Source: Paenibacillus cellulositrophicus (GTDB lineage Bacteria > Bacillota > Bacilli > Paenibacillales > Paenibacillaceae). Taken from it: 64,000 bases of DNA. Under the pieces are notes generated by a model. That model saw nothing but the letters and a program-made list of their open reading frames with translations, had not been told where the DNA came from and did no database searches. This document shows positions 1 through 64,000 of this stretch, in pieces. The DNA lies in NCBI RefSeq assembly GCF_009363095.1, contig NZ_CP045295.1:2971501-3035500 (forward strand), in the 5' to 3' direction. A program made the position numbers and the translations under genes. Each line of letters opens with the position of its first letter. Position 1 is the first letter of the stretch.

Positions 1-1878
1 CTCTTCGCCCAAGATGGCGACGACGCCCCGGTCCTCGCGGGAGCGGATCAGCCGGCCGATGCCCTGGCGGAGCCGAAGCAGCATATACGGCATGTCCACC
101 TCTTCGAATGGCGCTGCCGATTCTTTGCGCTTGGCCGTAAACACCGGATCATGCGGCGGGAACGGCAGCGACCAGACGATCACGTTCGAGAGCGCCGGTC
201 CGGGCACGTCCAGTCCCTCCCACAAGCTGACCGCGCACAACACGCTGGTCTCCTCGCGCTGGAAGGCGGAGATCAGATGGCTGATCTCCTGGTCCCCTTC
301 GAAGTAAAACGGAACGTCGGGCACCTCGACCGTGCCTGCGGCCAGCTCCTGCTTAAACCGCCGCAGCTCCTCCCTACCGTTGAACAGGATCAGTGCCCGG
401 CCCCCGGATTCGCGAAGAAGGCGGGCGGCGGCTTCCAGCTTGCCGTTAAAATCGTCCGTCGACCTGGAGTCCGCCGGGGTCAGAACCTTCATCTGATCCG
501 CGTAATCGTACGGGGACGGTACGGAGAAGGAGAGAAAACTCTCAATGCCAAGGCTGTCCGCCACGTAATCGAACGAGCCCTGAACCGATAAGGTGGCTGA
601 GGAGAACACGATCGGCATCTTCGCGCCAAACACCTGCTCCTGCAGTACCTCCTTGACCGTTCTCGGCATGATCGACAGCGTCAGCCCGTCCGGTCCGTCG
701 ACAGCCCAGCAGATCAGCGCCTCGGAGCGCTCGAACAGATGGAGCGCCTTCTGCATCATTTCCAGGTGCTCCTCCACGATCCGGAGCTCGTACTCGTTCA
801 GCGTATACAGCTCGCTCTCAAACACGAGCTCCTCCTCGATCGAGGTGAGGAGCGAGCGGAACCGGTGCACCTCGGTGAGCAGCGCGCCGTCCAGCACGAT
901 TTCCTTCCGGTCGGAGCCGTCCACGCTGCGGCTCTGCCGGCCGAATGCCGCGAACATCGCTTCGCTCTGCACGATCGCCTCGTCGATCAGCACCGCCAGC
1001 GATTCGCGGATCTCGCCCTGAAGCAGCCTCGTGATGAGTTCCTCAAACACGACATGCTTCATTTTGTAGCTGAGGGCCTTCATGGCGGCCGATTCGAGCA
1101 GATGCCCTTCGTCGAAGACGACGGCGCAGTGCTCCGGCAGCAGGGGCAGCTGCCCCTCCCGCTTCCGGCCCTCGTAAGTCCATACATGCTCCATGTAATA
1201 ATCATGCGAGCAGATGATCAGGTCCGCCGCCTGGCGGTAGTGATCCCGCGACAGCGTCTGGCCGCAGCGGTGGCGGCGGTCGCAGGTGAAGCAGTCCTGG
1301 AACGGATCCCAGTTAATCCGGCTCCATTCCTCATCGGTTAACTCCGGGTATCCCTTCCGGTCCCCGTAAGCATGAAAGGACTGCATCGGCGCGGTAGAAT
1401 ACACGAAATCCGGCAGGCCGGCGGCCAAGTCGTCCCAGCGCACCCCTTCTTCGTCCCGCAGCCGGACGTCGTCCAGTTTGCGCAGGCACAGGTACTGGTC
1501 GGGCGACTTGCCCAGCCGGGCATCAATGTGAAGCCCAAGGTGGCGGGCCAATTTCGCAATATCTCCCTCCGGCTTCACCAGCTGCTCGATCAGCGATTCG
1601 TCGGCGCAGGCGATAACCGCGGGTCTGCGGGTATACCGCGCGTAGCATACGGAATAGAGCAAGTACACCAGCGTCTTGCCCGTCCCGACCCCCGCCTCGG
1701 CAAATATCGTTTTCTTCTCGGCAAAAGCCTTCTCCAGCTGAAAAGCCATATAAATCTGCTCGTCGCGGATTTCAAATCCCGCTTCCGGCAGCACATCATA
1801 AAACACATCGGCGACCCATTCGCCTGCTTGCTGAACGAAAGGCCGCTTTGGATCATACGTAAAAGGATACCGCTTCAC
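1..1878 (-). CDS. DinG/XPD-family ATP-dependent DNA helicase (3' end cut by window edge)
   Basis: Superfamily 2 iron-sulfur helicase that would unwind DNA 5' to 3' during repair. The frame is open from a GTG at 1878 to position 1, so 626 codons are visible and the C-terminus lies outside. Walker A is AEAGVGTGKT (residues 60-69) and the Walker B/DEAH box is DEGH (256-259). Four cysteines (131, 196, 199, 205) match the 4Fe-4S cluster of XPD/DinG enzymes. Near the edge, the run RLRQGIGRLIRS is the motif VI region. The start is set by a GGAGGG site at 1890-1895. There is no N-terminal exonuclease domain as in Bacillus subtilis DinG, so it is closer to the short E. coli DinG/YoaA type. A terminator separates it from the upstream gene, so it is probably transcribed alone. 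Confidence 0.92.
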   Translation of the reverse strand, partial: MKRYPFTYDPKRPFVQQAGEWVADVFYDVLPEAGFEIRDEQIYMAFQLEKAFAEKKTIFAEAGVGTGKTLVYLLYSVCYARYTRRPAVIACADESLIEQLVKPEGDIAKLARHLGLHIDARLGKSPDQYLCLRKLDDVRLRDEEGVRWDDLAAGLPDFVYSTAPMQSFHAYGDRKGYPELTDEEWSRINWDPFQDCFTCDRRHRCGQTLSRDHYRQAADLIICSHDYYMEHVWTYEGRKREGQLPLLPEHCAVVFDEGHLLESAAMKALSYKMKHVVFEELITRLLQGEIRESLAVLIDEAIVQSEAMFAAFGRQSRSVDGSDRKEIVLDGALLTEVHRFRSLLTSIEEELVFESELYTLNEYELRIVEEHLEMMQKALHLFERSEALICWAVDGPDGLTLSIMPRTVKEVLQEQVFGAKMPIVFSSATLSVQGSFDYVADSLGIESFLSFSVPSPYDYADQMKVLTPADSRSTDDFNGKLEAAARLLRESGGRALILFNGREELRRFKQELAAGTVEVPDVPFYFEGDQEISHLISAFQREETSVLCAVSLWEGLDVPGPALSNVIVWSLPFPPHDPVFTAKRKESAAPFEEVDMPYMLLRLRQGIGRLIRSREDRGVVAILGEE

Positions 1879-1984
1879 GTCTTTTGGTTCCCTCCAAGCT
1901 ACTCATAAATGCAGCCGCCCCCACTTTCGGGAAGGCGAACAACCCATTATCACATGCTCCCTCCCGAATTACAATGGGGCGGTC

Positions 1985-2030
1985 AAAAATTAAAGCCGCC
2001 CCCTTCGGACCCATTCATCCGGGGGACGGC
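1985..2030 (-). terminator. Rho-independent terminator after the AI-2E family gene
   Basis: A GC-rich imperfect stem (1995-2030, GCCGCCCCC against GGGGGACGGC) is followed on the minus strand by a T-rich tract (1985-1994). It lies about 100 bases past the stop at 2135 and upstream of the helicase start, so it ends the CNNM/AI-2E transcript. Confidence 0.7.
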
Positions 2031-2134
2031 CAATTTCTTGATTAGGCAAGCAAAGTCGTTCCACGCCTTATGACGTGCGTCATCTGCAGCAAAACTCGAT
2101 TTTCTCTATAGCGGCTCTCGAGCGGCTCTCGCCA

Positions 2135-3310
2135 TCACGGCTCCCTGGAGTCGCCCGCTGCAACTGCCGGCGGGCATTCGGGCTCGTAAAGCCCCGAGCG
2201 CACCCGAAACCAGCGGTACAAATGGGATACGACGACCTTCAGCACGGCATATCCCGGCACCGCAAGCAGAATGCCGACGACGCCAAACAAGTTGCCGCTC
2301 GTCAAAATGACGAAGATAATCGTGATCGGATGAATTTTCAGCGTCTTGCCCATAATTTGCGGGGAAATGAACTTCCCTTCGATGAGCTGGACGACGGTCC
2401 AGACGATCACCATCTTGAGCAGCATAATCGGCGAGGTGACGACCGCAACGATGAGTGCCGGCGTAATGGCGATCGCCGGTCCCAAATACGGGACGACGCT
2501 GGTGCATGCAGCGATGATCGCCAGAATCAGCGAATACTTCAAGCCGATAATGATATACCCGGCAAACAGCAGCAACCCGATGCAGCAGCTGACGATGATC
2601 TGCCCGCGGATATAAGAACTGATCTGATGGTTCATTTCTTTCATGACCCGCGAGGTTTCCCCGCGCAGCCGCGTCGGCACAAAGTGTAAAATGTAACCCG
2701 GCAGCCTTTTGCCGTCCTTCAGCAGGTAGAACAGAATGAACGGCAGTGTCACGACGGCCAGAACTACTTCAATCAGCCCGCCCACGAATCCGCCAAGCCC
2801 CGTCCAGGTGCGGTTCAGAAATTCCGAACCTTTCTCCGAGACGGTTTTCATCAGCTCCTGCGGATCGAACAACACGTTCTCCTGCAGCTTGCTGACCAGA
2901 TTGCTTCCCATCAGCTCTTCGACCTTGATGCGGGCAACCTCGGCGTAGCCCGGGAAATTGTTCACCAAATCCATGATCTGCTCCCGAATGACCGGGATGA
3001 CCAGTGTCACGAGCGCGGCAAGCATGCCGATAATGAAGACGTACAGCAGCAGAATGGTGTGCAGGCGCTTCACCTTCCGCTTTTCCATAAAATCCACAAT
3101 CGGATTGAGCAAATAATACGCAATTCCGGCGAGAATGAGCGGCAGCACGACGGTTTTGACCAGGACGATCACCGGCTCGAATACGAATGAAATCTTGGTG
3201 AGAACCAGAATATTCAGTCCCAGGAGCAGCAGCACCAGCATAAACAATACAAATCTGTTATTTAGTAAAAACCGCTTAAAACGGCTTGCCCAATTCACCG
3301 GATTGTCCAT
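2135..3310 (-). CDS. AI-2E family (UPF0118) membrane transporter
   Basis: A 391-residue polytopic membrane protein of the AI-2E/UPF0118 family. Members include the E. coli autoinducer-2 exporter and Na+/H+ antiporter-like proteins; the substrate here cannot be read from sequence. There are two N-terminal membrane segments (about 18-75), a third near 85-105, a long soluble stretch (about 105-185), then a C-terminal membrane bundle. The family-typical segment around [18 protein letters not shown] (near 285) and the final [17 protein letters not shown] helix are present. The ATG at 3310 is two bases after the stop of the CNNM-type gene and uses a GAGGAA site inside that gene's 3' end, so the two are translationally coupled. 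Confidence 0.9.
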
Positions 3311-3312
3311 AT

Positions 3313-4623
3313 TTATTCCTCACTCATCTTGATCTTCTTGATTTCGATGCGGCAGTAGCGGTTATGATCCCGCTCCAGTAGGGTGAAGGCCGTTCCTTCG
3401 TACACGAACGTCTCGCCTTCCGCCATTTCGCTGATCTGGCTGTACAGCCAGCCGCCGATCGTATCCCATTCCTTTGTATCCAGATCCATAAAGAAATAAT
3501 CATTGATCATTGAAATTGATACTTTGCCGTCCACAATCAGATGCTGCTCGCCGATCTCCTGGACGTCCTCCACTTCGTCCTTGTCGAACTCGTCGCGAAT
3601 TTCGCCGACGATCTCTTCAATAATGTCCTCGATCGTGACAAGACCGGAAGTTCCGCCGTATTCATCGATCAGAATCGCCATGTGCGTCGCTTCCTTCTGC
3701 ATCCGCTGCAGCAGCACATTGACCGGTGTCACTTCGGATACCGCCATCACCGGATGGATCAGGTTCGCCACATCCAGCTCTTCGTTTTCTTCATATGCCA
3801 GAAAAAATTGCTTCGTATTAATGATGCCGATAACATTATCCTTGCTTCCGTCGATAAGCGGAAACCTGGAGTACTGCTGTTCTTTAATAATTTTCATATT
3901 TTCAGACCGCGACTTGTCTTTGTCCAAACAGATCATGTCCGTACGCGGTACCATAATTTCCTTAGCCAGCATGTTGTCGAACGCGAAAATCCGGCTGACA
4001 TAACCGAATTCGTTATCGTTGATTTTTCCACTCTCATGGCTCTCGCTCAGAATAATCTGAAGCTCCTCCTCGGAGTGGGCCTCCTCATGCTCGGAAGCGG
4101 GCTTTACGCCAAACAATCGGACCAGCTGGTTCGCCGATCCATTCAGCAGCCAAATGAACGGGTACATGATTTTGTTAAACCAGATAATGGGTGTCGCCGT
4201 CAGCAGGGCAACGGTCTCCGCTTTGCGGATGGCCACTGTTTTCGGCGCCAATTCGCCAATAACGACGTGCAGGTACGTAATGACCGTAAAGGCAATCAGC
4301 AGAGACAGAAAATGGCCTAACGCTTCAGGCATATGCCATTTCTCAAACACCGGGGTAAGAATCTTCTCTACGGTCGGCTCCCCGAGGAAACCAAGACAGA
4401 GTGATGTAATCGTAATCCCGAGCTGGCACGCGGACAAATATCCGTCCAGATTGTCGATAACCTTCTTCACAGCCTTTGCGCCCTTGCGCCCTTCGGCGAT
4501 CAGCTGATCGACCCGGCTTCCCCGCACACGGATCACGGCAAACTCTACCGCAACGAAAAAGGCCGACAAACCGATCAGTAATGCAACCAAAACCAAATTT
4601 AACACATACCTGTCACTTTCCAC
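3313..4623 (-). CDS. CNNM/CorC-type (hemolysin-family) membrane protein, DUF21-CBS-CorC
   Basis: A 436-residue integral membrane protein with the architecture of the CNNM/CorC (formerly hemolysin C) family, linked to Mg2+ export or homeostasis in Bacillus (MpfA/YhdP type). Four hydrophobic segments form the DUF21 domain (about 5-150). They are followed by a CBS pair (about 205-330, starting near the [14 protein letters not shown] stretch) and a C-terminal CorC_HlyC domain (about 350-432). The start is GTG at 4623 with AAGGAG about 11 bases upstream. It is the first gene of a two-gene operon with the AI-2E gene and follows a roughly 470-base leader with an internal terminator, which suggests leader-based control. 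The substrate and direction are inference from family. Confidence 0.9.
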
Positions 4624-5100
4624 TTCTACATCTTCTCCTTATAAAGTAGTCTCGATGATTCCATCCGGCATTCTGCAGGAAGCTTCACCTTCTGCCGCTA
4701 AGGCAGCAAACGGGGCAGAACTATGCCCTCCCACTCATTTACCATGTAGCGGCCCGCTGAAACAGGTTCATCGCAAAATGCTGGATAACTAGGTAATACG
4801 CAGAAGCCCGGGTTCAGGTTTCAAGCGACTCCTAAAAAAACAAAAGGCTCCAACCATCACGGCGCTCCCCGTGTACCGAAGCCTTTCCCGCCCTGTAAGC
4901 GGACGCCCCTACGGCGTGCACGAAAGCGATTCATCCATATCCCTTGTTGGACAGGCCTTTGTCAGCAGCCCGTTGTTAACTATTTCGTTCCCCATGCTTA
5001 CCGCAGCGTAGAAACCCGAAGCCCCGTTGAACGGGAAGGCTGACCGGGAATAGGCCGATATCAGCTTGCTTGCAATCAACGTGCAAGGCCGGCTGGCTTT
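4624..5100 (-). promoter_or_regulatory. Long structured 5' leader of the CNNM/CorC-type gene, possible riboswitch
   Basis: The 479 bases between the FMN reductase stop and the CNNM start hold no convincing ORF. Read on the minus strand they contain several GC-rich hairpin-forming stretches, a GGGGAAC motif (near 4990-4996) and GGATGAATC (near 4928-4936). A terminator at 4834-4886 sits 210 bases before the start codon, typical of transcription attenuation. Some motifs loosely recall the ydaO (c-di-AMP) class, but its conserved 3' half was not found and the Mg2+ M-box consensus was not matched. The ligand class is therefore left open. Confidence 0.45.
4834..4886 (-). terminator. Leader-internal terminator upstream of the CNNM/CorC gene
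   Basis: On the minus strand the arms AAAGGCTT and GAGCCTTTT enclose a second hairpin (CACGG/CCGTG, 4858-4873) and are followed by a run of seven T (forward A tract 4834-4840). It is a strong intrinsic terminator lying before, not after, a gene, which fits an attenuator. Confidence 0.7.
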
Positions 5101-5102
5101 AC

Positions 5103-5666
5103 TTACTGTTCGTTGGCATGCTTCTTGATTTTGGTGACCAAATTGTCCACGAGCTGCTGCATAATCTGCTGGGCCATCGGGTCCGTCAGCGCACCGGACT
5201 CGTCAAATTTGGTATGCGATTGTGGGAGCAGAAATTCCGGCCGGTTCACCGAATCCATGTTGAGCGCAAACAAAAGTGAGCGTATACCAACCTGGGCTCT
5301 GCCCGTACCACCCATGCCCGGCGTGGCGCCCATAAGCGCTACCGGTTTCTGGGCCAGCGGCGTTTGAAGGGCCGGTCTTGAGGCCCAATCCAGCGCATTC
5401 TTCAACGCGCCTGACAGCTGCCCGTTATATTCCGGCGAGCTGATCAAAAAGCCATTCCCCGAATGCAGCAGCTCAGCAAACTGCTTCACCGCTTCCGGCA
5501 GTTCACTTTCCAAATCCTGATTGTATAAAGGAAGTACGGAAATATCGGCAAGCGTGAAGCGAAAATCCTCCGGCAGGAGCGCTGCCGCGTTATGAAGCAG
5601 CTGTGTATTGTGGGAATGCTTGCGGAGACTTCCGGAAATCCCCACGATATGAAAACGTTCAGACAT
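5103..5666 (-). CDS. NADPH-dependent FMN reductase (ChrR/YieF-like flavoprotein)
   Basis: A 187-residue flavodoxin-fold NAD(P)H:FMN/quinone/chromate-type reductase acting in the cytosol. The N-terminal GISGSLRKHSHN loop binds the FMN phosphate. The signature SPEYNGQLSGALKNALDW (about 79-96) is the classical motif of this family. Length matches the 180-195 residues usual for it. The ATG at 5666 has an AAGGAG site; an upstream in-frame extension lacks one. It stands alone in front of the CNNM leader. The physiological acceptor (quinone, azo dye, chromate, flavin) cannot be decided from sequence. Confidence 0.92.
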   Translation of the reverse strand: MSERFHIVGISGSLRKHSHNTQLLHNAAALLPEDFRFTLADISVLPLYNQDLESELPEAVKQFAELLHSGNGFLISSPEYNGQLSGALKNALDWASRPALQTPLAQKPVALMGATPGMGGTGRAQVGIRSLLFALNMDSVNRPEFLLPQSHTKFDESGALTDPMAQQIMQQLVDNLVTKIKKHANEQ

Positions 5667-5792
5667 GATCGATTTCTCCTTTTTATCGTAAGTATAGAAG
5701 TAAGTAAGGGATATGGCAGCACGCTCCGTGCCCGTAAAGGGCCCTAGCTTCATGATACGACAGAATTCGACGGGTGAACATCAAATTTTTCC

Positions 5793-5842
5793 AAAAAAGA
5801 GGGAACCCGGCCTCTCTCCATCAAGAAGGATTCCGGGTTCCC
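5793..5842 (-). terminator. Rho-independent terminator of the tetR-exporter operon
   Basis: A perfect 10-bp stem (GGGAACCCGG, 5801-5810, paired with CCGGGTTCCC, 5833-5842) is followed on the minus strand by a T-rich tract (forward A run 5793-5798). It lies 30 bases after the stop of the MFS exporter. Confidence 0.9.
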
Positions 5843-5871
5843 ATATAGACATGTATCCGATGATTTGCCGA

Positions 5872-7353
5872 TCAGTGGCTGATCATCAGCGACGGATCCG
5901 GCTGGCTTCCGTCTGTGGCATCCGCGGCGGCCGGCTTCGGTCTGCGCAGAATGAGGCACAGCACCACGCCGACAATCGCAAAGCAGGAGGCCAGGAAGAA
6001 CACATCGTCAAAACCCTGCACAGCAGCGTTCAGCGGGTTGCCTCCATGGCTCGCGTGAGCAGTGGTGCGGCTGATCAGGTAGCCCGACATGCCGGCAACC
6101 GCAAAGGACACGACGACCTGCTGGGCAGCGGCGGTCAGCGGCGTCACCCGGTTCACCAGCTTGCGCGGTGCGGCGTTCAGCACGTGGGTATTGAGCGGCA
6201 TCATCGACAAGCCCATGCCGAATCCGAGCATGAAGAGCAGCGGCATGATACTCCACAGCGACGTGTCGGCCGTAATATGCGACAGGCTGAACAGCGCTGC
6301 CGAAATGAGGAGAAGGCCGATAATCGCCACCGGACGAGCGCCGTATTTATCGAAGAACTTCCCGCCGATCGGCATGCCGATCCCGGAAGCCAGCGCCTGC
6401 GGCAGCAGGATGAAGCCGGTCTCCAGCGGCGTAAACTGGCGGATCTGCTGCAGGTACAGCGGAACGAACAGCATCGAGCCGAACAAGGCCGCCTGCATGA
6501 TCCAGGAGAGAATGATGCCCCGGGTAAAATCCGAGGAGCCGAAGACGCGCAGCTCCAGCAGCGGGTTCTTCTGCCGAAGCTCCACGGCGATAAAAATGAG
6601 CAGGGCAGCCCCGCCGACGATGAGCCCGGTCAACGCGCCGGTCGAGGACCAGCTCACGCTGCCTCCCTCATTGACGCCGTAAGCCAGCATGGCGAAGGCG
6701 ATCGGAGCCAGAATCATGCCGATCAAATCGAGGTGCGGGGTCTGCTGCCGATCCGCTGTCGGCAGAAACTTCACGCCCAGGATGACGCCGACGATCCCGA
6801 TCGGAACGTTAATCAGGAAGATCCAGTGCCAGTTCACATACTCCACCAGCCAGCCCGACAGAATCGGGCCGAGTGCCGGCGCGAGAAGCATCGGAATGCC
6901 GAGCAGACCCATGATCGAGCCGCGGCGCTCCGGAGGAGCGAGCTTAAAGACCAGCGCCATGCCGATCGGCGCGACCATGCCCCCGCCAAGCCCTTGGATA
7001 ACGCGGTAAATAATCAGCTGGGTCGACGTCTGCGCCATGGAGCAGAGTGCCGATCCGATGACAAACATAATGATGGTGGCCAGGAAGACCTGCTTAGAGC
7101 CAAATTTATCGGTCATCCACCCCGCCAGCGGAATAACAGCCGATAGAGCCAACGTATAACCGGTAATCGCCCATTGAATGGTCTTCAGGTCGGTGTCAAA
7201 GTAGCTCACCAGGTTCGGCACCGCCACGTTGACCACGGTGCTGTCCAGAATGACCATGATCATACCGACAATAATGGCCAGCATGGGCGGAATGATCTTT
7301 TTCAGCGAGAATGGAACTTCTGCGGCGGGATTGCCCGCCAAGGTTTTAGACAT
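5872..7353 (-). CDS. DHA2-family MFS multidrug efflux transporter (EmrB/QacA type)
   Basis: A 493-residue 14-helix drug:H+ antiporter. Motif A of the major facilitator superfamily (GWMTDKFGSKQVF, about 77-89) and motif C-like GIPMLLAPALGPILSGWL (about 148-165) are clear, and the length is standard for EmrB/QacA/LmrB proteins. The ATG at 7353 is preferred because GGAGAG lies six bases before it; an upstream GTG at 7365 has no site. The gene is 47 bases after a TetR regulator on the same strand, so it is very likely induced by the drug that the regulator senses. The C-terminus is short and charged. The substrate is unknown. Confidence 0.93.
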   Translation of the reverse strand: MSKTLAGNPAAEVPFSLKKIIPPMLAIIVGMIMVILDSTVVNVAVPNLVSYFDTDLKTIQWAITGYTLALSAVIPLAGWMTDKFGSKQVFLATIIMFVIGSALCSMAQTSTQLIIYRVIQGLGGGMVAPIGMALVFKLAPPERRGSIMGLLGIPMLLAPALGPILSGWLVEYVNWHWIFLINVPIGIVGVILGVKFLPTADRQQTPHLDLIGMILAPIAFAMLAYGVNEGGSVSWSSTGALTGLIVGGAALLIFIAVELRQKNPLLELRVFGSSDFTRGIILSWIMQAALFGSMLFVPLYLQQIRQFTPLETGFILLPQALASGIGMPIGGKFFDKYGARPVAIIGLLLISAALFSLSHITADTSLWSIMPLLFMLGFGMGLSMMPLNTHVLNAAPRKLVNRVTPLTAAAQQVVVSFAVAGMSGYLISRTTAHASHGGNPLNAAVQGFDDVFFLASCFAIVGVVLCLILRRPKPAAADATDGSQPDPSLMISH

Positions 7354-7400
7354 AAATCTCTCCACTCATTTCTATATATAGTTTGGTTTCTCGTTCCACT

Positions 7401-8033
7401 CTAGCTGTATTGGTGAAAATAGTGCTCAAACAACGTGTCAATCTGCTCTTCAAGCGGCGCGATATGGATGGTTGAGGCCATATCCTCGTCGCCTTCGGCC
7501 AGAAAGGACTTCATGATGACCGGGAAAAAAATCGCCCCGTACAGCTGCATCAGCATCTTCCGGATGTTATCGTCGTCTTCCTCACCGGTAATTTCCCGGA
7601 CCGTCCCGATCAGCCGCCGGGTCTTCATCACCTTGCAATAATGCGAGTACTCATGCTGCGACTCGAAAATAACGCGGGTCTGATCGATCATCTGTCTCAC
7701 CAGCCCCGGGTATTCCTGAAGATGGCGGACATAGCGGTAAAAGAACTGCTTCAGTCTTTCCCTCGCCGGCATCTTGTCGTCCTCCAGCGCGTTAAACACG
7801 TCCTCGAACGTCAGCACAAGGGAACGGATCGCCTGGGTGATCAGCTTTTCCTTCGAGCCGAAGTGATAATTGACCAGCGCGAGGTTGGCGTCCGCCTTGG
7901 TCGCGATCCGGCGCAAAGTGGCACACTCAATGCCTTCATCCCGAATCAGCTCGATGGTGGCTTTTAATATGTCGTGTTTGGTGTCGGTTCCTGAGGTATG
8001 CCCTGCGGTGTCTTCCTTCATCGGTTCTTTCAC
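7401..8033 (-). CDS. TetR-family transcriptional regulator
   Basis: A 210-residue one-component repressor. The N-terminal HTH (about 22-65) holds ATKADANLALVNYHFGSKEKLI, the standard TetR recognition region with the YHFGSKE signature. The C-terminal half is helical and ligand-binding. The GTG at 8033 follows an AGGAGAGGGG site; a TTG further upstream has none. It is transcribed ahead of the DHA2 exporter. A perfect inverted repeat 30 bases upstream is a good autoregulatory operator. The simplest reading is a repressor released by a toxic compound, which opens its own operon. Confidence 0.92.
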   Translation of the reverse strand: MKEPMKEDTAGHTSGTDTKHDILKATIELIRDEGIECATLRRIATKADANLALVNYHFGSKEKLITQAIRSLVLTFEDVFNALEDDKMPARERLKQFFYRYVRHLQEYPGLVRQMIDQTRVIFESQHEYSHYCKVMKTRRLIGTVREITGEEDDDNIRKMLMQLYGAIFFPVIMKSFLAEGDEDMASTIHIAPLEEQIDTLFEHYFHQYS

Positions 8034-8062
8034 CTGCCCCCCTCTCCTGTCATACAGCAAAT

Positions 8063-8090
8063 TTAAACAGTGTTTAATACGTTGTTTAAT
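8063..8090 (-). promoter_or_regulatory. Probable TetR operator
   Basis: TTAAACA-G-TGTTTAA (8063-8077) is a perfect 7-bp inverted repeat. A second TGTTTAAT half-site begins 12 bases after the first one (8071 and 8083). It lies just upstream of the regulator start, where an autorepressor would bind. Confidence 0.6.
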
Positions 8091-8165
8091 TTACTCTCGG
8101 CCGCCCCCTTTGTCAATATTTATCTGTAAAAAAATACATAAGGATGCACCGGGGATCTCGGGTAC

Positions 8166-8200
8166 AAAAAAAGGCCCGGCAGCATCATGCTGACAGGCCT
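8166..8200 (-). terminator. Rho-independent terminator downstream of the GH3 region
   Basis: On the minus strand the hairpin AGGCC..TCAGCAT/ATGCTG..GGCCT is followed by seven T (forward A tract 8166-8172). It comes after the gene remnant at 8244-8417 rather than directly after the GH3 stop. Confidence 0.85.
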
Positions 8201-8243
8201 CCCGACTATTTCATCTGTGTGATTGCTTTATTAAGTGATTGCG

Positions 8244-8417
8244 TTATTGGCAGTGGATCACGATATCCAGCGGATAACGGCCGACATTCCGGCCATACAG
8301 CGCAATCCCGCCTTCATCGGCCTGAAGCTCCAGCCGGAACCGGCGGCTTCCGTTCAGCCGCGACGCGATCCGGCTCGGCACTTCTGCGAGCTTGGCCGGG
8401 TCATCCAGAAAACAAGG
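8244..8417 (-). pseudogene. 3' remnant of a protein-coding gene between the GH3 gene and its terminator
   Basis: Immediately downstream of the GH3 stop, in a different frame, the minus strand reads an open frame with no start codon or ribosome site that ends in a stop at 8244-8246. Its codon use and residue pattern look coding: it contains RFRLELQADEGGIALYGRN and YPLDIVIHCQ. The fragment then runs into the terminator at 8166-8200 as a real gene end would. I read it as the last roughly 55 codons of a gene whose body has been deleted; the original family is not recognised. It could instead be a chance frame. Confidence 0.4.
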
Positions 8418-8434
8418 GCTTGTTTTCCGCGGCC

Positions 8435-10735
8435 TTACTTTTGTTCCCGGACTGTCAGTACAGCGGACTGGACGTCTTGGGCATGCCGGCCGATCTGAAT
8501 TTCAAACTCGCCGGCTTCGACAACCGGATTCAGATCACGGTCAATGAAGGACAGTTCTTCGTGCCCGATCCCGAACGTAACCGTCTTCGTCTCACCGGGC
8601 TGCAGCCAAATCTTGGCGAAGCCTTTCAGCTCCTTCTTCGGCCGTGTCACTGTGCTGACCTTGTCGGAGATGTACAGCTGGACCGTTTCCGCTCCGGCCC
8701 GGCTGCCGGTGTTGGTCACCGTTACTGCAGCCTCCGCCCGCCCTTCCGGCGTGATTTCCGCCGGCGAGACGGTCACCGGGCCATACTCGAACTCGGTGTA
8801 GCTGAGCCCGAACCCGAAGGGATAGGCCGGCTCCAAATCCGTCTCCAGGTAGCGCCGCCCGGTCGTACGCTTGCTGTTATAGCGGACCGGCAGCTGGCCG
8901 ACATGCTTCGGAACGGAGACCGGCAGCCGGCCGGAAGGGTTCTCGTCGCCGAATACGATATCGGCGATCGCGTGGCCGCCCTCCTGCCCCGGGTACCATG
9001 CCTCCAGGATGGCGTCGGCATGCTCGTCGATCCACGGCTCCGCGACCGGCCGGCCGTTGATGTACACCACGACCAGCGGCTTCCCGAGCTTGGCCAGCTC
9101 CTCCGCCAGCTCCCGCTGCACGCCGGACAGGCCCAGTGTGGAGCGGTCGATGCCCTCGCCGCAGTCCATGTCGCTGTGCGGGCGGTCCGTCACGACCGAC
9201 GCACCCGTGCGCAGGTCGATCGTGCCTTCGCCGAAATCGCGCGCGCTCGACCCGCCGAGCACGAGCACGATCGTGTCCGCGGCGGCAGCCGTCTTCAGCG
9301 CCAGGTCGAAGCCTTCCCGGCTGTCATCCTTGACCCTGCAGCCCGGCGCGTACAGCACCCGCTCCGGCGCATGCGCCAGCTTGGCCCGGATGCCGTCCAG
9401 CACGGTCGACACCTGCTCCCGCGGCTGCGGAGAGGTATAGTCTCCAAGCTGATTGTACACGTTGTCGGCATTCGGGCCGATGACTGCGACCGTCTCCGAC
9501 TCCTTGGACAGCGGCAGCGTGTCTCCCTGATTCTTCAGCAGGACGATGCCTTCGACGGCAGCCTGGCGGGCGAGCCGGATGTGCTCCTTGCTGCCGATGA
9601 CGCAGGCTGCCCGTTCCGGGTCGACGTAAGGCTGCTCGAACAGCCCCAGTTCGAACTTCGCCTTCAGTACGCGAAATACCGCTTGGTCCAGTGTCTGCAT
9701 CTCGATACGCCCGCTCTGCACAGCCGCTGCCAGGTGCGCACGGAACATGTCGCCGGACATTTCCATATCCACGCCGGCGTTCACCGCCATGGCGGATGCC
9801 TCCTGCGGGTCGGCCGCCGTGTCATGCCCCCACACCAGCATGTTGATGGCACCGCAATCGGTAATGACGAATCCGTCGAAGCCCCACTCCTTGCGCAGCA
9901 GGTCTGTAAGCAGATATTTATCGGAGGTGCACGGCACGCCGTCGATTTCATTGTACGCGGTCATGACCGATTTCGCACCGGCCCGGACCGCCGCCTTGAA
10001 CGGCCGAAGGTCCACCTCGTGCAGCTCGCGCAGCCCCATATGAACCGGCGCGCTGTTGCGTCCGCCTTCCGAGCTGCCGTAGCCGGCAAAATGCTTCAGC
10101 GTCGCAATGACGCTGTCGTCGGCGTCCAGCCGGTTGCCCTGCAGCCCCCGCACCGCCGCTTCCGCCATCACGGAAGCGATCCACGGATCTTCCCCGTACG
10201 TCTCCTCCGTCCGTCCCCACCGGGGGTCCCGGACGACGTCGAGCACCGGGGAATACGTGGCCGCTCCGCCCTGGCTGCGCGTCTCCAGGGCGATCGCCCG
10301 GCAGATCTCCTCATACAGCTCCGGGTTCCACATGCTGGCCAGCGTCAGCGGCACCGGAAACACGGTCGCCCCGATTGCCATATGACCGTGCGAGCACTCC
10401 TCCCCGAACAGGATCGGGATGCCGAGGCGCGAGTGCTCTATCGCGTACCGCTGGATCGCGTTGATCGTCTCCGCGCCTTCCTTTGGCGACAGTCCTGTCG
10501 CCAGAGTCACTTCCGTCCACGGGTCGGCCCGTAACACGCCGTACAGCGAACCGATGCCGCCTCGCTCAGCGGCCTCCTTGAACGCTTCGTCCAGCGCGAC
10601 GCCGTTTTCCTCCCGCCGGTACGTTTTCCAGCCGAACAGCTGCACAAGCTGCCCGACCTTTTCCTCCAGCGTCATGAGGCTGAGCAGATGCTCCGCCCTC
10701 GCCTCGCTGCTCAAAGCAGAATCTTGATAACTCAC
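8435..10735 (-). CDS. Glycoside hydrolase family 3 beta-glucosidase/beta-xylosidase-type enzyme
   Basis: A 766-residue retaining exo-glycosidase without signal peptide, so cytosolic. The N-terminal TIM barrel carries KHFAGYG (about 214-220) and the catalytic nucleophile Asp293 in GFVITDCGA. The alpha/beta sandwich follows (about 390-610, with GPNADNVYNQLGDYT), and a C-terminal FnIII-like domain closes the protein (about 660-755). The GTG at 10735 is chosen because GGAGG lies eight bases upstream; the frame stays open further up without a ribosome site. It is 279 bases downstream of the sugar-binding lipoprotein on the same strand, so it probably cleaves the oligosaccharide that this transporter brings in. 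Beta-glucosidase or beta-xylosidase specificity cannot be separated by eye. Confidence 0.92.
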   Translation of the reverse strand: MSYQDSALSSEARAEHLLSLMTLEEKVGQLVQLFGWKTYRREENGVALDEAFKEAAERGGIGSLYGVLRADPWTEVTLATGLSPKEGAETINAIQRYAIEHSRLGIPILFGEECSHGHMAIGATVFPVPLTLASMWNPELYEEICRAIALETRSQGGAATYSPVLDVVRDPRWGRTEETYGEDPWIASVMAEAAVRGLQGNRLDADDSVIATLKHFAGYGSSEGGRNSAPVHMGLRELHEVDLRPFKAAVRAGAKSVMTAYNEIDGVPCTSDKYLLTDLLRKEWGFDGFVITDCGAINMLVWGHDTAADPQEASAMAVNAGVDMEMSGDMFRAHLAAAVQSGRIEMQTLDQAVFRVLKAKFELGLFEQPYVDPERAACVIGSKEHIRLARQAAVEGIVLLKNQGDTLPLSKESETVAVIGPNADNVYNQLGDYTSPQPREQVSTVLDGIRAKLAHAPERVLYAPGCRVKDDSREGFDLALKTAAAADTIVLVLGGSSARDFGEGTIDLRTGASVVTDRPHSDMDCGEGIDRSTLGLSGVQRELAEELAKLGKPLVVVYINGRPVAEPWIDEHADAILEAWYPGQEGGHAIADIVFGDENPSGRLPVSVPKHVGQLPVRYNSKRTTGRRYLETDLEPAYPFGFGLSYTEFEYGPVTVSPAEITPEGRAEAAVTVTNTGSRAGAETVQLYISDKVSTVTRPKKELKGFAKIWLQPGETKTVTFGIGHEELSFIDRDLNPVVEAGEFEIQIGRHAQDVQSAVLTVREQK

Positions 10736-10953
10736 TGGATCTCCCTCCATATCCCTTGATCCCGCTGCACCCTCTGGGTTCCGAACGGTTACCAAGGGCT
10801 GCGGCGAACCCGTAAACGGAATCGTTGGGTCGCAGCTGCAGCGCCTCATTGGCCTTCTTCCAGAAATGCTTCGGTTTTTTATGTATTTATATAAGTTGAA
10901 CATTGAAATGGATGATGGGGGCAAGTTGCCTCGTCCCGTCTTAAATGACAATT

Positions 10954-10990
10954 AGCCAACCCCCGGCCTCGCGGCCGGGATATGTTGGCT
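10954..10990 (-). terminator. Hairpin after the binding-protein gene, weak terminator
   Basis: AGCCAAC..CCCGGCC / GGCCGGG..GTTGGCT forms a strong two-part stem 24 bases after the stop at 11014, but the following T tract is poor. It may protect the 3' end of the transporter mRNA or give partial readthrough into the GH3 gene. Confidence 0.5.
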
Positions 10991-11013
10991 CCTTGCACAT
11001 GGTATGAATCGGC

Positions 11014-12633
11014 TTATTTGCCGGTATTCCACTGGTCGTATGCGGCTTGGTACAGTTCCACGATGCGGTCAGACCCCATCTTTTTCACTTGCGCCACGTA
11101 TTTATCCCAGTTGGAAAGCGGCTCCTGTCCGGTAATGAACTTCGCTTCCATCTGCTGCACGTAGGTATCGAGGTCGGACATCAAGGCGGACGCTTCGCTC
11201 TGCTGTTCGTTCGTCAGATAGACGTTCGGGAACGGCGATTTGCCGATTGGCGTCAGCTTCTCCGCATTCTCCTTGTCAATCCAGTCGTCGAACTCAGATC
11301 TGAGGCCTTTGGTCACTTCCGGATCGTTGACGCCCGGCGTCAAAATGCCGAAGTTCGGTGTAATTTTGCCGCGATATTCTTCGCGGTCGCCGCCGCCCGG
11401 TACCGGCAGCCATTCTTTAACGTGGTTATCCTTGTCTTTGTACTTCCACAGCACGCCTTCCGGTCCTTGGTTAAACAGCGTCGAACCCTCATAGCTGTAC
11501 AGATAGTCGATCCAGCGCATCGTCGCTTCCGGCGCCGGGTCCTTGCTTGTGATCGCAAACGTGCCATTAGCCGACATGCCCGGATGTTTGCCGTAAACCG
11601 GCGTTCCCGCAATTTCGCTGGCAACCGGTGTCATGAGCGGGTTGTCCGAGCTTGGCTCGCCGCCCAGCGTGAAGTAAGGGAAGTAGTCGTTAAACAGGCC
11701 GATCTGGTTGTTTTGTCCTTTGGCCTTTTTCTGGTCGGCCGTCTGCGAGAACGTCTCGTGATCCAGTAAGTCTTCCTTCCACAGTTTGTTCATGAAGGTC
11801 AAGTAACCCTTGTAGCCTTCTTCTTGAGGGGAGTAGTGTACTTTGCCGTCCTTGTCTGCGTAAATCTTCTCGTCATACATGCCCCAGAATCCGAAGAAAT
11901 ACATCCGCAAATCATCCAGCTTAACCGAAGTCAGCGGAATTTCATCCTTCTTGCCGTTGCCGTTCGGATCTTCATCCTTAAAGCGTTTCAGCAGCGTGTA
12001 CAGCTCGTCGGTCGTCTTCGGCAGCTCGGTTACGTTCAGCGCCTTCAGGAACTTGCCGTTATACCACATCGGGCTGCGGTACCATACGGCGGCCGTATCG
12101 ATAAACGGCAGGGCATACATATGTCCGTCAGGCGTCGTAAACGACTTGCGTACATCCGGATGCTCGTCGAGAATTTTCTTGATGTTCGGCGCATAGCCTT
12201 CATCGATGTACTTTTCGAGCGGAATCAGGACGCCCTGGGTTCCGTACGTCACCTGCTCCGACGGCTTCAGGTCAGCCGCATACAGCATATCCGGCAGATC
12301 GCCGCTGGCGAACATCAGATTCTTCTTCGTTTCAAAGCTGTCGATCGGCGAAAGCTGGTATTCCAGATGGATGCCCGACAATTTCTCCATCTCTTGCAGC
12401 ACGGGCATTTTGTTCCAGTCGGCCACGCCCGCGTCCTGGGACATGACTTTCAGCGTGAGCGGCTTATCCACGATCGGAAAGCCTTCCTTCTTGACTCCCT
12501 CCACGGTCGCCGAACTATCGGATGATGCGGATCCGCTTCCTCCGTCTCCCTTAGAAGATCCGCAGGCTGCAAGCAGGCTGGCGGAAATCGTCAGGCAGAG
12601 CAGAATGGATGATGCTTTGCGAAGATTTTTCAT
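11014..12633 (-). CDS. Extracellular solute-binding lipoprotein of a CUT1-type sugar ABC transporter (LplA-like)
   Basis: A 539-residue lipoprotein binding protein for oligosaccharide uptake. The signal peptide ends in a lipobox (SLLAACG, Cys24), so it is anchored on the outer face of the membrane. A Gly/Ser-rich linker (about 25-45) precedes the two-lobed domain. The length and the sequence around WNKMPVLQEMEKLSGIHLEYQL match the large LplA-type proteins common in Paenibacillus. It is the third gene of an operon with two permeases upstream and GH3 downstream. No ATPase gene is present here; this subfamily usually shares a distant MsmX-type ATPase. The substrate is probably a plant beta-glycan oligomer, inferred only from the GH3 neighbour. 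Confidence 0.93.
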   Translation of the reverse strand: MKNLRKASSILLCLTISASLLAACGSSKGDGGSGSASSDSSATVEGVKKEGFPIVDKPLTLKVMSQDAGVADWNKMPVLQEMEKLSGIHLEYQLSPIDSFETKKNLMFASGDLPDMLYAADLKPSEQVTYGTQGVLIPLEKYIDEGYAPNIKKILDEHPDVRKSFTTPDGHMYALPFIDTAAVWYRSPMWYNGKFLKALNVTELPKTTDELYTLLKRFKDEDPNGNGKKDEIPLTSVKLDDLRMYFFGFWGMYDEKIYADKDGKVHYSPQEEGYKGYLTFMNKLWKEDLLDHETFSQTADQKKAKGQNNQIGLFNDYFPYFTLGGEPSSDNPLMTPVASEIAGTPVYGKHPGMSANGTFAITSKDPAPEATMRWIDYLYSYEGSTLFNQGPEGVLWKYKDKDNHVKEWLPVPGGGDREEYRGKITPNFGILTPGVNDPEVTKGLRSEFDDWIDKENAEKLTPIGKSPFPNVYLTNEQQSEASALMSDLDTYVQQMEAKFITGQEPLSNWDKYVAQVKKMGSDRIVELYQAAYDQWNTGK

Positions 12634-12674
12634 GACAACAACTCCCCTTTTAAAGTTATTGATCTATGGCAAGA

Positions 12675-13583
12675 TCAGCCCTTAACCGAACCGATCATGA
12701 CACCTTGCACAAAATAACGCTGAAGGAACGGGTAGATGACAATCACCGGAATGGTGGCGACGATAATCACGGAATACTTCACCAGGGCGGCGATTTCCGC
12801 CTTGTTGTTCATCGCGGCCGCCGTGGAGGCGTCGATCGCTCCTCCGCCCTGTGCAGCCATTTCCTGCAGCACCAGAATTTGGCGCAGCACCAGCTGCAGC
12901 GGGTATTTCGCCGAGTCGTTCAGGTAAATGAGCGCCGAGAAGTAGCTGTTCCAGTTGCCCACCCCGTAGAACAGGGCCATGACCGCGATGATCGGCATCG
13001 ACAGCGGCAGGATGATCTTCACGAACAGCCGCATGTTCGTACATCCATCGATCTGCGCCGCTTCCTGCAGCTCCTTCGGAATCGAGCTCTGGAAGAACGT
13101 CCGCGAGACGATGATGTTCCAGATCGACGCGGCCGACGGAATGACGATCGCCCACATCGTGTTGACCATGCCCAGCTGCTTCACCAGGAGGTACGTCGGC
13201 ACCAGGCCGCCCCCGAAAAACATCGTGACCATGAACATGCCCATAAAGAAGTTGCGGCCGACAAAGTCCTTGCGGCTCAGCGCATACGCCGCCGGCAGCG
13301 TCACGAGCAGGTTGATCGCGGTCCCGACCACGGTGTACAAAATCGTATTGCCGTACCCCGTCCAGATGCTTGTGTTCTCGAACACCCGCTTGTAGCCGTC
13401 AAACGTAATGCCTTTCGGCCACAGCCACATCTCCCCGGACCCGACAGCTTTCGGATCGCTGATGGAGGCGCTGACCATGTACACCAGCGGGTAGAACACG
13501 ATTAGAAACGCCAGAAACACATACAGGTAATTGAAGGCGAGAAAGACTTTATCCCGCCGGGTTTCTCTGACTCCAGATAACAT
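12675..13583 (-). CDS. Sugar ABC transporter permease, LplC-like
   Basis: A 302-residue inner-membrane permease with six predicted helices. The EAA loop for ATPase contact reads KELQEAAQIDGCTNMRLFVK (about 172-191), and the C-terminus QGVMIGSVKG is typical of LplC-type subunits. The ATG at 13583 has a GAGGAGGGG site. It sits 15 bases after its LplB-like partner and 41 bases before the binding protein. It forms a heterodimeric channel with that partner. Confidence 0.93.
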   Translation of the reverse strand: MLSGVRETRRDKVFLAFNYLYVFLAFLIVFYPLVYMVSASISDPKAVGSGEMWLWPKGITFDGYKRVFENTSIWTGYGNTILYTVVGTAINLLVTLPAAYALSRKDFVGRNFFMGMFMVTMFFGGGLVPTYLLVKQLGMVNTMWAIVIPSAASIWNIIVSRTFFQSSIPKELQEAAQIDGCTNMRLFVKIILPLSMPIIAVMALFYGVGNWNSYFSALIYLNDSAKYPLQLVLRQILVLQEMAAQGGGAIDASTAAAMNNKAEIAALVKYSVIIVATIPVIVIYPFLQRYFVQGVMIGSVKG

Positions 13584-13598
13584 CGAAGCCCCTCCTCT

Positions 13599-14564
13599 CT
13601 ACCACAAACTGTTCTCGCTCGTACGGCGGACGATCTGATTGACAACGATGAGCAATACCGCATTGATGACCGAGTTGAACAAGCCGATGGCGGTCGAGAA
13701 GCTGTACTGCGCATCCACGAGACCCGAGCGGTAGACGAAGGTGGAAATGACGTCCGACGAGCTCATGTTGAGCGGGTTTTGCAGCAGTAGGATTTTCTCA
13801 AAGCCGACCCCGAGCAGGCTGCCCATATTCAGGATGAGCAGGATGGTCATCGTCGGGATCAGTACCGGGATGTTGATGTGCCGCACGCGCTGGAAGCGCG
13901 AGGCCCCGTCAATAATCGCCGCCTCATGCAGCCCCGGATCAACGCCTGATAGCGCGGCGAGATAGATGATCGTGCCCCAGCCGGCGCTCTGCCACACGTC
14001 AGAGAAGACGTACATCGTCTTAAACCAGCGCGGGTCGGTAAGGAAATCCGGCGCTTTCAGGCCCAGCCCCTCGATCATGTGGGTGACGATCCCCGTCGAC
14101 GGCGAGAGGAACGTGATAATCATCCCCGCCATAACGACCATGGAAATAAAGTGCGGTGCGTACGTCACCGTCTGGGACAGCTTCTTGAAGAAGCCGTTTC
14201 GGACTTCGTTGAAGGCCAGCGCCAGAATGATCGGGATCGGAAAACCAACGACCAGCGAGTACAAGCTGATGCTCAGCGTGTTCCAGAGCAGATCCCAGAA
14301 GTAGTAGGAATGAAAGAAGCGGACGAAGTGGTCGAAGCCGACCCACGGGCTTCCCGTAATTCCTTTTGTCGGAATGAAGTTTTTGAACGCGATCTGGATG
14401 CCGTACATCGGCCCGTAGCAGAAAATAAGAAAGTAGAAAAAGGCCGGCGCAATAAACAGGTACAGCTCCCAGTTCAGAATGATGCGCTTCCACAAGCTTT
14501 TGTGGGTTTTCTTTCTCGGCATCACAGCAGGCGGGCCTGCGATGGCAGCTTTTGTATCATGCAT
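13599..14564 (-). CDS. Sugar ABC transporter permease, LplB-like
   Basis: A 321-residue permease, first gene of the operon. The N-terminal region with MYGIQIAFKNFIPTKGITGSPWVGFDHFVRF is characteristic of the LplB group. The EAA loop DPGLHEAAIIDGASRFQRVR lies near residues 210-230. There are six membrane helices. The start has AGGAG just upstream of the ATG at 14564. The operon promoter must lie in the following gene-poor region, where no clear regulator gene is adjacent. Confidence 0.92.
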   Translation of the reverse strand: MHDTKAAIAGPPAVMPRKKTHKSLWKRIILNWELYLFIAPAFFYFLIFCYGPMYGIQIAFKNFIPTKGITGSPWVGFDHFVRFFHSYYFWDLLWNTLSISLYSLVVGFPIPIILALAFNEVRNGFFKKLSQTVTYAPHFISMVVMAGMIITFLSPSTGIVTHMIEGLGLKAPDFLTDPRWFKTMYVFSDVWQSAGWGTIIYLAALSGVDPGLHEAAIIDGASRFQRVRHINIPVLIPTMTILLILNMGSLLGVGFEKILLLQNPLNMSSSDVISTFVYRSGLVDAQYSFSTAIGLFNSVINAVLLIVVNQIVRRTSENSLW

Positions 14565-14691
14565 CGTATCACTCCTTCTCTGGTAGGTTGTTTGTTGCCT
14601 TTATCTCTCCGTGATAACGGATGTTAAAGCCCGAAAAAGGCGGGTGAATAAGGTTTGTGATCTAAACGTATTCGATCGGTAAAACCTTCGT

Positions 14692-15434
14692 AAATATGTC
14701 ATTTTCCACATGAACCTGAAATTCAGGGGAAAACCCGTACGAACAAGAAGAAAATCGACCGGTTTTGGCCAGAGGAATATGTTGTTTTTGCAGCGAATTC
14801 GGGTGAATCAAGCAATACTTGACATAATAATGATAACTTAAGTCACACAATTGTGTTCGGTATATTACCTGAACTAAGGAAGAGTTTTGGTTAAACTTCC
14901 TCTTGTGAGCCATTTGACGATGTACCCTGCCAGCTGTCTCGCGTTACTTCTCCCTTTTACTAAGGGAACAAAAAATTTCGGCTGACCAGCATCTAGGCGA
15001 TAGCCCATCCTCATTAGGGCAGTTAAACAAACCAGGCAAGCTGCTTAGCGTCCTCGTTCCGAACAGGATCCTGATAGAGCTTCCGATCGGTTCTGATGGT
15101 TTCGTACAATGAAGAAACATCCCTCTTCAATGAAACCTTCTCCTTAATTGAAACATCCTTCTTCGGTAAAGCTTCCATCCTCAACGCATCTATCTGCGGG
15201 CCGATCCTCCACCAAATGTCCCTGTTTCTCGGCCACGGTTTTTGATCGTTAGTTAAGCTTGCCTGTTTCCCCCGCATCTCGCTTCAGCGGCGGGGTGATA
15301 ACGCTTACACTAAACATATCGGAGCCCCCGTCTTGCGTAAATATGTCGTTTTCGCTCCCCCATCAAATCGGCTTAAAATCTGGCTCCGGTGGTTACATTC
15401 ACTTGTGATTCAGGAGCCGAATATGTCATTTTTG
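14692..15434 (+). repeat. Four dispersed copies of an AATATGTCATTTT-type motif
   Basis: Copies lie at 14692-14707 (AAATATGTCATTTTCC), 14775-14791 (GAATATGTTGTTTTTGC), 15339-15354 (AAATATGTCGTTTTCG) and 15419-15434 (GAATATGTCATTTTTG), all in the same orientation. Four such close matches in about 750 non-coding bases are unlikely by chance. The role is unknown: short dispersed repeat, regulator sites, or fragments of one ancestral element. Confidence 0.5.
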
Positions 15435-15475
15435 ATGATTTGGATAGCCTTTAAGGTGTATATATCAAAAATGAC
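15425..15475. repeat. Perfect 12-bp inverted repeat
   Basis: GTCATTTTTGAT (15425-15436) and ATCAAAAATGAC (15464-15475) are exact inverse copies around a 27-base loop. The left arm overlaps the fourth AATATGTC motif. No T tract follows, so it is not a standard terminator. Confidence 0.6.
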
Positions 15476-15654
15476 AATTCCCGCACGAGCCCTTATGCGG
15501 CGCGGTTTTGCAGCAGGTCAAAAATAACATGTATGCGTTTACATCAATTTTGCCGTCACAACCGGCTGACAATGACGTTCGGTCATTTTCACTTCCACCT
15601 TTTTGGCTGCTGCAGCCCTGCTTTCTCTTTTTTCGCTTATACTTTCTTATATCT

Positions 15655-15710
15655 AAAAAAAACGTCCAAGCTCAGCCGGTCCTGCCTCGGCTTCCCTTGA
15701 ACGTCTTCAT
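15655..15710 (-). terminator. Rho-independent terminator of the XRE-repeat gene
   Basis: On the minus strand GACGTTCAAG..AGCCG / CGGCT..CTTGGACGT forms a long imperfect stem followed by eight T (forward A run 15655-15661). It starts about 35 bases after the stop at 15746. Confidence 0.85.
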
Positions 15711-15745
15711 CTTTCCAGAAATCAGTATTGCCTGGTGTACATCGG

Positions 15746-16699
15746 TCATGACATGTCGCGGATTACTTCCTTCACCCAGGCGTCAATCCGCTCCTGATCC
15801 ATGAACGGGAGAATCGGCGCCAAGGCTCCGAGCCCCTCCTTTTCGCATGCTTTCCTCGCGCATTCATCAATCGCATCAATGCTCATAAACGGCGCAATTG
15901 ACGCCAGCGCCCCAATCCCTTCGTTCTCGTAAGCTTTCCTCGCACAGTTATCGATCGCTTCATCGCTCATAAACGGCGCAATCGACGCCAGCGCACCGAC
16001 CCCTTCGCTCTCGTAAGCTTTCCTCGCACACTCATCGATCGCATCAATGCTCATAAATGGCGCAATCGGCGCCAGCGCCCCGATTCCTTCGTTCTCGTAA
16101 GCTTTCCTCGCACAGTTATCGATCGCATCAATGCTCATAAACGGCGCAATCGACGCCAACGCACCGACCCCTTCGCTCTCGTAAGCTTTCCTCGCACAGT
16201 TATCGATCGCATCAATGCTCATAAATGGCGCAATCGGCGCCAGCGCCCCGATTCCTTCGTTCTCGAAGGCTTGCCGGGCGGCCTCATCGATCACTTGCTC
16301 ACTGACAAACGGGGCGATGGACTGGATATCTTTCGGCTTGAGCTTGTTTTTGATATGCCCAAACACCTCGTCTGCCTGAGCTGACTTGAGAATTGGGGCG
16401 ATACCCGCGAACTCCTCGACGGACACCTCGTTCTCCTGCAAAAATTCGGATGTCTTGTCCTCGACAATCGTCTGGATGATCTGCGTCCCTTTCGAACTTT
16501 CCAACATACGGTCGATGCTGACGCCGAAAATTTCTGCGAGCTGCGGCAGTTTCGATATATCGGGCATCGTTTCCCCGCGTTCCCAGTTGCTGATCGCCTG
16601 ATAACTGATTCCCATCCGATCCGCCAGCTCCATTTGCGTAAAGCCCTTTTCCTTGCGAAGCCGGGCGATAGTTCTCCCAATTTTGACCATATCAAACAT
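15746..16699 (-). CDS. XRE-family regulator with six tandem 28-residue repeats
   Basis: A 317-residue protein. Residues 5-65 are a Cro/CI-type HTH (IARLRKEKGFTQMELADRMG and YQAISNWERGETMPDISKL). After a linker and two degenerate units, residues 144-311 hold six 28-residue repeats of the form AYENEGIGALAPIAPFM plus SIDAIDNCARK. Each repeat looks like two short helices, so the C-terminal half is probably an alpha-solenoid-like or oligomerising scaffold. Copies alternate between ENEGIGALAP and ESEGVGALAS types, which points to duplication of a 56-residue unit. The ATG at 16699 fits AAGGGG eight bases upstream; a GTG nine bases earlier is possible. It is single-gene, with its own terminator. Its target genes and ligand are unknown. 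Confidence 0.88.
   Translation of the reverse strand: MFDMVKIGRTIARLRKEKGFTQMELADRMGISYQAISNWERGETMPDISKLPQLAEIFGVSIDRMLESSKGTQIIQTIVEDKTSEFLQENEVSVEEFAGIAPILKSAQADEVFGHIKNKLKPKDIQSIAPFVSEQVIDEAARQAFENEGIGALAPIAPFMSIDAIDNCARKAYESEGVGALASIAPFMSIDAIDNCARKAYENEGIGALAPIAPFMSIDAIDECARKAYESEGVGALASIAPFMSDEAIDNCARKAYENEGIGALASIAPFMSIDAIDECARKACEKEGLGALAPILPFMDQERIDAWVKEVIRDMS
15767..16270 (-). repeat. Six tandem 84-bp coding repeats
   Basis: 504 bases encoding residues 144-311 of the XRE protein. Units are close to identical at DNA level, for example the stretch TCGTAAGCTTTCCTCGCA recurs at 84-base spacing. They alternate in two types, giving a 168-bp higher-order period. Near-identity at third positions suggests recent expansion or gene conversion, so copy number may vary between strains. 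Confidence 0.9.
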
Positions 16700-16830
16700 C
16701 CTCAACACCCCTTCAAAGGTTATTTGCGCTTAAGTGTATCGGTTCACCGGGCAATTGTATATCAAGCGCTGCTTGAGTCCGCCAATTCACTGCAGCTCCG
16801 CAGAGAATAACGGATTGTTGTCAGCACACC

Positions 16831-16870
16831 AAAAAGCCGCCTCATCAGATTTCAATCTGACGAGGCGGCT
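16831..16870 (-). terminator. Rho-independent terminator of the PNPOx-like gene
   Basis: AGCCGCCTC.TCAGATT / AATCTGA.GAGGCGGCT (16835-16870) is a 17-bp near-perfect stem, followed by T on the minus strand (forward A run 16831-16835). It lies 24 bases after the stop at 16894. Confidence 0.9.
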
Positions 16871-16893
16871 ATCACCGCTGCCGCGGGATTCAA

Positions 16894-17313
16894 TCAATAA
16901 TCGAACCACTCGTGCTTCTGTCCGTCCTTGTCGGTTAACTCCACACGAATGGCCTTAACCTGAAGGATCACATAATCCGGATCATTCGGGCCGGAGAAGT
17001 CCGCGCTGAACTCTTCACGCCAAATCTGCTGACGGAGAGCTTCCTCCGTGTTCACGGTTAATTTTCCGTCGATTTCCACCGTTTCCCGGGAGTCGTTCTC
17101 CCCATGCCCTACCAGCAGCGACACCGGCGTCTTGCTTTCAAGGTCCCAGGTTTGGCTTTTCCGATTTGCGACAAGATAGATGCTCAGTCCTTTGTTGTAC
17201 TTCGGCATCCGGCGCAGCCGCGGCTTCTGATTCTCCACCGTCGCAACGGCGGCGTATTCGTGGTGGTCCAGAATTTTGGCAACCTCATGCTCCATGGCGA
17301 ATTTAGCTTCCAT
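16894..17313 (-). CDS. Pyridoxamine 5'-phosphate oxidase-like (FMN split-barrel) protein
   Basis: A 139-residue small protein with the split-barrel flavin-binding pattern: an N-terminal helix (MEHEVAKILDHHEYAAVATVE) leads into beta strands, with RRMPKYNKGLSIYLVANRKSQTWDLESKTPVSLLVG covering the core barrel. The closest described groups are general stress protein 26-type and PNPOx-like proteins that bind FMN, F420 or heme. It ends in an acidic region with an aromatic C-terminus (EWFDY). The start at 17313 has AAGGGG 11 bases upstream. It sits in its own unit next to dps, so an oxidative-stress role is plausible but not shown. Confidence 0.75.
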   Translation of the reverse strand: MEAKFAMEHEVAKILDHHEYAAVATVENQKPRLRRMPKYNKGLSIYLVANRKSQTWDLESKTPVSLLVGHGENDSRETVEIDGKLTVNTEEALRQQIWREEFSADFSGPNDPDYVILQVKAIRVELTDKDGQKHEWFDY

Positions 17314-17388
17314 TAATAATCACACCCCTTCTCTTCTGACATCATCGACGAAGGGCGAGAGCCCCTCGTTCGTTGGAAATCGTTGAAA

Positions 17389-17841
17389 TCAGCCAAGGTA
17401 GGATTCAAGCATCCATACATGCTTATCCAAGTCCGTCTGCATCGCGATCAGCATATCCGCGGTTGGGTGGTCACCGGCGCTTTCCGCCAAGTTGATGGTG
17501 TCATGCAGTTCCTTGCTTACCGCCGAGAAGTCATGGATGAGCGACTGCACCATGCCGCGCGCGTCCTCTTTTCCTGTAGCTTCCTCAATCGTGGCGATTT
17601 CCAGGTACTCTTTCAATGTAGCAGACGGTCTGCCCTTGATCGCCAGGAGGCGTTCGGCGATTTCGTCCGTTTTTTGCGTAACGTCGTTGTACAGTTCCTC
17701 GAATTTCGCATGCAGCGTAAAGAACTGTTCTCCTTTTACATACCAGTGATAGTTATGAATTTTCACGTAAAGGATGCTGAAGTTTGCCACCTGCTGGTTC
17801 AATGCCTGTTCCAATGTTAATGTCGTTGTGTTTGTCATCAT
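17389..17841 (-). CDS. dps: Dps/MrgA-type ferritin-like DNA-protection protein
   Basis: A 150-residue miniferritin that forms dodecamers, oxidises Fe2+ with H2O2 and binds or shields DNA. Ferroxidase ligands typical of Dps are visible: HNYHWYVKG (about 29-37) followed by the LHAKFEELYNDV helix (about 43-54). The CC-loop and DARGMVQSLIHDFSAVSKELHDT helix are also present. AAGGA precedes the tandem ATG pair at 17841. A 32-bp perfect palindrome 66 bases upstream resembles MarR/OhrR operators more than a PerR box, which suggests peroxide or organic hydroperoxide control. Confidence 0.95.
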   Translation of the reverse strand: MMTNTTTLTLEQALNQQVANFSILYVKIHNYHWYVKGEQFFTLHAKFEELYNDVTQKTDEIAERLLAIKGRPSATLKEYLEIATIEEATGKEDARGMVQSLIHDFSAVSKELHDTINLAESAGDHPTADMLIAMQTDLDKHVWMLESYLG

Positions 17842-17906
17842 TTATCCCATCCTTTTTTATCAGTCAGTGAAGGCCTTCGGCAAGCCTTTCGGTTGTAAGC
17901 TTTCTT

Positions 17907-17938
17907 CTGTAACTAAATTGTACACAATTTAGTTACAG
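17907..17938 (-). promoter_or_regulatory. 32-bp perfect palindrome upstream of dps
   Basis: Arms CTGTAACTAAATTGT and ACAATTTAGTTACAG are exact inverse repeats around the central AC. The AAATTGT/ACAATTT core is like the OhrR/MarR-family operator of Bacillus, not the PerR or Fur box. It lies 66-97 bases before the dps start, over or near the expected promoter. The regulator gene is not adjacent. Confidence 0.7.
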
Positions 17939-17992
17939 TAAATCAATATGCCATTTCTATCATTTTAATCCCAACCAGGCATGGGTACGATT

Positions 17993-19105
17993 TCACCCCC
18001 CTTCTACTGCAGCCCTTCGATTTTGATACCGCTGGATGATATGCACCCAGAGGCACAGCAGCGGAAGATAGACGTACAGCAGGACCAGTCCGGCCCAGGT
18101 TACCACAGAATCCAGCTTGTCGATCGTCTTGGGTCCTTGTAATACGGCGATAATGACAAATGACATCCCGCATGTGAACCATACCAGCGGCTTGGATCTC
18201 AGTGGGGTGACCTGTCTCAAAATTCTGGTTCCTGCCCACATAGCCATACATACCGGCGGCAGAATCACGATAAACCAATTGAACACATACACGTAATCGA
18301 ACCGGTCGATGAACGGGAGCCGGGCCACCTTCGACAGGATCAGCGTCGGCCAGATCGTATGCTCCAGCTGCTGAACGTTAAAGAACGCCAATGTGACTAT
18401 AGCGACGATCAAGTAAAGTACTGTGGAATGGGCTACGGCGATATGAGCCCATTTCCGGGACTTTTCTGGATGCTTGATAAAAGGGTGCAGCAGAAGCAGA
18501 AACTCCACCCCGTAAAATAAATTGAGCGAATGGAACGCCGACTGGCCATATTCAAGCGGCGTATGGTTCAGCAGCGGCAGGAAATTCGTCCAATGGGCAT
18601 ACTGCAGCGGAAAATAAATCGATATCAGGAGCAGGGTGGGAATGACGACGCAGAAAAAGCAGATTCCCGTGATCACCCGTAGCCCCCCGGTCACGATATA
18701 TACGGCGGTCAGCAAAATAAGCAGGCATACGAACCAGATCGGCGTCGTGGGAAACGCCCAAATATGGATGACCTCCATGTAAGACCGTATTTGATAGACG
18801 ATAAACAGCAGCATATAACCGTAGAACAGGAGATTCATCGTATCTCCCAGCCATTTGCCGAACAACTGTCGATGCAGGTGGAGGATATCGCCTCCATCCG
18901 CGTGCTTCATGATCGCATAAATGATCCACACGACCGCGTGCAGGCTGAGGCCGACGAGCAGTAAGGATAACCAGGAATCCTGCTGCGCCCCCTTAATGTT
19001 CCGGCTTTGAAAGTTCAGCATGGCAATGCCTGTCTGCGTTCCGTGAATCATAAACCACAGCAGATAGGGGGATACAGTTAAGCTTTCTTTGATCTGTCTG
19101 GGCAT
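17993..19105 (-). CDS. GerAB/GerKB-type spore germinant receptor permease subunit
   Basis: A 370-residue membrane protein of the APC superfamily, the B subunit of a nutrient germinant receptor in the spore inner membrane, thought to bind the germinant. About ten membrane helices are visible, beginning with SPYLLWFMIHGTQTGIAML (about 12-30), matching the start of GerB proteins. It ends in a charged tail (QRYQNRRAAVEGG). It is the third gene of an operon with gerA- and gerC-type genes, 19 bases after the gerC-type stop. The ribosome site is weak, so coupling to the upstream gene is likely. The germinant is unknown. Confidence 0.92.
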   Translation of the reverse strand: MPRQIKESLTVSPYLLWFMIHGTQTGIAMLNFQSRNIKGAQQDSWLSLLLVGLSLHAVVWIIYAIMKHADGGDILHLHRQLFGKWLGDTMNLLFYGYMLLFIVYQIRSYMEVIHIWAFPTTPIWFVCLLILLTAVYIVTGGLRVITGICFFCVVIPTLLLISIYFPLQYAHWTNFLPLLNHTPLEYGQSAFHSLNLFYGVEFLLLLHPFIKHPEKSRKWAHIAVAHSTVLYLIVAIVTLAFFNVQQLEHTIWPTLILSKVARLPFIDRFDYVYVFNWFIVILPPVCMAMWAGTRILRQVTPLRSKPLVWFTCGMSFVIIAVLQGPKTIDKLDSVVTWAGLVLLYVYLPLLCLWVHIIQRYQNRRAAVEGG

Positions 19106-19124
19106 CTTCGACCACCTGTCCTTG

Positions 19125-20207
19125 TCATTCTCCGATTCCCGATTTCGTCAGTTGAAGGTTGATAGCGATATCGAACGCCGTTCTCGGATACAGCCTTTCG
19201 TAAAATTCCTTCTCATCCCAGTCCCGGGAATATGCCCTGACCAAATCCCCTACGCCCAGCGGATCCACGCCGCTGTCCCTCAGTTTGGCGAGCAGCGACA
19301 TCAGGCGTTCCCGTATCTGCTTTTCCAGCTGGCGGTCTACCTCGCGGTCATTGGAGTCCTTTCTTAAGTCCATCCATCTCGGATACTCCTTCACCATTCC
19401 ACTGATCGCGAGCTGGACTTGAATATGCAAGCCATCTGCCCTCATGACCGCATGCTTGGATTCCCTTCCATAGCTCACCGAAAAAAGGGCCGTTCCTTCC
19501 TGCCCGTTCTTTTTCAGAGTGAACGGAATTTCCCCGCGCATGGAATATCCCTGAAGAAGCTTATAATAGAACATTTCCTCCGGATTCAAGGTGAGTTTTA
19601 ACCGGTCCTCCTTGAAAATGCCATAGCCCGATACCTGCAATCTGCCCGCAGCGTTTAACCGGATGACCGGAAGCGAAACGTCCCTTCCCAGGCCATGGTA
19701 ATCAAACAACATCGTCGAGAGGTTGGATCTCGGAATATTCCCCGATTTCATATTCTGCTCAATGAGATGGTACGGCAGCTCACGGTTGCCCTGCTCGGCT
19801 ATGACCTTGGCCAGGGAAGTGACCGGCTCCTCCGATACGGCCACCGTCAAATAATTGCTGATCAGCGGGTTGCGGCAGATCGAATTGATGAAATACGAAA
19901 GTCCGCTCTCCGCGAGCTCCCGGCTGAACAGGAGCAGCCGCAGCTTCTCGATTTTGACCGGCTGGGCCGACTGGCCGTTCATTTCATTCAGGACGAGCTG
20001 GGTCTGCCCCGCCCGCCCCTGCAGCGTGCCGACCTTCCCCCTCTGTGTAAAATCGCTGTAGAGAGCGGTCCCGATATAACCCGGGCGGCCGTCGTCAAAT
20101 CCGAGCACCGTGACCATACGGATATTATCGACCATTCGATCGTTGCCGCATCCCCCAAGTGCAAAGACGATGCCGAATATCCCCAGCCATCTTGCGAGGC
20201 TACTCAT
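19125..20207 (-). CDS. GerAC-type spore germination lipoprotein
   Basis: A 360-residue Ger(x)C lipoprotein, the C subunit of the germinant receptor. The signal peptide ends in ALGGCGND (lipobox Cys near residue 20). The conserved opening MVTVLGFDDGR and the C-terminal domain near VDPLGVGDLVRAYSRDWDEKEFYERLYPRTAFDIAINLQLTKSG are typical. The ATG at 20207 is supported by AGGAGG nine bases upstream, and it overlaps the gerA-type stop by eight bases; a GTG at 20231 has no site. Gene order A-C-B differs from the A-B-C order of the classical B. subtilis operon. Confidence 0.93.
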   Translation of the reverse strand: MSSLARWLGIFGIVFALGGCGNDRMVDNIRMVTVLGFDDGRPGYIGTALYSDFTQRGKVGTLQGRAGQTQLVLNEMNGQSAQPVKIEKLRLLLFSRELAESGLSYFINSICRNPLISNYLTVAVSEEPVTSLAKVIAEQGNRELPYHLIEQNMKSGNIPRSNLSTMLFDYHGLGRDVSLPVIRLNAAGRLQVSGYGIFKEDRLKLTLNPEEMFYYKLLQGYSMRGEIPFTLKKNGQEGTALFSVSYGRESKHAVMRADGLHIQVQLAISGMVKEYPRWMDLRKDSNDREVDRQLEKQIRERLMSLLAKLRDSGVDPLGVGDLVRAYSRDWDEKEFYERLYPRTAFDIAINLQLTKSGIGE

Positions 20208-21675
20208 GCTCAATATCCTCCTGGTCTTCACTCGGGGTATACCGCTTGGAATCCAGAGGCCTTAGGTAAATGTTCCGGTTGGTGATATACCGGTACGATC
20301 GCCGTACGAAGCTATCACCTAAATTGCCCGTCCGCAGCGGGAACAGCGGCAGCAAGTACGGGGTGCCGAGGGATTTGAGCCGCAGCAGGTGGCCAAGCAG
20401 CAAAAAGAGCCCGGCCACAATCCCCAGCCCGCCCCATAGGCCGGCCAGCAGGATCAGCGGGAAACGCAGGAGGCGGATCGTGTTGGCCATTTTAAAAATC
20501 GGAGTCGTAAACGAGGCCAGCGCTGACAACGCCACAATGATCAGCAGGATGCTGCTCGCCAGGGCGGCTTCCACCGTGGCCTGGCCGATGACGATCCCGC
20601 CTACGATGCCGAGCGTCTGGCCGATTTTGGTCGGGAGCCGGGCTCCGGCTTCCCGCAGCAGCTCGATTGTCACTTCCAAGAAGAGCGCCTCCAGCACGGG
20701 AGGAAGCGGGACATGGGTTCGGGACATGATCAACGGCTCAAGTATATTTTCCGGAATAACCTCGAAATGATACGTTAATACGGCGACATAGACAGGCGTG
20801 ACAAAAATGGAGAAGATGACGCTCAGAATGCGGACGATGCGAAAGAAAGACCCGATAATCCAGGGCAAATAATAGTCTTCCGGCGATACGAAAAAGTCCA
20901 AAAACGTGGAAGGGCCCGTAAAGACATAGGGTGATCCGTCCGCGAACACTGCGACCTGTCCGGAAGTAATGGCGTAAGCCACCCGGTCTACCCTTTCCGT
21001 CGACAGAAAAAGCGGGAACGGGGAGTTGGTATGATCAGATATAATCTGATCGAGAATCGATGTGTCGAATACGACCTCGAAGTCGATCCTGCCGAGCCGC
21101 TGTTTCATCGTTTCGATATGCTGCGGATTCGTGACCCCGTCAAGATAAGCGATCATGACCTTCGTATTGGACAGGCTGCCGACCGAAACCTCCTCGATCA
21201 CCAGCCTCGTTACGGCGATTTGCTGTCTCAGCAAATGGACATTGACATGAATATTTTCCACAAAGCCGATTTTGGGTCCCACGACGCTGAATTCATTTTC
21301 AGTCTCGTTGCTTTGGCGGTGTCCCTGTTCGGTTTGGTTGATATTAACGATCAAAAAAGCCGGCTCTTCCGACGTGATCTGGAGGATCACATACCCTTTG
21401 ACCAGCTTGGACTCGACTTCCGACGTTTCCTCGGTGATTTGCGCTTCATCGAACGGGATTCGGTTCTGAATGTCCGCCAGCCGATAAATGTCATCATCAT
21501 GCTGCTGGATTTCAGCGATAAGATGACGGTTGATCTTCTCCGCATCCACAAGAGAAGAATAGTAGCTGATCCGGATCCGGTCGTCCTCCGCATTGGGTGA
21601 AAACTGCCGAAAATCGCTGGACTTGGCGGCTTGCTCCAATATTTCACGGAGGGTCTTGGGTGCATCAGGCTTCAT
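20200..21675 (-). CDS. GerAA-type spore germinant receptor subunit
   Basis: A 491-residue A subunit. The N-terminal soluble domain (about 1-245) contains KVMIAYLDGVTNPQHIETMKQRL and the SILDQIISDHTNSPFPLFLSTERVDRVAYAITSGQVAVFADGSP segment, which is highly characteristic of GerA proteins. Five or so C-terminal membrane segments follow (about 255-450), with PLPPVLEALFLEVTIELLREAGARLPTKIG between them. The ATG at 21675 follows AAAGGAAA. First gene of the A-C-B operon. In spores the three subunits form the receptor complex, and GerA oligomers act as an ion channel. Confidence 0.95.
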   Translation of the reverse strand: MKPDAPKTLREILEQAAKSSDFRQFSPNAEDDRIRISYYSSLVDAEKINRHLIAEIQQHDDDIYRLADIQNRIPFDEAQITEETSEVESKLVKGYVILQITSEEPAFLIVNINQTEQGHRQSNETENEFSVVGPKIGFVENIHVNVHLLRQQIAVTRLVIEEVSVGSLSNTKVMIAYLDGVTNPQHIETMKQRLGRIDFEVVFDTSILDQIISDHTNSPFPLFLSTERVDRVAYAITSGQVAVFADGSPYVFTGPSTFLDFFVSPEDYYLPWIIGSFFRIVRILSVIFSIFVTPVYVAVLTYHFEVIPENILEPLIMSRTHVPLPPVLEALFLEVTIELLREAGARLPTKIGQTLGIVGGIVIGQATVEAALASSILLIIVALSALASFTTPIFKMANTIRLLRFPLILLAGLWGGLGIVAGLFLLLGHLLRLKSLGTPYLLPLFPLRTGNLGDSFVRRSYRYITNRNIYLRPLDSKRYTPSEDQEDIEHE

Positions 21676-21780
21676 GACGATTTCCTTTCCTGTGAGAAAA
21701 TGAGCATAGATCCCATTATGTTCGGCGCCCAGTCAAAACATACCTCATTTCCCGGGTGCAGCTCACGGAATAGAACGAAA

Positions 21781-21830
21781 AGAACCCCCAAGGGAAGCCG
21801 GCAGTCCGTATCGGCTCATTTGAGGGTCCT
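21781..21830 (-). terminator. Probable terminator of the 98-aa gene transcript
   Basis: On the minus strand AGGACCCTCAA pairs with TTGGGGGTTCT (two G-U pairs) and is followed by TTTTC. It lies just after the 15-codon ORF and before the gerA-type gene. Confidence 0.5.
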
Positions 21831-21834
21831 TCGA

Positions 21835-21882
21835 TTAGCTCAGCGCATTTTTCATAAACCTAAAAATATCTTCTTCGCTCAT
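21835..21882 (-). CDS. Candidate 15-residue small protein
   Basis: The frame MSEEDIFRFMKNALS starts one base after the stop of the 98-aa gene and has a textbook GGAGG site six bases before its ATG. It ends in TAA at 21835, directly ahead of the probable terminator. The peptide is acidic at its start and amphipathic after that. The arrangement (coupled start, ideal site, terminator just behind) favours real translation, but at this length chance cannot be excluded. No function is known to me. Confidence 0.4.
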   Translation of the reverse strand: MSEEDIFRFMKNALS

Positions 21883-21883
21883 T

Positions 21884-22180
21884 TCATTCCTCCGGAACCC
21901 TCGGCTTATTCACGTCATCCGGAATCCGCTCATCGAAAACGTCCTGGCCCGGGAAATCCCGGACATGGCCTTCGTGCAGCTCATGATTCTCGTAGTCGAA
22001 TCGGCCCGAGCTGCGCTGGTCCACCCGCCACGGCGTGCTTTTTCCCAGCTGCTCGGCGTTGACCGGCGACCCGTAGGGCCCGTCCGGAAACTCCTCGAAG
22101 GCCAGATCGTTGCGCTGCGACTCCACGGTCGACAGGTCTGTCGAAAGGGCCCGCTTCTCATCCTTCATTTCTTGACTCAT
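21884..22180 (-). CDS. Hypothetical 98-aa hydrophilic protein
   Basis: Starts at ATG 22180 with a GGGAGGAA site. The protein is strongly charged, without membrane segment or cysteine. It contains FEEFPDGPYGSPVNAEQLGKSTPW and a C-terminal stretch FPGQDVFDERIPDDVNKPRVPEE. Similar short acidic proteins occur in spore-forming Paenibacillus relatives, but I do not recognise a named family. It is divergent from the mgtC-like gene, and followed by the gerA-type operon on the same strand, with a probable terminator between. A spore-related role would be guilt by neighbourhood only. Confidence 0.65.
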   Translation of the reverse strand: MSQEMKDEKRALSTDLSTVESQRNDLAFEEFPDGPYGSPVNAEQLGKSTPWRVDQRSSGRFDYENHELHEGHVRDFPGQDVFDERIPDDVNKPRVPEE

Positions 22181-22364
22181 GGGCGATTCCTCCCTGCGTT
22201 TTCGGCTCCATGCTGCGTGGCATACTTGGATCCGATCATTCTCCTTATTATGGATGGAATAGAGCAAAGTATTCTGGTGGAAAACGCCCCTCCTCTAAAA
22301 AAATATTTCAAAAATTTCCTCCAGATATATTGTCTTCCGCAAATCTGCGTGTTAATATAGCGAC

Positions 22365-22450
22365 AAATGAACAAATTGTGAACATAAATGAGCATATATT
22401 GCGCAAATAATACTCATTTATGTTTGATTTGGGCATTGAATGTTCATTTT
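22365..22450 (+). promoter_or_regulatory. Repeated AAATGANCA sites and inverted repeat upstream of the mgtC-like gene
   Basis: AAATGAACAAA (22365-22375) and AAATGAGCA (22386-22394) are direct repeats 21 bases apart. AACATAAATGAG (22381-22392) and CTCATTTATGTT (22413-22424) form a perfect 12-bp inverted repeat. TGTTCATTTT (22441-22450) is a further inverted copy. The same motif occurs in front of the downstream DeoR gene (23254-23274), so these are probably sites for that regulator. Confidence 0.55.
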
Positions 22451-22484
22451 CGCTTGAGTTAAGGGGGAATGATGAATCGACAGT

Positions 22485-23231
22485 GTGTGGCATATCAGCA
22501 ATATGGATTTGACGCTCCGGCTGCTGTTATCGGTCGCCATGGGCGGATTGATCGGCATGGAACGCGAATGGAACAATCACGCCGCCGGCTTTCGGACCCA
22601 TATCCTGGTCTGTCTCGGCTCGGCGTCCATCATGATCCTGTCTATGTACGGCTTTGAAGCCTTCGTGGACGAAACGAACGTCCGCCTGGATCCGGCGCGG
22701 CTCGCTGCGCAGGTGATCAGCGGGATCGGCTTTCTCGGCGCGGGGGCCATTCTCCGCTCGGGACAGACGGTATCCGGACTGACGACCGCCGCTTCGGTAT
22801 GGGTCGTAGCCGCGATCGGACTGTCGATCGGCGCCGGATTTCTCTACTCTGCCCTTCTGACGACCGGTCTTGCTTTTATCAGCCTGTTTGCCCTGAACAA
22901 ATGGGAAAAGCTCATCATGCACCGCAAGAGGAACTTCGACTTCCTCATCCGGGTGCCCGACAAGCCGGGCATGCTTGTGACGGTCGCCAGCGAGCTGGAT
23001 GTGCTTGGCATCAAGATCAACAATATCGAAATCCGCACGCCCGACGGGCTGGCGGATGCCATGGTCGAACTGAAATTCCATATCCGCTCCCCAAATCCGA
23101 TGCAGGTGGTTGCCGCCATGGACAAAATATCTTCCCTGCCCGACGTGCTTGGCATTGAATCGTCGGGAATCTCCTCAGAATTCGCACAAAAATTTTCCGC
23201 AAACAACAAGTATTCCAATTTCAAGATGTAA
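22485..23231 (+). CDS. MgtC/SapB-family membrane protein
   Basis: A 248-residue protein with four to five N-terminal membrane helices (about 5-145) including the MgtC signature GMEREWNNHAAGFRTHILVCLGSA and ISGIGFLGAGAILR. A C-terminal ACT-like domain (about 150-230, FLIRVPDKPGMLVTVASELDVLGI) is fused. MgtC proteins act in Mg2+/phosphate stress adaptation and modulate the F-ATPase or phosphate uptake. A GTG at 22485 and an ATG at 22503 are both possible; neither has a strong site at ideal spacing (AAGGGGG is 14 bases before the GTG). It is followed closely by the deoR gene, whose operator-like repeats lie on both sides of it. Confidence 0.88.
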   Translation: MWHISNMDLTLRLLLSVAMGGLIGMEREWNNHAAGFRTHILVCLGSASIMILSMYGFEAFVDETNVRLDPARLAAQVISGIGFLGAGAILRSGQTVSGLTTAASVWVVAAIGLSIGAGFLYSALLTTGLAFISLFALNKWEKLIMHRKRNFDFLIRVPDKPGMLVTVASELDVLGIKINNIEIRTPDGLADAMVELKFHIRSPNPMQVVAAMDKISSLPDVLGIESSGISSEFAQKFSANNKYSNFKM

Positions 23232-23253
23232 TCGAACCGACGGCAAGCCTGAC

Positions 23254-23274
23254 AAATGAGCAAAAATGAACAAA
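23254..23274 (+). promoter_or_regulatory. Direct AAATGANCA repeats upstream of the DeoR gene
   Basis: AAATGAGCA (23254-23262) and AAATGAACAAA (23264-23274) are direct repeats one helical turn apart, matching the copies upstream of the mgtC-like gene. This is consistent with autoregulation by the DeoR protein encoded immediately downstream. Confidence 0.55.
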
Positions 23275-23317
23275 TGTAAGCAATCGTATATGCGATTTGG
23301 TGGAAAGGATGGTTATA

Positions 23318-24079
23318 TTGCTGGCAGCTGAACGAAAAATGAGAATCGTCGAATTTGTCAGACAGCATCGGTCGGCTTCTGTCGGCACGTTAGCCAAGGA
23401 ATTCGGCGTTCATGAAGCGACGATCCGGCGCGACCTGGCCGAGGTCGAGCAGGAAGGGCTTCTGAAACGGACGCACGGCGGCGTTATTGTGGAACAGCTC
23501 ACGCATCACGAGCCTTCGTTCAACGAAAGATCGGGCATCCAGCTCGATCAGAAGGAACGCATCGGCCAGAAGGCGGCAAGCTTGGTGGAAGACGGGGATC
23601 ACATCATTTTGGACTCCGGCACGACCACGCTGCACATCGCCCGCAACCTGGTCCACCGCTCCAACATTACCGTCATTACTAACGACATGAACGTGGCGGC
23701 CGAGCTTCGGGACGCTCCCGGCGTCAAAGTGACGGTCACCGGCGGGGAACTGTATCCGTCCAGCTTCATGCTGAACGGCATGTTTACGGATTACGTGCTG
23801 CGTTCAGTACACGTATCCAAAGCTTTTATCGCGACCACCGCGATCCATCCCAAATACGGCCTTACGCTTCCGGAAGCCCAATTGGTCGTGGCCAAGCAGG
23901 GCATGATCGCGGCCGCCCAGGAAGTCATCGTCGTCGCCGACGAAACGAAAATCGGCAAAATTTCGCTGTATAATGTCGCTCCCAATAGCTCGATCCATAC
24001 CCTGATCACGGGCAACGAGGTAGCGGAATACGACATTAAGCAGTTTCAGGACGCCGGCATTCAAATTTTAACCGTCTGA
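23318..24079 (+). CDS. DeoR/GlpR-family transcriptional regulator
   Basis: A 253-residue sugar-phosphate-responsive repressor. The N-terminal HTH with VGTLAKEFGVHEATIRRDLAEVEQEGLLKRTHGGV (about 20-54) is the DeoR signature. The C-terminal domain (about 75-235) has DSGTTTLHIARNL and VTGGELYPSSFMLNG, the phosphosugar-binding pattern of the family. The TTG at 23318 fits AAAGGATGG spacing and the usual opening MLAAERKMRIVEF; ATG 23309 is the alternative. It stands before the dehydrogenase/Ugp/phosphodiesterase genes, so a polyol or glycerol phosphate is the likely effector. Confidence 0.93.
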   Translation: MLAAERKMRIVEFVRQHRSASVGTLAKEFGVHEATIRRDLAEVEQEGLLKRTHGGVIVEQLTHHEPSFNERSGIQLDQKERIGQKAASLVEDGDHIILDSGTTTLHIARNLVHRSNITVITNDMNVAAELRDAPGVKVTVTGGELYPSSFMLNGMFTDYVLRSVHVSKAFIATTAIHPKYGLTLPEAQLVVAKQGMIAAAQEVIVVADETKIGKISLYNVAPNSSIHTLITGNEVAEYDIKQFQDAGIQILTV

Positions 24080-24189
24080 CGGAACGCAGCTCCTTTCAGG
24101 GAGCTGACGATGATGTCAGGCCCGATCGAATGATAAGGAAATCCAGTATTAAAAAAACCAAATAACGTCACATGGAGGTGTTCCCTGAT

Positions 24190-25278
24190 TTGAGTACGAT
24201 TACGCAAACGGTGGACTCCCGGTCGCTCCGGCTCACCCACCCCCACCATGTCGAAGAAATGACGATGGATCGGACCGTCACGGAAGGATTCGTCGTCATT
24301 GAACCCACTTTGGCCAGCATCTGTCATGCCGACCTTCGGTATTTCGGAGGCCTTCGGAAACCCGAAGTCCTTGCCCGCAAGCTGCCGATGGCCCTGCTTC
24401 ATGAAGGCATCGGGAAAGTCGTCGGCGGCTCCTCCAAGCTTCAAGCGGGACAGCGGGTCGCCATCGTGCCGAACCTTCCGGGCTATCTGCTGAACGGCAT
24501 CAAGCACGATGAGTGCTGTCCGGCCTGCCGGGGAGACATTCCGGAGAATTACTGCTACAACGGCAAGTTTCTCGGAAGTACGATCGACGGTATCGCGCAG
24601 AGCCGGCTCGTCATTCCGGAGGCATGCGCCATTCCGATCCCGGATTCGATCCCGGATGACATTGCCGTGCTGGCGGAGCTGTGCAGCGTATCCTACCGGG
24701 CGATCCGCCCCGTGGCCGATCTGCTGGACAGCGCACAGGTCGCCGTATTCGGAGACGGCCCGGTCGGCTTCCTGACCGCCGCCATGCTCCATTATGCCTT
24801 TGGCGTGAGCACGGAGCGCCTGACGGTATTCGGCGCCATTCAGGAGAAGCTGGAGCATTTCACGTTTGCCCGGACCGAAATGGTGCAGGAATACGATTTT
24901 CAAGGCGGCTGGAAGGTTGATGTCGTGCTGGAATGCACAGGCGGAAGATTTAGTGAAAGCGCCATCAATCAAGGGATCGACTTACTTCTCCCTGGGGGCC
25001 ATCTGATCGCCATGGGCGTCAGCGAGGATCTGGTTCCTATCAATACGCGGGATGTGCTGGAGAAAGGCATTACGATCCACGGCAGCAGCCGCAGCTCGCA
25101 CAGCGATTTTCGGAAGGTGCTTGAAGTGATGCAGCAGGAGGAATGTCAGGAGACGCTCCGGCAGTTGGTGCCGGATGACTATATCCCGGTGAGCAAGGCA
25201 GAAGACTTTGCGGGCGCAATGGAATCTGCCCTGGCTCACAGAGACTGGAAAAAGATGTACCTCGATTTTCGCTGGTGA
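24190..25278 (+). CDS. TarJ-like polyol-phosphate (ribitol-5-phosphate) dehydrogenase
   Basis: A 362-residue zinc-dependent medium-chain dehydrogenase. It resembles Staphylococcus TarJ (ribulose-5-P to ribitol-5-P): SICHADLRY (Cys45), LLHEGIGKVV (His71, Glu72), ECTGGRFSESAINQGIDLLLPGG and VLEKGITIHGSSRSSHSDF correspond well to TarJ motifs. The Rossmann fold is near VAVFGDGPVGFLTA. It also has a cysteine cluster (DECCPACRGD) that staphylococcal TarJ, as I recall it, lacks. The TTG at 24190 follows GGAGG; an ATG at 24172 overlaps that site. No TarI-type cytidylyltransferase is nearby, and the neighbours are catabolic (Ugp transporter, phosphodiesterase). It therefore probably runs in the oxidative direction on an imported polyol phosphate. 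The substrate is inference. Confidence 0.82.
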   Translation: MSTITQTVDSRSLRLTHPHHVEEMTMDRTVTEGFVVIEPTLASICHADLRYFGGLRKPEVLARKLPMALLHEGIGKVVGGSSKLQAGQRVAIVPNLPGYLLNGIKHDECCPACRGDIPENYCYNGKFLGSTIDGIAQSRLVIPEACAIPIPDSIPDDIAVLAELCSVSYRAIRPVADLLDSAQVAVFGDGPVGFLTAAMLHYAFGVSTERLTVFGAIQEKLEHFTFARTEMVQEYDFQGGWKVDVVLECTGGRFSESAINQGIDLLLPGGHLIAMGVSEDLVPINTRDVLEKGITIHGSSRSSHSDFRKVLEVMQQEECQETLRQLVPDDYIPVSKAEDFAGAMESALAHRDWKKMYLDFRW

Positions 25279-25376
25279 GAGAGCGAAAATCTTGTTCAAT
25301 AGTGTACCACACAAGCGGGTTGAAGTAAAAACGGCTGGAGGATGCCCAGGCATTCCTCCCTTCGTTCTTCATCATA

Positions 25377-25390
25377 TGAAAGCGCTTGCC
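25377..25390 (+). promoter_or_regulatory. cre-like site (CcpA) before the Ugp-type operon
   Basis: TGAAAGCGCTTGCC differs at one position from the cre consensus TGNAARCGNWWNCA. It lies 55 bases before the ATPase start in the gap after the TarJ-like gene, which implies glucose repression of the transporter genes. Confidence 0.5.
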
Positions 25391-25444
25391 GTGGACGATG
25401 AACCCAAACAACACATAGCAACCGCTGGTGAAGGAGGAATCCGT

Positions 25445-26494
25445 GTGGCATCCATTGAGTTGGTCGATGTATCCCAATCGTTTGACAAAAACACCATCAT
25501 CCCCCGTCTGAACCTGAAGATCGAAGACGGCAAATTCACCGTCCTGGTCGGTCCTTCGGGCTGCGGCAAGACCACCCTGCTCCGCATGATAGCCGGGCTC
25601 GACCGCCAGACTTCGGGGTCGGTTCTGATCGGCGGCAGCGACGTATCCGCCATTGCCCCGGGCCAAAGGGGTGTCGCGATGGTGTTTCAAAACTACGCCA
25701 TTTATCCGACGATGTCCGTACGCGAGAATATCGAATTCGGCCTAAAAAACAACAAAGTACCCAAGGAGGAACGGACACGGCTCGTGGAAAGCATCAGCGA
25801 GACGGTCGGACTCCGCCCGTACCTCGACCGCAAGCCCTCCACCCTTTCGGGTGGCCAGCGGCAGCGGGTGGCGCTCGCACGGGCGATGGTCAAGAAACCT
25901 TCGGTGTTCCTGATGGACGAACCCCTGTCCAACCTGGACGCCAAGCTCCGGGTGCAGATGCGCGTCGAGCTCATCGAGCTGCACAAGAAGCTGGGCTCCA
26001 CCTTCGTCTACGTCACGCACGATCAGGTCGAAGCGATGTCCATGGCCGACACCATCGTGCTGATGAATCAGGGAGAGATTCAGCAGGAGGCTTCGCCGGC
26101 TGAAATTTACCGCGAACCGGATAATCTGTTTGCCGCGCAGTTTATCGGGGTCCCTCCGATGAACGTCGGCGACATGGGGCAGGACGGAGTCCGCTTCGGC
26201 TTTCGTCCGGAGCACGGGCTGCTGTCCACCGAGCCGGCGGATGCCCATTTTACGGCCAAAGGCGTCATCTCCACCCGGGAAATGCTCGGCTCAGAGACCA
26301 TCTACCAGGTCCGTACCCGGGACCATTCCTTTATGATCAAATGCACCGAAGACCTGTTCAGCGTGGACCAGGACATCTATCTCTCGGTGGACGAATCCAA
26401 GCTTTTTCTCTTCGGAGCGGATGAAAAGCGGATTTACCGCGATGACCGACGGCATAACACCTACCTTCATGCGCTAAGGGGACGTTTCCAATGA
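25445..26494 (+). CDS. ugpC: UgpC/MsmX-type ABC transporter ATPase
   Basis: A 349-residue CUT1 ATPase. Walker A GPSGCGKTT (about 36-44), signature LSGGQRQRVALARA, Walker B VFLMDEPLSNLDAKL and the switch histidine in YVTHDQ are all present. A C-terminal TOBE regulatory domain follows (about 235-345). The GTG at 25445 has AAGGAGG eight bases upstream; the frame is open much further up without a site. Its stop overlaps the next permease (ATGA). It energises the two following permeases. The symbol marks family membership and context. Confidence 0.92.
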   Translation: MASIELVDVSQSFDKNTIIPRLNLKIEDGKFTVLVGPSGCGKTTLLRMIAGLDRQTSGSVLIGGSDVSAIAPGQRGVAMVFQNYAIYPTMSVRENIEFGLKNNKVPKEERTRLVESISETVGLRPYLDRKPSTLSGGQRQRVALARAMVKKPSVFLMDEPLSNLDAKLRVQMRVELIELHKKLGSTFVYVTHDQVEAMSMADTIVLMNQGEIQQEASPAEIYREPDNLFAAQFIGVPPMNVGDMGQDGVRFGFRPEHGLLSTEPADAHFTAKGVISTREMLGSETIYQVRTRDHSFMIKCTEDLFSVDQDIYLSVDESKLFLFGADEKRIYRDDRRHNTYLHALRGRFQ

Positions 26495-27369
26495 ACCGGC
26501 GCAGAGTATGGGAGACGACCAGGCCGTACGCGCTCATTTTGCCGGCGATGATCGCCTTGTTCCTATTCGTGGTCTACCCGGTCTTTTATCTCATTAAATT
26601 AAGCCTGTATAAATACAACCTGCTCAATAAGGACAAAAGCAAGTTCATCGGTCTTGACAACTACCGGGAAATCTTCACCCGGGACGATTTCTATCACGCC
26701 CTGGCCAACACCGCCGTCTACACGGTGGGCGTCGTGCTCTGCACCATGCTGCTCTCGCTCGGCGTGGCCGTATGGCTGCGGAAGCGGTCGCGGTTCAACG
26801 CCATTCTGCAGGCCGGCCTGTTTACACCGCATATCATTTCGATCGTCTCCATCGCGCTCGTCTGGATGTGGCTCATGGAGCCGGGACATGGCCTGCTCAA
26901 TTATGTGCTGAAGGCCTTCGGACTTCCGGGATCACCCTGGCTGCAGAGCTCCAGCACTTCCATGATCTCCGTGATCCTGGTCTCGGTGTGGCACAGCATC
27001 GGCTATTACGCCCTCATAATGGTGGCGGCGCTGCAGAGCATTCCCCCGACCATCTACGAAGCCGCTGCGCTGGACAATGCCAGCAGGTTCAAGGTGTTCT
27101 GGAAAATTACGCTGCCGCTGATCTCGCCGCAGTTGTTTTTCATCCTCGTCATCATGACGATCGGCTCCTTCAAGGTGTTCGATACGGTCAAAATCATGAC
27201 CGGGGGCGGCCCCAACGGCTCAACGACGACGCTCGTGTACTACATCTACGAGTTCAGAACGACCAGCATCGGCTTCGCTTCGGCCACCGGCGTCGTGCTG
27301 ATGGCGATCATCGCTGTGCTGACCTTTGTTTACTTCAAAGTCCTTGCCCAGCGGATTCACTACCAATGA
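26491..27369 (+). CDS. ugpA: UgpA-type ABC permease
   Basis: A 292-residue CUT1 permease with six helices. The opening RPYALILPAMIALFLFVVYPVFYLIKLSLYKYN and the EAA loop PPTIYEAAALDNASRFKVFWKITLPL (near 182-207) are typical of UgpA. The stretch KIMTGGGPNGSTTTLVYYIYE near the C-terminus is the conserved exit loop. It overlaps the ATPase by four bases, so translation is coupled. Confidence 0.93.
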   Translation: MNRRRVWETTRPYALILPAMIALFLFVVYPVFYLIKLSLYKYNLLNKDKSKFIGLDNYREIFTRDDFYHALANTAVYTVGVVLCTMLLSLGVAVWLRKRSRFNAILQAGLFTPHIISIVSIALVWMWLMEPGHGLLNYVLKAFGLPGSPWLQSSSTSMISVILVSVWHSIGYYALIMVAALQSIPPTIYEAAALDNASRFKVFWKITLPLISPQLFFILVIMTIGSFKVFDTVKIMTGGGPNGSTTTLVYYIYEFRTTSIGFASATGVVLMAIIAVLTFVYFKVLAQRIHYQ

Positions 27370-27412
27370 GCCGCACCATGGGCAGACAACAACCTGAGGG
27401 GGTGCTTTTCCC

Positions 27413-28297
27413 GTGCTGATCCAGGAAAAGAAACAAGTCGGCGGGAAGCTGCGTTACCGGATCCGGGACCATGCGTCCCTCCGGCTTCTGAAACGGCTTC
27501 TGGGCTTCGTGGCCAAGCTCGCCGTGCTGATCGTGTTTATTTTCCCGTTCCTGTGGATGATATCCACTTCGCTGCAAACCTTTGAGGAGACGCTGGCCTT
27601 TCCGCCAACGTGGATTCCCGCCGCACCGCAGTGGCATAACTTTGCCGAGGCCATGAGGTCGGCTCCCTTCGTGACCTATGCAAAAAACTCGGTCATCATC
27701 ACCGTCTCCGTCATCGTGCTGCAAATGATCGTCATGATCCCGGCGGCGTACGCATTTGCCAAATACCGCTTCTGGGGCCGTAACCTGCTGTTCGGCATCG
27801 TGCTGCTCGCCTTCATGATTCCAGGGCAGGTGACGTTTATTCCCGTCTACCTGATGATGGCGGACTGGGGCATCAACAACACCCTTCTGCCCCAGATTAT
27901 TCCGTTCATGGCCAATGCCTTCGGAATTTTTCTGCTCCGCCAGTATTTTATGCAAATCCCGCAGGAGATTATTGAGTCCGCCCGGCTGGACAATGCCAGC
28001 GAGTTCAAAATCATGCAGAAGATCATGATCCCCATGGCCGTTCCCGCCTTGGCCACCGTTGCCTTGTTCAGCTTTGTGAGCCATTGGAACGACTACTTCT
28101 GGCCGCTCGTCGTCACCGACTCGACCGCCGTCCGGCCGCTGACGATCGGGATCGCCATGCTCCGGGAATCCGAGGGCGTATCCAACTGGCATATCATCAT
28201 GGCGGGCAACGTCGTGCTTGTCCTGCCGATCCTGATCGTGTATTTGTTTGCTTCCAAGCAGATCGTCAAGGCTTTTGTATACTCCGGTATTAAATAA
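27413..28297 (+). CDS. ugpE: UgpE-type ABC permease
   Basis: A 294-residue partner permease. Six helices, beginning at LAVLIVFIFPFLWMISTSLQTFEE. The EAA loop IPQEIIESARLDNASEFKIMQKIMIP is near 182-207, and the end QIVKAFVYSGIK is the UgpE/MalG-type terminus. GTG start with GAGGGGG upstream. It lies 43 bases after the UgpA-type gene. Confidence 0.93.
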   Translation: MLIQEKKQVGGKLRYRIRDHASLRLLKRLLGFVAKLAVLIVFIFPFLWMISTSLQTFEETLAFPPTWIPAAPQWHNFAEAMRSAPFVTYAKNSVIITVSVIVLQMIVMIPAAYAFAKYRFWGRNLLFGIVLLAFMIPGQVTFIPVYLMMADWGINNTLLPQIIPFMANAFGIFLLRQYFMQIPQEIIESARLDNASEFKIMQKIMIPMAVPALATVALFSFVSHWNDYFWPLVVTDSTAVRPLTIGIAMLRESEGVSNWHIIMAGNVVLVLPILIVYLFASKQIVKAFVYSGIK

Positions 28298-28343
28298 GCT
28301 GTCGCTATGACTATTTAAATCATCTGAAAATGGAGGAGTTTCT

Positions 28344-29678
28344 GTGAAGAACAAGTTTCCATTCATCGCGCTGACACTGGCGCTGATCATGACTTTATTG
28401 GCAGGATGCAGCGGAGGCGGAAGCGGGTCCGAAGGCGAAACGGCAGGCACGGACAGCAAGACCGCTTCGGGAGAGGCATCCAGCAATTCCGGTAATTCCG
28501 GCTCCGGCAAGGAGACCATCCAGTTCTGGCACTCGATCGGCGGCAAGAACGGAGAGTTTCTGGACGCCATGATCAAGCGGTTCAACAGCTCCCAGGACAA
28601 AATCGAGGTCGTCGGAACGTTCCAAGGCAGCTACCAGGAAACGGTAACCAAACTGCAGCAGGCCGTTGCGGCCAAGACCGCGCCGGACGTGACGATGCTT
28701 GAGCGTTCCAACGTCCAGCTGTTTGCAGACGCTGAAGTTCTGGAAGACCTGGCCCCCTACATGGAAAAGTCCGGCCTCAGCAAGGACGATTTTGAGGAGG
28801 GGCTGATGGGGCATTCCTATTTTAACGATAAGCTGGTCTCCCTTCCGTTTAACCGCTCCACGCCGGTGATGCACATCAACAAGTCGATGCTGGACGAAAA
28901 AGGCTTGTCCATCCCGACAACCTGGGACGAATTGAAAAAAACAGCCGAAGCGCTGGTCGTCAAGGAAAACGGCGAGGTGAAACGCTACGGGCTGACGATG
29001 CCGTACGATACCTGGTATCCAATCGCCATGATTACGCAGGCCGGAGGCAAGTTCTTCAACGATGAGGGCACGTCCGTCGGTTATACGACCGAAGCGTCCA
29101 AGACCTTCAAGTATCTGAAGGAGCTGCAAAATGCCGGCGCCCTCTACTATCCGCCTAGCCAGGACTCCGGCAACATTACGAACCAGATGTTTACGAGCGG
29201 CAAGGTGGGGATTCTTTTCCAATCGACCGGTTCGATCTCCGGCCTGACTCAAGGTGCGAAGTTCGATTACGTGACGGCATTTCTTCCGCAGGATAAGCAG
29301 TACGCTACTCCGACCGGGGGCGGCAACGTGGCCATGATGGCGGCCTCCAAGCATAAGGATGCGGCCTGGGAGTTCATGCACTGGCTGATGACCAGTCCGG
29401 AAGGCGCGCAGCAGTTCGTTATCGATACGGGCTACCTTCCTTTCACGAAGCAGATGGTCGATTCGGACGCCATCAAGCAGTTGTGGGAAAAGGAGCCGAA
29501 CCGGAAGGTGGCTTTTGAGCAGCTCCAATATGCCGTTGATACCAACAAGAGCGTCCAGTGGCCGCAGGTCGAGCAGGAGTTTAACAAGGCGATCCAAGCG
29601 ATCATGTACGATAACAAGGACGTCGATGCCACGCTGAACAGCTACAAGGAAGAAGTGGACCGGATCTTGAAAAATTAA
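28344..29678 (+). CDS. ugpB: UgpB-type substrate-binding lipoprotein
   Basis: A 444-residue lipoprotein. Signal peptide ending TLLAGCSGG (Cys near 23), followed by a Ser/Gly/Thr-rich linker (about 24-55). The mature domain opens with IQFWHSIGGKNGEFLDAMIKRFN and GSYQETVTKLQQAVAAKTAPDVTMLE, a pattern shared with UgpB, the binding protein for glycerol-3-phosphate and glycerophosphodiesters. GGAGG precedes the GTG start. With the phosphodiesterase immediately downstream, uptake of glycerophosphodiesters or related polyol phosphodiesters is the best guess. Confidence 0.92.
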   Translation: MKNKFPFIALTLALIMTLLAGCSGGGSGSEGETAGTDSKTASGEASSNSGNSGSGKETIQFWHSIGGKNGEFLDAMIKRFNSSQDKIEVVGTFQGSYQETVTKLQQAVAAKTAPDVTMLERSNVQLFADAEVLEDLAPYMEKSGLSKDDFEEGLMGHSYFNDKLVSLPFNRSTPVMHINKSMLDEKGLSIPTTWDELKKTAEALVVKENGEVKRYGLTMPYDTWYPIAMITQAGGKFFNDEGTSVGYTTEASKTFKYLKELQNAGALYYPPSQDSGNITNQMFTSGKVGILFQSTGSISGLTQGAKFDYVTAFLPQDKQYATPTGGGNVAMMAASKHKDAAWEFMHWLMTSPEGAQQFVIDTGYLPFTKQMVDSDAIKQLWEKEPNRKVAFEQLQYAVDTNKSVQWPQVEQEFNKAIQAIMYDNKDVDATLNSYKEEVDRILKN

Positions 29679-29720
29679 CGTGACCCCATTTCCGCCAATA
29701 ACAAGGAGGTACACTGTCTT

Positions 29721-30509
29721 ATGCTAGAGCAATTGCAGCAGCTGCAGTCCATCGTGGTGTCCGGACACCGCGGCTGGAAGTCCGCTTATCCGGAAAATAC
29801 GCTCTTGTCGTTTCAACAGGCGCTGGATCTCGGCGTCGATATGCTCGAGCTGGACCTGCGCATGACCCGCGACGACGTCGTGGTGGTCATCCATGACGCC
29901 ACCGTCGACCGGACGACAGACGGATCGGGCCCGGTCGGCGATTATACGCTGGAGGAGCTGAAGATGCTGGATGCCGGCGGCTGGTTCGGCAAAGTGTTCG
30001 AGGGACTTAAAGTTCCGACCTTCGAGGAATTCTGCGAGCTGATCGCCCCTTATCCGGACGTTCTGCTGAACGTGGAGATCAAACCGGACGAACGGGCTCT
30101 GGAAACCGCAGACGCCGCCATTGTCCAGCTGGCATCCCGCGGGGAGCTTCACCGGTGCGTGTTTACGAGCTTTGACGCCACGGTTCTGGCGCATATCCAC
30201 GACAAGCATGGCCTTAAGACGCAGGGCTTTCCCGGTGAGCAGATGCACAGCTATGTGCCGGGACCCGAGGGGACGATTTCGAAAATGTGGGCGGTTGGAC
30301 TCAGCATGAAGCTGCTGACGCCTGCCCGGGTGAAGGAATACGAGGATCTGGGCATCCTGCCGTGGTGCTACTGCCCGGACGACGATCAGCAGGTCTACTA
30401 TGCGCTTGGCTGTGGTTCCCTGCTGATGACGGTGAACAACCCGCTCCCGGCCATGCGGATTCGGGAGCAGATGGATCTCTCCCCCACAAGTTTCATGCCG
30501 CAGCCGTGA
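29721..30509 (+). CDS. ugpQ: Glycerophosphodiester phosphodiesterase, cytosolic UgpQ type
   Basis: A 262-residue GDPD-family TIM barrel that hydrolyses glycerophosphodiesters to glycerol-3-phosphate and an alcohol. Catalytic and metal-binding residues are intact: His16-Arg17 (GHRG), Glu43 and Asp45 (ELDLRMT), His58 (IHDATVDRTT), then the EIKPDE metal ligand region near 116-121. No signal peptide, so it acts on imported substrate. AAGGAGG precedes the ATG at 29721. It is 42 bases after the binding protein in the same operon. Confidence 0.95.
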   Translation: MLEQLQQLQSIVVSGHRGWKSAYPENTLLSFQQALDLGVDMLELDLRMTRDDVVVVIHDATVDRTTDGSGPVGDYTLEELKMLDAGGWFGKVFEGLKVPTFEEFCELIAPYPDVLLNVEIKPDERALETADAAIVQLASRGELHRCVFTSFDATVLAHIHDKHGLKTQGFPGEQMHSYVPGPEGTISKMWAVGLSMKLLTPARVKEYEDLGILPWCYCPDDDQQVYYALGCGSLLMTVNNPLPAMRIREQMDLSPTSFMPQP

Positions 30510-30546
30510 GTGTCCGGTTTCATCCCAACCCTTGATTGGAGGATTG

Positions 30547-31620
30547 ATGTCCATGGATCATTCGAAATTTAACAGCCGTTGGGCCGTGAAGGGCTTGGCC
30601 CGCCGCACACTCATGAAATTAACGGCAGGCTTTCTGATCGCCGCCCTCCTGCCTCTCTCCGCTTCCGGCGCTCATGCGCAGCCGTCGGCGCTGAAGTCCA
30701 AAATGTTCGACCTGTCGCAGGAGGCGAAGGAAGTGATCCGCGAGAAGCCGCTGCACAACGGGACCGTGCTTCAGTCCTTTGCCATCGATAATGCGAACGG
30801 CCGTATTTATACCGTTCAGCTCATGGCCGGCGGACAGCAGCTACCCGGCGAATCCGCGCCAGTGAGCGGAGCCGCCCGCTCCAGCAGCGGCGATCTGGCC
30901 CTGACCCAGCTGGATATGAACGGAAACGAGCTGGGGCACATGTTCCTGAAGGGATTTGGCCACGGCGTGCAGATCGGCGTGGAGGCGGACGGGTCGCAGG
31001 CCTACTTATGGACGGAGACCGACTCGGTGACGGAGTCGGGAAGCGGCTGGGGAACCCAGCTGACCCGGTTCGCCTTCCAGGACGGCGCCATCCTGACGCC
31101 GGAGTCTCCGGAGCTTGAGAAGTACCGGCTGATCCCCGGTGCCGACCGGACGACGGTCCATATCGACCAGGCGAACGGGCTGCTGACGATGCGTTACCGT
31201 CTGAACGGAGCCTTCCATTTCGGCGTATATGAGCTGGAGAAAGTTAAGCAGCACATCTACGAGCCGGTGGCGGACGTCCTCCAACCTGCCCTCGGCACGT
31301 TCCAGGGCTTCGCCTCCTACGGCGGTTACCTGTATCTCCTGGAGGGCAGTGCCTACGGTTCGGCCGGCTCGGTCGAAGGCACCGGCAATACGTACATCAC
31401 CGTCGTGAAGCTGAGCACCGGAGATGTTATGGACCGGCAGCTGATCCTTATCGCACCGGAACTGACGTACCGGGAGCCTGAGGGCATGTCGATCCGGATT
31501 CCGGACATCAGGCACCCGCAGAAAGCCGAGCTGTGCTTCGGCTTTGCGTCCGCCTTTACGCCTAACCGGCTCGCCAGCATCTACGCCCTTGACCGGCTCC
31601 TGCCGGAGCAGGCGCTGTAG
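30547..31620 (+). CDS. TagC-like secreted protein (teichoic acid biosynthesis protein C family)
   Basis: A 357-residue exported protein. The N-terminus has an RRTLMK twin-arginine-like motif, a hydrophobic core and an AHA signal cleavage site near residue 45. The mature part (FDLSQEAKEVI, LQSFAIDNANGRIYTVQL, LGHMFLKGFGHGVQIGVE, YLWTETD, GTQLTRFAF) resembles the poorly characterised family annotated from B. subtilis TagC/DinC and helveticin-J-like proteins, with a beta-propeller look. The start is ATG 30547 or 30553 after GGAGG. It is the last gene before the terminator, so its role is probably extracellular handling of teichoic-acid-like polymer. Family assignment is from memory of motifs. 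Confidence 0.72.
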   Translation: MSMDHSKFNSRWAVKGLARRTLMKLTAGFLIAALLPLSASGAHAQPSALKSKMFDLSQEAKEVIREKPLHNGTVLQSFAIDNANGRIYTVQLMAGGQQLPGESAPVSGAARSSSGDLALTQLDMNGNELGHMFLKGFGHGVQIGVEADGSQAYLWTETDSVTESGSGWGTQLTRFAFQDGAILTPESPELEKYRLIPGADRTTVHIDQANGLLTMRYRLNGAFHFGVYELEKVKQHIYEPVADVLQPALGTFQGFASYGGYLYLLEGSAYGSAGSVEGTGNTYITVVKLSTGDVMDRQLILIAPELTYREPEGMSIRIPDIRHPQKAELCFGFASAFTPNRLASIYALDRLLPEQAL

Positions 31621-31636
31621 GATTAAAGTTCAGCTG

Positions 31637-31670
31637 AGGAAGGCGGCCGTGTATGGCCGCCTTCCTTTTT
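31637..31670 (+). terminator. Rho-independent terminator of the Ugp/GDPD operon
   Basis: A perfect 12-bp stem (AGGAAGGCGGCC / GGCCGCCTTCCT, six-base loop) ends in a run of T (31665-31670), 16 bases after the TagC-like stop. Confidence 0.95.
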
Positions 31671-31763
31671 ATATGAATCTGTATTCCGGGAGATTCTAAG
31701 GACTATTCTTCAAAAGCTTATGCCCCAAGCAAATTTAAAGGAAATATTCATGTCTTTGATATT

Positions 31764-31895
31764 TTACGGATTGAAGGAAATATCAACATACGTCGCGCCA
31801 TCCTTGGCGGATGCATTGACGGTTGCCCCTAACACTTCAGAGACAAATCTGATGGGCACCATGACTCGGCTGTTACCCCATTTGCTCCATAACAT
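31764..31895 (-). pseudogene. Fragment of a copper amine oxidase N-terminal (stalk) domain protein
   Basis: The minus strand reads 43 codons from ATG 31895 to TAA 31764. Its residues VMVPIRFVSEVLGATVNASA match the second half of the copper amine oxidase N-terminal/stalk repeat common in Paenibacillus surface proteins. There is no signal peptide, the rest of the domain is missing, and no ribosome site is present, so this is a remnant. The 39-codon membrane ORF just upstream (31873-31992) may be the other end of the same lost gene, separated by a frame change. Confidence 0.55.
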
Positions 31896-31992
31896 TCCCT
31901 AGATGATTTCCGAAATTTTTCAAAGTAAGGAACGCAACGAGCAAGAGGATCACAATCACACTAATCGCCACAACCACTCGTTTAAAGGTCAT
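31873..31992 (-). CDS. Small single-span membrane peptide (39 aa), possibly the N-terminal remnant of a stalk protein
   Basis: ATG 31992 follows GGGG at seven bases. The peptide has a basic start (MTFKRV), one strong hydrophobic segment (VVVAISVIVILLLVAFLTL) and a short polar tail. It overlaps the stalk-domain fragment in another frame. It could be a true small membrane protein, or the signal anchor of a decayed gene. The latter is favoured because the stalk fragment follows directly. Confidence 0.35.
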   Translation of the reverse strand: MTFKRVVVAISVIVILLLVAFLTLKNFGNHLGNVMEQMG

Positions 31993-32273
31993 TTTCTACC
32001 CCATTTCTAATTAGGATCATTAACCATAGTCACGAAGGACAGCAGACTTGACTCACTTTTTCATTCATATTTAAAACCCCTGTTACTAGAAAAAGTTTAA
32101 TTGTTTCGGATTTACCATCTTATATGTAACTACTACTATATTGAGAGCGTCTTGAAATTCAGTAGAATAGCAGGTGGTTGCTCCGAGCCGTTGTTTGTCT
32201 GCTATTATCTGTGCCCTCCGTTACCTTAAGGCTTAACTGTGTAGCGCTCCGCTTTTTGTGGTATACTTGAAAT

Positions 32274-32419
32274 AGATCAAGCGTAAACTAAAAAAGCCAC
32301 GATGCTGGTAACATCGTGACTTTTGACAAAGGCCGGCGGGCGACCACGGCGAGAATTCAGTTCAAGAACCGAAGAACCACCGGATTGCTAGGCTCCCAAC
32401 CTAATCCCGGTGGTTTTTC
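32274..32419 (+). ncRNA. Candidate antisense antitoxin RNA
   Basis: A TGGTATACT extended -10 (TATACT at 32262-32267) faces right. The predicted RNA of about 145 bases holds a hairpin CACGATG/CATCGTG (32298-32318) and ends at a strong terminator (32376-32419) that overlaps the 3' end and stop codon of the convergent small ORF on the minus strand. This convergent overlap is the layout of TxpA/RatA- and BsrG/SR4-type type I toxin-antitoxin pairs. The transcript itself is inferred. Confidence 0.55.
32376..32419 (+). terminator. Terminator of the antisense RNA, overlapping the toxin 3' end
   Basis: ACCACCGG (32376-32383) pairs with CCGGTGGT (32407-32414) and is followed by T5 on the plus strand (32413-32417). 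On the minus strand the T tract is interrupted, so plus-strand termination is favoured. Confidence 0.75.
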
Positions 32420-32532
32420 TTGTTATGCCGCGCTTGCTTCCAGGCACTGACCAAAGTTTTCAGGCCAGTAATGATACCGACCAGCTTCAGCAGTCCGTCC
32501 AAAAGCTTTAAGGCCACTTCAAGAATGGACAC
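32401..32532 (-). CDS. Small hydrophobic peptide, candidate type I toxin (43 aa)
   Basis: Starts at GTG 32532 with an AAAGGGGG site seven bases upstream. The peptide opens MSILEVALKLLDGLLKL, continues VGIITGLKTLVSAW and ends in a very basic tail (KQARHNKKNHRD). One amphipathic or hydrophobic helix with a cationic end is the profile of membrane-acting type I toxins. The promoter carries an extended -10 (TGGTATAAT). Its 3' end is covered by a convergent RNA with its own terminator. I do not recognise a named toxin family; a small regulatory peptide is the alternative. Confidence 0.6.
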   Translation of the reverse strand: MSILEVALKLLDGLLKLVGIITGLKTLVSAWKQARHNKKNHRD

Positions 32533-32593
32533 GGCGTCACCCCCTTTCGGGTTTGCTTCGCCGCGTCCTCCCACCGGTTACTTTGTCCTTTCG

Positions 32594-32602
32594 ATTATAC
32601 CA
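32594..32602 (-). promoter_or_regulatory. Extended -10 promoter of the candidate toxin gene
   Basis: Minus strand TGGTATAAT, with TATAAT at forward 32594-32599. It puts the transcript start about 55 bases before the GTG start codon. The -35 match is poor, as is usual with extended -10 promoters. Confidence 0.5.
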
Positions 32603-32857
32603 CAATCTACCATTTGCTAATTGCTAATTCTCTCACTTATCCGGACACCGGATCCTCTCATTTCACATGAAAAATGCCTCTCTCTTTCGATATAATCTGA
32701 TTTAACAGCCCCAGCTTCCAAACCATATTCCCCGGCTCCCTGAACACTCCACCGGTTTGTGCCGATTACTGATCACAATCAGCTCTTTTGTTGATGGCGT
32801 TTCGAAGGGTAAAAACTATAATGTACACATAAGCTCCAAAAAAAGGAGGCAGCGATC

Positions 32858-34384
32858 ATGCAACCTCAGGTATTGATTGTCGGCGCCGGTCCGACTGGTC
32901 TCGTTTTAGCCTTGGCCCTGGAGAAACAGGGAATTCCTTTTCGGATCATCGATCAACGCTCCGGACCGGGAGAAGCCTCCAGAGCCATGGTCGTTCATGC
33001 CAGAACCCTGGAGTTCTACCAGCAGTTCGGCATAGCGGATTCATTTGTGCAGCGCGGCATCCCCATGCATACCGGCCAAATTATGAAGAATGGCAAGCTT
33101 AAGGGAACCATCAACTTTGGTGATTTTGGAGAAGAAATCAGCCCCTATCCCTATGTACTCAGCCTGCCTCAGGACGAGCATGAAGTCCTTCTCATCGAGC
33201 ATCTCGACTCCAAAGGAATCCATGTGGAGTGGAATACCGGGCTCGTTTCCCTTCAGGAAGGGAATGAAGCGGTGCATGCCGTCACGACCCGGCAAGGGAG
33301 CGAAGAGAAACAAGCGTATGCCTATGTGTGCGGATGCGATGGGGCGCATAGTACGGTCCGCAAGGAGATGGGACTGGAGTTTCCCGGAGGAACGTATGAG
33401 CAGATGTTTTTCGTGGCTGATGTGGGGAGTAAAGAGCCCGTGACAAACGTGACAATGAACTTTTTTGAAGAAGGGTTCTGTCTGGTCTTCCCGATCCGCA
33501 CGAGCGGACAGGTCCGGCTCATCGGACTCATTCCGCCTAAGATCCTGAATCAGGGAGTTCCCACGGAATTGGAACCTCTGATTCCTTATGTGGAGAGAAA
33601 TACGAGAGTGCACATCGGCCAGGTAAACTGGTATTCGACTTATAAAAGCCATCACCGGGTATGCGAGCATTTCCGCAAGGGACGAATCTTTATCGTCGGG
33701 GATGCGGCCCATGTGCACAGCCCGGTCGGAGGGCAAGGCATGAATACCGGCATTGGGGACGCCGTGAATCTGGGCTGGAAGCTTGCCGCGGTTCTTCTGG
33801 ACAAAGCGGACGCCGGCATTCTCGATTCCTACGAGACGGAGCGGATTGCTTTTGCCCGGACGCTCGTGGCCACCACAGACCGGCTGTTCCAATCGATCGT
33901 AGGAGGCGGCATCATGACCTCTCTGGTTCAGGACATGGTCATTCCCCATATCGTTCCCCTGCTTCTGGACGTCCCGCCTATACGAAAAATGGCCTTCCAA
34001 CGGCTGTCGCAAACGCAAATCCGTTACCGGGACAGCATGCTGAGCAGCGGTGCTTCCGGCTCCGTTCACGGCGGCGACCGTCTGCCCTGGATTCAGACCG
34101 CCCATGGGGACAACTTCGAACCGCTGCAATCCGTCGATTGGCAGCTGCATGTGTACGGCCAGGCATCGCAAAGTCTGCGCCGGCTCAGCGAAACGACAGG
34201 CATCCCCTTGCATGAAATGGGGTGGACGCCATCCATGAAAGCAGCCGGCATGCATCCCGATGCGGCTTTTCTGGTCCGGCCAGACGGATACGTCGCGTTG
34301 GCGGAACCTCACCAGGATACCGGTGCGATTCAGGCGTACCTCGATCGATTTCATATCGCTCCGTTTACACACGAAAAGAGCTGA
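32858..34384 (+). CDS. FAD-dependent aromatic-ring monooxygenase (PHBH-like)
   Basis: A 508-residue class A flavoprotein hydroxylase using NAD(P)H and O2. The dinucleotide-binding GxGxxG is IVGAGPTGLVLALALE (about 7-22). The DG motif is VCGCDGAHSTVRKEMG (about 155-170). The GD motif is IFIVGDAAHVHSPVGGQGMNTGIGDAVNLGWKLA (about 278-311). A C-terminal thioredoxin-like domain (about 410-505) is typical of phenol, rifampicin and polyketide hydroxylases. It stands alone with a TATAAT box at 32817-32822, AAAGGAGG before the ATG and a terminator behind. The substrate is unknown: antibiotic inactivation or aromatic degradation are both possible. Confidence 0.9.
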   Translation: MQPQVLIVGAGPTGLVLALALEKQGIPFRIIDQRSGPGEASRAMVVHARTLEFYQQFGIADSFVQRGIPMHTGQIMKNGKLKGTINFGDFGEEISPYPYVLSLPQDEHEVLLIEHLDSKGIHVEWNTGLVSLQEGNEAVHAVTTRQGSEEKQAYAYVCGCDGAHSTVRKEMGLEFPGGTYEQMFFVADVGSKEPVTNVTMNFFEEGFCLVFPIRTSGQVRLIGLIPPKILNQGVPTELEPLIPYVERNTRVHIGQVNWYSTYKSHHRVCEHFRKGRIFIVGDAAHVHSPVGGQGMNTGIGDAVNLGWKLAAVLLDKADAGILDSYETERIAFARTLVATTDRLFQSIVGGGIMTSLVQDMVIPHIVPLLLDVPPIRKMAFQRLSQTQIRYRDSMLSSGASGSVHGGDRLPWIQTAHGDNFEPLQSVDWQLHVYGQASQSLRRLSETTGIPLHEMGWTPSMKAAGMHPDAAFLVRPDGYVALAEPHQDTGAIQAYLDRFHIAPFTHEKS

Positions 34385-34405
34385 CGCTGGCGTCGGCTCT
34401 TTTCG
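34372..34405 (+). terminator. Rho-independent terminator of the monooxygenase gene
   Basis: CGAAAAGAGC.GACG / GCGTC.GCTCTTTTCG is a long stem overlapping the stop codon, with T inside the 3' arm. The symmetric A/T composition lets it work in both directions. Confidence 0.75.
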
Positions 34406-34578
34406 CTTGTTGCTGGATGCGGTTGTATCCGAGACATGCTGAAGCAGCTATGGCGGATTCGCTTATCGCCTGGATATTGCTTGAACTCTTAGCGAGGTAC
34501 GGCGGCTGGAATTCAGTCCGGATCTCAAAACATTGTCCAATCTTCCGCGGGTTTCAACTCGCCATACCTTATCTATCG

Positions 34579-35709
34579 TTAGATCCCAGCAGTCACCTTG
34601 TGTTTCGATGCCGCTATCCGCTTATTCAGCTCCTCCAAAAACAGATCCTCGTCGATGGGGAGTGCTACGGTGTCGCCGATCCAGCTCGACAGATGCATCG
34701 CATTGGACAGCATTAAACTGTTGATGCCCTCCTCGCCGTCAGCGATCAGCGGCGTGCCGTCCAGGACGGCCTTGGCAAACGAAGCGATGACGCCGGTATG
34801 CTGGCTGTTGTCACCTTGCGTCTCGATGACGGACACTTCCACGGGAGGCGTGGCAAAGCCGTCCTTCGTTGTAAAACAGTATTCACGCTCGTTCTGGCTC
34901 AGCTTATGCAGCGTCAGCGTATTGTTTTCGCACACCAGCTTGCCCATTTCCAGCGTAATTTCCAACCGGTTCGTTCCCGGCAGGTCAGCCGTCGTTGTGA
35001 CGAATACGCCCGTGGCTCCGTTCGGGAATTCCATATATGCCGTGACGTCATCCTCCACCTCGATGTTATGCCACTTGCCTTCATGGCAGAAAGCGCGAAC
35101 TTGGGCCGGCATGCCGCAAATCCATTGGAGGAGGTCGATGTTGTGCGGGCATTGGTTGATAAGCACGCCTCCGCCTTCCCCGGCCCAGGTGGCGCGCCAG
35201 CTTCCCGAATCATAATAGGCCTGCGACCGGTACCAGTCGGTAATGATCCAGTTCACCCGCTTAATCGCGCCAAGCTCGCCGCTGTGCACGAGCTCATGCA
35301 TTTTACGGTACATCGGATTGGTCCGCTGGTTAAACATCATGCCGAAGATGCGGCCGCTTTCCCGCGCCTTCTCGTTCATTTCCCGGACCTGCTTCGTGTA
35401 GACGCCGGCCGGCTTTTCGCATAAAACGTGCAGCCCTTTGGTGAAAGCCATAATGGCGAGCCTTGGATGGTCGTAGTGCGGCGTCGCAATAATCACGGCA
35501 TCACATAGGCCGCTGTCCATCAACTCATCCGGCGTCGCAAAGTAGCCGATATCGCCTTGCAAATACGTTTTGGCGTTCTCCAACCGCATGCCGTCCATTT
35601 CCGACACCGCAGTCAGTTCAGCCTCCGGCACGATACCCTTGTTTAATTTTTTGGCATGATCTGACCCCATATTGCCCATCCCGATGACGCCGATCCGTAA
35701 TTTAGACAT
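34579..35709 (-). CDS. Gfo/Idh/MocA-family NAD(P)-dependent oxidoreductase
   Basis: A 376-residue sugar or cyclitol dehydrogenase. The Rossmann fold opens with RIGVIGMGNMGSDHAKKL. The CEKPAGVYTKQV stretch near residue 100 holds the catalytic lysine motif (EKP), and a WRATWAGEGGGVLINQCPHNIDLLQW segment near 177-202 contains the conserved GGG...H...D active site region. GGAGG precedes ATG 35709. It is 18 bases after the TIM-barrel isomerase gene. The pair resembles inositol- or 3-keto-sugar-type degradation modules. The exact substrate is unknown. Confidence 0.92.
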   Translation of the reverse strand: MSKLRIGVIGMGNMGSDHAKKLNKGIVPEAELTAVSEMDGMRLENAKTYLQGDIGYFATPDELMDSGLCDAVIIATPHYDHPRLAIMAFTKGLHVLCEKPAGVYTKQVREMNEKARESGRIFGMMFNQRTNPMYRKMHELVHSGELGAIKRVNWIITDWYRSQAYYDSGSWRATWAGEGGGVLINQCPHNIDLLQWICGMPAQVRAFCHEGKWHNIEVEDDVTAYMEFPNGATGVFVTTTADLPGTNRLEITLEMGKLVCENNTLTLHKLSQNEREYCFTTKDGFATPPVEVSVIETQGDNSQHTGVIASFAKAVLDGTPLIADGEEGINSLMLSNAMHLSSWIGDTVALPIDEDLFLEELNKRIAASKHKVTAGI

Positions 35710-35727
35710 CTAGACCCTCCATTCTCC

Positions 35728-36483
35728 TTAGCGGTAGCCAAGGGAAGCCAAATTGTTGTAGCTCGTCTGCAGGCAGTCGAACGGACTCGTCTGGCATACG
35801 TCCTGCTCGACCAGCAGATATTTTGTATTCGCTTGTTCAAGCGCTTTCAAAATTGCCGGAAAATTCATGTTCCCTTCCATGACGGGGGCCATCAGCTGCT
35901 GCGTTCCCTGGACGGCCATGTCTTTCAAATGCACGCAGTGAAGGCGGTCCTTCAACTTGCCGATCCATTCGCATACGTCGGCGCCGGCCGCCTGTACCCA
36001 ATATGTATCGAGCGTAATGCCCATCTCCTCCGGCGCGAAATCCTCCACCAGCCGCTCGATGAGGCGCTTGCCGCCGATTTTTTCGAACTCAAAATGATGG
36101 TTGTGGTACATGAACAGCTTGCCTGCCTTGGCGATCCGCCCTGCCGCTTCCCGGAAGTCTTCCGCGAAATACCCGTACCAGTCGAGACCGCGATATTTAT
36201 CAGGCATCGACCCAATGCCGATGTAATCGCAGCCCAGAATATGATGCTCCTCAATGACTTGATCCGTTTCGTTCAAGATCCGGTCCGGGCTCGTATGCGT
36301 CAGCGCGATTTGAAGCGACAGCTCGTCGCAAATGGCGCGAAGCGTCTCGGGACGGATGGAACCGATGGCCGAAATCTGGACCGACGTATAGCCCATAGCC
36401 GCAATTTTTTGCAATGTTCGCCGAATATCTTTTTCCGTCTGGAGAAAGGATCGGACGGTATACAATTGTGCGCCTAAAATCAT
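35728..36483 (-). CDS. Sugar phosphate isomerase/epimerase (xylose isomerase-like TIM barrel)
   Basis: A 251-residue AP-endonuclease-2-type TIM barrel. It opens with ILGAQLYTVRSFLQTEKDIRRTLQKIAAMGYTSVQIS, and metal ligands are expected around MYHNHHFEFEKIGG (about 133-146), ITLDTYWVQAAG (about 166-177), HCVHLKDM (about 193-200) and the final YLLVEQD (about 231-237). GGAGG precedes ATG 36483; an upstream ATG at 36513 would overlap that site's region and lacks its own. First gene of a two-gene operon, divergent from the AraC gene, which probably controls it. Confidence 0.9.
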   Translation of the reverse strand: MILGAQLYTVRSFLQTEKDIRRTLQKIAAMGYTSVQISAIGSIRPETLRAICDELSLQIALTHTSPDRILNETDQVIEEHHILGCDYIGIGSMPDKYRGLDWYGYFAEDFREAAGRIAKAGKLFMYHNHHFEFEKIGGKRLIERLVEDFAPEEMGITLDTYWVQAAGADVCEWIGKLKDRLHCVHLKDMAVQGTQQLMAPVMEGNMNFPAILKALEQANTKYLLVEQDVCQTSPFDCLQTSYNNLASLGYR

Positions 36484-36580
36484 GAAATATGGCCCCTCCT
36501 TCAAGATTTCCAAAAGTGCATTCTCCCCTTAATTATAGTGCCGGCACCCGGAATCACCATTGTAAATCGAAGCCATAACA

Positions 36581-36609
36581 TTGCAAATATAGCGGTCATT
36601 CGTTAGACT
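36581..36609 (+). promoter_or_regulatory. Sigma-A-type promoter of the AraC gene at 36640
   Basis: TTGCAA (36581-36586) and TAGACT (36604-36609) with a 17-base spacer, ending 30 bases before the ATG. Confidence 0.45.
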
Positions 36610-36639
36610 AAACCCAACATCGCTTGAGGGGGCGAACGG

Positions 36640-37470
36640 ATGCTGTACGCAAATATCCATACCGACTCATTGAATTTCCACCATGCGGCCGATCGGCGCA
36701 AAACGGAGCAGTATGCGCTGCACTGCCACAATTTTTATGAGGTGTACTATTTTATCGCCGGAGAAGTCAGCTATCTGGTCGAGGGCAAGCGCTATGTACC
36801 GGAACCGCACAGCCTGCTGCTCATCGCCCCACACGTGTTCCACGGCGTAAAAATCGAAAGCGACATCCCTTATGAAAGGATATCGCTCCATTTTGTGCCC
36901 GGATTTCTTCCGCCCGAAAACCAGTCCGCCTTATTATCTCCCTTCCATCCCGATGATGGTCCGGCAGGGATCTATTACAAGGATGACGGTAACCGCGTCA
37001 TGTTTACTTTTTTCAAGCAGCTGATGGATGCCCGGCACGCCGATGCCGCCATTCGCGATCTTGCGCTCCGGGTTCGCCTTGAGGCGCTGCTGTCGCAGAT
37101 CTTGATCCACAGCTATGCGCTGAAAGGCACCTCGGATGCCTCTTCCTCCGGACCATCGGTCCCGCGGATTATTGCTTACGTCAACGACCATATCACCGAA
37201 TCGGTCTCGCTCGACGATCTGTCCGCCGCCTTTTACATCAGCAAGCATCATTTGAACAAGATGTTCCGCAGAGCGACGGGCACAACCATCGGCAATTATA
37301 TCATCCATAAACGGGTCGTGATGGCGCAGAACTTGATGCTTCAGGGCCATACCGCAAGTTCGGCGGCCGCCGCCGTTGGCTTCCATGATTATTCTTCTTT
37401 TTTCCGTGCCTATAAAAAGGTGCTGGGCTGCGCTCCGTCCGCCAAACGTCATCCCATGCTGCTCCATTAA
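36640..37470 (+). CDS. AraC-family regulator with N-terminal cupin
   Basis: A 276-residue regulator. The N-terminal cupin half (about 20-85) contains HCHNFYEVYYFIAGEVSYLVEG and PHSLLLIAPHVFHG, the arabinose-binding-type pocket. The C-terminal double HTH (about 172-272) includes LDDLSAAFYISKHHLNKMFRRATGTTIGNYI and AAAVGFHDYSSFFRAYKKVLGCAPSAKR. GAGGGGG precedes the ATG. It is divergent from the isomerase/oxidoreductase pair and probably activates it in response to the imported sugar or cyclitol. Confidence 0.92.
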   Translation: MLYANIHTDSLNFHHAADRRKTEQYALHCHNFYEVYYFIAGEVSYLVEGKRYVPEPHSLLLIAPHVFHGVKIESDIPYERISLHFVPGFLPPENQSALLSPFHPDDGPAGIYYKDDGNRVMFTFFKQLMDARHADAAIRDLALRVRLEALLSQILIHSYALKGTSDASSSGPSVPRIIAYVNDHITESVSLDDLSAAFYISKHHLNKMFRRATGTTIGNYIIHKRVVMAQNLMLQGHTASSAAAAVGFHDYSSFFRAYKKVLGCAPSAKRHPMLLH

Positions 37471-37494
37471 ATCGCTTCAAGGGACTGCAGCAAC

Positions 37495-38466
37495 TTACCC
37501 CCGCGTCAGCCAGCCTTCGGGAATGACGGTCAGGTCTTCCGGTTTCCGGTACCGCTGTCCGATCTCCCGGAAGCGCTCCAGTACGTTCGCGTCCAGCAGT
37601 CCCTGCCGGTTGGGAGCCCCGTTCAACAGAAAGGTCACGTTCTGGCGGTTGCAGTCCTGAACCATGTCCAGTGCCCAATCCACTGATTTCAGCTCTCTGG
37701 CCGTATCCGTCGTTCTCCAGAACCAGGTTTTCGTTAACACGTTGCAGCTCGCGCCCGGCCCCACAAAGCCGTCTTCCACTTCCTGTCCTGCGGCATTTTC
37801 ATAGAACACGACGTCCGTATGATTCAGGTTGGATTCGCAGCTGATGTTCATCAGCAAGCATTGGGGCTGCAGCGACTTGACCCATGCGTCGATTTCCTCG
37901 AACGGAAGGTTCTCATACGAAGGGCCGCCCCAATGGGCGTTCCAGCCGTCGATAATGAGGAACGGAAGCTCGCCGTAGTTCGTCAGCAGCTCCTCAAGCT
38001 GGTTTTTAATGAACTGCTTATCCTCCGGCGTGCATTTTCTCCGGCCGATTTGGTGATGCAGGTCCAGCATGGAAAAATACAGCCCCGCCTCAATCCCTTC
38101 CGCCCGAAACGCGTCCAGATACTCCTTGACGACATCCCGCTGGCTCGCTGCGTTGCGTACGCAATGCTCCGTATGCTCGGTCGGCCACAAGCTGAAGCCT
38201 TCATGATGCTTCGCGGTCAATGCCGCAAAGCTCATCCCTGCTGATTTGGCGGCCTTCGCCCACTGCGAGCAGTCCAGCTGCTCCGGATTCCAGTCCTTCG
38301 GGTCGAAAGGGAACCGGCGGGGCTCATCCCCGTTCTCGTGATCGTACTCCCAATCGATAATGTCCGAATCTGCAAACTGAAACGTCGCGCTGTTGAAGTG
38401 GATAAACATCCCGAACCGCTGATTCACAAACCACTGCTGCCTTTGAATGAGTGCCTGTTGATCCAT
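37495..38466 (-). CDS. GH29-type alpha-L-fucosidase
   Basis: A 323-residue protein without signal peptide. It carries the GH29 fold landmarks: FGMFIHFNSATF near the N-terminus, AKHHEGFSLWPT (about 85-96), and FLIIDGWNAHWGG (about 169-181), where the Asp is at the position of the GH29 nucleophile. It lacks the C-terminal beta-sandwich of larger fucosidases, so it is a catalytic-domain-only form. GGGAGG precedes ATG 38466. Divergent from an AraC gene at 38607. Cytosolic cleavage of fucosyl oligosaccharides is the likely role; the acid/base residue was not located. Confidence 0.82.
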   Translation of the reverse strand: MDQQALIQRQQWFVNQRFGMFIHFNSATFQFADSDIIDWEYDHENGDEPRRFPFDPKDWNPEQLDCSQWAKAAKSAGMSFAALTAKHHEGFSLWPTEHTEHCVRNAASQRDVVKEYLDAFRAEGIEAGLYFSMLDLHHQIGRRKCTPEDKQFIKNQLEELLTNYGELPFLIIDGWNAHWGGPSYENLPFEEIDAWVKSLQPQCLLMNISCESNLNHTDVVFYENAAGQEVEDGFVGPGASCNVLTKTWFWRTTDTARELKSVDWALDMVQDCNRQNVTFLLNGAPNRQGLLDANVLERFREIGQRYRKPEDLTVIPEGWLTRG

Positions 38467-38540
38467 AACTCACTGCCTCCCTGACTTCACTTAAATCATA
38501 TAATATCTACCACTCTACAGGATCATATCCCTTGACACAG

Positions 38541-38569
38541 CTGACAATGGCGACTTCTTATAGTACAAT
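38541..38569 (+). promoter_or_regulatory. Promoter of the AraC gene at 38607
   Basis: CTGACA (38541-38546) and TACAAT (38564-38569) with a 17-base spacer, 38 bases before the start codon. Confidence 0.5.
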
Positions 38570-38606
38570 CTCTACATTCGTTTTTTCAAAAAGGAGCTTT
38601 AGCGAT

Positions 38607-39485
38607 ATGCTCGTACTTGAACTCAAGGTGCCGCCGTTTCCGCTGCTGGCCGCGGTCGGCCATACGGTGTGGCAGGCGGGCGTGATGCACGCCGAGCGCC
38701 AATTCGAAGCCTTTGACCTGATCGTTTGCGCCAAAGGCACGCTATATATGGAGGAGAACGGGATTGCATATGATATCCGGGAAGGAACGATGCTCGTCCT
38801 GGAGCCCGGCAAGACGCACCGAGGCTGCCGTCCGACCGATCGTGAAACCGAGGTGTATTGGATCCATTTCGAATACCCGGCGGCCAAGCAGCCGGTTCTA
38901 ACCGAGAAAAACCACTGGCATCAGCCGCTGCTGAACCGGTCGGATCAGGATACTCAGGCCCGGCCGGGCCTGGTGGACATCCCCAAATTTGCCGAGGTGG
39001 ATTTACGCACGATGGTGCCGATCCTGCAGGACATGCTGAAAGTGCACGGCATGCTTACTCCCTACGGAGTCTACGAACTGCACATGTTATTCGGCAAGTT
39101 CCTGATCGAGCTGCAGGGAAGCATGAGAAAAGGCAGTCCGCATGCCCGCTCGTTTTTCCTTGGAGAGCAGGTCGCAGCCTATTTGGCAGACAACCTTGAA
39201 GCTCCCTTCGACTCCGCCGGCATGGAGCGCGACCTGCATTACCATTTCGATTACTTGGCGCGCTGCCTGAAACAATATTCGGGGATGAGTCCGCTTCAAT
39301 ACCGGCATCATCTGCAGATGGAGCGGGCCAAGCGGCTGCTGGCGCATTCGGAGATGCCCCTGGTCAAAGTCGCCGAACAATGCGGATTCCGGGACAACAA
39401 CTATTTTACGCGTCTGTTTAAACGCCAAACCTCGTTTACCCCCGGCGAGTACAGGAAACGGTATCAGGTGTTTCGGGTGGATTGA
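38607..39485 (+). CDS. AraC-family regulator
   Basis: A 292-residue regulator. The N-terminal cupin (about 15-90) includes FDLIVCAKGTLYMEENGIAYDIREGTMLVLEPGKTHRG and an EVYWIHFEYP strand. The C-terminal HTH pair (about 190-288) includes LARCLKQYSGMSPLQYRHHLQMERAKRLL and VAEQCGFRDNNYFTRLFKRQTSFTPGEYRKRY, the typical second HTH. The ATG at 38607 fits AAGGAG; upstream ATG codons have no site. It is divergent from the GH29 gene, its probable target. Confidence 0.92.
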   Translation: MLVLELKVPPFPLLAAVGHTVWQAGVMHAERQFEAFDLIVCAKGTLYMEENGIAYDIREGTMLVLEPGKTHRGCRPTDRETEVYWIHFEYPAAKQPVLTEKNHWHQPLLNRSDQDTQARPGLVDIPKFAEVDLRTMVPILQDMLKVHGMLTPYGVYELHMLFGKFLIELQGSMRKGSPHARSFFLGEQVAAYLADNLEAPFDSAGMERDLHYHFDYLARCLKQYSGMSPLQYRHHLQMERAKRLLAHSEMPLVKVAEQCGFRDNNYFTRLFKRQTSFTPGEYRKRYQVFRVD

Positions 39486-39575
39486 AATATTGGCTTGGTT
39501 TGATATACTAAATGAAAGCTGCACACGGCTTGTGTGCACATTTCAAAGAACGTTAACGAGAATCGGAGAATAATA

Positions 39576-40691
39576 ATGCCGAAGGACCCAGCAAAATTGT
39601 TATATCAAATGATTAAGGACGACATCCTCGCCAGAATTGAAAATCATCAGTTCGAATATGATAAACCGATTTGTACGGAGAAAAGCCTGTCCGAGCAGTA
39701 CGGCGTCAGCCGCATTACCTCCAAACGGGCTATCGAGGATTTGGAGCAGGCCGGCATCCTGTACCGCAAACGCGGGGTGGGGAGCTTCGTGCGGCGTATT
39801 CCTCTATCTGCTCAGCCGGCCAGCTCTGTCACTTCCCTTCCGGACGGGCTGCCACAGGGGAGGACCATTCCGGTCATCCTGCCTTTCGCCGTCAACCAGG
39901 GCGGTTTCTTCCGGATCGTTGAGGCGGCTACCGTGCGGCTGGACGGCGCCAATGTTCATTTGGCGATCCATATTTGCGAGCCGGATCCGGATAAGATGAG
40001 AAGCCTGCTGCTCCGGCTCTTTGCTCAAGACGTGGACACCCTCATACTGTATCCGGCAGGCAACGAGCTCCATTTGGACGTGCTAAGGAAGTTTACCGAG
40101 CAGGGCAAGCAGGTCATCATTCTCGATAAGCCGCATGATATTCCTTATTTAAGCAGCGTGGTCTGCGACAATTTCGGGGGCAGCTACCAGCTGACCCGGC
40201 ATCTGGTCGATTACGGGCACCGCCGGATCGCCTACGTCTCCCGCTTTTCGCACCGTGACATGTCCAGCTTGTCCGCACGCTTCAGCGGGTTTACGAAATG
40301 CATGAACGATCACGGGCTCGAAGTGGTCTCCGAGTACGTCAAATTTAATGTCACGCCCGATTACCATATGCTGAAGCATATCATCAACGGGTTTTACCGG
40401 TCGGGCGTCACCGCCATCGAGTGCGAGAACGACGAGGTCGCCTTTAACGTGTACATGTGCTGTCAAGGTTTGTCGATCCGGGTACCCGAGCAGATGAGCA
40501 TTACCGGCTTCGACAATATCGAGTGGGCGGTGACCGGCAGCGCGCAAATCACCACCATCGACCAGAATTTCAGCGTCATCGGCGAAACGATCGCCGACCT
40601 CATTCTGAACGGAGACCGTCGCCCCGTCATCACGACCATCCCCGTTAGCCTTGTTCCCAGGGCCTCAACCGGGCCTGCCACGGCGGATTAA
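39576..40691 (+). CDS. GntR-HTH/LacI-sensor chimeric regulator (AraR-like)
   Basis: A 371-residue repressor. The N-terminal winged helix (about 5-72) has CTEKSLSEQYGVSRITSKRAIEDLEQAGILYRKRGVGSFV, the GntR signature. The rest (about 95-365) is a periplasmic-binding-protein-like sensor of the LacI type (PEQMSITGFDNIEWA, TTIDQNF). This layout is that of AraR, which senses a sugar such as arabinose. ATG 39576 has GGAG seven bases upstream. The GH43 gene is convergent and next to it, with a perfect palindrome before its start, which makes it a plausible target. Confidence 0.92.
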   Translation: MPKDPAKLLYQMIKDDILARIENHQFEYDKPICTEKSLSEQYGVSRITSKRAIEDLEQAGILYRKRGVGSFVRRIPLSAQPASSVTSLPDGLPQGRTIPVILPFAVNQGGFFRIVEAATVRLDGANVHLAIHICEPDPDKMRSLLLRLFAQDVDTLILYPAGNELHLDVLRKFTEQGKQVIILDKPHDIPYLSSVVCDNFGGSYQLTRHLVDYGHRRIAYVSRFSHRDMSSLSARFSGFTKCMNDHGLEVVSEYVKFNVTPDYHMLKHIINGFYRSGVTAIECENDEVAFNVYMCCQGLSIRVPEQMSITGFDNIEWAVTGSAQITTIDQNFSVIGETIADLILNGDRRPVITTIPVSLVPRASTGPATAD

Positions 40692-40748
40692 CGGAAGGAA
40701 GGCAGCCCCAGGAGACGCGGTTTCCTAAATCCCAGGCACAACCATAAA

Positions 40749-40797
40749 CGGCCCCTGCCGCGGGTAAGCTTAACAGCTGACCGGTGTACAGGGGCCG
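40749..40797. terminator. Shared hairpin between the convergent AraR-like and GH43 genes
   Basis: CGGCCCCTG (40749-40757) and CAGGGGCCG (40789-40797) are exact inverse repeats. T tracts are poor on both sides, but the placement between convergent stops fits a bidirectional terminator. Confidence 0.5.
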
Positions 40798-40822
40798 CTT
40801 GGTTAAGCTAAGCCCAAATCTC

Positions 40823-42142
40823 TTATTCTTCGAACCGGCTGACCGACAGTCCGCCTACAGCAATGCGGCCGTGCCCGCCCGTCAACCGGATTGTATTCTG
40901 CGCTCCGGGCTGCAGCCGGACCGTGAACGACGCGATGCCCACCGCTTCCTCGCCACTTCCTGTTCCGGGGGCGTTGATCAACGTGTAATCATGGCCGTTG
41001 ACCGTTAAGTTCAGCTTGGCCAGGGCTTCTTCCGTGCCGTAATGGATGTACAGTGCGGCCCGCCCGCCGCTGCCGCCGTCGACGCCGCCGAATTCGCAGT
41101 AAGCACCCTCGGCGTCAAGTCCGCGGACGACCGCTTCTGCCCCGGATCCGCCCATAACTTCAGCACCGCCTCCCGTAGTGCTCACTGACGCCGCATAGTA
41201 GGCTGAAATTTCGGCTTCCGGCGCTTCACCGACAGGCTTGTCGCTGCTCTTGGTCTGAACCACCGTTTGAATGGTCCCGTCATCGTTAAAATGCAGGCTG
41301 TCGATGCACACGCTGCGCAGGTTCCCGTGTCCCGAAATGTCCTGGTTATGATAGAACAGGTACCACTGTCCTTTGTACTCCACCACCGAGCCATGCGTCG
41401 TCGAGCAGCCGGTCGGTTCCAGGAAAATGCCCTGATAGGTCCACGGACCGAGCGGATGCCGGCTTGTCGCGTATCTCATCCGGTTGTTGTCCTCCAGATT
41501 GTCGGCGTAGGTGAAGTAATACAGCCCGTTTCGCTTGAATACCCAAGCGGCTTCATGAAAGTCCTCCAGCCCCGTCATGTCCTGCATCGATCCTTTGATG
41601 GACATCATATCATCGTTTAGTTCCCCGCCCTGGCATTTACTGCCGCCGCCGTAATACATATACGCCCTGCCGTCGTCATCGACGAAGACGCACGGGTCGA
41701 TCATGGCAAAACCGCCGAGCCCTTCGATATAGCCTTGGTCGACAAAGCCGCTGGCCGGCTTATCGCTGGTCGCCACGCCGATTTTCCAAGTATCGTTCCA
41801 GTCCGATCCGCTCGGATGCGGATAATAGAAATAATACGTGCCGTTCTTGTAAGCGCAGTCAGGAGCCCACATGAATCCGCCTTCCGGGCGGCCCCAGGCC
41901 ACGTCCCGCGAATGGAGAATCTCCCCTTCGTCGACCCAATTCACCAGGTCAAACGAGGAAAATACGTGGTATGCGTCCATCAGATCGCATCCCCGCGGCG
42001 GATCGATATCATGGGAGGCGTATATGTATATTCTTCCGTCCTCCCACACATGGGCGGAAGGGTCCGCCGTGTAGATGCTGGTGATGACCGGATTTTGGCC
42101 TGCCGGTTTGATAAAGGCTTTCGGAATTCCCTGAGTGGTCAT
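40823..42142 (-). CDS. Glycoside hydrolase family 43 enzyme with C-terminal CBM6-like domain
   Basis: A 439-residue protein without signal peptide. The five-bladed propeller shows the three GH43 acidic positions: Asp in YTADPSAHVWEDGRIYIYASHD (general base), Asp in AMIDPCVFVDDDGRAYMYYGG (pKa modulator) and Glu in FHEAAWVFKRNGLYYFTYA (general acid). A C-terminal jelly-roll-like domain (about 310-436) resembles CBM6. ATG 42142 follows AGGGGAG. Such enzymes act as alpha-L-arabinofuranosidases or beta-xylosidases on imported arabinoxylan pieces. The AraR-like neighbour supports arabinose. Confidence 0.9.
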   Translation of the reverse strand: MTTQGIPKAFIKPAGQNPVITSIYTADPSAHVWEDGRIYIYASHDIDPPRGCDLMDAYHVFSSFDLVNWVDEGEILHSRDVAWGRPEGGFMWAPDCAYKNGTYYFYYPHPSGSDWNDTWKIGVATSDKPASGFVDQGYIEGLGGFAMIDPCVFVDDDGRAYMYYGGGSKCQGGELNDDMMSIKGSMQDMTGLEDFHEAAWVFKRNGLYYFTYADNLEDNNRMRYATSRHPLGPWTYQGIFLEPTGCSTTHGSVVEYKGQWYLFYHNQDISGHGNLRSVCIDSLHFNDDGTIQTVVQTKSSDKPVGEAPEAEISAYYAASVSTTGGGAEVMGGSGAEAVVRGLDAEGAYCEFGGVDGGSGGRAALYIHYGTEEALAKLNLTVNGHDYTLINAPGTGSGEEAVGIASFTVRLQPGAQNTIRLTGGHGRIAVGGLSVSRFEE

Positions 42143-42162
42143 AGCATGTTCTCCCCTCATTT

Positions 42163-42178
42163 GTATGATATATCATAC
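42163..42178 (-). promoter_or_regulatory. Perfect 16-bp palindrome before the GH43 gene
   Basis: GTATGATA|TATCATAC is an exact palindrome 21 bases before the GH43 start. Size and symmetry resemble AraR operators (two GTAC-like half-sites). The AraR-like regulator is encoded next to the GH43 gene. Confidence 0.5.
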
Positions 42179-42249
42179 TCGGTTATTTGATATATACCTA
42201 ACCACATTGTACACGGCGCTTCCCCATGCCGCAATACCGGATTTATCGC

Positions 42250-44067
42250 TCAGCTGACTTCCTGATCCGCACCCCGTTCAGGCGTCGTCCTCTCTTCCCC
42301 GCCGGGCGGGAGTATCGGATGACGGATCGTAATTTTGGTTCCCTTGCCTTCCTGGGTCTCGATCCGAAGCTGGTAATCAGGGCCAAAATAAATTTTCAGC
42401 CGCTCGTTCACATTGCGCAGTCCGACGCCGGATCTGCCCGCCATTTTTCGATTGCCGGCCGTATCGTTCAACTCCTTCAGCACCTCTTCCGGAATTCCCT
42501 TGCCGTTATCGCTAATATCGATGACCAGATCCCCCTCTTCCACACGGCCGGAGAGGATGACCTTGCCCTTCTCGAAATTGCCGCGGATGCTGTGCTGGAT
42601 GGCATTCTCGACCAAAGGCTGCAGCAGCAGGCGCATGAATGTCATATCCAGCATCTCTTCGTCAAAAAAATACAGCACGCGCAGCGGCATGCCGATGCGG
42701 GCCTGCTCGATCTGAACGTAGGCCTTCACCTGCTCGACCTCGCGTCCGACGGTCGTAATGTCTTTGCCTTGGTTCAAGCTGAGCCGCAGCAAATTACCGA
42801 GTGCCGATACCATCTCACCAATATCATTGCGCCCGTGGTTTTCCGCTTTCCAGCGGATCGATTCCAGCGTGTTATAGAGAAAATGCGGGTTGATCTGGTG
42901 GCTGAGCACCTGAAATTCCAGCTCCCTTTTCGTTCGCTCGGCGCGCGTTGACTGCAGGATGAGATCTTCGATTTTCCGGACGATGCTGCCAAAGCCGCGG
43001 TACAGCCAGCCGATCTCGTCCTTGCGGTTCTGATGCGGAATAAGCATGCTGAAATCCCCTTCCTCCAGCTTGCGCATTAGCCGGACCAACTGGAAGACGG
43101 GCTGGGTAAAATTCCGTGTGAGATAGATGACCACCCCAACGGCACAGAGCATATAAGCGATCAGAAAAAAGATCAGCAGTCTCTGCATCGCCGTAATAGG
43201 CTCCGTCAAAGCTTGCATCGGCGTCAGACTGACGATCGTCCAGGGCAGGCTGTCCATGCGGACAAAGGCGATCAAATTTTTCTCGTCATAAATGGACAGC
43301 GTCTCAACGCCCTCCTTGCGGACATTCCGCATCGCCAGTAATTTGGGGGACGGCAGCTGCTCTCCGGTCCACTCGCTTGCCGCCGAATCGTAAACAATTT
43401 TCCCTGTTTCGTCGACGATCAGGAACTTCTGCCCCTGCAGCCGTTTGGTCGGCGAGAAGAAGCGGCTGAAATGGTTATCCGCCAGATCGGCCACCACCAG
43501 CCCCCTCGGCGTTCGATTATGCAGGCTGGTGAACGTTTTGACATAGGAGAGCAGCGGACCGCGGTTCGGCCCTCCATCCATCGACAGATGCCAGATCGGC
43601 AGCGTACTGTTCGCCGCGTTCTGAAACCATTCTTCATTTCGGGTCGATGTCGTCACTTCGAGCGCCCTCAAGTAAGTGGGATAAGCCTCGGAATTCAGCG
43701 GATAGACGCGCAGCTGCAGCGCATCCATCTGCTTTTTCTTCTGGTACACGATGTTCAGGAGGTCCACCGAGGCCGACACTTCGTCCTGGCTGCTGGCCGG
43801 CGGCTGCTCGAGCAGATCTTGCAGCTTCTTGTCACCGATCAGCTCGTTCATCTGGTCGTTCAGTTTGGCCAAGTACGCCTCCAGGTTAATCTTGGACTGC
43901 TCCAGATAGCTCATGGAAAAGGTAGCATTGGCCTGCTGGATTCCTTCCACCGACTTGGTATGTGCGTAAGCCGAGAACAAAATGAACGGAACGATCGTAA
44001 TCGCGAGAAAGATCAGTATCATCCGGTTCCGCAACGAGGAGGCCAGCCGGAGAAAAGACCTAATCAT
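42250..44067 (-). CDS. YesM-type sensor histidine kinase
   Basis: A 605-residue membrane kinase. Membrane segments at about 16-36 and 297-316 flank an extracellular sensor domain (about 37-296, dCACHE-like). A HAMP domain follows (about 317-370), then the His_kinase domain with LSHQINPHFLYNTLESIRWK (phospho-acceptor His395) and an HATPase with ISDNGKGIPEEVLKEL and GVGLRNVNERLKIYFG. The ATG at 44067 overlaps the response regulator stop by eight bases. It pairs with the YesN protein to sense a sugar, probably through the neighbouring binding lipoprotein, and to control the ABC cluster. Confidence 0.95.
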   Translation of the reverse strand: MIRSFLRLASSLRNRMILIFLAITIVPFILFSAYAHTKSVEGIQQANATFSMSYLEQSKINLEAYLAKLNDQMNELIGDKKLQDLLEQPPASSQDEVSASVDLLNIVYQKKKQMDALQLRVYPLNSEAYPTYLRALEVTTSTRNEEWFQNAANSTLPIWHLSMDGGPNRGPLLSYVKTFTSLHNRTPRGLVVADLADNHFSRFFSPTKRLQGQKFLIVDETGKIVYDSAASEWTGEQLPSPKLLAMRNVRKEGVETLSIYDEKNLIAFVRMDSLPWTIVSLTPMQALTEPITAMQRLLIFFLIAYMLCAVGVVIYLTRNFTQPVFQLVRLMRKLEEGDFSMLIPHQNRKDEIGWLYRGFGSIVRKIEDLILQSTRAERTKRELEFQVLSHQINPHFLYNTLESIRWKAENHGRNDIGEMVSALGNLLRLSLNQGKDITTVGREVEQVKAYVQIEQARIGMPLRVLYFFDEEMLDMTFMRLLLQPLVENAIQHSIRGNFEKGKVILSGRVEEGDLVIDISDNGKGIPEEVLKELNDTAGNRKMAGRSGVGLRNVNERLKIYFGPDYQLRIETQEGKGTKITIRHPILPPGGEERTTPERGADQEVS

Positions 44068-45697
44068 CCAGAATCCCCTGCAGACGGCGGAATTCTTTGG
44101 GCGTAACGCCGACCAGCTTTTTGAACAGCTTCGTAAAATGGACCGGATCCTTGTACCCCACCTGATGGGAAACCTGATAAATTTTATATTTCGTATCGCC
44201 CAGCATCTCTTTGGCCCTGGCAATCCGGACGTTGGTCAGCTCCTCGATGAAGGTGCGGCCCTTTTCTTTTTTGTACAGCTTGCTGAGCCAGATCGGCGTC
44301 ACGTGAACGGCCGCGGCCACCGACTGCAGCGACAGATTTTCTGCGTAGCGGGTACGGATCATCTTTTCGGCCTCCTGGACGATCTGGCTGGAGGAGGTCG
44401 CCATTTTGCGGAAGCCTCCAGCCAGGGACAGCAGCCGGCTCTCCACCTGATCCTGAAGCGACTGCAGCGTATCGTACTGCTCCAATTGCTCCCACAGGCC
44501 GATCGGGTCCTGCTCCCAGGAACGGTCGGGCCACCCGGCCGACGCGGCCGTACGGTAAATTCCCATCAGCCATTTGAACAACTGCTGCTGGATATCTTTT
44601 AGATTGGGCAGCTCCCACGATTTGACCATATCCTCAAAGTCAGCCATGGATTCCGAAATGTCGGCGTCCGTTCCGTACTTCACCAGGTCAAGCACCGCCC
44701 CTGGCTCCCGGATCGTCAGCCTGCCGACCTCTGCGGCTCCGTCCTCCACGCTGCCGGTGAAGACCCGGTTGCCCCCGCAGACCACCTTTTGCTCCAGGGA
44801 CTCGGTGCAATCCACATAAAGCTGATGCAGTTTGTTCAGCTCTTTGGGTGCTGGGCTGATCCCGATGCTGGCCTTGACCTTCACGAATTGGTTGATGCGA
44901 AGCAGGCAGGTCTCAGCGATGGTGCGGCATGAATCAAGCATCTCGGGATCGGGGCAGCCGATGACGGCCACCCACCGCTCGTGCGTATCCTTAAACAGGG
45001 CCGACGGCATGTTCAATTGCTCGGCAAGCGTATGGCTGACGACATTGCCGATGCCGAACAAGACAAGCTCCTTCTCATCCGGTATGCCCGGCCGGGCGGG
45101 CAGCGCTCTTAGGTCGTCCCCTTCAATGGCCATCAGCAGCAGCGGCATCCGGCTCATCCAGTCCAGTCTCAACGACTGCAGGCGGTGGGAGATGCGGGTC
45201 TCGCGGTACGGATCGTATTCGTTCTCCACCATCTCACGCAGCAGCTCCTCCTGAAGCTTCGGCTCCGCAAACTGCACCTGATACGTGAGGCGGTCATGCG
45301 TTTGCTGCTGCAGCCGTTCCCGTTCGATCGCATCCACCGCTTTACGGACGATCCGCTCCAGTTCATCCAGTTTGATCGGCTTCAGGATATAGTCCATCGC
45401 TCCAAGCTGGATCGCCTGTTTGACCAGACTGAAATCGTCGTAACCGCTGATCAGCACCGCTTTCCACAGGTAATCCGGTAAAGTATGCAGCTCCGCCAGA
45501 AACTCAAGTCCCGACATCCGGTTCATCTTGATGTCCGTCACGATCAGATTCGGCTGATGGCGACGGGCCATTTGCAGAGCCTCATCCCCATCCGAAGCCG
45601 CCATGACGGCGTTAACGCCGTATTCATTCCAGGGGACCCGCTTGCGGAGCCCCTCGCGAATTTCAAATTCATCGTCCACGATTAATACGCTGATCAT
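44060..45697 (-). CDS. YesN-type AraC response regulator
   Basis: A 545-residue regulator. The N-terminal receiver (1-120) has the acidic pair Asp8-Asp9, phospho-acceptor Asp55 (IVTDIKMNRMSG) and the Lys in YILKPIKLDEL. A long linker domain follows (about 130-430). The C-terminal AraC double HTH (about 440-540) contains LSLQSVAAAVHVTPIWLSKLYKKEKGRTFIEELTNVRI and VGYKDPVHFTKLFKKLVGVTPKEFRR. It lies 18 bases after the lipoprotein gene and overlaps the kinase gene. It is expected to activate one or more of the nearby transporter promoters. Confidence 0.95.
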   Translation of the reverse strand: MISVLIVDDEFEIREGLRKRVPWNEYGVNAVMAASDGDEALQMARRHQPNLIVTDIKMNRMSGLEFLAELHTLPDYLWKAVLISGYDDFSLVKQAIQLGAMDYILKPIKLDELERIVRKAVDAIERERLQQQTHDRLTYQVQFAEPKLQEELLREMVENEYDPYRETRISHRLQSLRLDWMSRMPLLLMAIEGDDLRALPARPGIPDEKELVLFGIGNVVSHTLAEQLNMPSALFKDTHERWVAVIGCPDPEMLDSCRTIAETCLLRINQFVKVKASIGISPAPKELNKLHQLYVDCTESLEQKVVCGGNRVFTGSVEDGAAEVGRLTIREPGAVLDLVKYGTDADISESMADFEDMVKSWELPNLKDIQQQLFKWLMGIYRTAASAGWPDRSWEQDPIGLWEQLEQYDTLQSLQDQVESRLLSLAGGFRKMATSSSQIVQEAEKMIRTRYAENLSLQSVAAAVHVTPIWLSKLYKKEKGRTFIEELTNVRIARAKEMLGDTKYKIYQVSHQVGYKDPVHFTKLFKKLVGVTPKEFRRLQGILDD

Positions 45698-45715
45698 AAA
45701 GGCATCCTCCCCTTG

Positions 45716-47269
45716 TCATGAATGTTGATGCTGTGCCGCCAGGAATTGGTCGACCTGACGCTGCACCTCCCGGATAATCGTATCCAGCCCATTATCTTTT
45801 TGCAGCATACGGTAATCTGACAGCGCCTTGGCGACATCCGGCACCATGCCGTATTCGATCGATTTGCCGTAGTCCTCATAGATCTGGTCGCGCTCTTCAA
45901 GCAGCGGACTGATCGACTGATCGTTCAGCAGCAGTCCCTCCACGGGAGAATCCACATTCACGGGCAGCTCCGCAAAGCGGGCTTCCTCCTTCCAGAAGTC
46001 CCCCGGGTACGTTTCGGTGGGGCGCAAAAATTGCGGTTTCCACAGCGCCCACTGTCCTCCCCAGTCCATGTAGTTGCTGGTGGAAAAGTTCAGGTTATCC
46101 GGGTACTTGACCTTCCCTCCGTCCAGCTCATAGGTTTTCCCCTGAATCCCATACACGACAAGATCAAACAACCTCTCGTCCGTCTCCAGCATATCAAGAA
46201 ACCGCAGCACCAGCTCCGGATGCTCGGCATTCCGGTTGATGGCCACGACATTTGCGATCGGGCTGCGGTTGACCGTTTTTTTGTCGGGGTACAACAGCGA
46301 CATCTGCTGCCGGTAGCTTGCATCGGCAAAACCCGGATCGGCTGCATAGGCCCACTCGTGGGAAGTGAGCGTGAACAGCATTTTTCCGTTGCGCCATTGA
46401 TCCGCAGCGTCTTCGGTATCGATCTTTGAATCGGGATTTAGAATCCCGTCCTCGTACCATGCCTTGCTCATGAAGGCAGCATCCGCGTAAAAAGGCTGAT
46501 CTTCGATCGCCTGCACCTTGTAATGAGGGTCATTCAGATAAAAACCGAGGCCGTGAAAGCCCAAGTCCACCCATTCGTCCCGGACCACATACAGGGGGAG
46601 CGCCGGAATCCGGCTCAGTTTCTGATTGGGATAGGCTTTCTTCAAGTCGTGGAGAAGCGAATCGACATCCTCAGCAGTTCGTACCGATTCAGGTTCGCGG
46701 TAAATCCCCGCCTTCTCCGCCATGTCCACCCGCCATCCGGCATAGGGCCGCTGATTCATCTTGATCGACCAGGGCAAGCCGACAATATCCCCGCCAATCG
46801 TGGCAGAGGGCAGGTTATGCTGCTGCCGGTAGCGGTCATATAAGTGGGGTGCGTACACCGGGAGAAGATCGTTTAATCTCAAATAGGAACCCCGGGATGC
46901 CATTTGCTTGAATGAGCCTTCTGAATCGAAATTCAGGTCCCACCGGTCTCCTGCCGCCGCCATGACCAGCAGCTTCCCCGAATATTCCGGCCAGGGGATG
47001 AAATTGACGGAAAATTTGACGTTTAATCCTTTGGTTTTGACGTAATCGCTCACGGCCGCCCAGACTTCTTCCGTCGCCGCCTTTTTCTCGCCGCCGAAAT
47101 AAAACTTCAGCGTCGCTTCCGGCTCGCCGGACGTGGCGGCCGCATCGCCGAAAAGAGAGGGACCGTCCATGCGGACATCGCCGCCGGCTGCGCAGCCCGC
47201 CAGTCCGGATGCCAGCGTGATGCACAACAGACAGGCGACGAACCATCCCAGAGTTCGGCAAAAGGACAT
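45716..47269 (-). CDS. Extracellular solute-binding lipoprotein co-transcribed with YesMN
   Basis: A 517-residue lipoprotein. Signal peptide with LASGLAGCAAGG lipobox (Cys near 25). The mature part (ATLKFYFGGEKKAATEEVWAAV, NFIPWPEYSGKLLVMAAAGDRWDLNF) is of the LplA-like binding protein type. The ATG at 47269 has GGAAG seven bases upstream; in-frame ATGs further up lack a site. A perfect cre lies upstream. Because its operon holds only YesN and YesM and no permease, it may present ligand to the kinase rather than, or in addition to, feeding a channel. Confidence 0.88.
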   Translation of the reverse strand: MSFCRTLGWFVACLLCITLASGLAGCAAGGDVRMDGPSLFGDAAATSGEPEATLKFYFGGEKKAATEEVWAAVSDYVKTKGLNVKFSVNFIPWPEYSGKLLVMAAAGDRWDLNFDSEGSFKQMASRGSYLRLNDLLPVYAPHLYDRYRQQHNLPSATIGGDIVGLPWSIKMNQRPYAGWRVDMAEKAGIYREPESVRTAEDVDSLLHDLKKAYPNQKLSRIPALPLYVVRDEWVDLGFHGLGFYLNDPHYKVQAIEDQPFYADAAFMSKAWYEDGILNPDSKIDTEDAADQWRNGKMLFTLTSHEWAYAADPGFADASYRQQMSLLYPDKKTVNRSPIANVVAINRNAEHPELVLRFLDMLETDERLFDLVVYGIQGKTYELDGGKVKYPDNLNFSTSNYMDWGGQWALWKPQFLRPTETYPGDFWKEEARFAELPVNVDSPVEGLLLNDQSISPLLEERDQIYEDYGKSIEYGMVPDVAKALSDYRMLQKDNGLDTIIREVQRQVDQFLAAQHQHS

Positions 47270-47296
47270 GGCTGCTCTTCCTTTCCGCATCTTTTT

Positions 47297-47310
47297 TGTA
47301 AACGTTTTCA
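47297..47310 (-). promoter_or_regulatory. cre site (CcpA) before the lipoprotein-YesN-YesM operon
   Basis: TGTAAACGTTTTCA (reverse TGAAAACGTTTACA) matches the cre consensus TGWAANCGNTNWCA at every position. It is 28 bases upstream of the start codon, positioned to repress when preferred sugar is present. Confidence 0.8.
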
Positions 47311-47487
47311 TAAGAGCGTCCAAATATATTGCGCGGCTCTCTCTCCGATCTACAAAGATTAATATAAACGAAGTGCTGCCAATGGACAATGGGACGATAT
47401 TAAACAATCCCGTCATATATTGGCCGATGTTTCCGCCCACGGCAAACAGCCCCACAAAGTGGAGCGAAGGCTCTCTCTTATATGTTC

Positions 47488-47528
47488 AAAAAGGAAGCCG
47501 CCAGACTGATGTCCGTCCGGCAGCTTCC
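47488..47528 (-). terminator. Rho-independent terminator of the long ABC operon
   Basis: GGAAGC.GCC.GAC / GTC.GGC.GCTTCC stem (47493-47528) with T5 on the minus strand, seven bases after the stop of the binding protein at 47535. It separates the transporter operon from the lipoprotein-YesNM operon. Confidence 0.88.
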
Positions 47529-47534
47529 CCTCTC

Positions 47535-48902
47535 TTATTGCTTTAAGGTGGCTCTCACTTCCTGCGTTTTCTTATTCCATGTCTCCGTTTCCGGAATAAT
47601 GTCGTTGATATCCCGGTCGCCGAAAATAATGTCGTTCAAGATGTTGTTATAGTTGTAGTCGTTCCACCCCGGCACGGTCAGGCCGGATTGGATTTTAGCG
47701 TTCTTTTGGGCGATCTTGACGGCTTCGATATTTTTGCCCTGCCAGATCGGAGCCTGATCGTAGTAGCTCGTCAGCTCGGGATCGATGACGGAAGCATTGG
47801 CTCCTTGGTCAATTTTCCACTTCTGGGCTTCCGGCGTGAATTGGAAGCTGAGCCACAGGAATGCTTCCTCCTTATGCTTCGAACCGGACAGAAGTGCCAG
47901 CGGTCCGTAAATCGAATACCCCGGCTGGCTGACCTTGCCTTTCGGGAACGGAAGAACGTCCCAGTCGAATGTCGCTTTTTCCTTCAGGGTCGGCAGAACC
48001 CAGTCGCCGCCGATAGCAAAAGCCGTTTTTCCGTTGATGAAGTCCTTCGTCACGTTGCCGCCTTCTTCCGCGGCTGCGTTGCTCTGCATCGACCCGTCCT
48101 TCGTCACCAGCTCCTGGAACCATTTCACGTCATTCATGACATCCGGTGTGCTGAGCATGCTCTGGGTCAGGTCTTCGTTCATGTATTGATGGTTCGCCGC
48201 GTGGCCGTCGGCAATCGCTTTGGAGGACAGCAGGCGCATTTGGATTTCGGGCTGCGTCGTAATGCCGTATTCGCCGGCGCTCGGGTCGGTCACCTGCTTG
48301 GCGATGTTACGGAAGTCGTCGTAACTCCAGTCGTTTGCCGGCATATCCACGCCGTGTTTGGCCAGCAGATCCTTGTTCACCAGCACCCACATCGGGACGT
48401 CAACCATCGGTACGGCAAGCTTCTTGTTGTTGAACATCATCGTTTCGAAGAAGCCGTCGGGGAATTGGGCGTTCTTGAAAATATCGCTCTTCTCGATATA
48501 AGGCGTCAAATCTTCGATGAGATTGTTCTGCTCGAAGGTGATCAGATCGCTGTCGATCTCGGTCACGTCGGCAGGCGTGCCCGCTGCTTCCAGCGATGCG
48601 ATAATTTCCATGATCGGCTGCGAATTGGTCACCGGTACCTGCTCAATGGTGATCCAGGGGTATTTCTGATGAAACAAGTCGTACAGCTCGTCATAGGTTC
48701 CGTTTTTCCAGGAAATGAATTTGAGCGTAACCGGGTCGTGCTTTTCCTCTGCTGCCGGCTGGTTTGGCGCAGGCGTGGGTGCAGGTTCATTGCCTGTTCC
48801 GGACGGTGAAGCGCTGTCATTACTGCTGCTGCACCCGGCAAGGGTGAAGGTCATGAGCATGACCATCGATAAAATGGATGACGCGATGCGTTTTCTTTTC
48901 AA
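47535..48902 (-). CDS. Extracellular solute-binding lipoprotein (CUT1 type)
   Basis: A 455-residue lipoprotein. Signal peptide ends in MTFTLAGCSSS (Cys24); the linker is Ser/Pro/Ala-rich (about 25-55). The mature domain begins VTLKFISWKNGTYDELYDLFHQKYPWITIEQV and includes INGKTAFAIGGDWVLPTLKEKA, typical of sugar-binding proteins. Start TTG at 48902 with GGGGAGG upstream. It is the last gene of the long operon, 120 bases after the second permease pair, and is the likely ligand carrier for that pair. Confidence 0.93.
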   Translation of the reverse strand: MKRKRIASSILSMVMLMTFTLAGCSSSNDSASPSGTGNEPAPTPAPNQPAAEEKHDPVTLKFISWKNGTYDELYDLFHQKYPWITIEQVPVTNSQPIMEIIASLEAAGTPADVTEIDSDLITFEQNNLIEDLTPYIEKSDIFKNAQFPDGFFETMMFNNKKLAVPMVDVPMWVLVNKDLLAKHGVDMPANDWSYDDFRNIAKQVTDPSAGEYGITTQPEIQMRLLSSKAIADGHAANHQYMNEDLTQSMLSTPDVMNDVKWFQELVTKDGSMQSNAAAEEGGNVTKDFINGKTAFAIGGDWVLPTLKEKATFDWDVLPFPKGKVSQPGYSIYGPLALLSGSKHKEEAFLWLSFQFTPEAQKWKIDQGANASVIDPELTSYYDQAPIWQGKNIEAVKIAQKNAKIQSGLTVPGWNDYNYNNILNDIIFGDRDINDIIPETETWNKKTQEVRATLKQ

Positions 48903-49022
48903 TCCTTATTCCTCCCCAATTTGATTTCATCGGATGCTGACGATACCCCTTCGTTCCCAAGCTATACCTGCTAGGTCGGCATTCCCCCTTTCAATGCTTC
49001 CGGCAGAACGGCATGCCAAGGC

Positions 49023-50000
49023 TTATTCCACGATCCCCGTCCGTTCAATGCCGGTAATGAACCAGCGCTGCAGAAACATGAAGATCACGAGCGGCGGAAG
49101 GATGATCAAGAAGGCGGCACCCATTTTGGTGCCTTCGGTCACCGGATTGCTGACCAGGTCTTTGCTGCCGAGCAGCGACGGGTTCAGCACATCCTCCAGC
49201 TGGTCCAGCCGGATGGAGAGCGGCGTGAAGCCCTTGGCCAGGAACATCGAAGGCTCATAGTACATGTTCCAGTACCAGATGAACGAGAACAGAAAGACGA
49301 CCAGACAGGCCGATTGGGCAAGCGGCAGCATGATCCGGAAATACAGCCTTGCAGCGGAAGCGCCGTCCAGTTTGGCGGCCTCCTCTAGGCTGGGCGGCTG
49401 CGCCCTAAAGAACTGGCGGAAAATAAGGATAAACAGCGCCCCCTTTAGCCCCTGCCCGAAAATCGCCGGTACGAGGAAGACAAACAGCGTGTTGAGCAGG
49501 CCCAGCTTGCTGAAAATCACATACAGCGGAATAATGATCACCTGCGGCGGGATCAGAAACGTCAGCAGCACCAGCGCCGTGATCAGCCCTTTAAACGGAA
49601 CAGCCAGCCGGGCGAGCGCATAGCCGGTCATCGAGCATATCAATACCTGGACAATCGAGCAGCTCAGGGCGATGAGAGCGGTGTTCCGGAGGGCTTCCGG
49701 ATACTGCAGCCCTTTGTAGGCTTTGGTCAGATTCTCCCAGGTGACGACCCGGGGAATCCATTTAACGCTGGGATCCAGCAAATCGCTGACCGTCTTCAGC
49801 ATCGTGCTGATCATATAGAGCAGCGGCTGCAAGTACAGATAGGCCACGATGGACAGCAGCACATAAATGACCATTTTCGCCAGGAGACCGTCCGACAGAT
49901 TTCTGCCAAGCATGACCATCTTGTACTTCTGCGCCTTACGGCTCCACAAGAAGCTCGTGGCGTAATTTCTGGCCCTTTGAACCCATGGTTCCGTGTTCAT
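49023..50000 (-). CDS. CUT1 ABC permease (MalG/UgpE type), second pair
   Basis: A 325-residue permease. An N-terminal extension of about 35 residues precedes six helices. The EAA loop SLEEAAKLDGASAARLYFRIMLPL (near 208-231) is intact, and RWFITGIERTGIVE ends the protein. It overlaps the preceding permease by four bases (ATGA), so the two are coupled and form one channel. Confidence 0.92.
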   Translation of the reverse strand: MNTEPWVQRARNYATSFLWSRKAQKYKMVMLGRNLSDGLLAKMVIYVLLSIVAYLYLQPLLYMISTMLKTVSDLLDPSVKWIPRVVTWENLTKAYKGLQYPEALRNTALIALSCSIVQVLICSMTGYALARLAVPFKGLITALVLLTFLIPPQVIIIPLYVIFSKLGLLNTLFVFLVPAIFGQGLKGALFILIFRQFFRAQPPSLEEAAKLDGASAARLYFRIMLPLAQSACLVVFLFSFIWYWNMYYEPSMFLAKGFTPLSIRLDQLEDVLNPSLLGSKDLVSNPVTEGTKMGAAFLIILPPLVIFMFLQRWFITGIERTGIVE

Positions 50001-50893
50001 GGTCTTCCTCCCTTAAGCCGCATGCTGCGGCTGAATAGTCCAGTCACGAGCGCGAGCAGGACGAAAATAAAGCCGAAATAAATCCAAGCAAGCGCACTGG
50101 CGTAGCCATATCCGGTGTCGACCTTGAACATGTTGTCCTTAATGTGCTTCAGGACCGGATTCAGCGGGAAGGTGAACAGGTCGATGATGGTATAGAGCAC
50201 GTTCAGGCTGATAAACGGAACGCTGGCCGGAAGCGTAATCTTCCAGAAGCTCTCCCATGGGGAAGCGCCGTCGATGCGTACCGCTTCGTAAATTGACGGG
50301 GAAATCGTCTGGAAGCCAGCGATGAAGATCAGGATCTGCACGCCCGAGTACCAGAGGATAAGAACGACGCGCCCAAGCACTTCCATGACCGTCTTGGCCA
50401 ATTCTCCCCCGACATACTGCCGGACGACGGGCTCCAGATTGTACTGGTCCAGAAACGGTATATCGCCCGCGCCCTGCGTAAACAGTTCGGACAGCACCTG
50501 CCCCGTCGCAAAGATGACCGGGAGGAAGAACAGCGCCCTGTACACGAACCGGCCGGGGAACTGCTGGTTCAGCAGCAGGGAAATCAACAGGGCAAAGATG
50601 ACGATAATCGGCACCATCAGGATCATTTCCTGAAAGTAGGTGATCAGCTCGATCGGAAACACATTGTCCTTGAGAAAGGCATCGCGGTAATTTTGCAGAC
50701 CAAGCCACGTATATTTGAATCCCCCCGGCACCACCGCGACCTTGTGCAGGGACATGAACATGGACCAGCCGATCGGAATCGCCACAAACACGCAGAACCC
50801 GATGATCCAGGGGAGCATAAACAGCAGTCCGACGCCGTATCGCTTCAGATGATATTGGGCCGCTTTTCGTTTGAAATCCGGAACGCTGCTCAT
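49997..50893 (-). CDS. CUT1 ABC permease (MalF/UgpA type), second pair
   Basis: A 298-residue permease starting with a basic stretch and then GLLFMLPWIIGFCVFVAIPIGWSMFMSL. The EAA loop SPSIYEAVRIDGASPWESFWKITLPA (about 197-222) is conserved. It overlaps the DUF5696-type gene by four bases upstream and the partner permease by four downstream. Confidence 0.92.
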   Translation of the reverse strand: MSSVPDFKRKAAQYHLKRYGVGLLFMLPWIIGFCVFVAIPIGWSMFMSLHKVAVVPGGFKYTWLGLQNYRDAFLKDNVFPIELITYFQEMILMVPIIVIFALLISLLLNQQFPGRFVYRALFFLPVIFATGQVLSELFTQGAGDIPFLDQYNLEPVVRQYVGGELAKTVMEVLGRVVLILWYSGVQILIFIAGFQTISPSIYEAVRIDGASPWESFWKITLPASVPFISLNVLYTIIDLFTFPLNPVLKHIKDNMFKVDTGYGYASALAWIYFGFIFVLLALVTGLFSRSMRLKGGRP

Positions 50894-53112
50894 TTCCCCG
50901 CTCCTTTCTCCACGGTAAAGTCCTTGACTCCGTAATCCACGATAACCCTCGTGCCGTCCTCATAAGTGGTGGCATATTTCTGGCCGGACAGCTTTTCATG
51001 ACCGATGATCCGCATGCTATACAGCTGGCTCAGTGAATCGAACTTCGCGTATTCCTCCTCGATCCGTCGTTCCCACTTATCGAAACGGCTGCTGTACAAA
51101 AAGTTCGAGGGAGTGTCCTTCAGCTTGCGGGAATCGTCATGGGTCACAAAGAACGAGGGCAGCGCCCCATATTCGATCGCCCGCAAAAATTCGGCATCCT
51201 CATCGTCGCGAAGGTTGCCGTCTCCGAACGTGTAAGGAACGAAGCCATGCAGCACGATCGGGTAAAAGGGAACCGTCTCGTCGATCATGAAATCGTAGCT
51301 CGATTCGGACGGCAGCCCGTCAATGTAATCCGTTTGGCCGAGCGCATAAGCATCCCCCTGGTTGACCGACGCGCTTCCCAGTGCCTCCCGGGTATATTTC
51401 AGCAGCCCGTCGTAGATGGTTTTTGCATATTCCCGGGTTTGGATGCCGGAAGGCTCGTAATCGTTCAGCAGCATCTCGCCGATTCCGCTGAAATGGATGC
51501 CGTCCACGCCAAGCTTCTTCAGCCTGTCTACCGTATCTGCCGCCGTTACCGCCGTATAGGCGGGCTTGGCGATATACCAGCCGTCGTCGACATAGGCGGT
51601 CCCGTCGATCCCCCGGATGGCGTCTGTCTTTCCGGAGAAGGAGGAATGTCCGTCGACCCAGAGGAAGTCCTCGCTGAAGCTGACAGGGACGCCCCGCTCC
51701 TTCATCGCGGAAATGAACGTCTTCGCGGCCGCTTCGCCGCCAAGCGCCGGATCGATCGGAAACCGCTTCTCCATGTTGTAGTCACCTTCATTCTGCCAGC
51801 CGTAGAATATGGTGCGTAATGAAGCGACGCCCTTGCTCTGCAAGGTACTGACGATATCGCCCGCCTGCTCGAAGGTCGTGGCGGCCACATACCGGATTCG
51901 GCCAAAGGCCTTTTCGTAATTGCCGCCCATGATTTTCAGGTATAGCGGCACATGATCCACCGGTTTCAGCGCCTCGGTAAGACGGCCGGTCTCCTGCAGA
52001 TAGCTCCGGTAAGCTCCCGCCATACCGACATAATCCGCGTCCGCGCCGTTCAGGAACCGGTATTCGACCTCCCGGTCCCGGTTCAGCCGTTCCTTCTGAA
52101 CGGCCTTGCTCGGCGCGGCCAGCCGGCTCATCCGGTAGAGATATTCTTCGCGATAGATTTGACTGGAAAATACCTGATAGAATGACGACTTGAGTCCGGG
52201 CGCCATGGCGGATACGTTGGCGGAATCTTCCCCCTTGGTCATGACGGCCAGAAAGGCATGGTCGCCCTTCTTCAACCCGAACACAGGGTAAGCGATGTCT
52301 TCCCTCCGTTCTCCGGTACGCGTCCCATTCTCCTCATTGGTCACCTCGCTGCCGTAAACCTGATGCGAGTAGCCTCGGGTAAGGCTCGCATGCTCCTGAG
52401 CGAAGCGGATGAGTCCTCCAGGGCCGTCGGGAACGAACACATAACCATTCTCTTTAGCGGGTGCGGCTCCAAAATAAGGCAGAACGTCGAGCGAGAACAG
52501 CGCAGACGCTCCTTCCTCCCGAATGCCGGCCGCAGGCACCTTGACCTTGAGGCCGCTGTCCGTCAGCTCATACTGCATGACAAACCCCAACTGTTTGGCG
52601 GGAAACGAGTATTCGATTTGCAGCCCCTCAGGCTTGCGGATCATGGCGATTTGCATGCCGGCCGTCTGGTTGCTCAGCGTCTCCCTGACCGTCTGATCGG
52701 CTCCCTGCGTCCGGACATGGGTCAGCAGAAAAGGGGATTGCAGGTTGGCCAGCAGCTGTCCTTTGACCGTTTCACCGGCCAGCTCCTCCTTGATCGGATT
52801 GCTGGTCCAGCGGTAGCCGGATGCCTTATCCAGCACGGCGATCTGGGTGTTATCCGGGCGGACGTACAGCGCATAATGTTCGTTCTCCAGCACCAGCGCA
52901 TAACCGTCAGCCCCTGCGGCCGGTTTCCAGAGATCGCCCTCATACAGGGCGTCCGGAGTTGGAAGGTTCGCGGCGATGCCCGTTTGGGAGAATCGTTCGG
53001 CTGTCGTTTGCTCCCAAGGCTTGAACACCAGCAGCAGAAGCACGATCAGAAGAGCCAGTGCGATGGCGGCAGGCCATTTTGCTTGGCGGAATCGTCGTTT
53101 GGCAGCGTTAAT
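50890..53112 (-). CDS. DUF5696-type membrane-anchored protein with TIM-barrel-like domain
   Basis: About 740 residues. The frame contains no ATG, GTG or TTG before a GTG at 53043, which falls inside the membrane helix. Upstream in frame are the basic residues AAKRRFRQAKW that belong before a signal anchor, and an ATT codon at 53112 ten bases after GAGGTG. I therefore place the start at ATT (or the preceding ATC). After the anchor, a beta-rich domain (about 65-370, with YVFVPDGPGGLIRFAQ) leads into a TIM-barrel-like domain (about 385-700; MGGNYEKAFGRIRYVAATTFEQ, GVDGIHFSGIGEMLL, SSYDFMIDETVPFYPIVLHG). The fold suggests a glycoside hydrolase, but no activity is established. I recall homologues in Paenibacillus sugar clusters as DUF5696. 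Confidence 0.78.
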   Translation of the reverse strand: MNAAKRRFRQAKWPAAIALALLIVLLLLVFKPWEQTTAERFSQTGIAANLPTPDALYEGDLWKPAAGADGYALVLENEHYALYVRPDNTQIAVLDKASGYRWTSNPIKEELAGETVKGQLLANLQSPFLLTHVRTQGADQTVRETLSNQTAGMQIAMIRKPEGLQIEYSFPAKQLGFVMQYELTDSGLKVKVPAAGIREEGASALFSLDVLPYFGAAPAKENGYVFVPDGPGGLIRFAQEHASLTRGYSHQVYGSEVTNEENGTRTGERREDIAYPVFGLKKGDHAFLAVMTKGEDSANVSAMAPGLKSSFYQVFSSQIYREEYLYRMSRLAAPSKAVQKERLNRDREVEYRFLNGADADYVGMAGAYRSYLQETGRLTEALKPVDHVPLYLKIMGGNYEKAFGRIRYVAATTFEQAGDIVSTLQSKGVASLRTIFYGWQNEGDYNMEKRFPIDPALGGEAAAKTFISAMKERGVPVSFSEDFLWVDGHSSFSGKTDAIRGIDGTAYVDDGWYIAKPAYTAVTAADTVDRLKKLGVDGIHFSGIGEMLLNDYEPSGIQTREYAKTIYDGLLKYTREALGSASVNQGDAYALGQTDYIDGLPSESSYDFMIDETVPFYPIVLHGFVPYTFGDGNLRDDEDAEFLRAIEYGALPSFFVTHDDSRKLKDTPSNFLYSSRFDKWERRIEEEYAKFDSLSQLYSMRIIGHEKLSGQKYATTYEDGTRVIVDYGVKDFTVEKGAGK

Positions 53113-55123
53113 GATAGATGTTCACCTCTTTGTAAAGCTCATAGAAAAAGTCATACAGGTTATAGGACAATCCGAAAATAATGAAGCCGAACATCCAGAT
53201 CGTCAGAATTGCAAACACCGAGATAGCCGAGTTTTTCAGCGTCTCCAGGAAATCGAAGTTGTGGATCACCTGCGTCATCACGATGAACATGACGAGCAGC
53301 CATACGGTCATGATCGTGTTCAATGCATGAATGATGACCGCCTCATCCAGCGATGCGATGTTGGACAGCAGGATCGTCGGGACCGAAAAGAACACATAGG
53401 GCGACAGCGCATAGACGCTGCCCTGAATGACTTCCCGGAACCGGCCCTCCCCGTCCTTGATGCTGCAGACCAGGTAGTTGGCGATGATCCAGGTGACCCA
53501 TGGCAGGGCAAACAGGCCGAGTTCCTTCATCAGATTGACTTCCGAGAGGTCGACAGGATGGAACAAAAACCCGGTGAGATAAACTCTGCACAGCTTGATG
53601 CCGATGACCAGGAGCAGCAGGGAAATCGTGATCCAGGCGGGAATCCTCGCCTCCTTGATTTTGTAGAACCCCTCGTAAGGATGAATCAGGACGTAGCCCA
53701 AATTACGGATGTACGCCAGCGGTTCCTTCCAGGATACCGGCAGCGGACGCCTGCGCAAGGACCAGCGGATGAGGCGATAGCCGAAGTAAACGGCAAGCAT
53801 CACTGCGGCCAGTCCGCCCACCAGGGCGACAAAATGGCGCTGAAGCCATTCCATCCGGATCTGCCAAAAGGCCTTCGAATAGCCGTCGGTATCGAAAGCG
53901 GCTTTCATGTAGCTCAAGGCTTCGTCATTGCGGTCCTCGTGCAAAAACACTTTGCCCAAGCCTTGAAAGGTCCCGTTGTACATATCATTGCGGGCATAGA
54001 CCGCCTCCCAATAAGGCTTGCTCTCTTCGTATTTCCCGTCGGCATACAGTGCGAGCGCCTGAAGCGCGCTGCTGCCGAAAGCGGTACGGACGTATTTATG
54101 GACCGTATTGGTACCGCTGTCGGATATCCAGATCGCATGATCCGAGTCGATGCCGATCCCGGTCGGATAACCGAGCACGCCGTACTGCTGCGTTTCCTTA
54201 TCGATGTCGCCGAACTCGAACATGGCCTCACCGCTGCGGTCATAAAGATTGATGCTCATGGAATCGAGGTCGATATTGTACAGGAAGCCTTCCGGATCAA
54301 CGGCAACGTCGACGATGCCGTGTCCGTTCACCAGCGTCTTGTTTTTAAAAGCGTCCACCCCGCCTGCATTCAGCTTGCGGATCGCTCCCTTCCCTTCCCC
54401 GCCGGCGGTGGCCGTGTACACAAATCCGTCCGGATCGATCGCCACATTCGTAATCGGCTTGGGGAGCGCGCCCTTTTCCTTGGACAGCTGCTCCTTGTTC
54501 AGCACCAGCTTCTTCAGCCAGTTCAGCATCGACTGATCCGCCTTGTTCGCACCGAAATAGCCCATGAATTCGCCTTTCGGATTCAGCCGGACCAGTCCCT
54601 GATACGAGGAATTCAGCTGGATGTACATCACGCCGCGCCGGTCTACGACAAGCTTGACAGGGACAAAATGCTCCGAGCCGAGCAGCGGTGTCTCTGGCTT
54701 CTTGTACTCCCTCTGAAACCGTCCACTCCCGTCAAACACGGCAATCCGCTGATTTCCAGAGTCCGCCACGTATACCTCGTTGTCCGGAGTAACGTATACG
54801 CCCTCCGGTCCAGAGAGCTGACCTTGGCCTTCGGCGTCGCCGAACGTCCGGAGCAGCGTGCCGTCCGGATTCAGCACCGCAATGCGGTCTTTCTTTTTGT
54901 CGGCGATATAGACACGGTCGTCGGCGGCGATATCGAGATCAGCCGGTTCACCGAAATCGGCGGAGATGGCCCCGGCCGGACGGTATATCGGCTGGATGCG
55001 GAACCAGGACGCCTGGTTCGAGTCATAGTAGGATGTCATATATGGAGGTTTGGCCATGGCGGTACCCGGCAGGGACGTCAAGACGGCCATAAAGACTAGC
55101 AGTAATGGAAACCATTTTTTCAT
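53108..55123 (-). CDS. NHL beta-propeller fused to a YIP1-like membrane domain
   Basis: A 671-residue protein. Signal peptide MKKWFPLLLVFMAVLTSLPGTAMA. An NHL-type propeller follows (about 40-330) with repeated blades such as LDIAADDRVYIADKKKDRIAVLNPDGTLLRTFG and VYVTPDNEVYVADSGNQRIAVFDGSG. A TPR-like stretch (about 335-400) precedes one membrane span near 415-435 and a YIP1-like bundle of about five helices (about 465-670). So a secreted propeller is tethered to a polytopic membrane domain. The ATG at 55123 has AAAGGAAG; an ATG at 55150 overlaps the preceding stop but lacks a site. Position between two permease pairs suggests a role in substrate capture or transporter assembly. The function is unknown. 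Confidence 0.82.
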   Translation of the reverse strand: MKKWFPLLLVFMAVLTSLPGTAMAKPPYMTSYYDSNQASWFRIQPIYRPAGAISADFGEPADLDIAADDRVYIADKKKDRIAVLNPDGTLLRTFGDAEGQGQLSGPEGVYVTPDNEVYVADSGNQRIAVFDGSGRFQREYKKPETPLLGSEHFVPVKLVVDRRGVMYIQLNSSYQGLVRLNPKGEFMGYFGANKADQSMLNWLKKLVLNKEQLSKEKGALPKPITNVAIDPDGFVYTATAGGEGKGAIRKLNAGGVDAFKNKTLVNGHGIVDVAVDPEGFLYNIDLDSMSINLYDRSGEAMFEFGDIDKETQQYGVLGYPTGIGIDSDHAIWISDSGTNTVHKYVRTAFGSSALQALALYADGKYEESKPYWEAVYARNDMYNGTFQGLGKVFLHEDRNDEALSYMKAAFDTDGYSKAFWQIRMEWLQRHFVALVGGLAAVMLAVYFGYRLIRWSLRRRPLPVSWKEPLAYIRNLGYVLIHPYEGFYKIKEARIPAWITISLLLLVIGIKLCRVYLTGFLFHPVDLSEVNLMKELGLFALPWVTWIIANYLVCSIKDGEGRFREVIQGSVYALSPYVFFSVPTILLSNIASLDEAVIIHALNTIMTVWLLVMFIVMTQVIHNFDFLETLKNSAISVFAILTIWMFGFIIFGLSYNLYDFFYELYKEVNIYH

Positions 55124-55149
55124 CGTTCCGACTTCCTTTGCTGATGACA

Positions 55150-56016
55150 TTACTTGATACCGGAATGGACCATCGTCTCAAGCACTCTGCGCTGAAAGAG
55201 CAGGAAAATGATCAGATTCGGGATGAAAATAAGCAGCCCGGCCGCCGCCGCCATGTTCTGCCCCGCCACGTTGTTCTGCAAACCGCTCAGCAGGCTGTTG
55301 ACGTAGAAAGCGAGCGTCCGCATCGTCTCCTTTTGCATGAACAGGGTTGAAGTCTCCACGTCTCCCCATACGCCCTGGAACGTCAAAATCGAGATAGTCG
55401 CGATCGCCGGGACGGACAGAGGCAGAATCATGCGCACGAAGATGCCGACATGCCCCGCGCCGTCGATCCGGGCCGCCTCCATCAGATCGCTCGGAATTTG
55501 CGAGATGAAGCCGACGAGCATAAACACCGCGACGGGCGATGCAAGCGCCGGCAGGATATGCCCGAGATACGTATTGTTCAGCCCGATGCCGTTGATGACG
55601 AGATATCTCGGAATGGATACCGTTTCGGGCGCGAACATCAAGGACAGGGTAATCAGCGACATGATGAGCTGTTTGAAATGGAATTGGTATTTGGCCAGAA
55701 CATAAGCCGCCATCGTACTGACCACCACGACGCTGACCAGTGTCAGCGAAACGACAATTAGGCTGTTGAACAAATACCGTGTGAACGGCACCGTCGCATT
55801 GGACGCATGCAGAAAGAGCGTTTCGAAATTGTGCAGGGTCGGATGCCGGACGAAAAACCGCGGCGGAAATAGGAACAGCTCGTTTTGCGGCTTAAACGCA
55901 TGGTTGAAGATGAAGACGATCGGCAGCGACATGAACAAGGCCAAGGCGGTAAAAAGCGTGATCAGAATGACCTGAAAGGGCGAAGCCGTGCGGAGCCGGC
56001 GCAATTTGGGCATCAT
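55150..56016 (-). CDS. CUT1 ABC permease (MalG type), first pair
   Basis: A 288-residue permease with six helices. The EAA loop SDLMEAARIDGAGHVGIFVRMILPLS (about 178-203) is intact, and the C-terminus RRVLETMVHSGIK is typical. The tandem ATG at 56016 follows GGAGG, located inside the 3' end of the preceding permease gene. It forms a channel with the gene at 56021-56992. Confidence 0.92.
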   Translation of the reverse strand: MMPKLRRLRTASPFQVILITLFTALALFMSLPIVFIFNHAFKPQNELFLFPPRFFVRHPTLHNFETLFLHASNATVPFTRYLFNSLIVVSLTLVSVVVVSTMAAYVLAKYQFHFKQLIMSLITLSLMFAPETVSIPRYLVINGIGLNNTYLGHILPALASPVAVFMLVGFISQIPSDLMEAARIDGAGHVGIFVRMILPLSVPAIATISILTFQGVWGDVETSTLFMQKETMRTLAFYVNSLLSGLQNNVAGQNMAAAAGLLIFIPNLIIFLLFQRRVLETMVHSGIK

Positions 56017-56020
56017 GGGC

Positions 56021-56992
56021 TTACAGTTCCTCCTTCGAGTTAAACATCCGGTAGGCAAACCTCATCACGAAGTAACTGAGGAGCAGCAAAATAACTGAAA
56101 CCGCTGAAGCATAGCCGAGTTCGAACCGGATGAACGCGTAATCGTCGACATGGTTGATGATGAGGTGCCCCGCGTACTGCGGCGTAATCGCCATCCCGGT
56201 CAACTGGGTTGAAATGCTGCCGGCCTTCAGGGTCGAAACGATCGTCATGACGGCGCTGAACAGCATTTGCGGTTTCATGGACGGCACGGTAATGTAGAAC
56301 ACTTCCTGCAGCCGGTTCGATATCCCGTCGATCCGTCCAGCTTCATACAGCTCCCGGTTGACCGTCTGCAGACCCGCCAGCATCGCCAGAAATCCTACGC
56401 TGAAGCTCATCCAGAGGGATACCAGAATCATGATGTTCAGCAGGTACTTCGGATCCTGCAGCCAAGTTACCGGGGAATCGATCCAGCCCATATTCAGCAG
56501 GAAGTTGTTCAAATAGCCGACGCGGTCGCCGCTGAAAGCGGCAATCCAGACGACCGTCAGCGCCACGCCGCCCGCCATCGACGGCGCATAGAACACCAGC
56601 GTGTAATAATCGCGCACCTTCATCGGCAGCTGATGAATGAGCCAGGCAAACAGGAAAGACAGCATATACCCGCCCGGTCCGACGATCAGCGCGAATACGA
56701 ACGTGTTCGGAAGCGCCTTGGTCAGAAAAATAATGTCCTGCGTAAACAGCGCGATAAAGTTGTCAAAGCCGATAAAATGCAGCTTGCTGAATCCGTCGTA
56801 GGACGTGAAGCTGAGCGTCGCAGCCATCACGACCGGAATGACGATAAAGACGAGAAAGCAGATGAGAAAAGGAGCCAGGAACGCGTAGCAGAACGCATCC
56901 TTCTTCAAATCCAGTACAAACCGTTTCAGCTTGACCGCTACCGGGGATGGCGGCTTCGCGGCGGGCAAAGCGGGCGTAACTTCTGGTTTCAC
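56021..56992 (-). CDS. CUT1 ABC permease (MalF type), first pair
   Basis: A 323-residue permease with a proline/alanine-rich N-terminal extension and six helices beginning near AFCYAFLAPFLICFLVFIVIPVV. The EAA loop NRELYEAGRIDGISNRLQEVFYITVP (about 214-239) keeps the core G.IDG but reads EAGRIDG instead of EAA.IDG, as in many MalF-type subunits. GTG start at 56992 overlaps the stop of the fused binding protein (GTGA). Confidence 0.92.
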   Translation of the reverse strand: MKPEVTPALPAAKPPSPVAVKLKRFVLDLKKDAFCYAFLAPFLICFLVFIVIPVVMAATLSFTSYDGFSKLHFIGFDNFIALFTQDIIFLTKALPNTFVFALIVGPGGYMLSFLFAWLIHQLPMKVRDYYTLVFYAPSMAGGVALTVVWIAAFSGDRVGYLNNFLLNMGWIDSPVTWLQDPKYLLNIMILVSLWMSFSVGFLAMLAGLQTVNRELYEAGRIDGISNRLQEVFYITVPSMKPQMLFSAVMTIVSTLKAGSISTQLTGMAITPQYAGHLIINHVDDYAFIRFELGYASAVSVILLLLSYFVMRFAYRMFNSKEEL

Positions 56993-59943
56993 GGCTTAGC
57001 CTCCTCCCAGTTAAAAGGTTCGGTAATCTGCGGCACGCGCAAGTTTCCTCCCGCAATGCCGAAATTCCGCTGCCTGCGGTCCATCTCCCGCTGCAGCGAC
57101 AGGCTGGCCTCTTCCAGCGATTCGCTCGCCGGCACGCCGTCAAATACCGTCTTGTTCCAGGCGAAATCCATTTCACGGGCCAGGAAGTAGTATCCTGGAA
57201 CATTGGGCAGGTTCGCCGCCCAGCGAGCCTGTTCCCGGATCGCTTTCAGGTCTTCGGACGGCCAGCTCAGCGACTTCATCGCCTCGACATTGGCCGTATT
57301 CCAGCGGTACTCGATGCCGTAGTACGACTCCATATCCCCGGCATACCTCGACTGGACATCCGCGGAAGTCCACCATTTCAGAAACTGCCAGGCCGCATCC
57401 TTCTTGTCGCTCTTCTTCATGATCATGGCCGTGGACAGTCCTTGCGGCGACCAGCGGGCCACTTGACCGTCCGGCTGCTTGATCCCCGGCAGGGGCGCAA
57501 CTTTCCAGTGCCCCGTGATCTCAGGCGCAGCCACCTGCAGCTGCACGTACGTGTTGAAGTCGGATATGCCGATCGGGATATCCCCGTCACGGAAATGCTG
57601 GAAGAATGCCGGTATGTCGATCGGCAGGTTGAATTTGGTGTACAGCTGCGTCCACTGCTTGAATGCCTTTTGCCCCGATTCGCTGAACAGGCTGGACTTC
57701 AGCCCGTCGGGCGTATACGGCGATGCGCCGTTTTCGAGAAAGAGGGTGGCGAAATCCGCCTTCGGAACATTCATCGTCATGCCGTTCTCCTGCAGCGTCG
57801 GCAGGATGTCAAACACGTCGTCCCAAGTGTCCGGGGCCTTCAACCCCAGGCTCTCGAAAATATCCGAGCGGTAAAACAGCAGCTGGAAGTTCTGCACCTC
57901 CGGCAGGCCGTAAGTGCCGCCGTTGTAAGTCAGGGCCCTCGTTGCGCCCGGTATGAAGCGTTTCATGACATCGGCGAATCCCGGATAGGAGGACAGGTCC
58001 TGAACGGCGTCCCGCATCGCATAATCAGCCGGTGTGGCCTCTGCCAGCCCAAGCGCCACGTCGGGCACGTCGCCGGCGGCATTGCCCAGAATCAGCATGT
58101 TGGGATTCGGCATAAGATTAATGTTGACCTGAATCCCCGTTTTCGGCGTGAAATCCTGGCTCACCAGCTCCCGCAGCTCATCAACGTAATCGCGGCCGCG
58201 GCCGACCCAGATCTCCAGCGCCCCGTCCTTCTTCTCCCCGTCCAGGTCGTAATCCATCGTAAAGGAACGGGCGAAGTCTGCGATGGAATACGGAATCCGG
58301 GAGAGCGCCGTTGGCTCTTTGAGGCCGGTTCGGGCATCCGGCGTCCGTACCACGAAATAATCGAGCATCAGCGGCTGCTGGGTCAGCGTGGACATCCAGG
58401 TGCCGATGTTGGCCTGGATCGTGGAGAAGTCATTCACCTTGTTCGGAACGTTGTTGACGTCGGCCGTCATCTCTTCCAGCATGCTCACCGCTGAAGCAAT
58501 CGCTTGCGACAGGTCGGAGCTGCCTTCATTGACGCGGTTAATGTAGTCCCGGATCAGCTTCAGGCGGTCGATCAAGGATTGAAGCGTTTTGCCCGCATTG
58601 GGATCGTATTTATTCATGTCCCAGGTACGGCTGGCATCCAGGTTGGCATCCGAGGCGCTTTTGCTGTAATTGCCGGTGATGAGCCGGATATGGCGGTCGA
58701 AATCCGAAATTTGCGCCAGGGTATCCTTCAGTGCGATCAGAATCGGCTGCATCGTGCTTGAATCGGCCGTCATTCGCATCGTGTGGGTCCCTTTGTTCAG
58801 GTAAAACTGATAGGGCCTGCCTTCCGCATCCGATATCGCCGAGATTTCAAATTCCTTGTGATACGCCAGACCGTAATGAAGCAGCTCCTCGAACGGGACT
58901 TTTCCGTCGATTTCGATCGTCCGATACGCTTTGAATCCTGATCTGTAGTTTTGGAAGTTTTTCAGATCGATGACGTACCAGCCGTCGGCCGGAACCTCAA
59001 AGCTCCACTCCACCCACTCGCCCGGCTGCTTCCAACGGTTCCCTCCGAGCACGTTATAGGTGATGCGGCCCTTGGGATCCGGTGAAATGTACGGCTCCGA
59101 CCAGCGGTCCGTCTGAATGGACAGGCTCGACTTGCGCTGGAACTGCTCGGCTTCCGTCTGCTTGAACCAGCTCTCTTGGTCCTTCATGGCGGGCTGCTGC
59201 TTGACGTATTCCGCATAGGCCGCGATCGGCTGCTGGGTCCGGAAATAGATGTCCCGGATCGCGACCGCCCCCCTCTCTCCGGTCAACCGGAGCGTGTGCT
59301 GCCCGGGCTCAAGCCGGTACAGAAACGGCCGGGAAGAAGCCGAATAATCGCTTGCCGCCTTGTCCGTCCATTCGGGGAGTTCAATCTGCTGGGGACGGAC
59401 CTGCATCCCGATTTCGTTGACTTCGTATGGATACTTCGCGTCCTTCCACATCCGTTCCAGCTCGATGCGCTCTGATTCCGCGAAGGGGTATTGTCCGTCG
59501 ATCATGGCCCCGCGGATCACGGAGCTTCCGCTGCCCGGCAGCGCCTTATAGTCCAAATGGAGCTCATACCAGCCAGCCTCGGGGACCGTAAAGGTCCATT
59601 CCACCCAGCCGGATTCGTTGCTCCAGCTCAGCATGCTTCGACCGCTCTCGGCCTCCTTGGCCAGGTCCGCATCGGTGGATGCCGCCTTGTAATTGACCGG
59701 ATCGAGCCGAATGGACCTCTCTTCCGCAGCGGCATATTCACCTTCCGGCCCCTTCATGAGCTGGGCGTAAGGGAGCTCGCCTTCCTTGCTTGCCAGATCA
59801 AGCAGGTCGGCGGCGGTGACGCTGGTGGAGTAAATCACAGGCTCATCGGCTGAGAGCCAGCGGACAAGTCCGAACAGAAGTGCGGCAATGATCAGCAGTC
59901 TCAGGGAAATGCGCGCGAAGCGGGGCAAGGTGCGTTTCTTCAT
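56989..59943 (-). CDS. Membrane-anchored fusion: two carbohydrate-binding-like modules plus ABC solute-binding domain
   Basis: A 984-residue protein. The N-terminus is a signal anchor (SLRLLIIAALLFGLVRWL) without lipobox cysteine. Two similar beta-sandwich modules follow: about 85-235 (SGWVEWTFTVPEAGWYELHLDY, GQHTLRLTGERGAVAIRDIYF) and about 280-410 (GEWVEWSFEVPADGWYVIDLKN, GTHTMRMTADSSTMQPILIAL). A helical linker comes next (about 430-550), then a family 1 solute-binding domain (about 595-960; LEIWVGRGRDYVDELRELVSQDF, NGGTYGLPEVQNFQLLFYRSDIFESLGLKAPDTW). Binding protein and polymer-binding modules are thus one chain, roughly twice the usual length of a binding protein. Overlaps the ATPase gene (four bases) and the first permease. 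Confidence 0.88.
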   Translation of the reverse strand: MKKRTLPRFARISLRLLIIAALLFGLVRWLSADEPVIYSTSVTAADLLDLASKEGELPYAQLMKGPEGEYAAAEERSIRLDPVNYKAASTDADLAKEAESGRSMLSWSNESGWVEWTFTVPEAGWYELHLDYKALPGSGSSVIRGAMIDGQYPFAESERIELERMWKDAKYPYEVNEIGMQVRPQQIELPEWTDKAASDYSASSRPFLYRLEPGQHTLRLTGERGAVAIRDIYFRTQQPIAAYAEYVKQQPAMKDQESWFKQTEAEQFQRKSSLSIQTDRWSEPYISPDPKGRITYNVLGGNRWKQPGEWVEWSFEVPADGWYVIDLKNFQNYRSGFKAYRTIEIDGKVPFEELLHYGLAYHKEFEISAISDAEGRPYQFYLNKGTHTMRMTADSSTMQPILIALKDTLAQISDFDRHIRLITGNYSKSASDANLDASRTWDMNKYDPNAGKTLQSLIDRLKLIRDYINRVNEGSSDLSQAIASAVSMLEEMTADVNNVPNKVNDFSTIQANIGTWMSTLTQQPLMLDYFVVRTPDARTGLKEPTALSRIPYSIADFARSFTMDYDLDGEKKDGALEIWVGRGRDYVDELRELVSQDFTPKTGIQVNINLMPNPNMLILGNAAGDVPDVALGLAEATPADYAMRDAVQDLSSYPGFADVMKRFIPGATRALTYNGGTYGLPEVQNFQLLFYRSDIFESLGLKAPDTWDDVFDILPTLQENGMTMNVPKADFATLFLENGASPYTPDGLKSSLFSESGQKAFKQWTQLYTKFNLPIDIPAFFQHFRDGDIPIGISDFNTYVQLQVAAPEITGHWKVAPLPGIKQPDGQVARWSPQGLSTAMIMKKSDKKDAAWQFLKWWTSADVQSRYAGDMESYYGIEYRWNTANVEAMKSLSWPSEDLKAIREQARWAANLPNVPGYYFLAREMDFAWNKTVFDGVPASESLEEASLSLQREMDRRQRNFGIAGGNLRVPQITEPFNWEEAKP

Positions 59944-61058
59944 GCCTCACCTCTCCCCACCAATTCCTCCGTACTCTCATCGAAAAAGTGGATTTTGTGC
60001 ATCTGCAAGCCTACAGAGACCACGTCCCCGGCGGCGTACGTCTGTTCAGGATCGGTACGGGCGATCAATGGATAGGAGCCGATTTGCACGTAAACATAGG
60101 AATCCGCGCCGGTGGCTTCCGTCATTTGCACAAGCCCGGTGATGAAGCCGGCTTCCTCCGTGCTGCCGCGCTTCAGGATGACGTGTTCCGGCCGCACGCC
60201 TAAGATGACGCTGCGAACGGTTTTCGGGGCCCGCTCAAAATTTCTGCCAGTGGCCTCAGGCAGGAGCAGCCTCATCCGTTTGTTGGAAAAATAGTAGTCT
60301 CCGTCGCTTTTCTCGATGGTACCGTTCAAAAAGTTCATCTGAGGCGAACCGATGAATCCGGCGACAAACACATTGGCCGGTTCGTCGTACAATGCGCGCG
60401 GGGCGGCTACCTGCTGAATGACCCCGTCCTTCATCACCACGATGCGGGTGCCCATCGTCATCGCCTCGACCTGGTCGTGGGTGACATACACCGTCGTCCG
60501 TTTCAGGTCGCTCTGCAGCTTGATCAGCTCGGCCCGGGTCTGCGCGCGCAGCTTGGCATCGAGATTGGACAGCGGTTCGTCCATCAGAAACACCTGAGGC
60601 TCACGGGCGATCGCCCTGCCGAGCGCGACCCGCTGCTTCTGGCCGCCGGACAGCTGACTCGGCTTGCGGTCCAGCAGATGGGCGATTTCCAGGATGGACG
60701 CCACCCGCTTCACGCGCACATCGATTTCATGCTTCGCCGTCTTGCGGAGCTTTAGGCCAAGGGCGATATTTTCATAAACGGACAGATTGGGATACAGGGC
60801 ATAATTCTGAAAAACCATCGCGATATCGCGGTCCTTCGGGGAGACATAATTGATGAATCTGCCGTCCAAATACAGCTCGCCGCTGCTGATCTCCTCAAGC
60901 CCCGCAAGCATGCGCAGCGTCGTCGATTTGCCGCAGCCGGAAGGTCCGACCAGAACAAGAAATTCCCCTTCTTCAATGGACAAATGGAAGTCGTTCACGG
61001 CGGGGCGGGATTCGCCCTTGTACCGTTTGAATACATGATTAAATGTGATGCTTCCCAC
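59940..61058 (-). CDS. MsmX/UgpC-type ABC ATPase of the large cluster
   Basis: A 372-residue ATPase. Walker A GPSGCGKST, signature LSGGQKQRVALGRA, Walker B VFLMDEPLSNLDAKLRAQ, and YVTHDQVEAMTMG are all intact; a TOBE domain occupies the last 120 residues. The GTG at 61058 is preferred because GAGGTGAG lies eight bases before it; GTG 61067 overlaps this site. It is the first gene of the operon and its stop overlaps the fused binding protein. It is the only ATPase for two permease pairs in the cluster. Confidence 0.93.
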   Translation of the reverse strand: MGSITFNHVFKRYKGESRPAVNDFHLSIEEGEFLVLVGPSGCGKSTTLRMLAGLEEISSGELYLDGRFINYVSPKDRDIAMVFQNYALYPNLSVYENIALGLKLRKTAKHEIDVRVKRVASILEIAHLLDRKPSQLSGGQKQRVALGRAIAREPQVFLMDEPLSNLDAKLRAQTRAELIKLQSDLKRTTVYVTHDQVEAMTMGTRIVVMKDGVIQQVAAPRALYDEPANVFVAGFIGSPQMNFLNGTIEKSDGDYYFSNKRMRLLLPEATGRNFERAPKTVRSVILGVRPEHVILKRGSTEEAGFITGLVQMTEATGADSYVYVQIGSYPLIARTDPEQTYAAGDVVSVGLQMHKIHFFDESTEELVGRGEA

Positions 61059-61234
61059 CGTTCTCACCTCACGCTATCTAACTGCCGTTTCTACTTCAAT
61101 GGTAGCGCATTCATAACAGGGCCAAAATGAGGCGGAATTAATGTTTGCAGTCCATTTTTAACGTGTCCTGCGTTTAGAGTGCGGCTGGCCCCGAAATTGC
61201 TGGATGCGGGAATCGCCACGATCACCCCAGACGC

Positions 61235-61280
61235 AAAAAAGCCTATGCACGATCGCTCGAAAGCGATGCTGTGCACAGGC
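61235..61280 (-). terminator. Rho-independent terminator of the beta-helix protein gene
   Basis: GCCT.TGCAC.ATCGCT / AGCGAT..GTGCA.AGGC stem (61241-61280) with T6 on the minus strand (forward A run 61235-61240), 33 bases after the stop at 61313. Confidence 0.92.
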
Positions 61281-61312
61281 ATACAAGTGCCAGTTTGTCC
61301 TAAGGCAGCAGA

Positions 61313-64000
61313 TTATACAAGCGGTACACCAGAACCGGAATTCCCTCCTCCATTCGATCCCGGTCCTCCCGGATGTCCCTCTCCGCCCGGAACTGTCCCA
61401 AGCTTCGAACCAATGGCAGCGAGCCGGGCCTGCAAGGATTTCTTCAGTCCGCTATCCGGCAGGAGAAGCACGAAATTGGCAGCAGCATCGACGGTGCTGA
61501 CCTCTTTCTTTTGCATGGCCAACTTCACGCTGGCTTGGGCGGATTTCTCCAGCAGCTTCACATAGTCGTTCTGGAGGAGGTACAAATTGCCGAATAATCC
61601 GGCATCCTTGCTCGCGCCGATACCTCCGTTAAACTCCATGAATCCGGAACGGCCGTCCCCGTCATTTTCGTTGACGAGCAGCGCAAGCCCTATCGGTTTA
61701 TCGGGATGGAAGTTGTACCCGGCGCCGTGAAGCGCCTGAAACGGAAGGGTCAGCTCATAATGCGTCACCTTGGCCGCTTCGTCGCGGGTAACGACCGCCT
61801 GAACGGATTCCAGCGGACCCGGTGTGACCCCATCCGGAGCACGCCATCTCCATTTCTGCACGCTGCCGTCCTCGTTCAGCGCAAACCCGAGCTCATTCAC
61901 CTGGCGGCTGGCCGCGCCATCTTCCTTCGCCAGGTCGATACCGACCTGCAGGCTGTCGCCCTGCCATATATCGCCGTTGGTAAACGTCTGGCTGTGGACA
62001 TTGTCCTTGACATCTACGTTAACGTACAAGTGGGCTTCATCCCAGGTGACCTTGGAGGTGAGCCCGAGATCATCGGCGCCCCCCCAGCTTCCGCCAACGC
62101 TGTAGTAATGCTCCGGACCAGACACTTCAATGGTTGGCGTGTGGTCCGCTGCCCCGCTCCGCGATGCGAAGGACTGGGACAGCTTGACTGAAGTTTCATA
62201 ACGTTCCCCGTTATCCAGCGCAACCCTGAACTTCAGGGAATCGGCTGATAAGTAAGGGATGGCCACACTGCGGGTTTCCCCCTGCTTCAGCTCCTCAAAA
62301 CGGATCGACTTCAGCGCCTCCTGGTACATGCCGGGACTGACCCATTCGATTTGTCCCTTCAGCGTTCCAGCTCCGGCCGCATTGGTTATCGACAGCACCG
62401 TTCCTGTATTTTCCGGGTGTGAAGGATCGAAGGGTGCCTTCTCTAACTTCAGCGTCACAGGATAGAGATTGCTTCCCGACACTTTGCCCGGCGCATCGTT
62501 CTGAATTAGAAGTCCCCCGCTGGCCAGGTTGTTGGATACGACCATCTTGTCGATGCTCGGCCCGGCATACACATGGGTCGTTTGGGACTGCTGGAAATAG
62601 GAATCGTACAGTCCGATGTTACCGCCGACGGCGTTAATGCCGATGTCGCCGACTTTGGTGAAGTTGGCCTGCTGAATCCGCACGGTGCCCCCGAAGATAT
62701 CGAAGGAACGGTTTGTATCGCCCCACATCGAAGAATTGAAAAACACCGCTTTGGAGCCGAAGTCTTTGCCGACCTCAACGTAGACTTTGTCGGTCGTGCT
62801 GATCGAGACCAGCTCCGTGTTGATGAACTGGAGTCCCGCCTTGTCCGCGCCTTCCAGCACGGCTCCTTTTTTGCTTCCGTCCGTGCCGTGGCCGATCACG
62901 ACGGCTTCAGGGCCCTGCCCGTCCTGTCCTTCGAAATGGATGCCGAACTTCGAACCGAAGACGAATGTGTTAAAAATGGTCTCCTGTTTCACGTTGCCGA
63001 TGCGGAAAGCATCCAGATGGTCCTTCTGGTAACTCCAGACCATGTCGGAGTCCGCGCCGGTGGATGGATGGTTCGGGTAATTGCTGCGCCCGTAATAATG
63101 CGGATTGAACTGGACGTTCCGCAAGTATCCGCCCTGCGCACCTCCGCCCAGGTAAATCCCTTCCTTCAGCGGGGAACCTGCCACGTAATCGATGTAATGC
63201 CCGCTCGTATCGTATGTTCCAAAATCGACGGCCTGGTATGGATTGACCAGCGTCGTATCAATAAGGTAAACGTCCTTCCCTTGGCCTTGAACGGTCCATG
63301 GGTAAGGCTTGACCGGATTCGCTTCGGTCCAGGTTTGATGGTCGTAATATACGGATATCCCGCGGAGGCCCGCCAACGCTTTTAACTGGATCAACGCCGG
63401 GGCGTCCGCTTCATTTTCCCCGTAGTTCGTAAAAATGACCGTGCCGCCGCCAATCGTATGATGCGGAACATCAAAGTTGCCGCGCAATTCTACGCCTGTC
63501 GGTACAACCAGCGGCTGCTCGACCCGGTAAATCCCGGCCGGCATATACACCGTGCCGCCGCCAGCGTCACCGGCATCGCTTAGAGCCTGCTGGATCGCCT
63601 GGGAGGCATCCTCATTCCCGGTCGGATCAGCGGAGTACGGAGCATTCACCACATTAAACAATCTGCTCGTCGCCGGCTTGGGACGTGCGGCGATATCCAC
63701 GGAGGGCACCTCAGGAAGGCGGTCCAGGACATACTTGTCGTCTTGGCGGATATTCAGGTCCGTCGACTGGCTGTGATTGGTTACGGACAGCTTGCCGTCA
63801 TATCCCGAGTTGATGGAATTTACCGTTCCGACATTCCCTTCAAGCAGGAGATGGCGATCGGATTTGGCGAAGCTGGAAGCCCCCAGTATCAGCGATCCGC
63901 CTCGTGCGATGATCGCATAGTCTTCGCTGCCGTCCCCCCAGTTTTCGAATGAGCTGTTTTCGAAGGATAAGGTGCCGCTGCCCTCGTTCAGAACCGCCTG
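61313..64000 (-). CDS. Secreted pectate-lyase-superfamily beta-helix protein with CBM9-like domain (5' end outside window)
   Basis: The frame is open from the stop at 61313 to the window edge (895 residues visible), so the start and any signal peptide lie outside. A parallel beta-helix of the pectate lyase 3/GH55-like type begins near 63650 (RLFNVVNAPYSADPTGNEDASQAIQQAL, GGTVYMPAGIYRVEQPLVVPTGVELRGNF) and runs to about 62500. Beta-helix-like strands also occur before it. Then follows a CBM9-like sugar-binding domain (about 62150-61570; VTWDEAHLYVNVDVKDN, IWQGDSLQVGIDLAKEDG) and a Gly-rich tail. It is upstream of the ABC operon on the same strand and probably breaks down the polymer whose fragments that transporter imports. 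The catalytic type cannot be named from sequence alone. Confidence 0.82.
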   Translation of the reverse strand, partial: QAVLNEGSGTLSFENSSFENWGDGSEDYAIIARGGSLILGASSFAKSDRHLLLEGNVGTVNSINSGYDGKLSVTNHSQSTDLNIRQDDKYVLDRLPEVPSVDIAARPKPATSRLFNVVNAPYSADPTGNEDASQAIQQALSDAGDAGGGTVYMPAGIYRVEQPLVVPTGVELRGNFDVPHHTIGGGTVIFTNYGENEADAPALIQLKALAGLRGISVYYDHQTWTEANPVKPYPWTVQGQGKDVYLIDTTLVNPYQAVDFGTYDTSGHYIDYVAGSPLKEGIYLGGGAQGGYLRNVQFNPHYYGRSNYPNHPSTGADSDMVWSYQKDHLDAFRIGNVKQETIFNTFVFGSKFGIHFEGQDGQGPEAVVIGHGTDGSKKGAVLEGADKAGLQFINTELVSISTTDKVYVEVGKDFGSKAVFFNSSMWGDTNRSFDIFGGTVRIQQANFTKVGDIGINAVGGNIGLYDSYFQQSQTTHVYAGPSIDKMVVSNNLASGGLLIQNDAPGKVSGSNLYPVTLKLEKAPFDPSHPENTGTVLSITNAAGAGTLKGQIEWVSPGMYQEALKSIRFEELKQGETRSVAIPYLSADSLKFRVALDNGERYETSVKLSQSFASRSGAADHTPTIEVSGPEHYYSVGGSWGGADDLGLTSKVTWDEAHLYVNVDVKDNVHSQTFTNGDIWQGDSLQVGIDLAKEDGAASRQVNELGFALNEDGSVQKWRWRAPDGVTPGPLESVQAVVTRDEAAKVTHYELTLPFQALHGAGYNFHPDKPIGLALLVNENDGDGRSGFMEFNGGIGASKDAGLFGNLYLLQNDYVKLLEKSAQASVKLAMQKKEVSTVDAAANFVLLLPDSGLKKSLQARLAAIGSKLGTVPGGEGHPGGPGSNGGGNSGSGVPLV

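Follow-up and report, generated by a model that had tools for sequence, protein, structure and literature searches.

In Gram-positive bacteria, oligosaccharides are thought to be released by free or anchored enzymes and then caught by loose lipoproteins, the solute-binding proteins of which carry a lipobox cysteine after the signal segment. The closest described importers to the locus analysed here are the CUT1 systems UgpABCE and MalEFGK, and the nearest described binding protein is Lin1841 of Listeria innocua, which we take to be a 1,2-beta-oligoglucan binding protein. In a window of 64,000 nucleotides from Paenibacillus cellulositrophicus (the whole stretch of DNA analysed), a single 984-residue frame with an ATG start has the span given in the earlier note but runs on the minus strand, from 59943 to 56989. 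It encodes a hydrophobic N terminus, two homologous beta-sandwiches with a helical bundle inside the second, and a type-1 solute-binding domain, in that order. The protein, probably the sugar-binding part of an ABC importer and with its binding domain riding on two CBM-like folds, represents a novel variation on the sugar ABC importers. NCBIfam gave no name above cut-off for the protein or its two paralogues, and among the matches listed in the open literature searched, at the level of listings, we found no account of the gene block.

The frame is not a product of chance, as 25 orthologues with 64–97% identity to the window protein keep it; their records are named as Paenibacillus, Cohnella and 'Bacillus' sp., and the frame spans 980–1002 residues in 24 of them, with one longer frame of 1424 (L014). 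A plus-strand reading was rejected because plus frame 1 contains several stops and the domains are encoded on the minus strand. The 25 full-length orthologues, together with the presence of the architecture in 128 of 197 sampled genomes of the same family, also exclude a rare fusion or an assembly artefact. Across the phylum, the architecture was found in 38 of 398 sampled genomes.

The solute-binding domain occupies approximately residues 575–965 (57049–58221, minus strand). PF01547 matches residues 589–864, scoring 88 bits where the cut-off is 26, and covers positions 9–306 of its 307, which bears out the earlier description of this domain as complete and assigns it, with a full domain above the curated score, to family 1 (SBP_bac_1). 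The nearest PDB sequence is that of Lin1841 (5ysb), with an E-value of 1.2e-18 over residues 575–936. In the AlphaFold model of the protein, pLDDT is mostly below 50 in this domain.

At the N terminus, a hydrophobic segment (residues 9–27; 59863–59919, minus strand; hydropathy 2.17) precedes the stalk, and the N terminus contains no cysteine. A lipobox scan of 79 family rows, some of them genes fetched twice, left 74 without any such motif; of the five matches, two lie before the start, one lies in the middle of the segment and the remaining two rows are one protein. The absence of a lipobox, claimed in the earlier note, thus holds. The segment may be the cysteine-free membrane anchor described there or a cleaved signal peptide; several distant relatives appear cleavable by eye. 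A second hydrophobic stretch beyond position 100 is seen in 17 of the 79 rows.

The two stalk modules are homologous to each other (hhalign 99.7%, E 3.8e-27), in agreement with the two repeated modules first noticed, and share a pattern that reads SGWVEWTFTVPEAGWYELHL in module 1 and GEWVEWSFEVPADGWYVIDL in module 2. Module 1 (residues 76–236; 59236–59718, minus strand) is a beta-sandwich of CBM6/35-like type whose additional, conserved loop contains W166, R183, Q186 and W192. The main part of module 2 (residues 259–393; 58765–59169, minus strand) is CBM35-like, with EAE at 264–266, and its last strand follows at residues 526–535 (58339–58368, minus strand). Structure prediction makes this N-terminal part a beta-sandwich rather than some other fold, with both modules adopting, in the AlphaFold models, the carbohydrate-binding-module fold that had been suspected: VIA-align superposed module 1 on the CBM6 module 2cdp with Z 14.5 and 1.9 Å over 119 residues, and the model of module 2 (260–535) on the CBM35 module 4qb1 with Z 13.1 and 1.9 Å over 113 residues. 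For the model of residues 31–574, nearly all VIA-align rows span module 1 only. Module 2 also has a profile match (E 1.1e-8) to a module of 5x7g, which we take to be a CBM35-type module of a cycloisomaltooligosaccharide glucanotransferase. In the full-length model, helices 396–521 (58381–58758, minus strand) form a bundle inserted between the penultimate and last strands of module 2, which rules out the earlier view of this stretch as a linker between the modules and the binding domain.

The protein stands in a block of minus-strand genes with the signatures of an importer. Directly upstream lies an ABC ATPase of UgpC/MalK type (59940–61067; 452.3 bits to NCBIfam NF008653, cut-off 432). Downstream are permease A, UgpA-like (56021–56992), permease B, UgpE-like (55150–56058), a gene joining an NHL beta-propeller to a Yip1 membrane domain (53108–55150; PF01436, E 9.7e-20; PF04893, E 7.2e-9), a DUF5696 protein (50890–53043; PF18952, 576 bits), permease C (49997–50893; 25.8 bits against a Pfam cut-off of 26.4) and permease D (49023–50000). 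An EAA motif is present in all four permeases, and A with C and B with D form paralogue pairs; these permeases together with the UgpC/MsmX-type ATPase place the system among CUT1 ABC importers. A second solute-binding protein of 455 residues (47535–48902, minus strand), with the lipobox LAGC, lies outside the core retained at distant loci. Scans for promoters (3 sites, below an expectation of 6.5) and terminators (17 against 13.6 expected) were uninformative.

This arrangement is strongly conserved. Nine genes are kept in all 25 named orthologue loci, with the ATPase gene directly upstream in every one. The seven-gene core, comprising the stalked solute-binding protein, two permeases, the NHL propeller, the Yip1 protein, DUF5696 and two further permeases, is present without gaps in all 20 hand-picked loci, among them two from the same genome as the window; NHL and Yip1 are encoded by one gene in 14 of these loci and by two genes in 6. 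The core also occurs in Butyrivibrio fibrisolvens and on a plasmid of Paenibacillus cellulosilyticus. The core holds two permease pairs but one binding protein, which we counted against reading it as an importer machine. Every one of the 128 family genomes with the protein also has DUF5696, and one further genome has it as a weak match; in the phylum sample the protein is present in 38 genomes, DUF5696 in 37 and both in 36. Copy numbers of the two are equal in 117 of the 128 genomes; the difference of 7 against 6 copies in eight genomes may be due to the limits up to which each search scored candidates (7 and 6, respectively), and genomes G005, G115 and G189 each have one extra DUF5696. Some genomes encode the stalk with no binding domain attached, so that it is not always part of this importer. 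Two stalk-like proteins (L082 and L084) lie away from ABC genes, one of them adjoining a MatE gene.

DUF5696, which is not named in the literature searched, is a remote relative of GH129 glycosidases, as judged from profile comparisons, and a probable glycosidase. Its profile matched the 3,6-anhydro-D-galactosidase 5opq (E 2.8e-11, positions 314–467 of 727) and the alpha-N-acetylgalactosaminidase 5wzn (E 1.6e-10, positions 314–479 of 727), both of which we take to be GH129 enzymes, and a single-sequence search reached only E 0.24. In the upstream direction its frame stays open as far as 53112 and includes a hydrophobic segment. Many genes nearby are carbohydrate genes (GH43, GH38, GH3, CBM6 proteins and RHGA/CBM9), and set against these are GerA, a WYL regulator and three proteins without a family. 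We assign no substrate from the neighbours; the upstream genes differ between loci (GH43, CBM6 proteins, RHGA/CBM9, GH38, enolase plus epimerase, GH3 and ThuA/GSDH); an RHGA-like neighbour is present in 3 of 25 orthologue loci, with 5 of the 25 holding less than 4 kb upstream.

We propose that the protein, on balance, docks the substrate for a sugar ABC importer of CUT1 type and is a member of a conserved capture–cut–import surface machine. The N-terminal segment would hold the protein at the membrane, and the two CBM35-like sandwiches with the helical bundle would form a rigid stalk carrying the binding domain. DUF5696, encoded in the same operon and probably a GH129-like glycosidase tethered to the membrane, may trim cell-surface glycans, and the binding domain would capture its product and pass it to permeases A and B, perhaps also to C and D, with the UgpC-type ATPase driving import. 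Flow would thus be inward and the ligand a sugar. The parts may form one complex, with the stalk contacting NHL/Yip1, DUF5696 or the permeases more than acting as a classical glycan binder.

The earlier note had gone further, likening the protein to a tethered capture arm that holds a polysaccharide chain through its modules while the binding lobe collects released oligomers. Its sugar-capture part agrees with the importer context of permeases, ATPase and GH129-like protein; true CBMs in both modules, however, seem doubtful to us. Excerpts of PMC9843283 describe as invariant an Asn that forms part of the base of the sugar site in CBM6/35 modules; at the region C positions assigned here (228 and 526, an inferred placement) it is absent from both modules in all 44 diverse members, which weighs against polysaccharide holding. 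The assignment relies on motif and structural range, because hhalign showed no significant similarity between the modules and six CBM6 modules encoded by neighbouring genes (probability approximately 1%) and a profile search omitting the insertion left the last strand of module 2 unaligned. Pfam matched no CBM family in the window modules at E 0.1, nor was the curated cut-off reached; at E of 0.1 or less, CBM_35 matched 9 of 44 members for each module and CBM_6 matched 3 (module 1) and 1 (module 2), with a best E-value of 9.7e-6. Nor is the sandwich fold alone proof of sugar binding, since insecticidal Cry protein domains match module 1 with Z 11.6–12.1. Beyond the fold, a binding role could draw on the region A aromatic at position 365 of module 2, aligned to a Trp of 5x7g and F, W or Y in 38 of 44 members, and on a new site formed by the conserved extra-loop residues of module 1 or by the conserved Q331 and R341 of module 2; that these residues stay conserved while the enzymes encoded nearby vary between loci counts against such a role. 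BT0996-C offers a precedent, binding polygalacturonan without the usual CBM signatures (excerpts of PMC9843283), yet it is basic whereas the modules of the window protein have net charges of −8 and −3. In module 2, E266 (43 of 44) and D528 (44 of 44) are retained, and module 1 has no such pair at the places checked, 78–83 and 230. An EAE/Asp pair is presumably the structural calcium site of CBM35 and CBM6. The CBM-like stalk is more probably a scaffold than a classical carbohydrate binder.

The constant partnership with a propeller/Yip1 membrane protein, and the genes for a kinase and a response regulator found close to the block both here and in Butyrivibrio, would suit a sensor in which the binding domain reports sugar through the stalk to NHL/Yip1 or to the nearby two-component system; we consider this improbable given that permease genes adjoin in all 25 orthologue loci and all 20 hand-picked ones, that they carry EAA motifs and that the ATPase gene is never displaced from its upstream place in the orthologue loci. 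Least credible is a role in building or exporting a surface glycan. To our knowledge, importers do not usually have Yip1 and NHL parts, and stalk-like proteins L082 and L084 stand apart from ABC genes, one beside MatE; against this reading, the permeases and the ATPase belong to importer types, the protein has a solute-binding domain, and a scan of 30 proteins from neighbouring genes and from the window showed no glycosyltransferase or flippase family. Within the preferred reading as an importer subunit, a bolder version, in which the stalk joins the DUF5696 glycosidase, a propeller/Yip1 scaffold and two permease pairs in a single surface complex so that cutting, catching and import occur together, strikes us as rather unlikely. 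If true, Bacillota would have a kind of transport machine not described before, a counterpart in Gram-positive bacteria to the capture of glycans by SusCD-type systems, with the CBM fold turned into a structural scaffold.

Compared with the described systems, the constant set of stalked binding protein, probable glycosidase and two permease pairs, found in approximately two of every three same-family genomes sampled and in a rumen Butyrivibrio, suggests a more integrated machine than enzymes working with loose lipoproteins; it gives DUF5696, NHL/Yip1 and the stalk a common context and would bear on plant-glycan uptake by soil and gut bacteria. Unlike the neighbouring 455-residue protein with its ordinary lipobox, the 984-residue protein has none. 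Lin1841 is the best PDB match of the binding domain, but its 397-residue chain has no stalk modules and is only distantly alike, and the two need not bind the same substrate. DUF5696 shares profile kinship with 5opq and 5wzn but forms its own Pfam family, and the alignment stops short of where we place the GH129 catalytic residues. The stalk modules share their fold with CBM35/CBM6 modules (5x7g, 4qb1, 2w47, 2vzp and 2cdp), and differ in being attached to a solute-binding protein, in the interruption of module 2 by a helical bundle and in the loss of the region C Asn. With UgpABCE and MalEFGK the system has in common an ATPase above the UgpC cut-off and both kinds of permease with the EAA motif, whereas here there are two permease pairs, a stalked, non-lipoprotein binding subunit, and NHL/Yip1 and DUF5696 as constant partners.

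The strongest result of the analysis is that the stalk protein belongs to a near-obligate gene set. Its gene runs on the minus strand from an ATG at 59943 to 56989 and encodes 984 residues; the earlier note had placed it at 56989-59943, which stands, and the strand is to be corrected to minus. It lies in a compact run of minus-strand genes, the majority touching or overlapping: a UgpC-type ABC ATPase (61067-59940; NCBIfam/Pfam, 452.3 bits against a cut-off of 432), the stalk protein itself, permeases A (56992-56021) and B (56058-55150), an NHL/Yip1 protein (55150-53108), a DUF5696 protein (53043-50890; 576 bits), permeases C (50893-49997) and D (50000-49023), and a second binding protein (48902-47535). 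Permeases A, B and D and NHL/Yip1 were assigned by Pfam/NCBIfam; all four permeases match BPD_transp_1, permease C slightly below the cut-off (25.8 versus 26.4 bits), and all four carry the EAA motif, an importer signature. The SBP_bac_1 match of the stalk protein (Pfam, 88 bits against a cut-off of 26) bears out the complete solute-binding domain described earlier.

Past the operon (42250-47455, minus strand) lie genes for a DUF3502 binding protein, an AraC-type response regulator and a Cache histidine kinase, then a GH43 gene (40823-42160). Upstream, a 1470-aa frame with rhamnogalacturonase/pectate-lyase-like and CBM9-like domains spans 61313-64000 and continues to 1817-6226 of locus L080, and is preceded by an epimerase, an enolase-type enzyme and GH38. 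On the plus strand, opposite NHL/Yip1 and the beginning of DUF5696, a 707-aa open frame (52976-55099) is probably a by-product of base composition.

A scan of genome contigs gave 25 named loci, each with a full-length orthologue, and all nine genes of the run were present in 25 of 25 (permease D split over two frames in locus L006); gene order there was read from frame starts and is blurred in L014 by long overlapping frames. In 20 hand-picked diverse loci (the window's genome contributing two, its family eight, its class one and its phylum nine), the seven genes from the stalk protein to permease D were always present, with the order stalk protein, permeases A and B, NHL/Yip1, DUF5696, permeases C and D in 18; in L070 and L071 the stalk protein and permeases A and B stand at the end of the block. 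Across these 20 loci, an ATPase match above 500 bits adjoined the block in 8, the second binding protein was variable, and NHL and Yip1 formed one gene in 14 and two in 6, with two in Butyrivibrio. In L074 (9859-12718) permease B is split, with about 1.6 kb between its two pieces; a mobile element may have inserted there.

The stalk half was matched in 128 of 197 genomes of the window's family, the window's own included, with up to at least seven copies per genome (the scoring limit being seven), and most of the family matches listed were frames of about 970-1090 aa; the window's genome holds two paralogues, 37% and 34% identical to the stalk protein. DUF5696 was found in 129 family genomes, namely all 128 with the stalk protein and G143 (weakly, 3.7e-13), and copy numbers of the two were equal in 117 of the 128. 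Of 398 genomes sampled across the phylum, 44 had a stalk match, 38 of them in a frame of at least 952 aa and six (G203, G249, G287, G320, G350, G566) in frames of 194-561 aa only; DUF5696 occurred in 37, of which 36 were among the 38. The discordant genomes G298, G347 and G297 are assembled into 90-160 contigs, which leaves room for gaps. No DUF5696 match was obtained in 14 control genomes. Distant carriers include plasmids of Butyrivibrio fibrisolvens and Paenibacillus cellulosilyticus, where NCBI annotates merely an 'extracellular solute-binding protein'.

We built two AlphaFold models, each from 26 sequences (the window protein and 25 orthologues). At full length (mean pLDDT 57) the stalk was well modelled and the binding domain poorly, probably because of the shallow alignment; residues 31-574 reached a mean of 76, with ten-residue blocks above 90 in both sandwiches. 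By VIA-align, module 1 (76-236, 31-574 model) matched the CBM6 chain 2cdp (Z 14.5, 1.9 Å, 119 residues), followed by numerous CBM6/CBM35 chains, and module 2 (259/260-535, full-length model) matched the CBM35 chains 4qb1/4qb2 (Z 13.1, 1.9 Å, 113-114 residues). The carbohydrate-binding-like modules of the earlier note thus have a predicted CBM6/CBM35-like sandwich fold; Cry protein domains, sandwiches of other function, also matched (Z 11.6-12.1). That the modules are repeats was upheld by hhalign (99.7%, E 3.8e-27), and this match, together with those of the module 1 profile to CBM35 chains (E about 4e-4) and of the module 2 profile to one module of 5x7g (E 1.1e-8), agrees with structural kinship.

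The aligned range of module 2 skips helices 396-521, which places its last strand around QPLMLDYFVV (523-532); the helices, previously read as a linker between modules and binding domain, are instead, in the full-length model, a bundle inserted within the module 2 sandwich. Conservation agrees with an insertion: 5 of 13 columns in 523-535 are at least 80% conserved versus 13 of 127 in the helices, and all 44 diverse members retain D528.

PMC9843283 distinguishes five regions in CBM6/35 sugar sites, the most conserved being region A, where Trp is usual, and region C, whose Asn is invariant. Among six CBM6 modules of neighbouring genes, four have Asn-x-x-aromatic in the last strand (FNLLWF, FNVNWF and similar) and two have FNVNKF; hhalign found no significant match between these six and the stalk modules. 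Since the HMM alignments end before the last strand, we placed region C by the strand motif, putatively at residue 228 in module 1 and 526 in module 2, and at these inferred positions Asn occurred in 0 of 44 members. Module 2 retains the region A aromatic (F in 21, W in 15, Y in 2 of 44), and an additional loop of module 1 is conserved (W166 in 39, R183, Q186 and W192 each in 40 of 44). Both modules are predicted to adopt the CBM fold, but the classical sugar site is absent by this test, with its inferred position, and it appears unlikely that the modules hold a polysaccharide chain, as the earlier note proposed. Columns at least 80% conserved number 25 of 169 in module 1, 32 of 144 in module 2 and 113 of 391 in the binding domain; the conservation of the modules must then be due to a protein contact or to a new site.

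Some stalks lack a binding domain. A distant family (f14) has double-module frames of 384-390 aa close to two ATPase genes and to genes resembling permeases A/B (loci L081, 9437-10588; L083, 9381-10532; L085, 8928-10088; L086, 9632-10801); the L081 copy, the one whose sequence was inspected, begins with a hydrophobic segment, and the search for DUF5696 found none in these genomes. In L082 (8627-10309) a 561-aa frame holds both modules and the bundle and stops close to the expected start of the binding domain. No ABC gene was found on the L082 stretch or near the stalk-only gene of L084 (9128-10495). The stalk is therefore an independent unit; this is compatible with a role as scaffold or anchor and makes it less likely that feeding the binding lobe is its sole task. 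The L082 gene is flanked by ROK and pseudouridine synthase genes and the L084 gene by ROK and MatE genes; the last strand in L082, LNLD, has an Asn where other members have none.

Residues 9-27 of the stalk protein are hydrophobic (2.17) and its N-terminus lacks cysteine, in line with the cysteine-free membrane anchor noticed earlier. A hydrophobic N-terminal segment occurs in 78 of 79 family rows, in which some genes are represented twice; 17 have a second hydrophobic stretch past position 100. A loose lipobox pattern appeared in five rows, two before the start codon, one mid-segment and two being the same protein twice. By eye, some distant members have an A-x-A-like site at the segment end, which makes a cleaved signal possible for them.

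A single-sequence search with DUF5696 gave a best E of 0.24, and a profile of 21 members matched 8rzg (E 2.5e-11), the 3,6-anhydro-D-galactosidase 5opq (E 2.8e-11) and the alpha-N-acetylgalactosaminidase 5wzn (E 1.6e-10), best over profile positions 314 to 467 or 479. We take 5opq and 5wzn to be GH129, whose catalytic residues presumably lie beyond the DUF5696 alignment. Upstream of the listed GTG its frame stays open for another 69 bases, coding for a hydrophobic segment that lacks a lipobox, so DUF5696 is probably membrane-tethered too; 53043-53112 (minus strand) has no ATG, GTG or TTG to take in this segment, and the extended frame begins with ATT at 53112, overlapping the final bases of NHL/Yip1.

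The modelled fold, domain order, operon, co-occurrence and importer signatures are results of the analysis. Beyond them, we propose that the stalk protein would be held at the membrane, that DUF5696 would set free small glycans, and that the binding domain would capture these and dock on permeases A and B, positioned by a stalk that may contact NHL/Yip1 or DUF5696. As a whole, this sequence of steps seems moderately probable, and more so than the polysaccharide-holding version of the earlier note. In the literature listings covered, neither a stalked, non-lipoprotein binding subunit that carries a helical bundle within a CBM35-like sandwich nor its seven-gene set turned up, and a search for DUF5696 by name found no paper. 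The stalk protein is common in its lineage, already under a generic annotation, and the individual domains are known. CUT1 importers are likewise known, but here the binding subunit is stalked, is not a lipoprotein and belongs to a seven-gene set.
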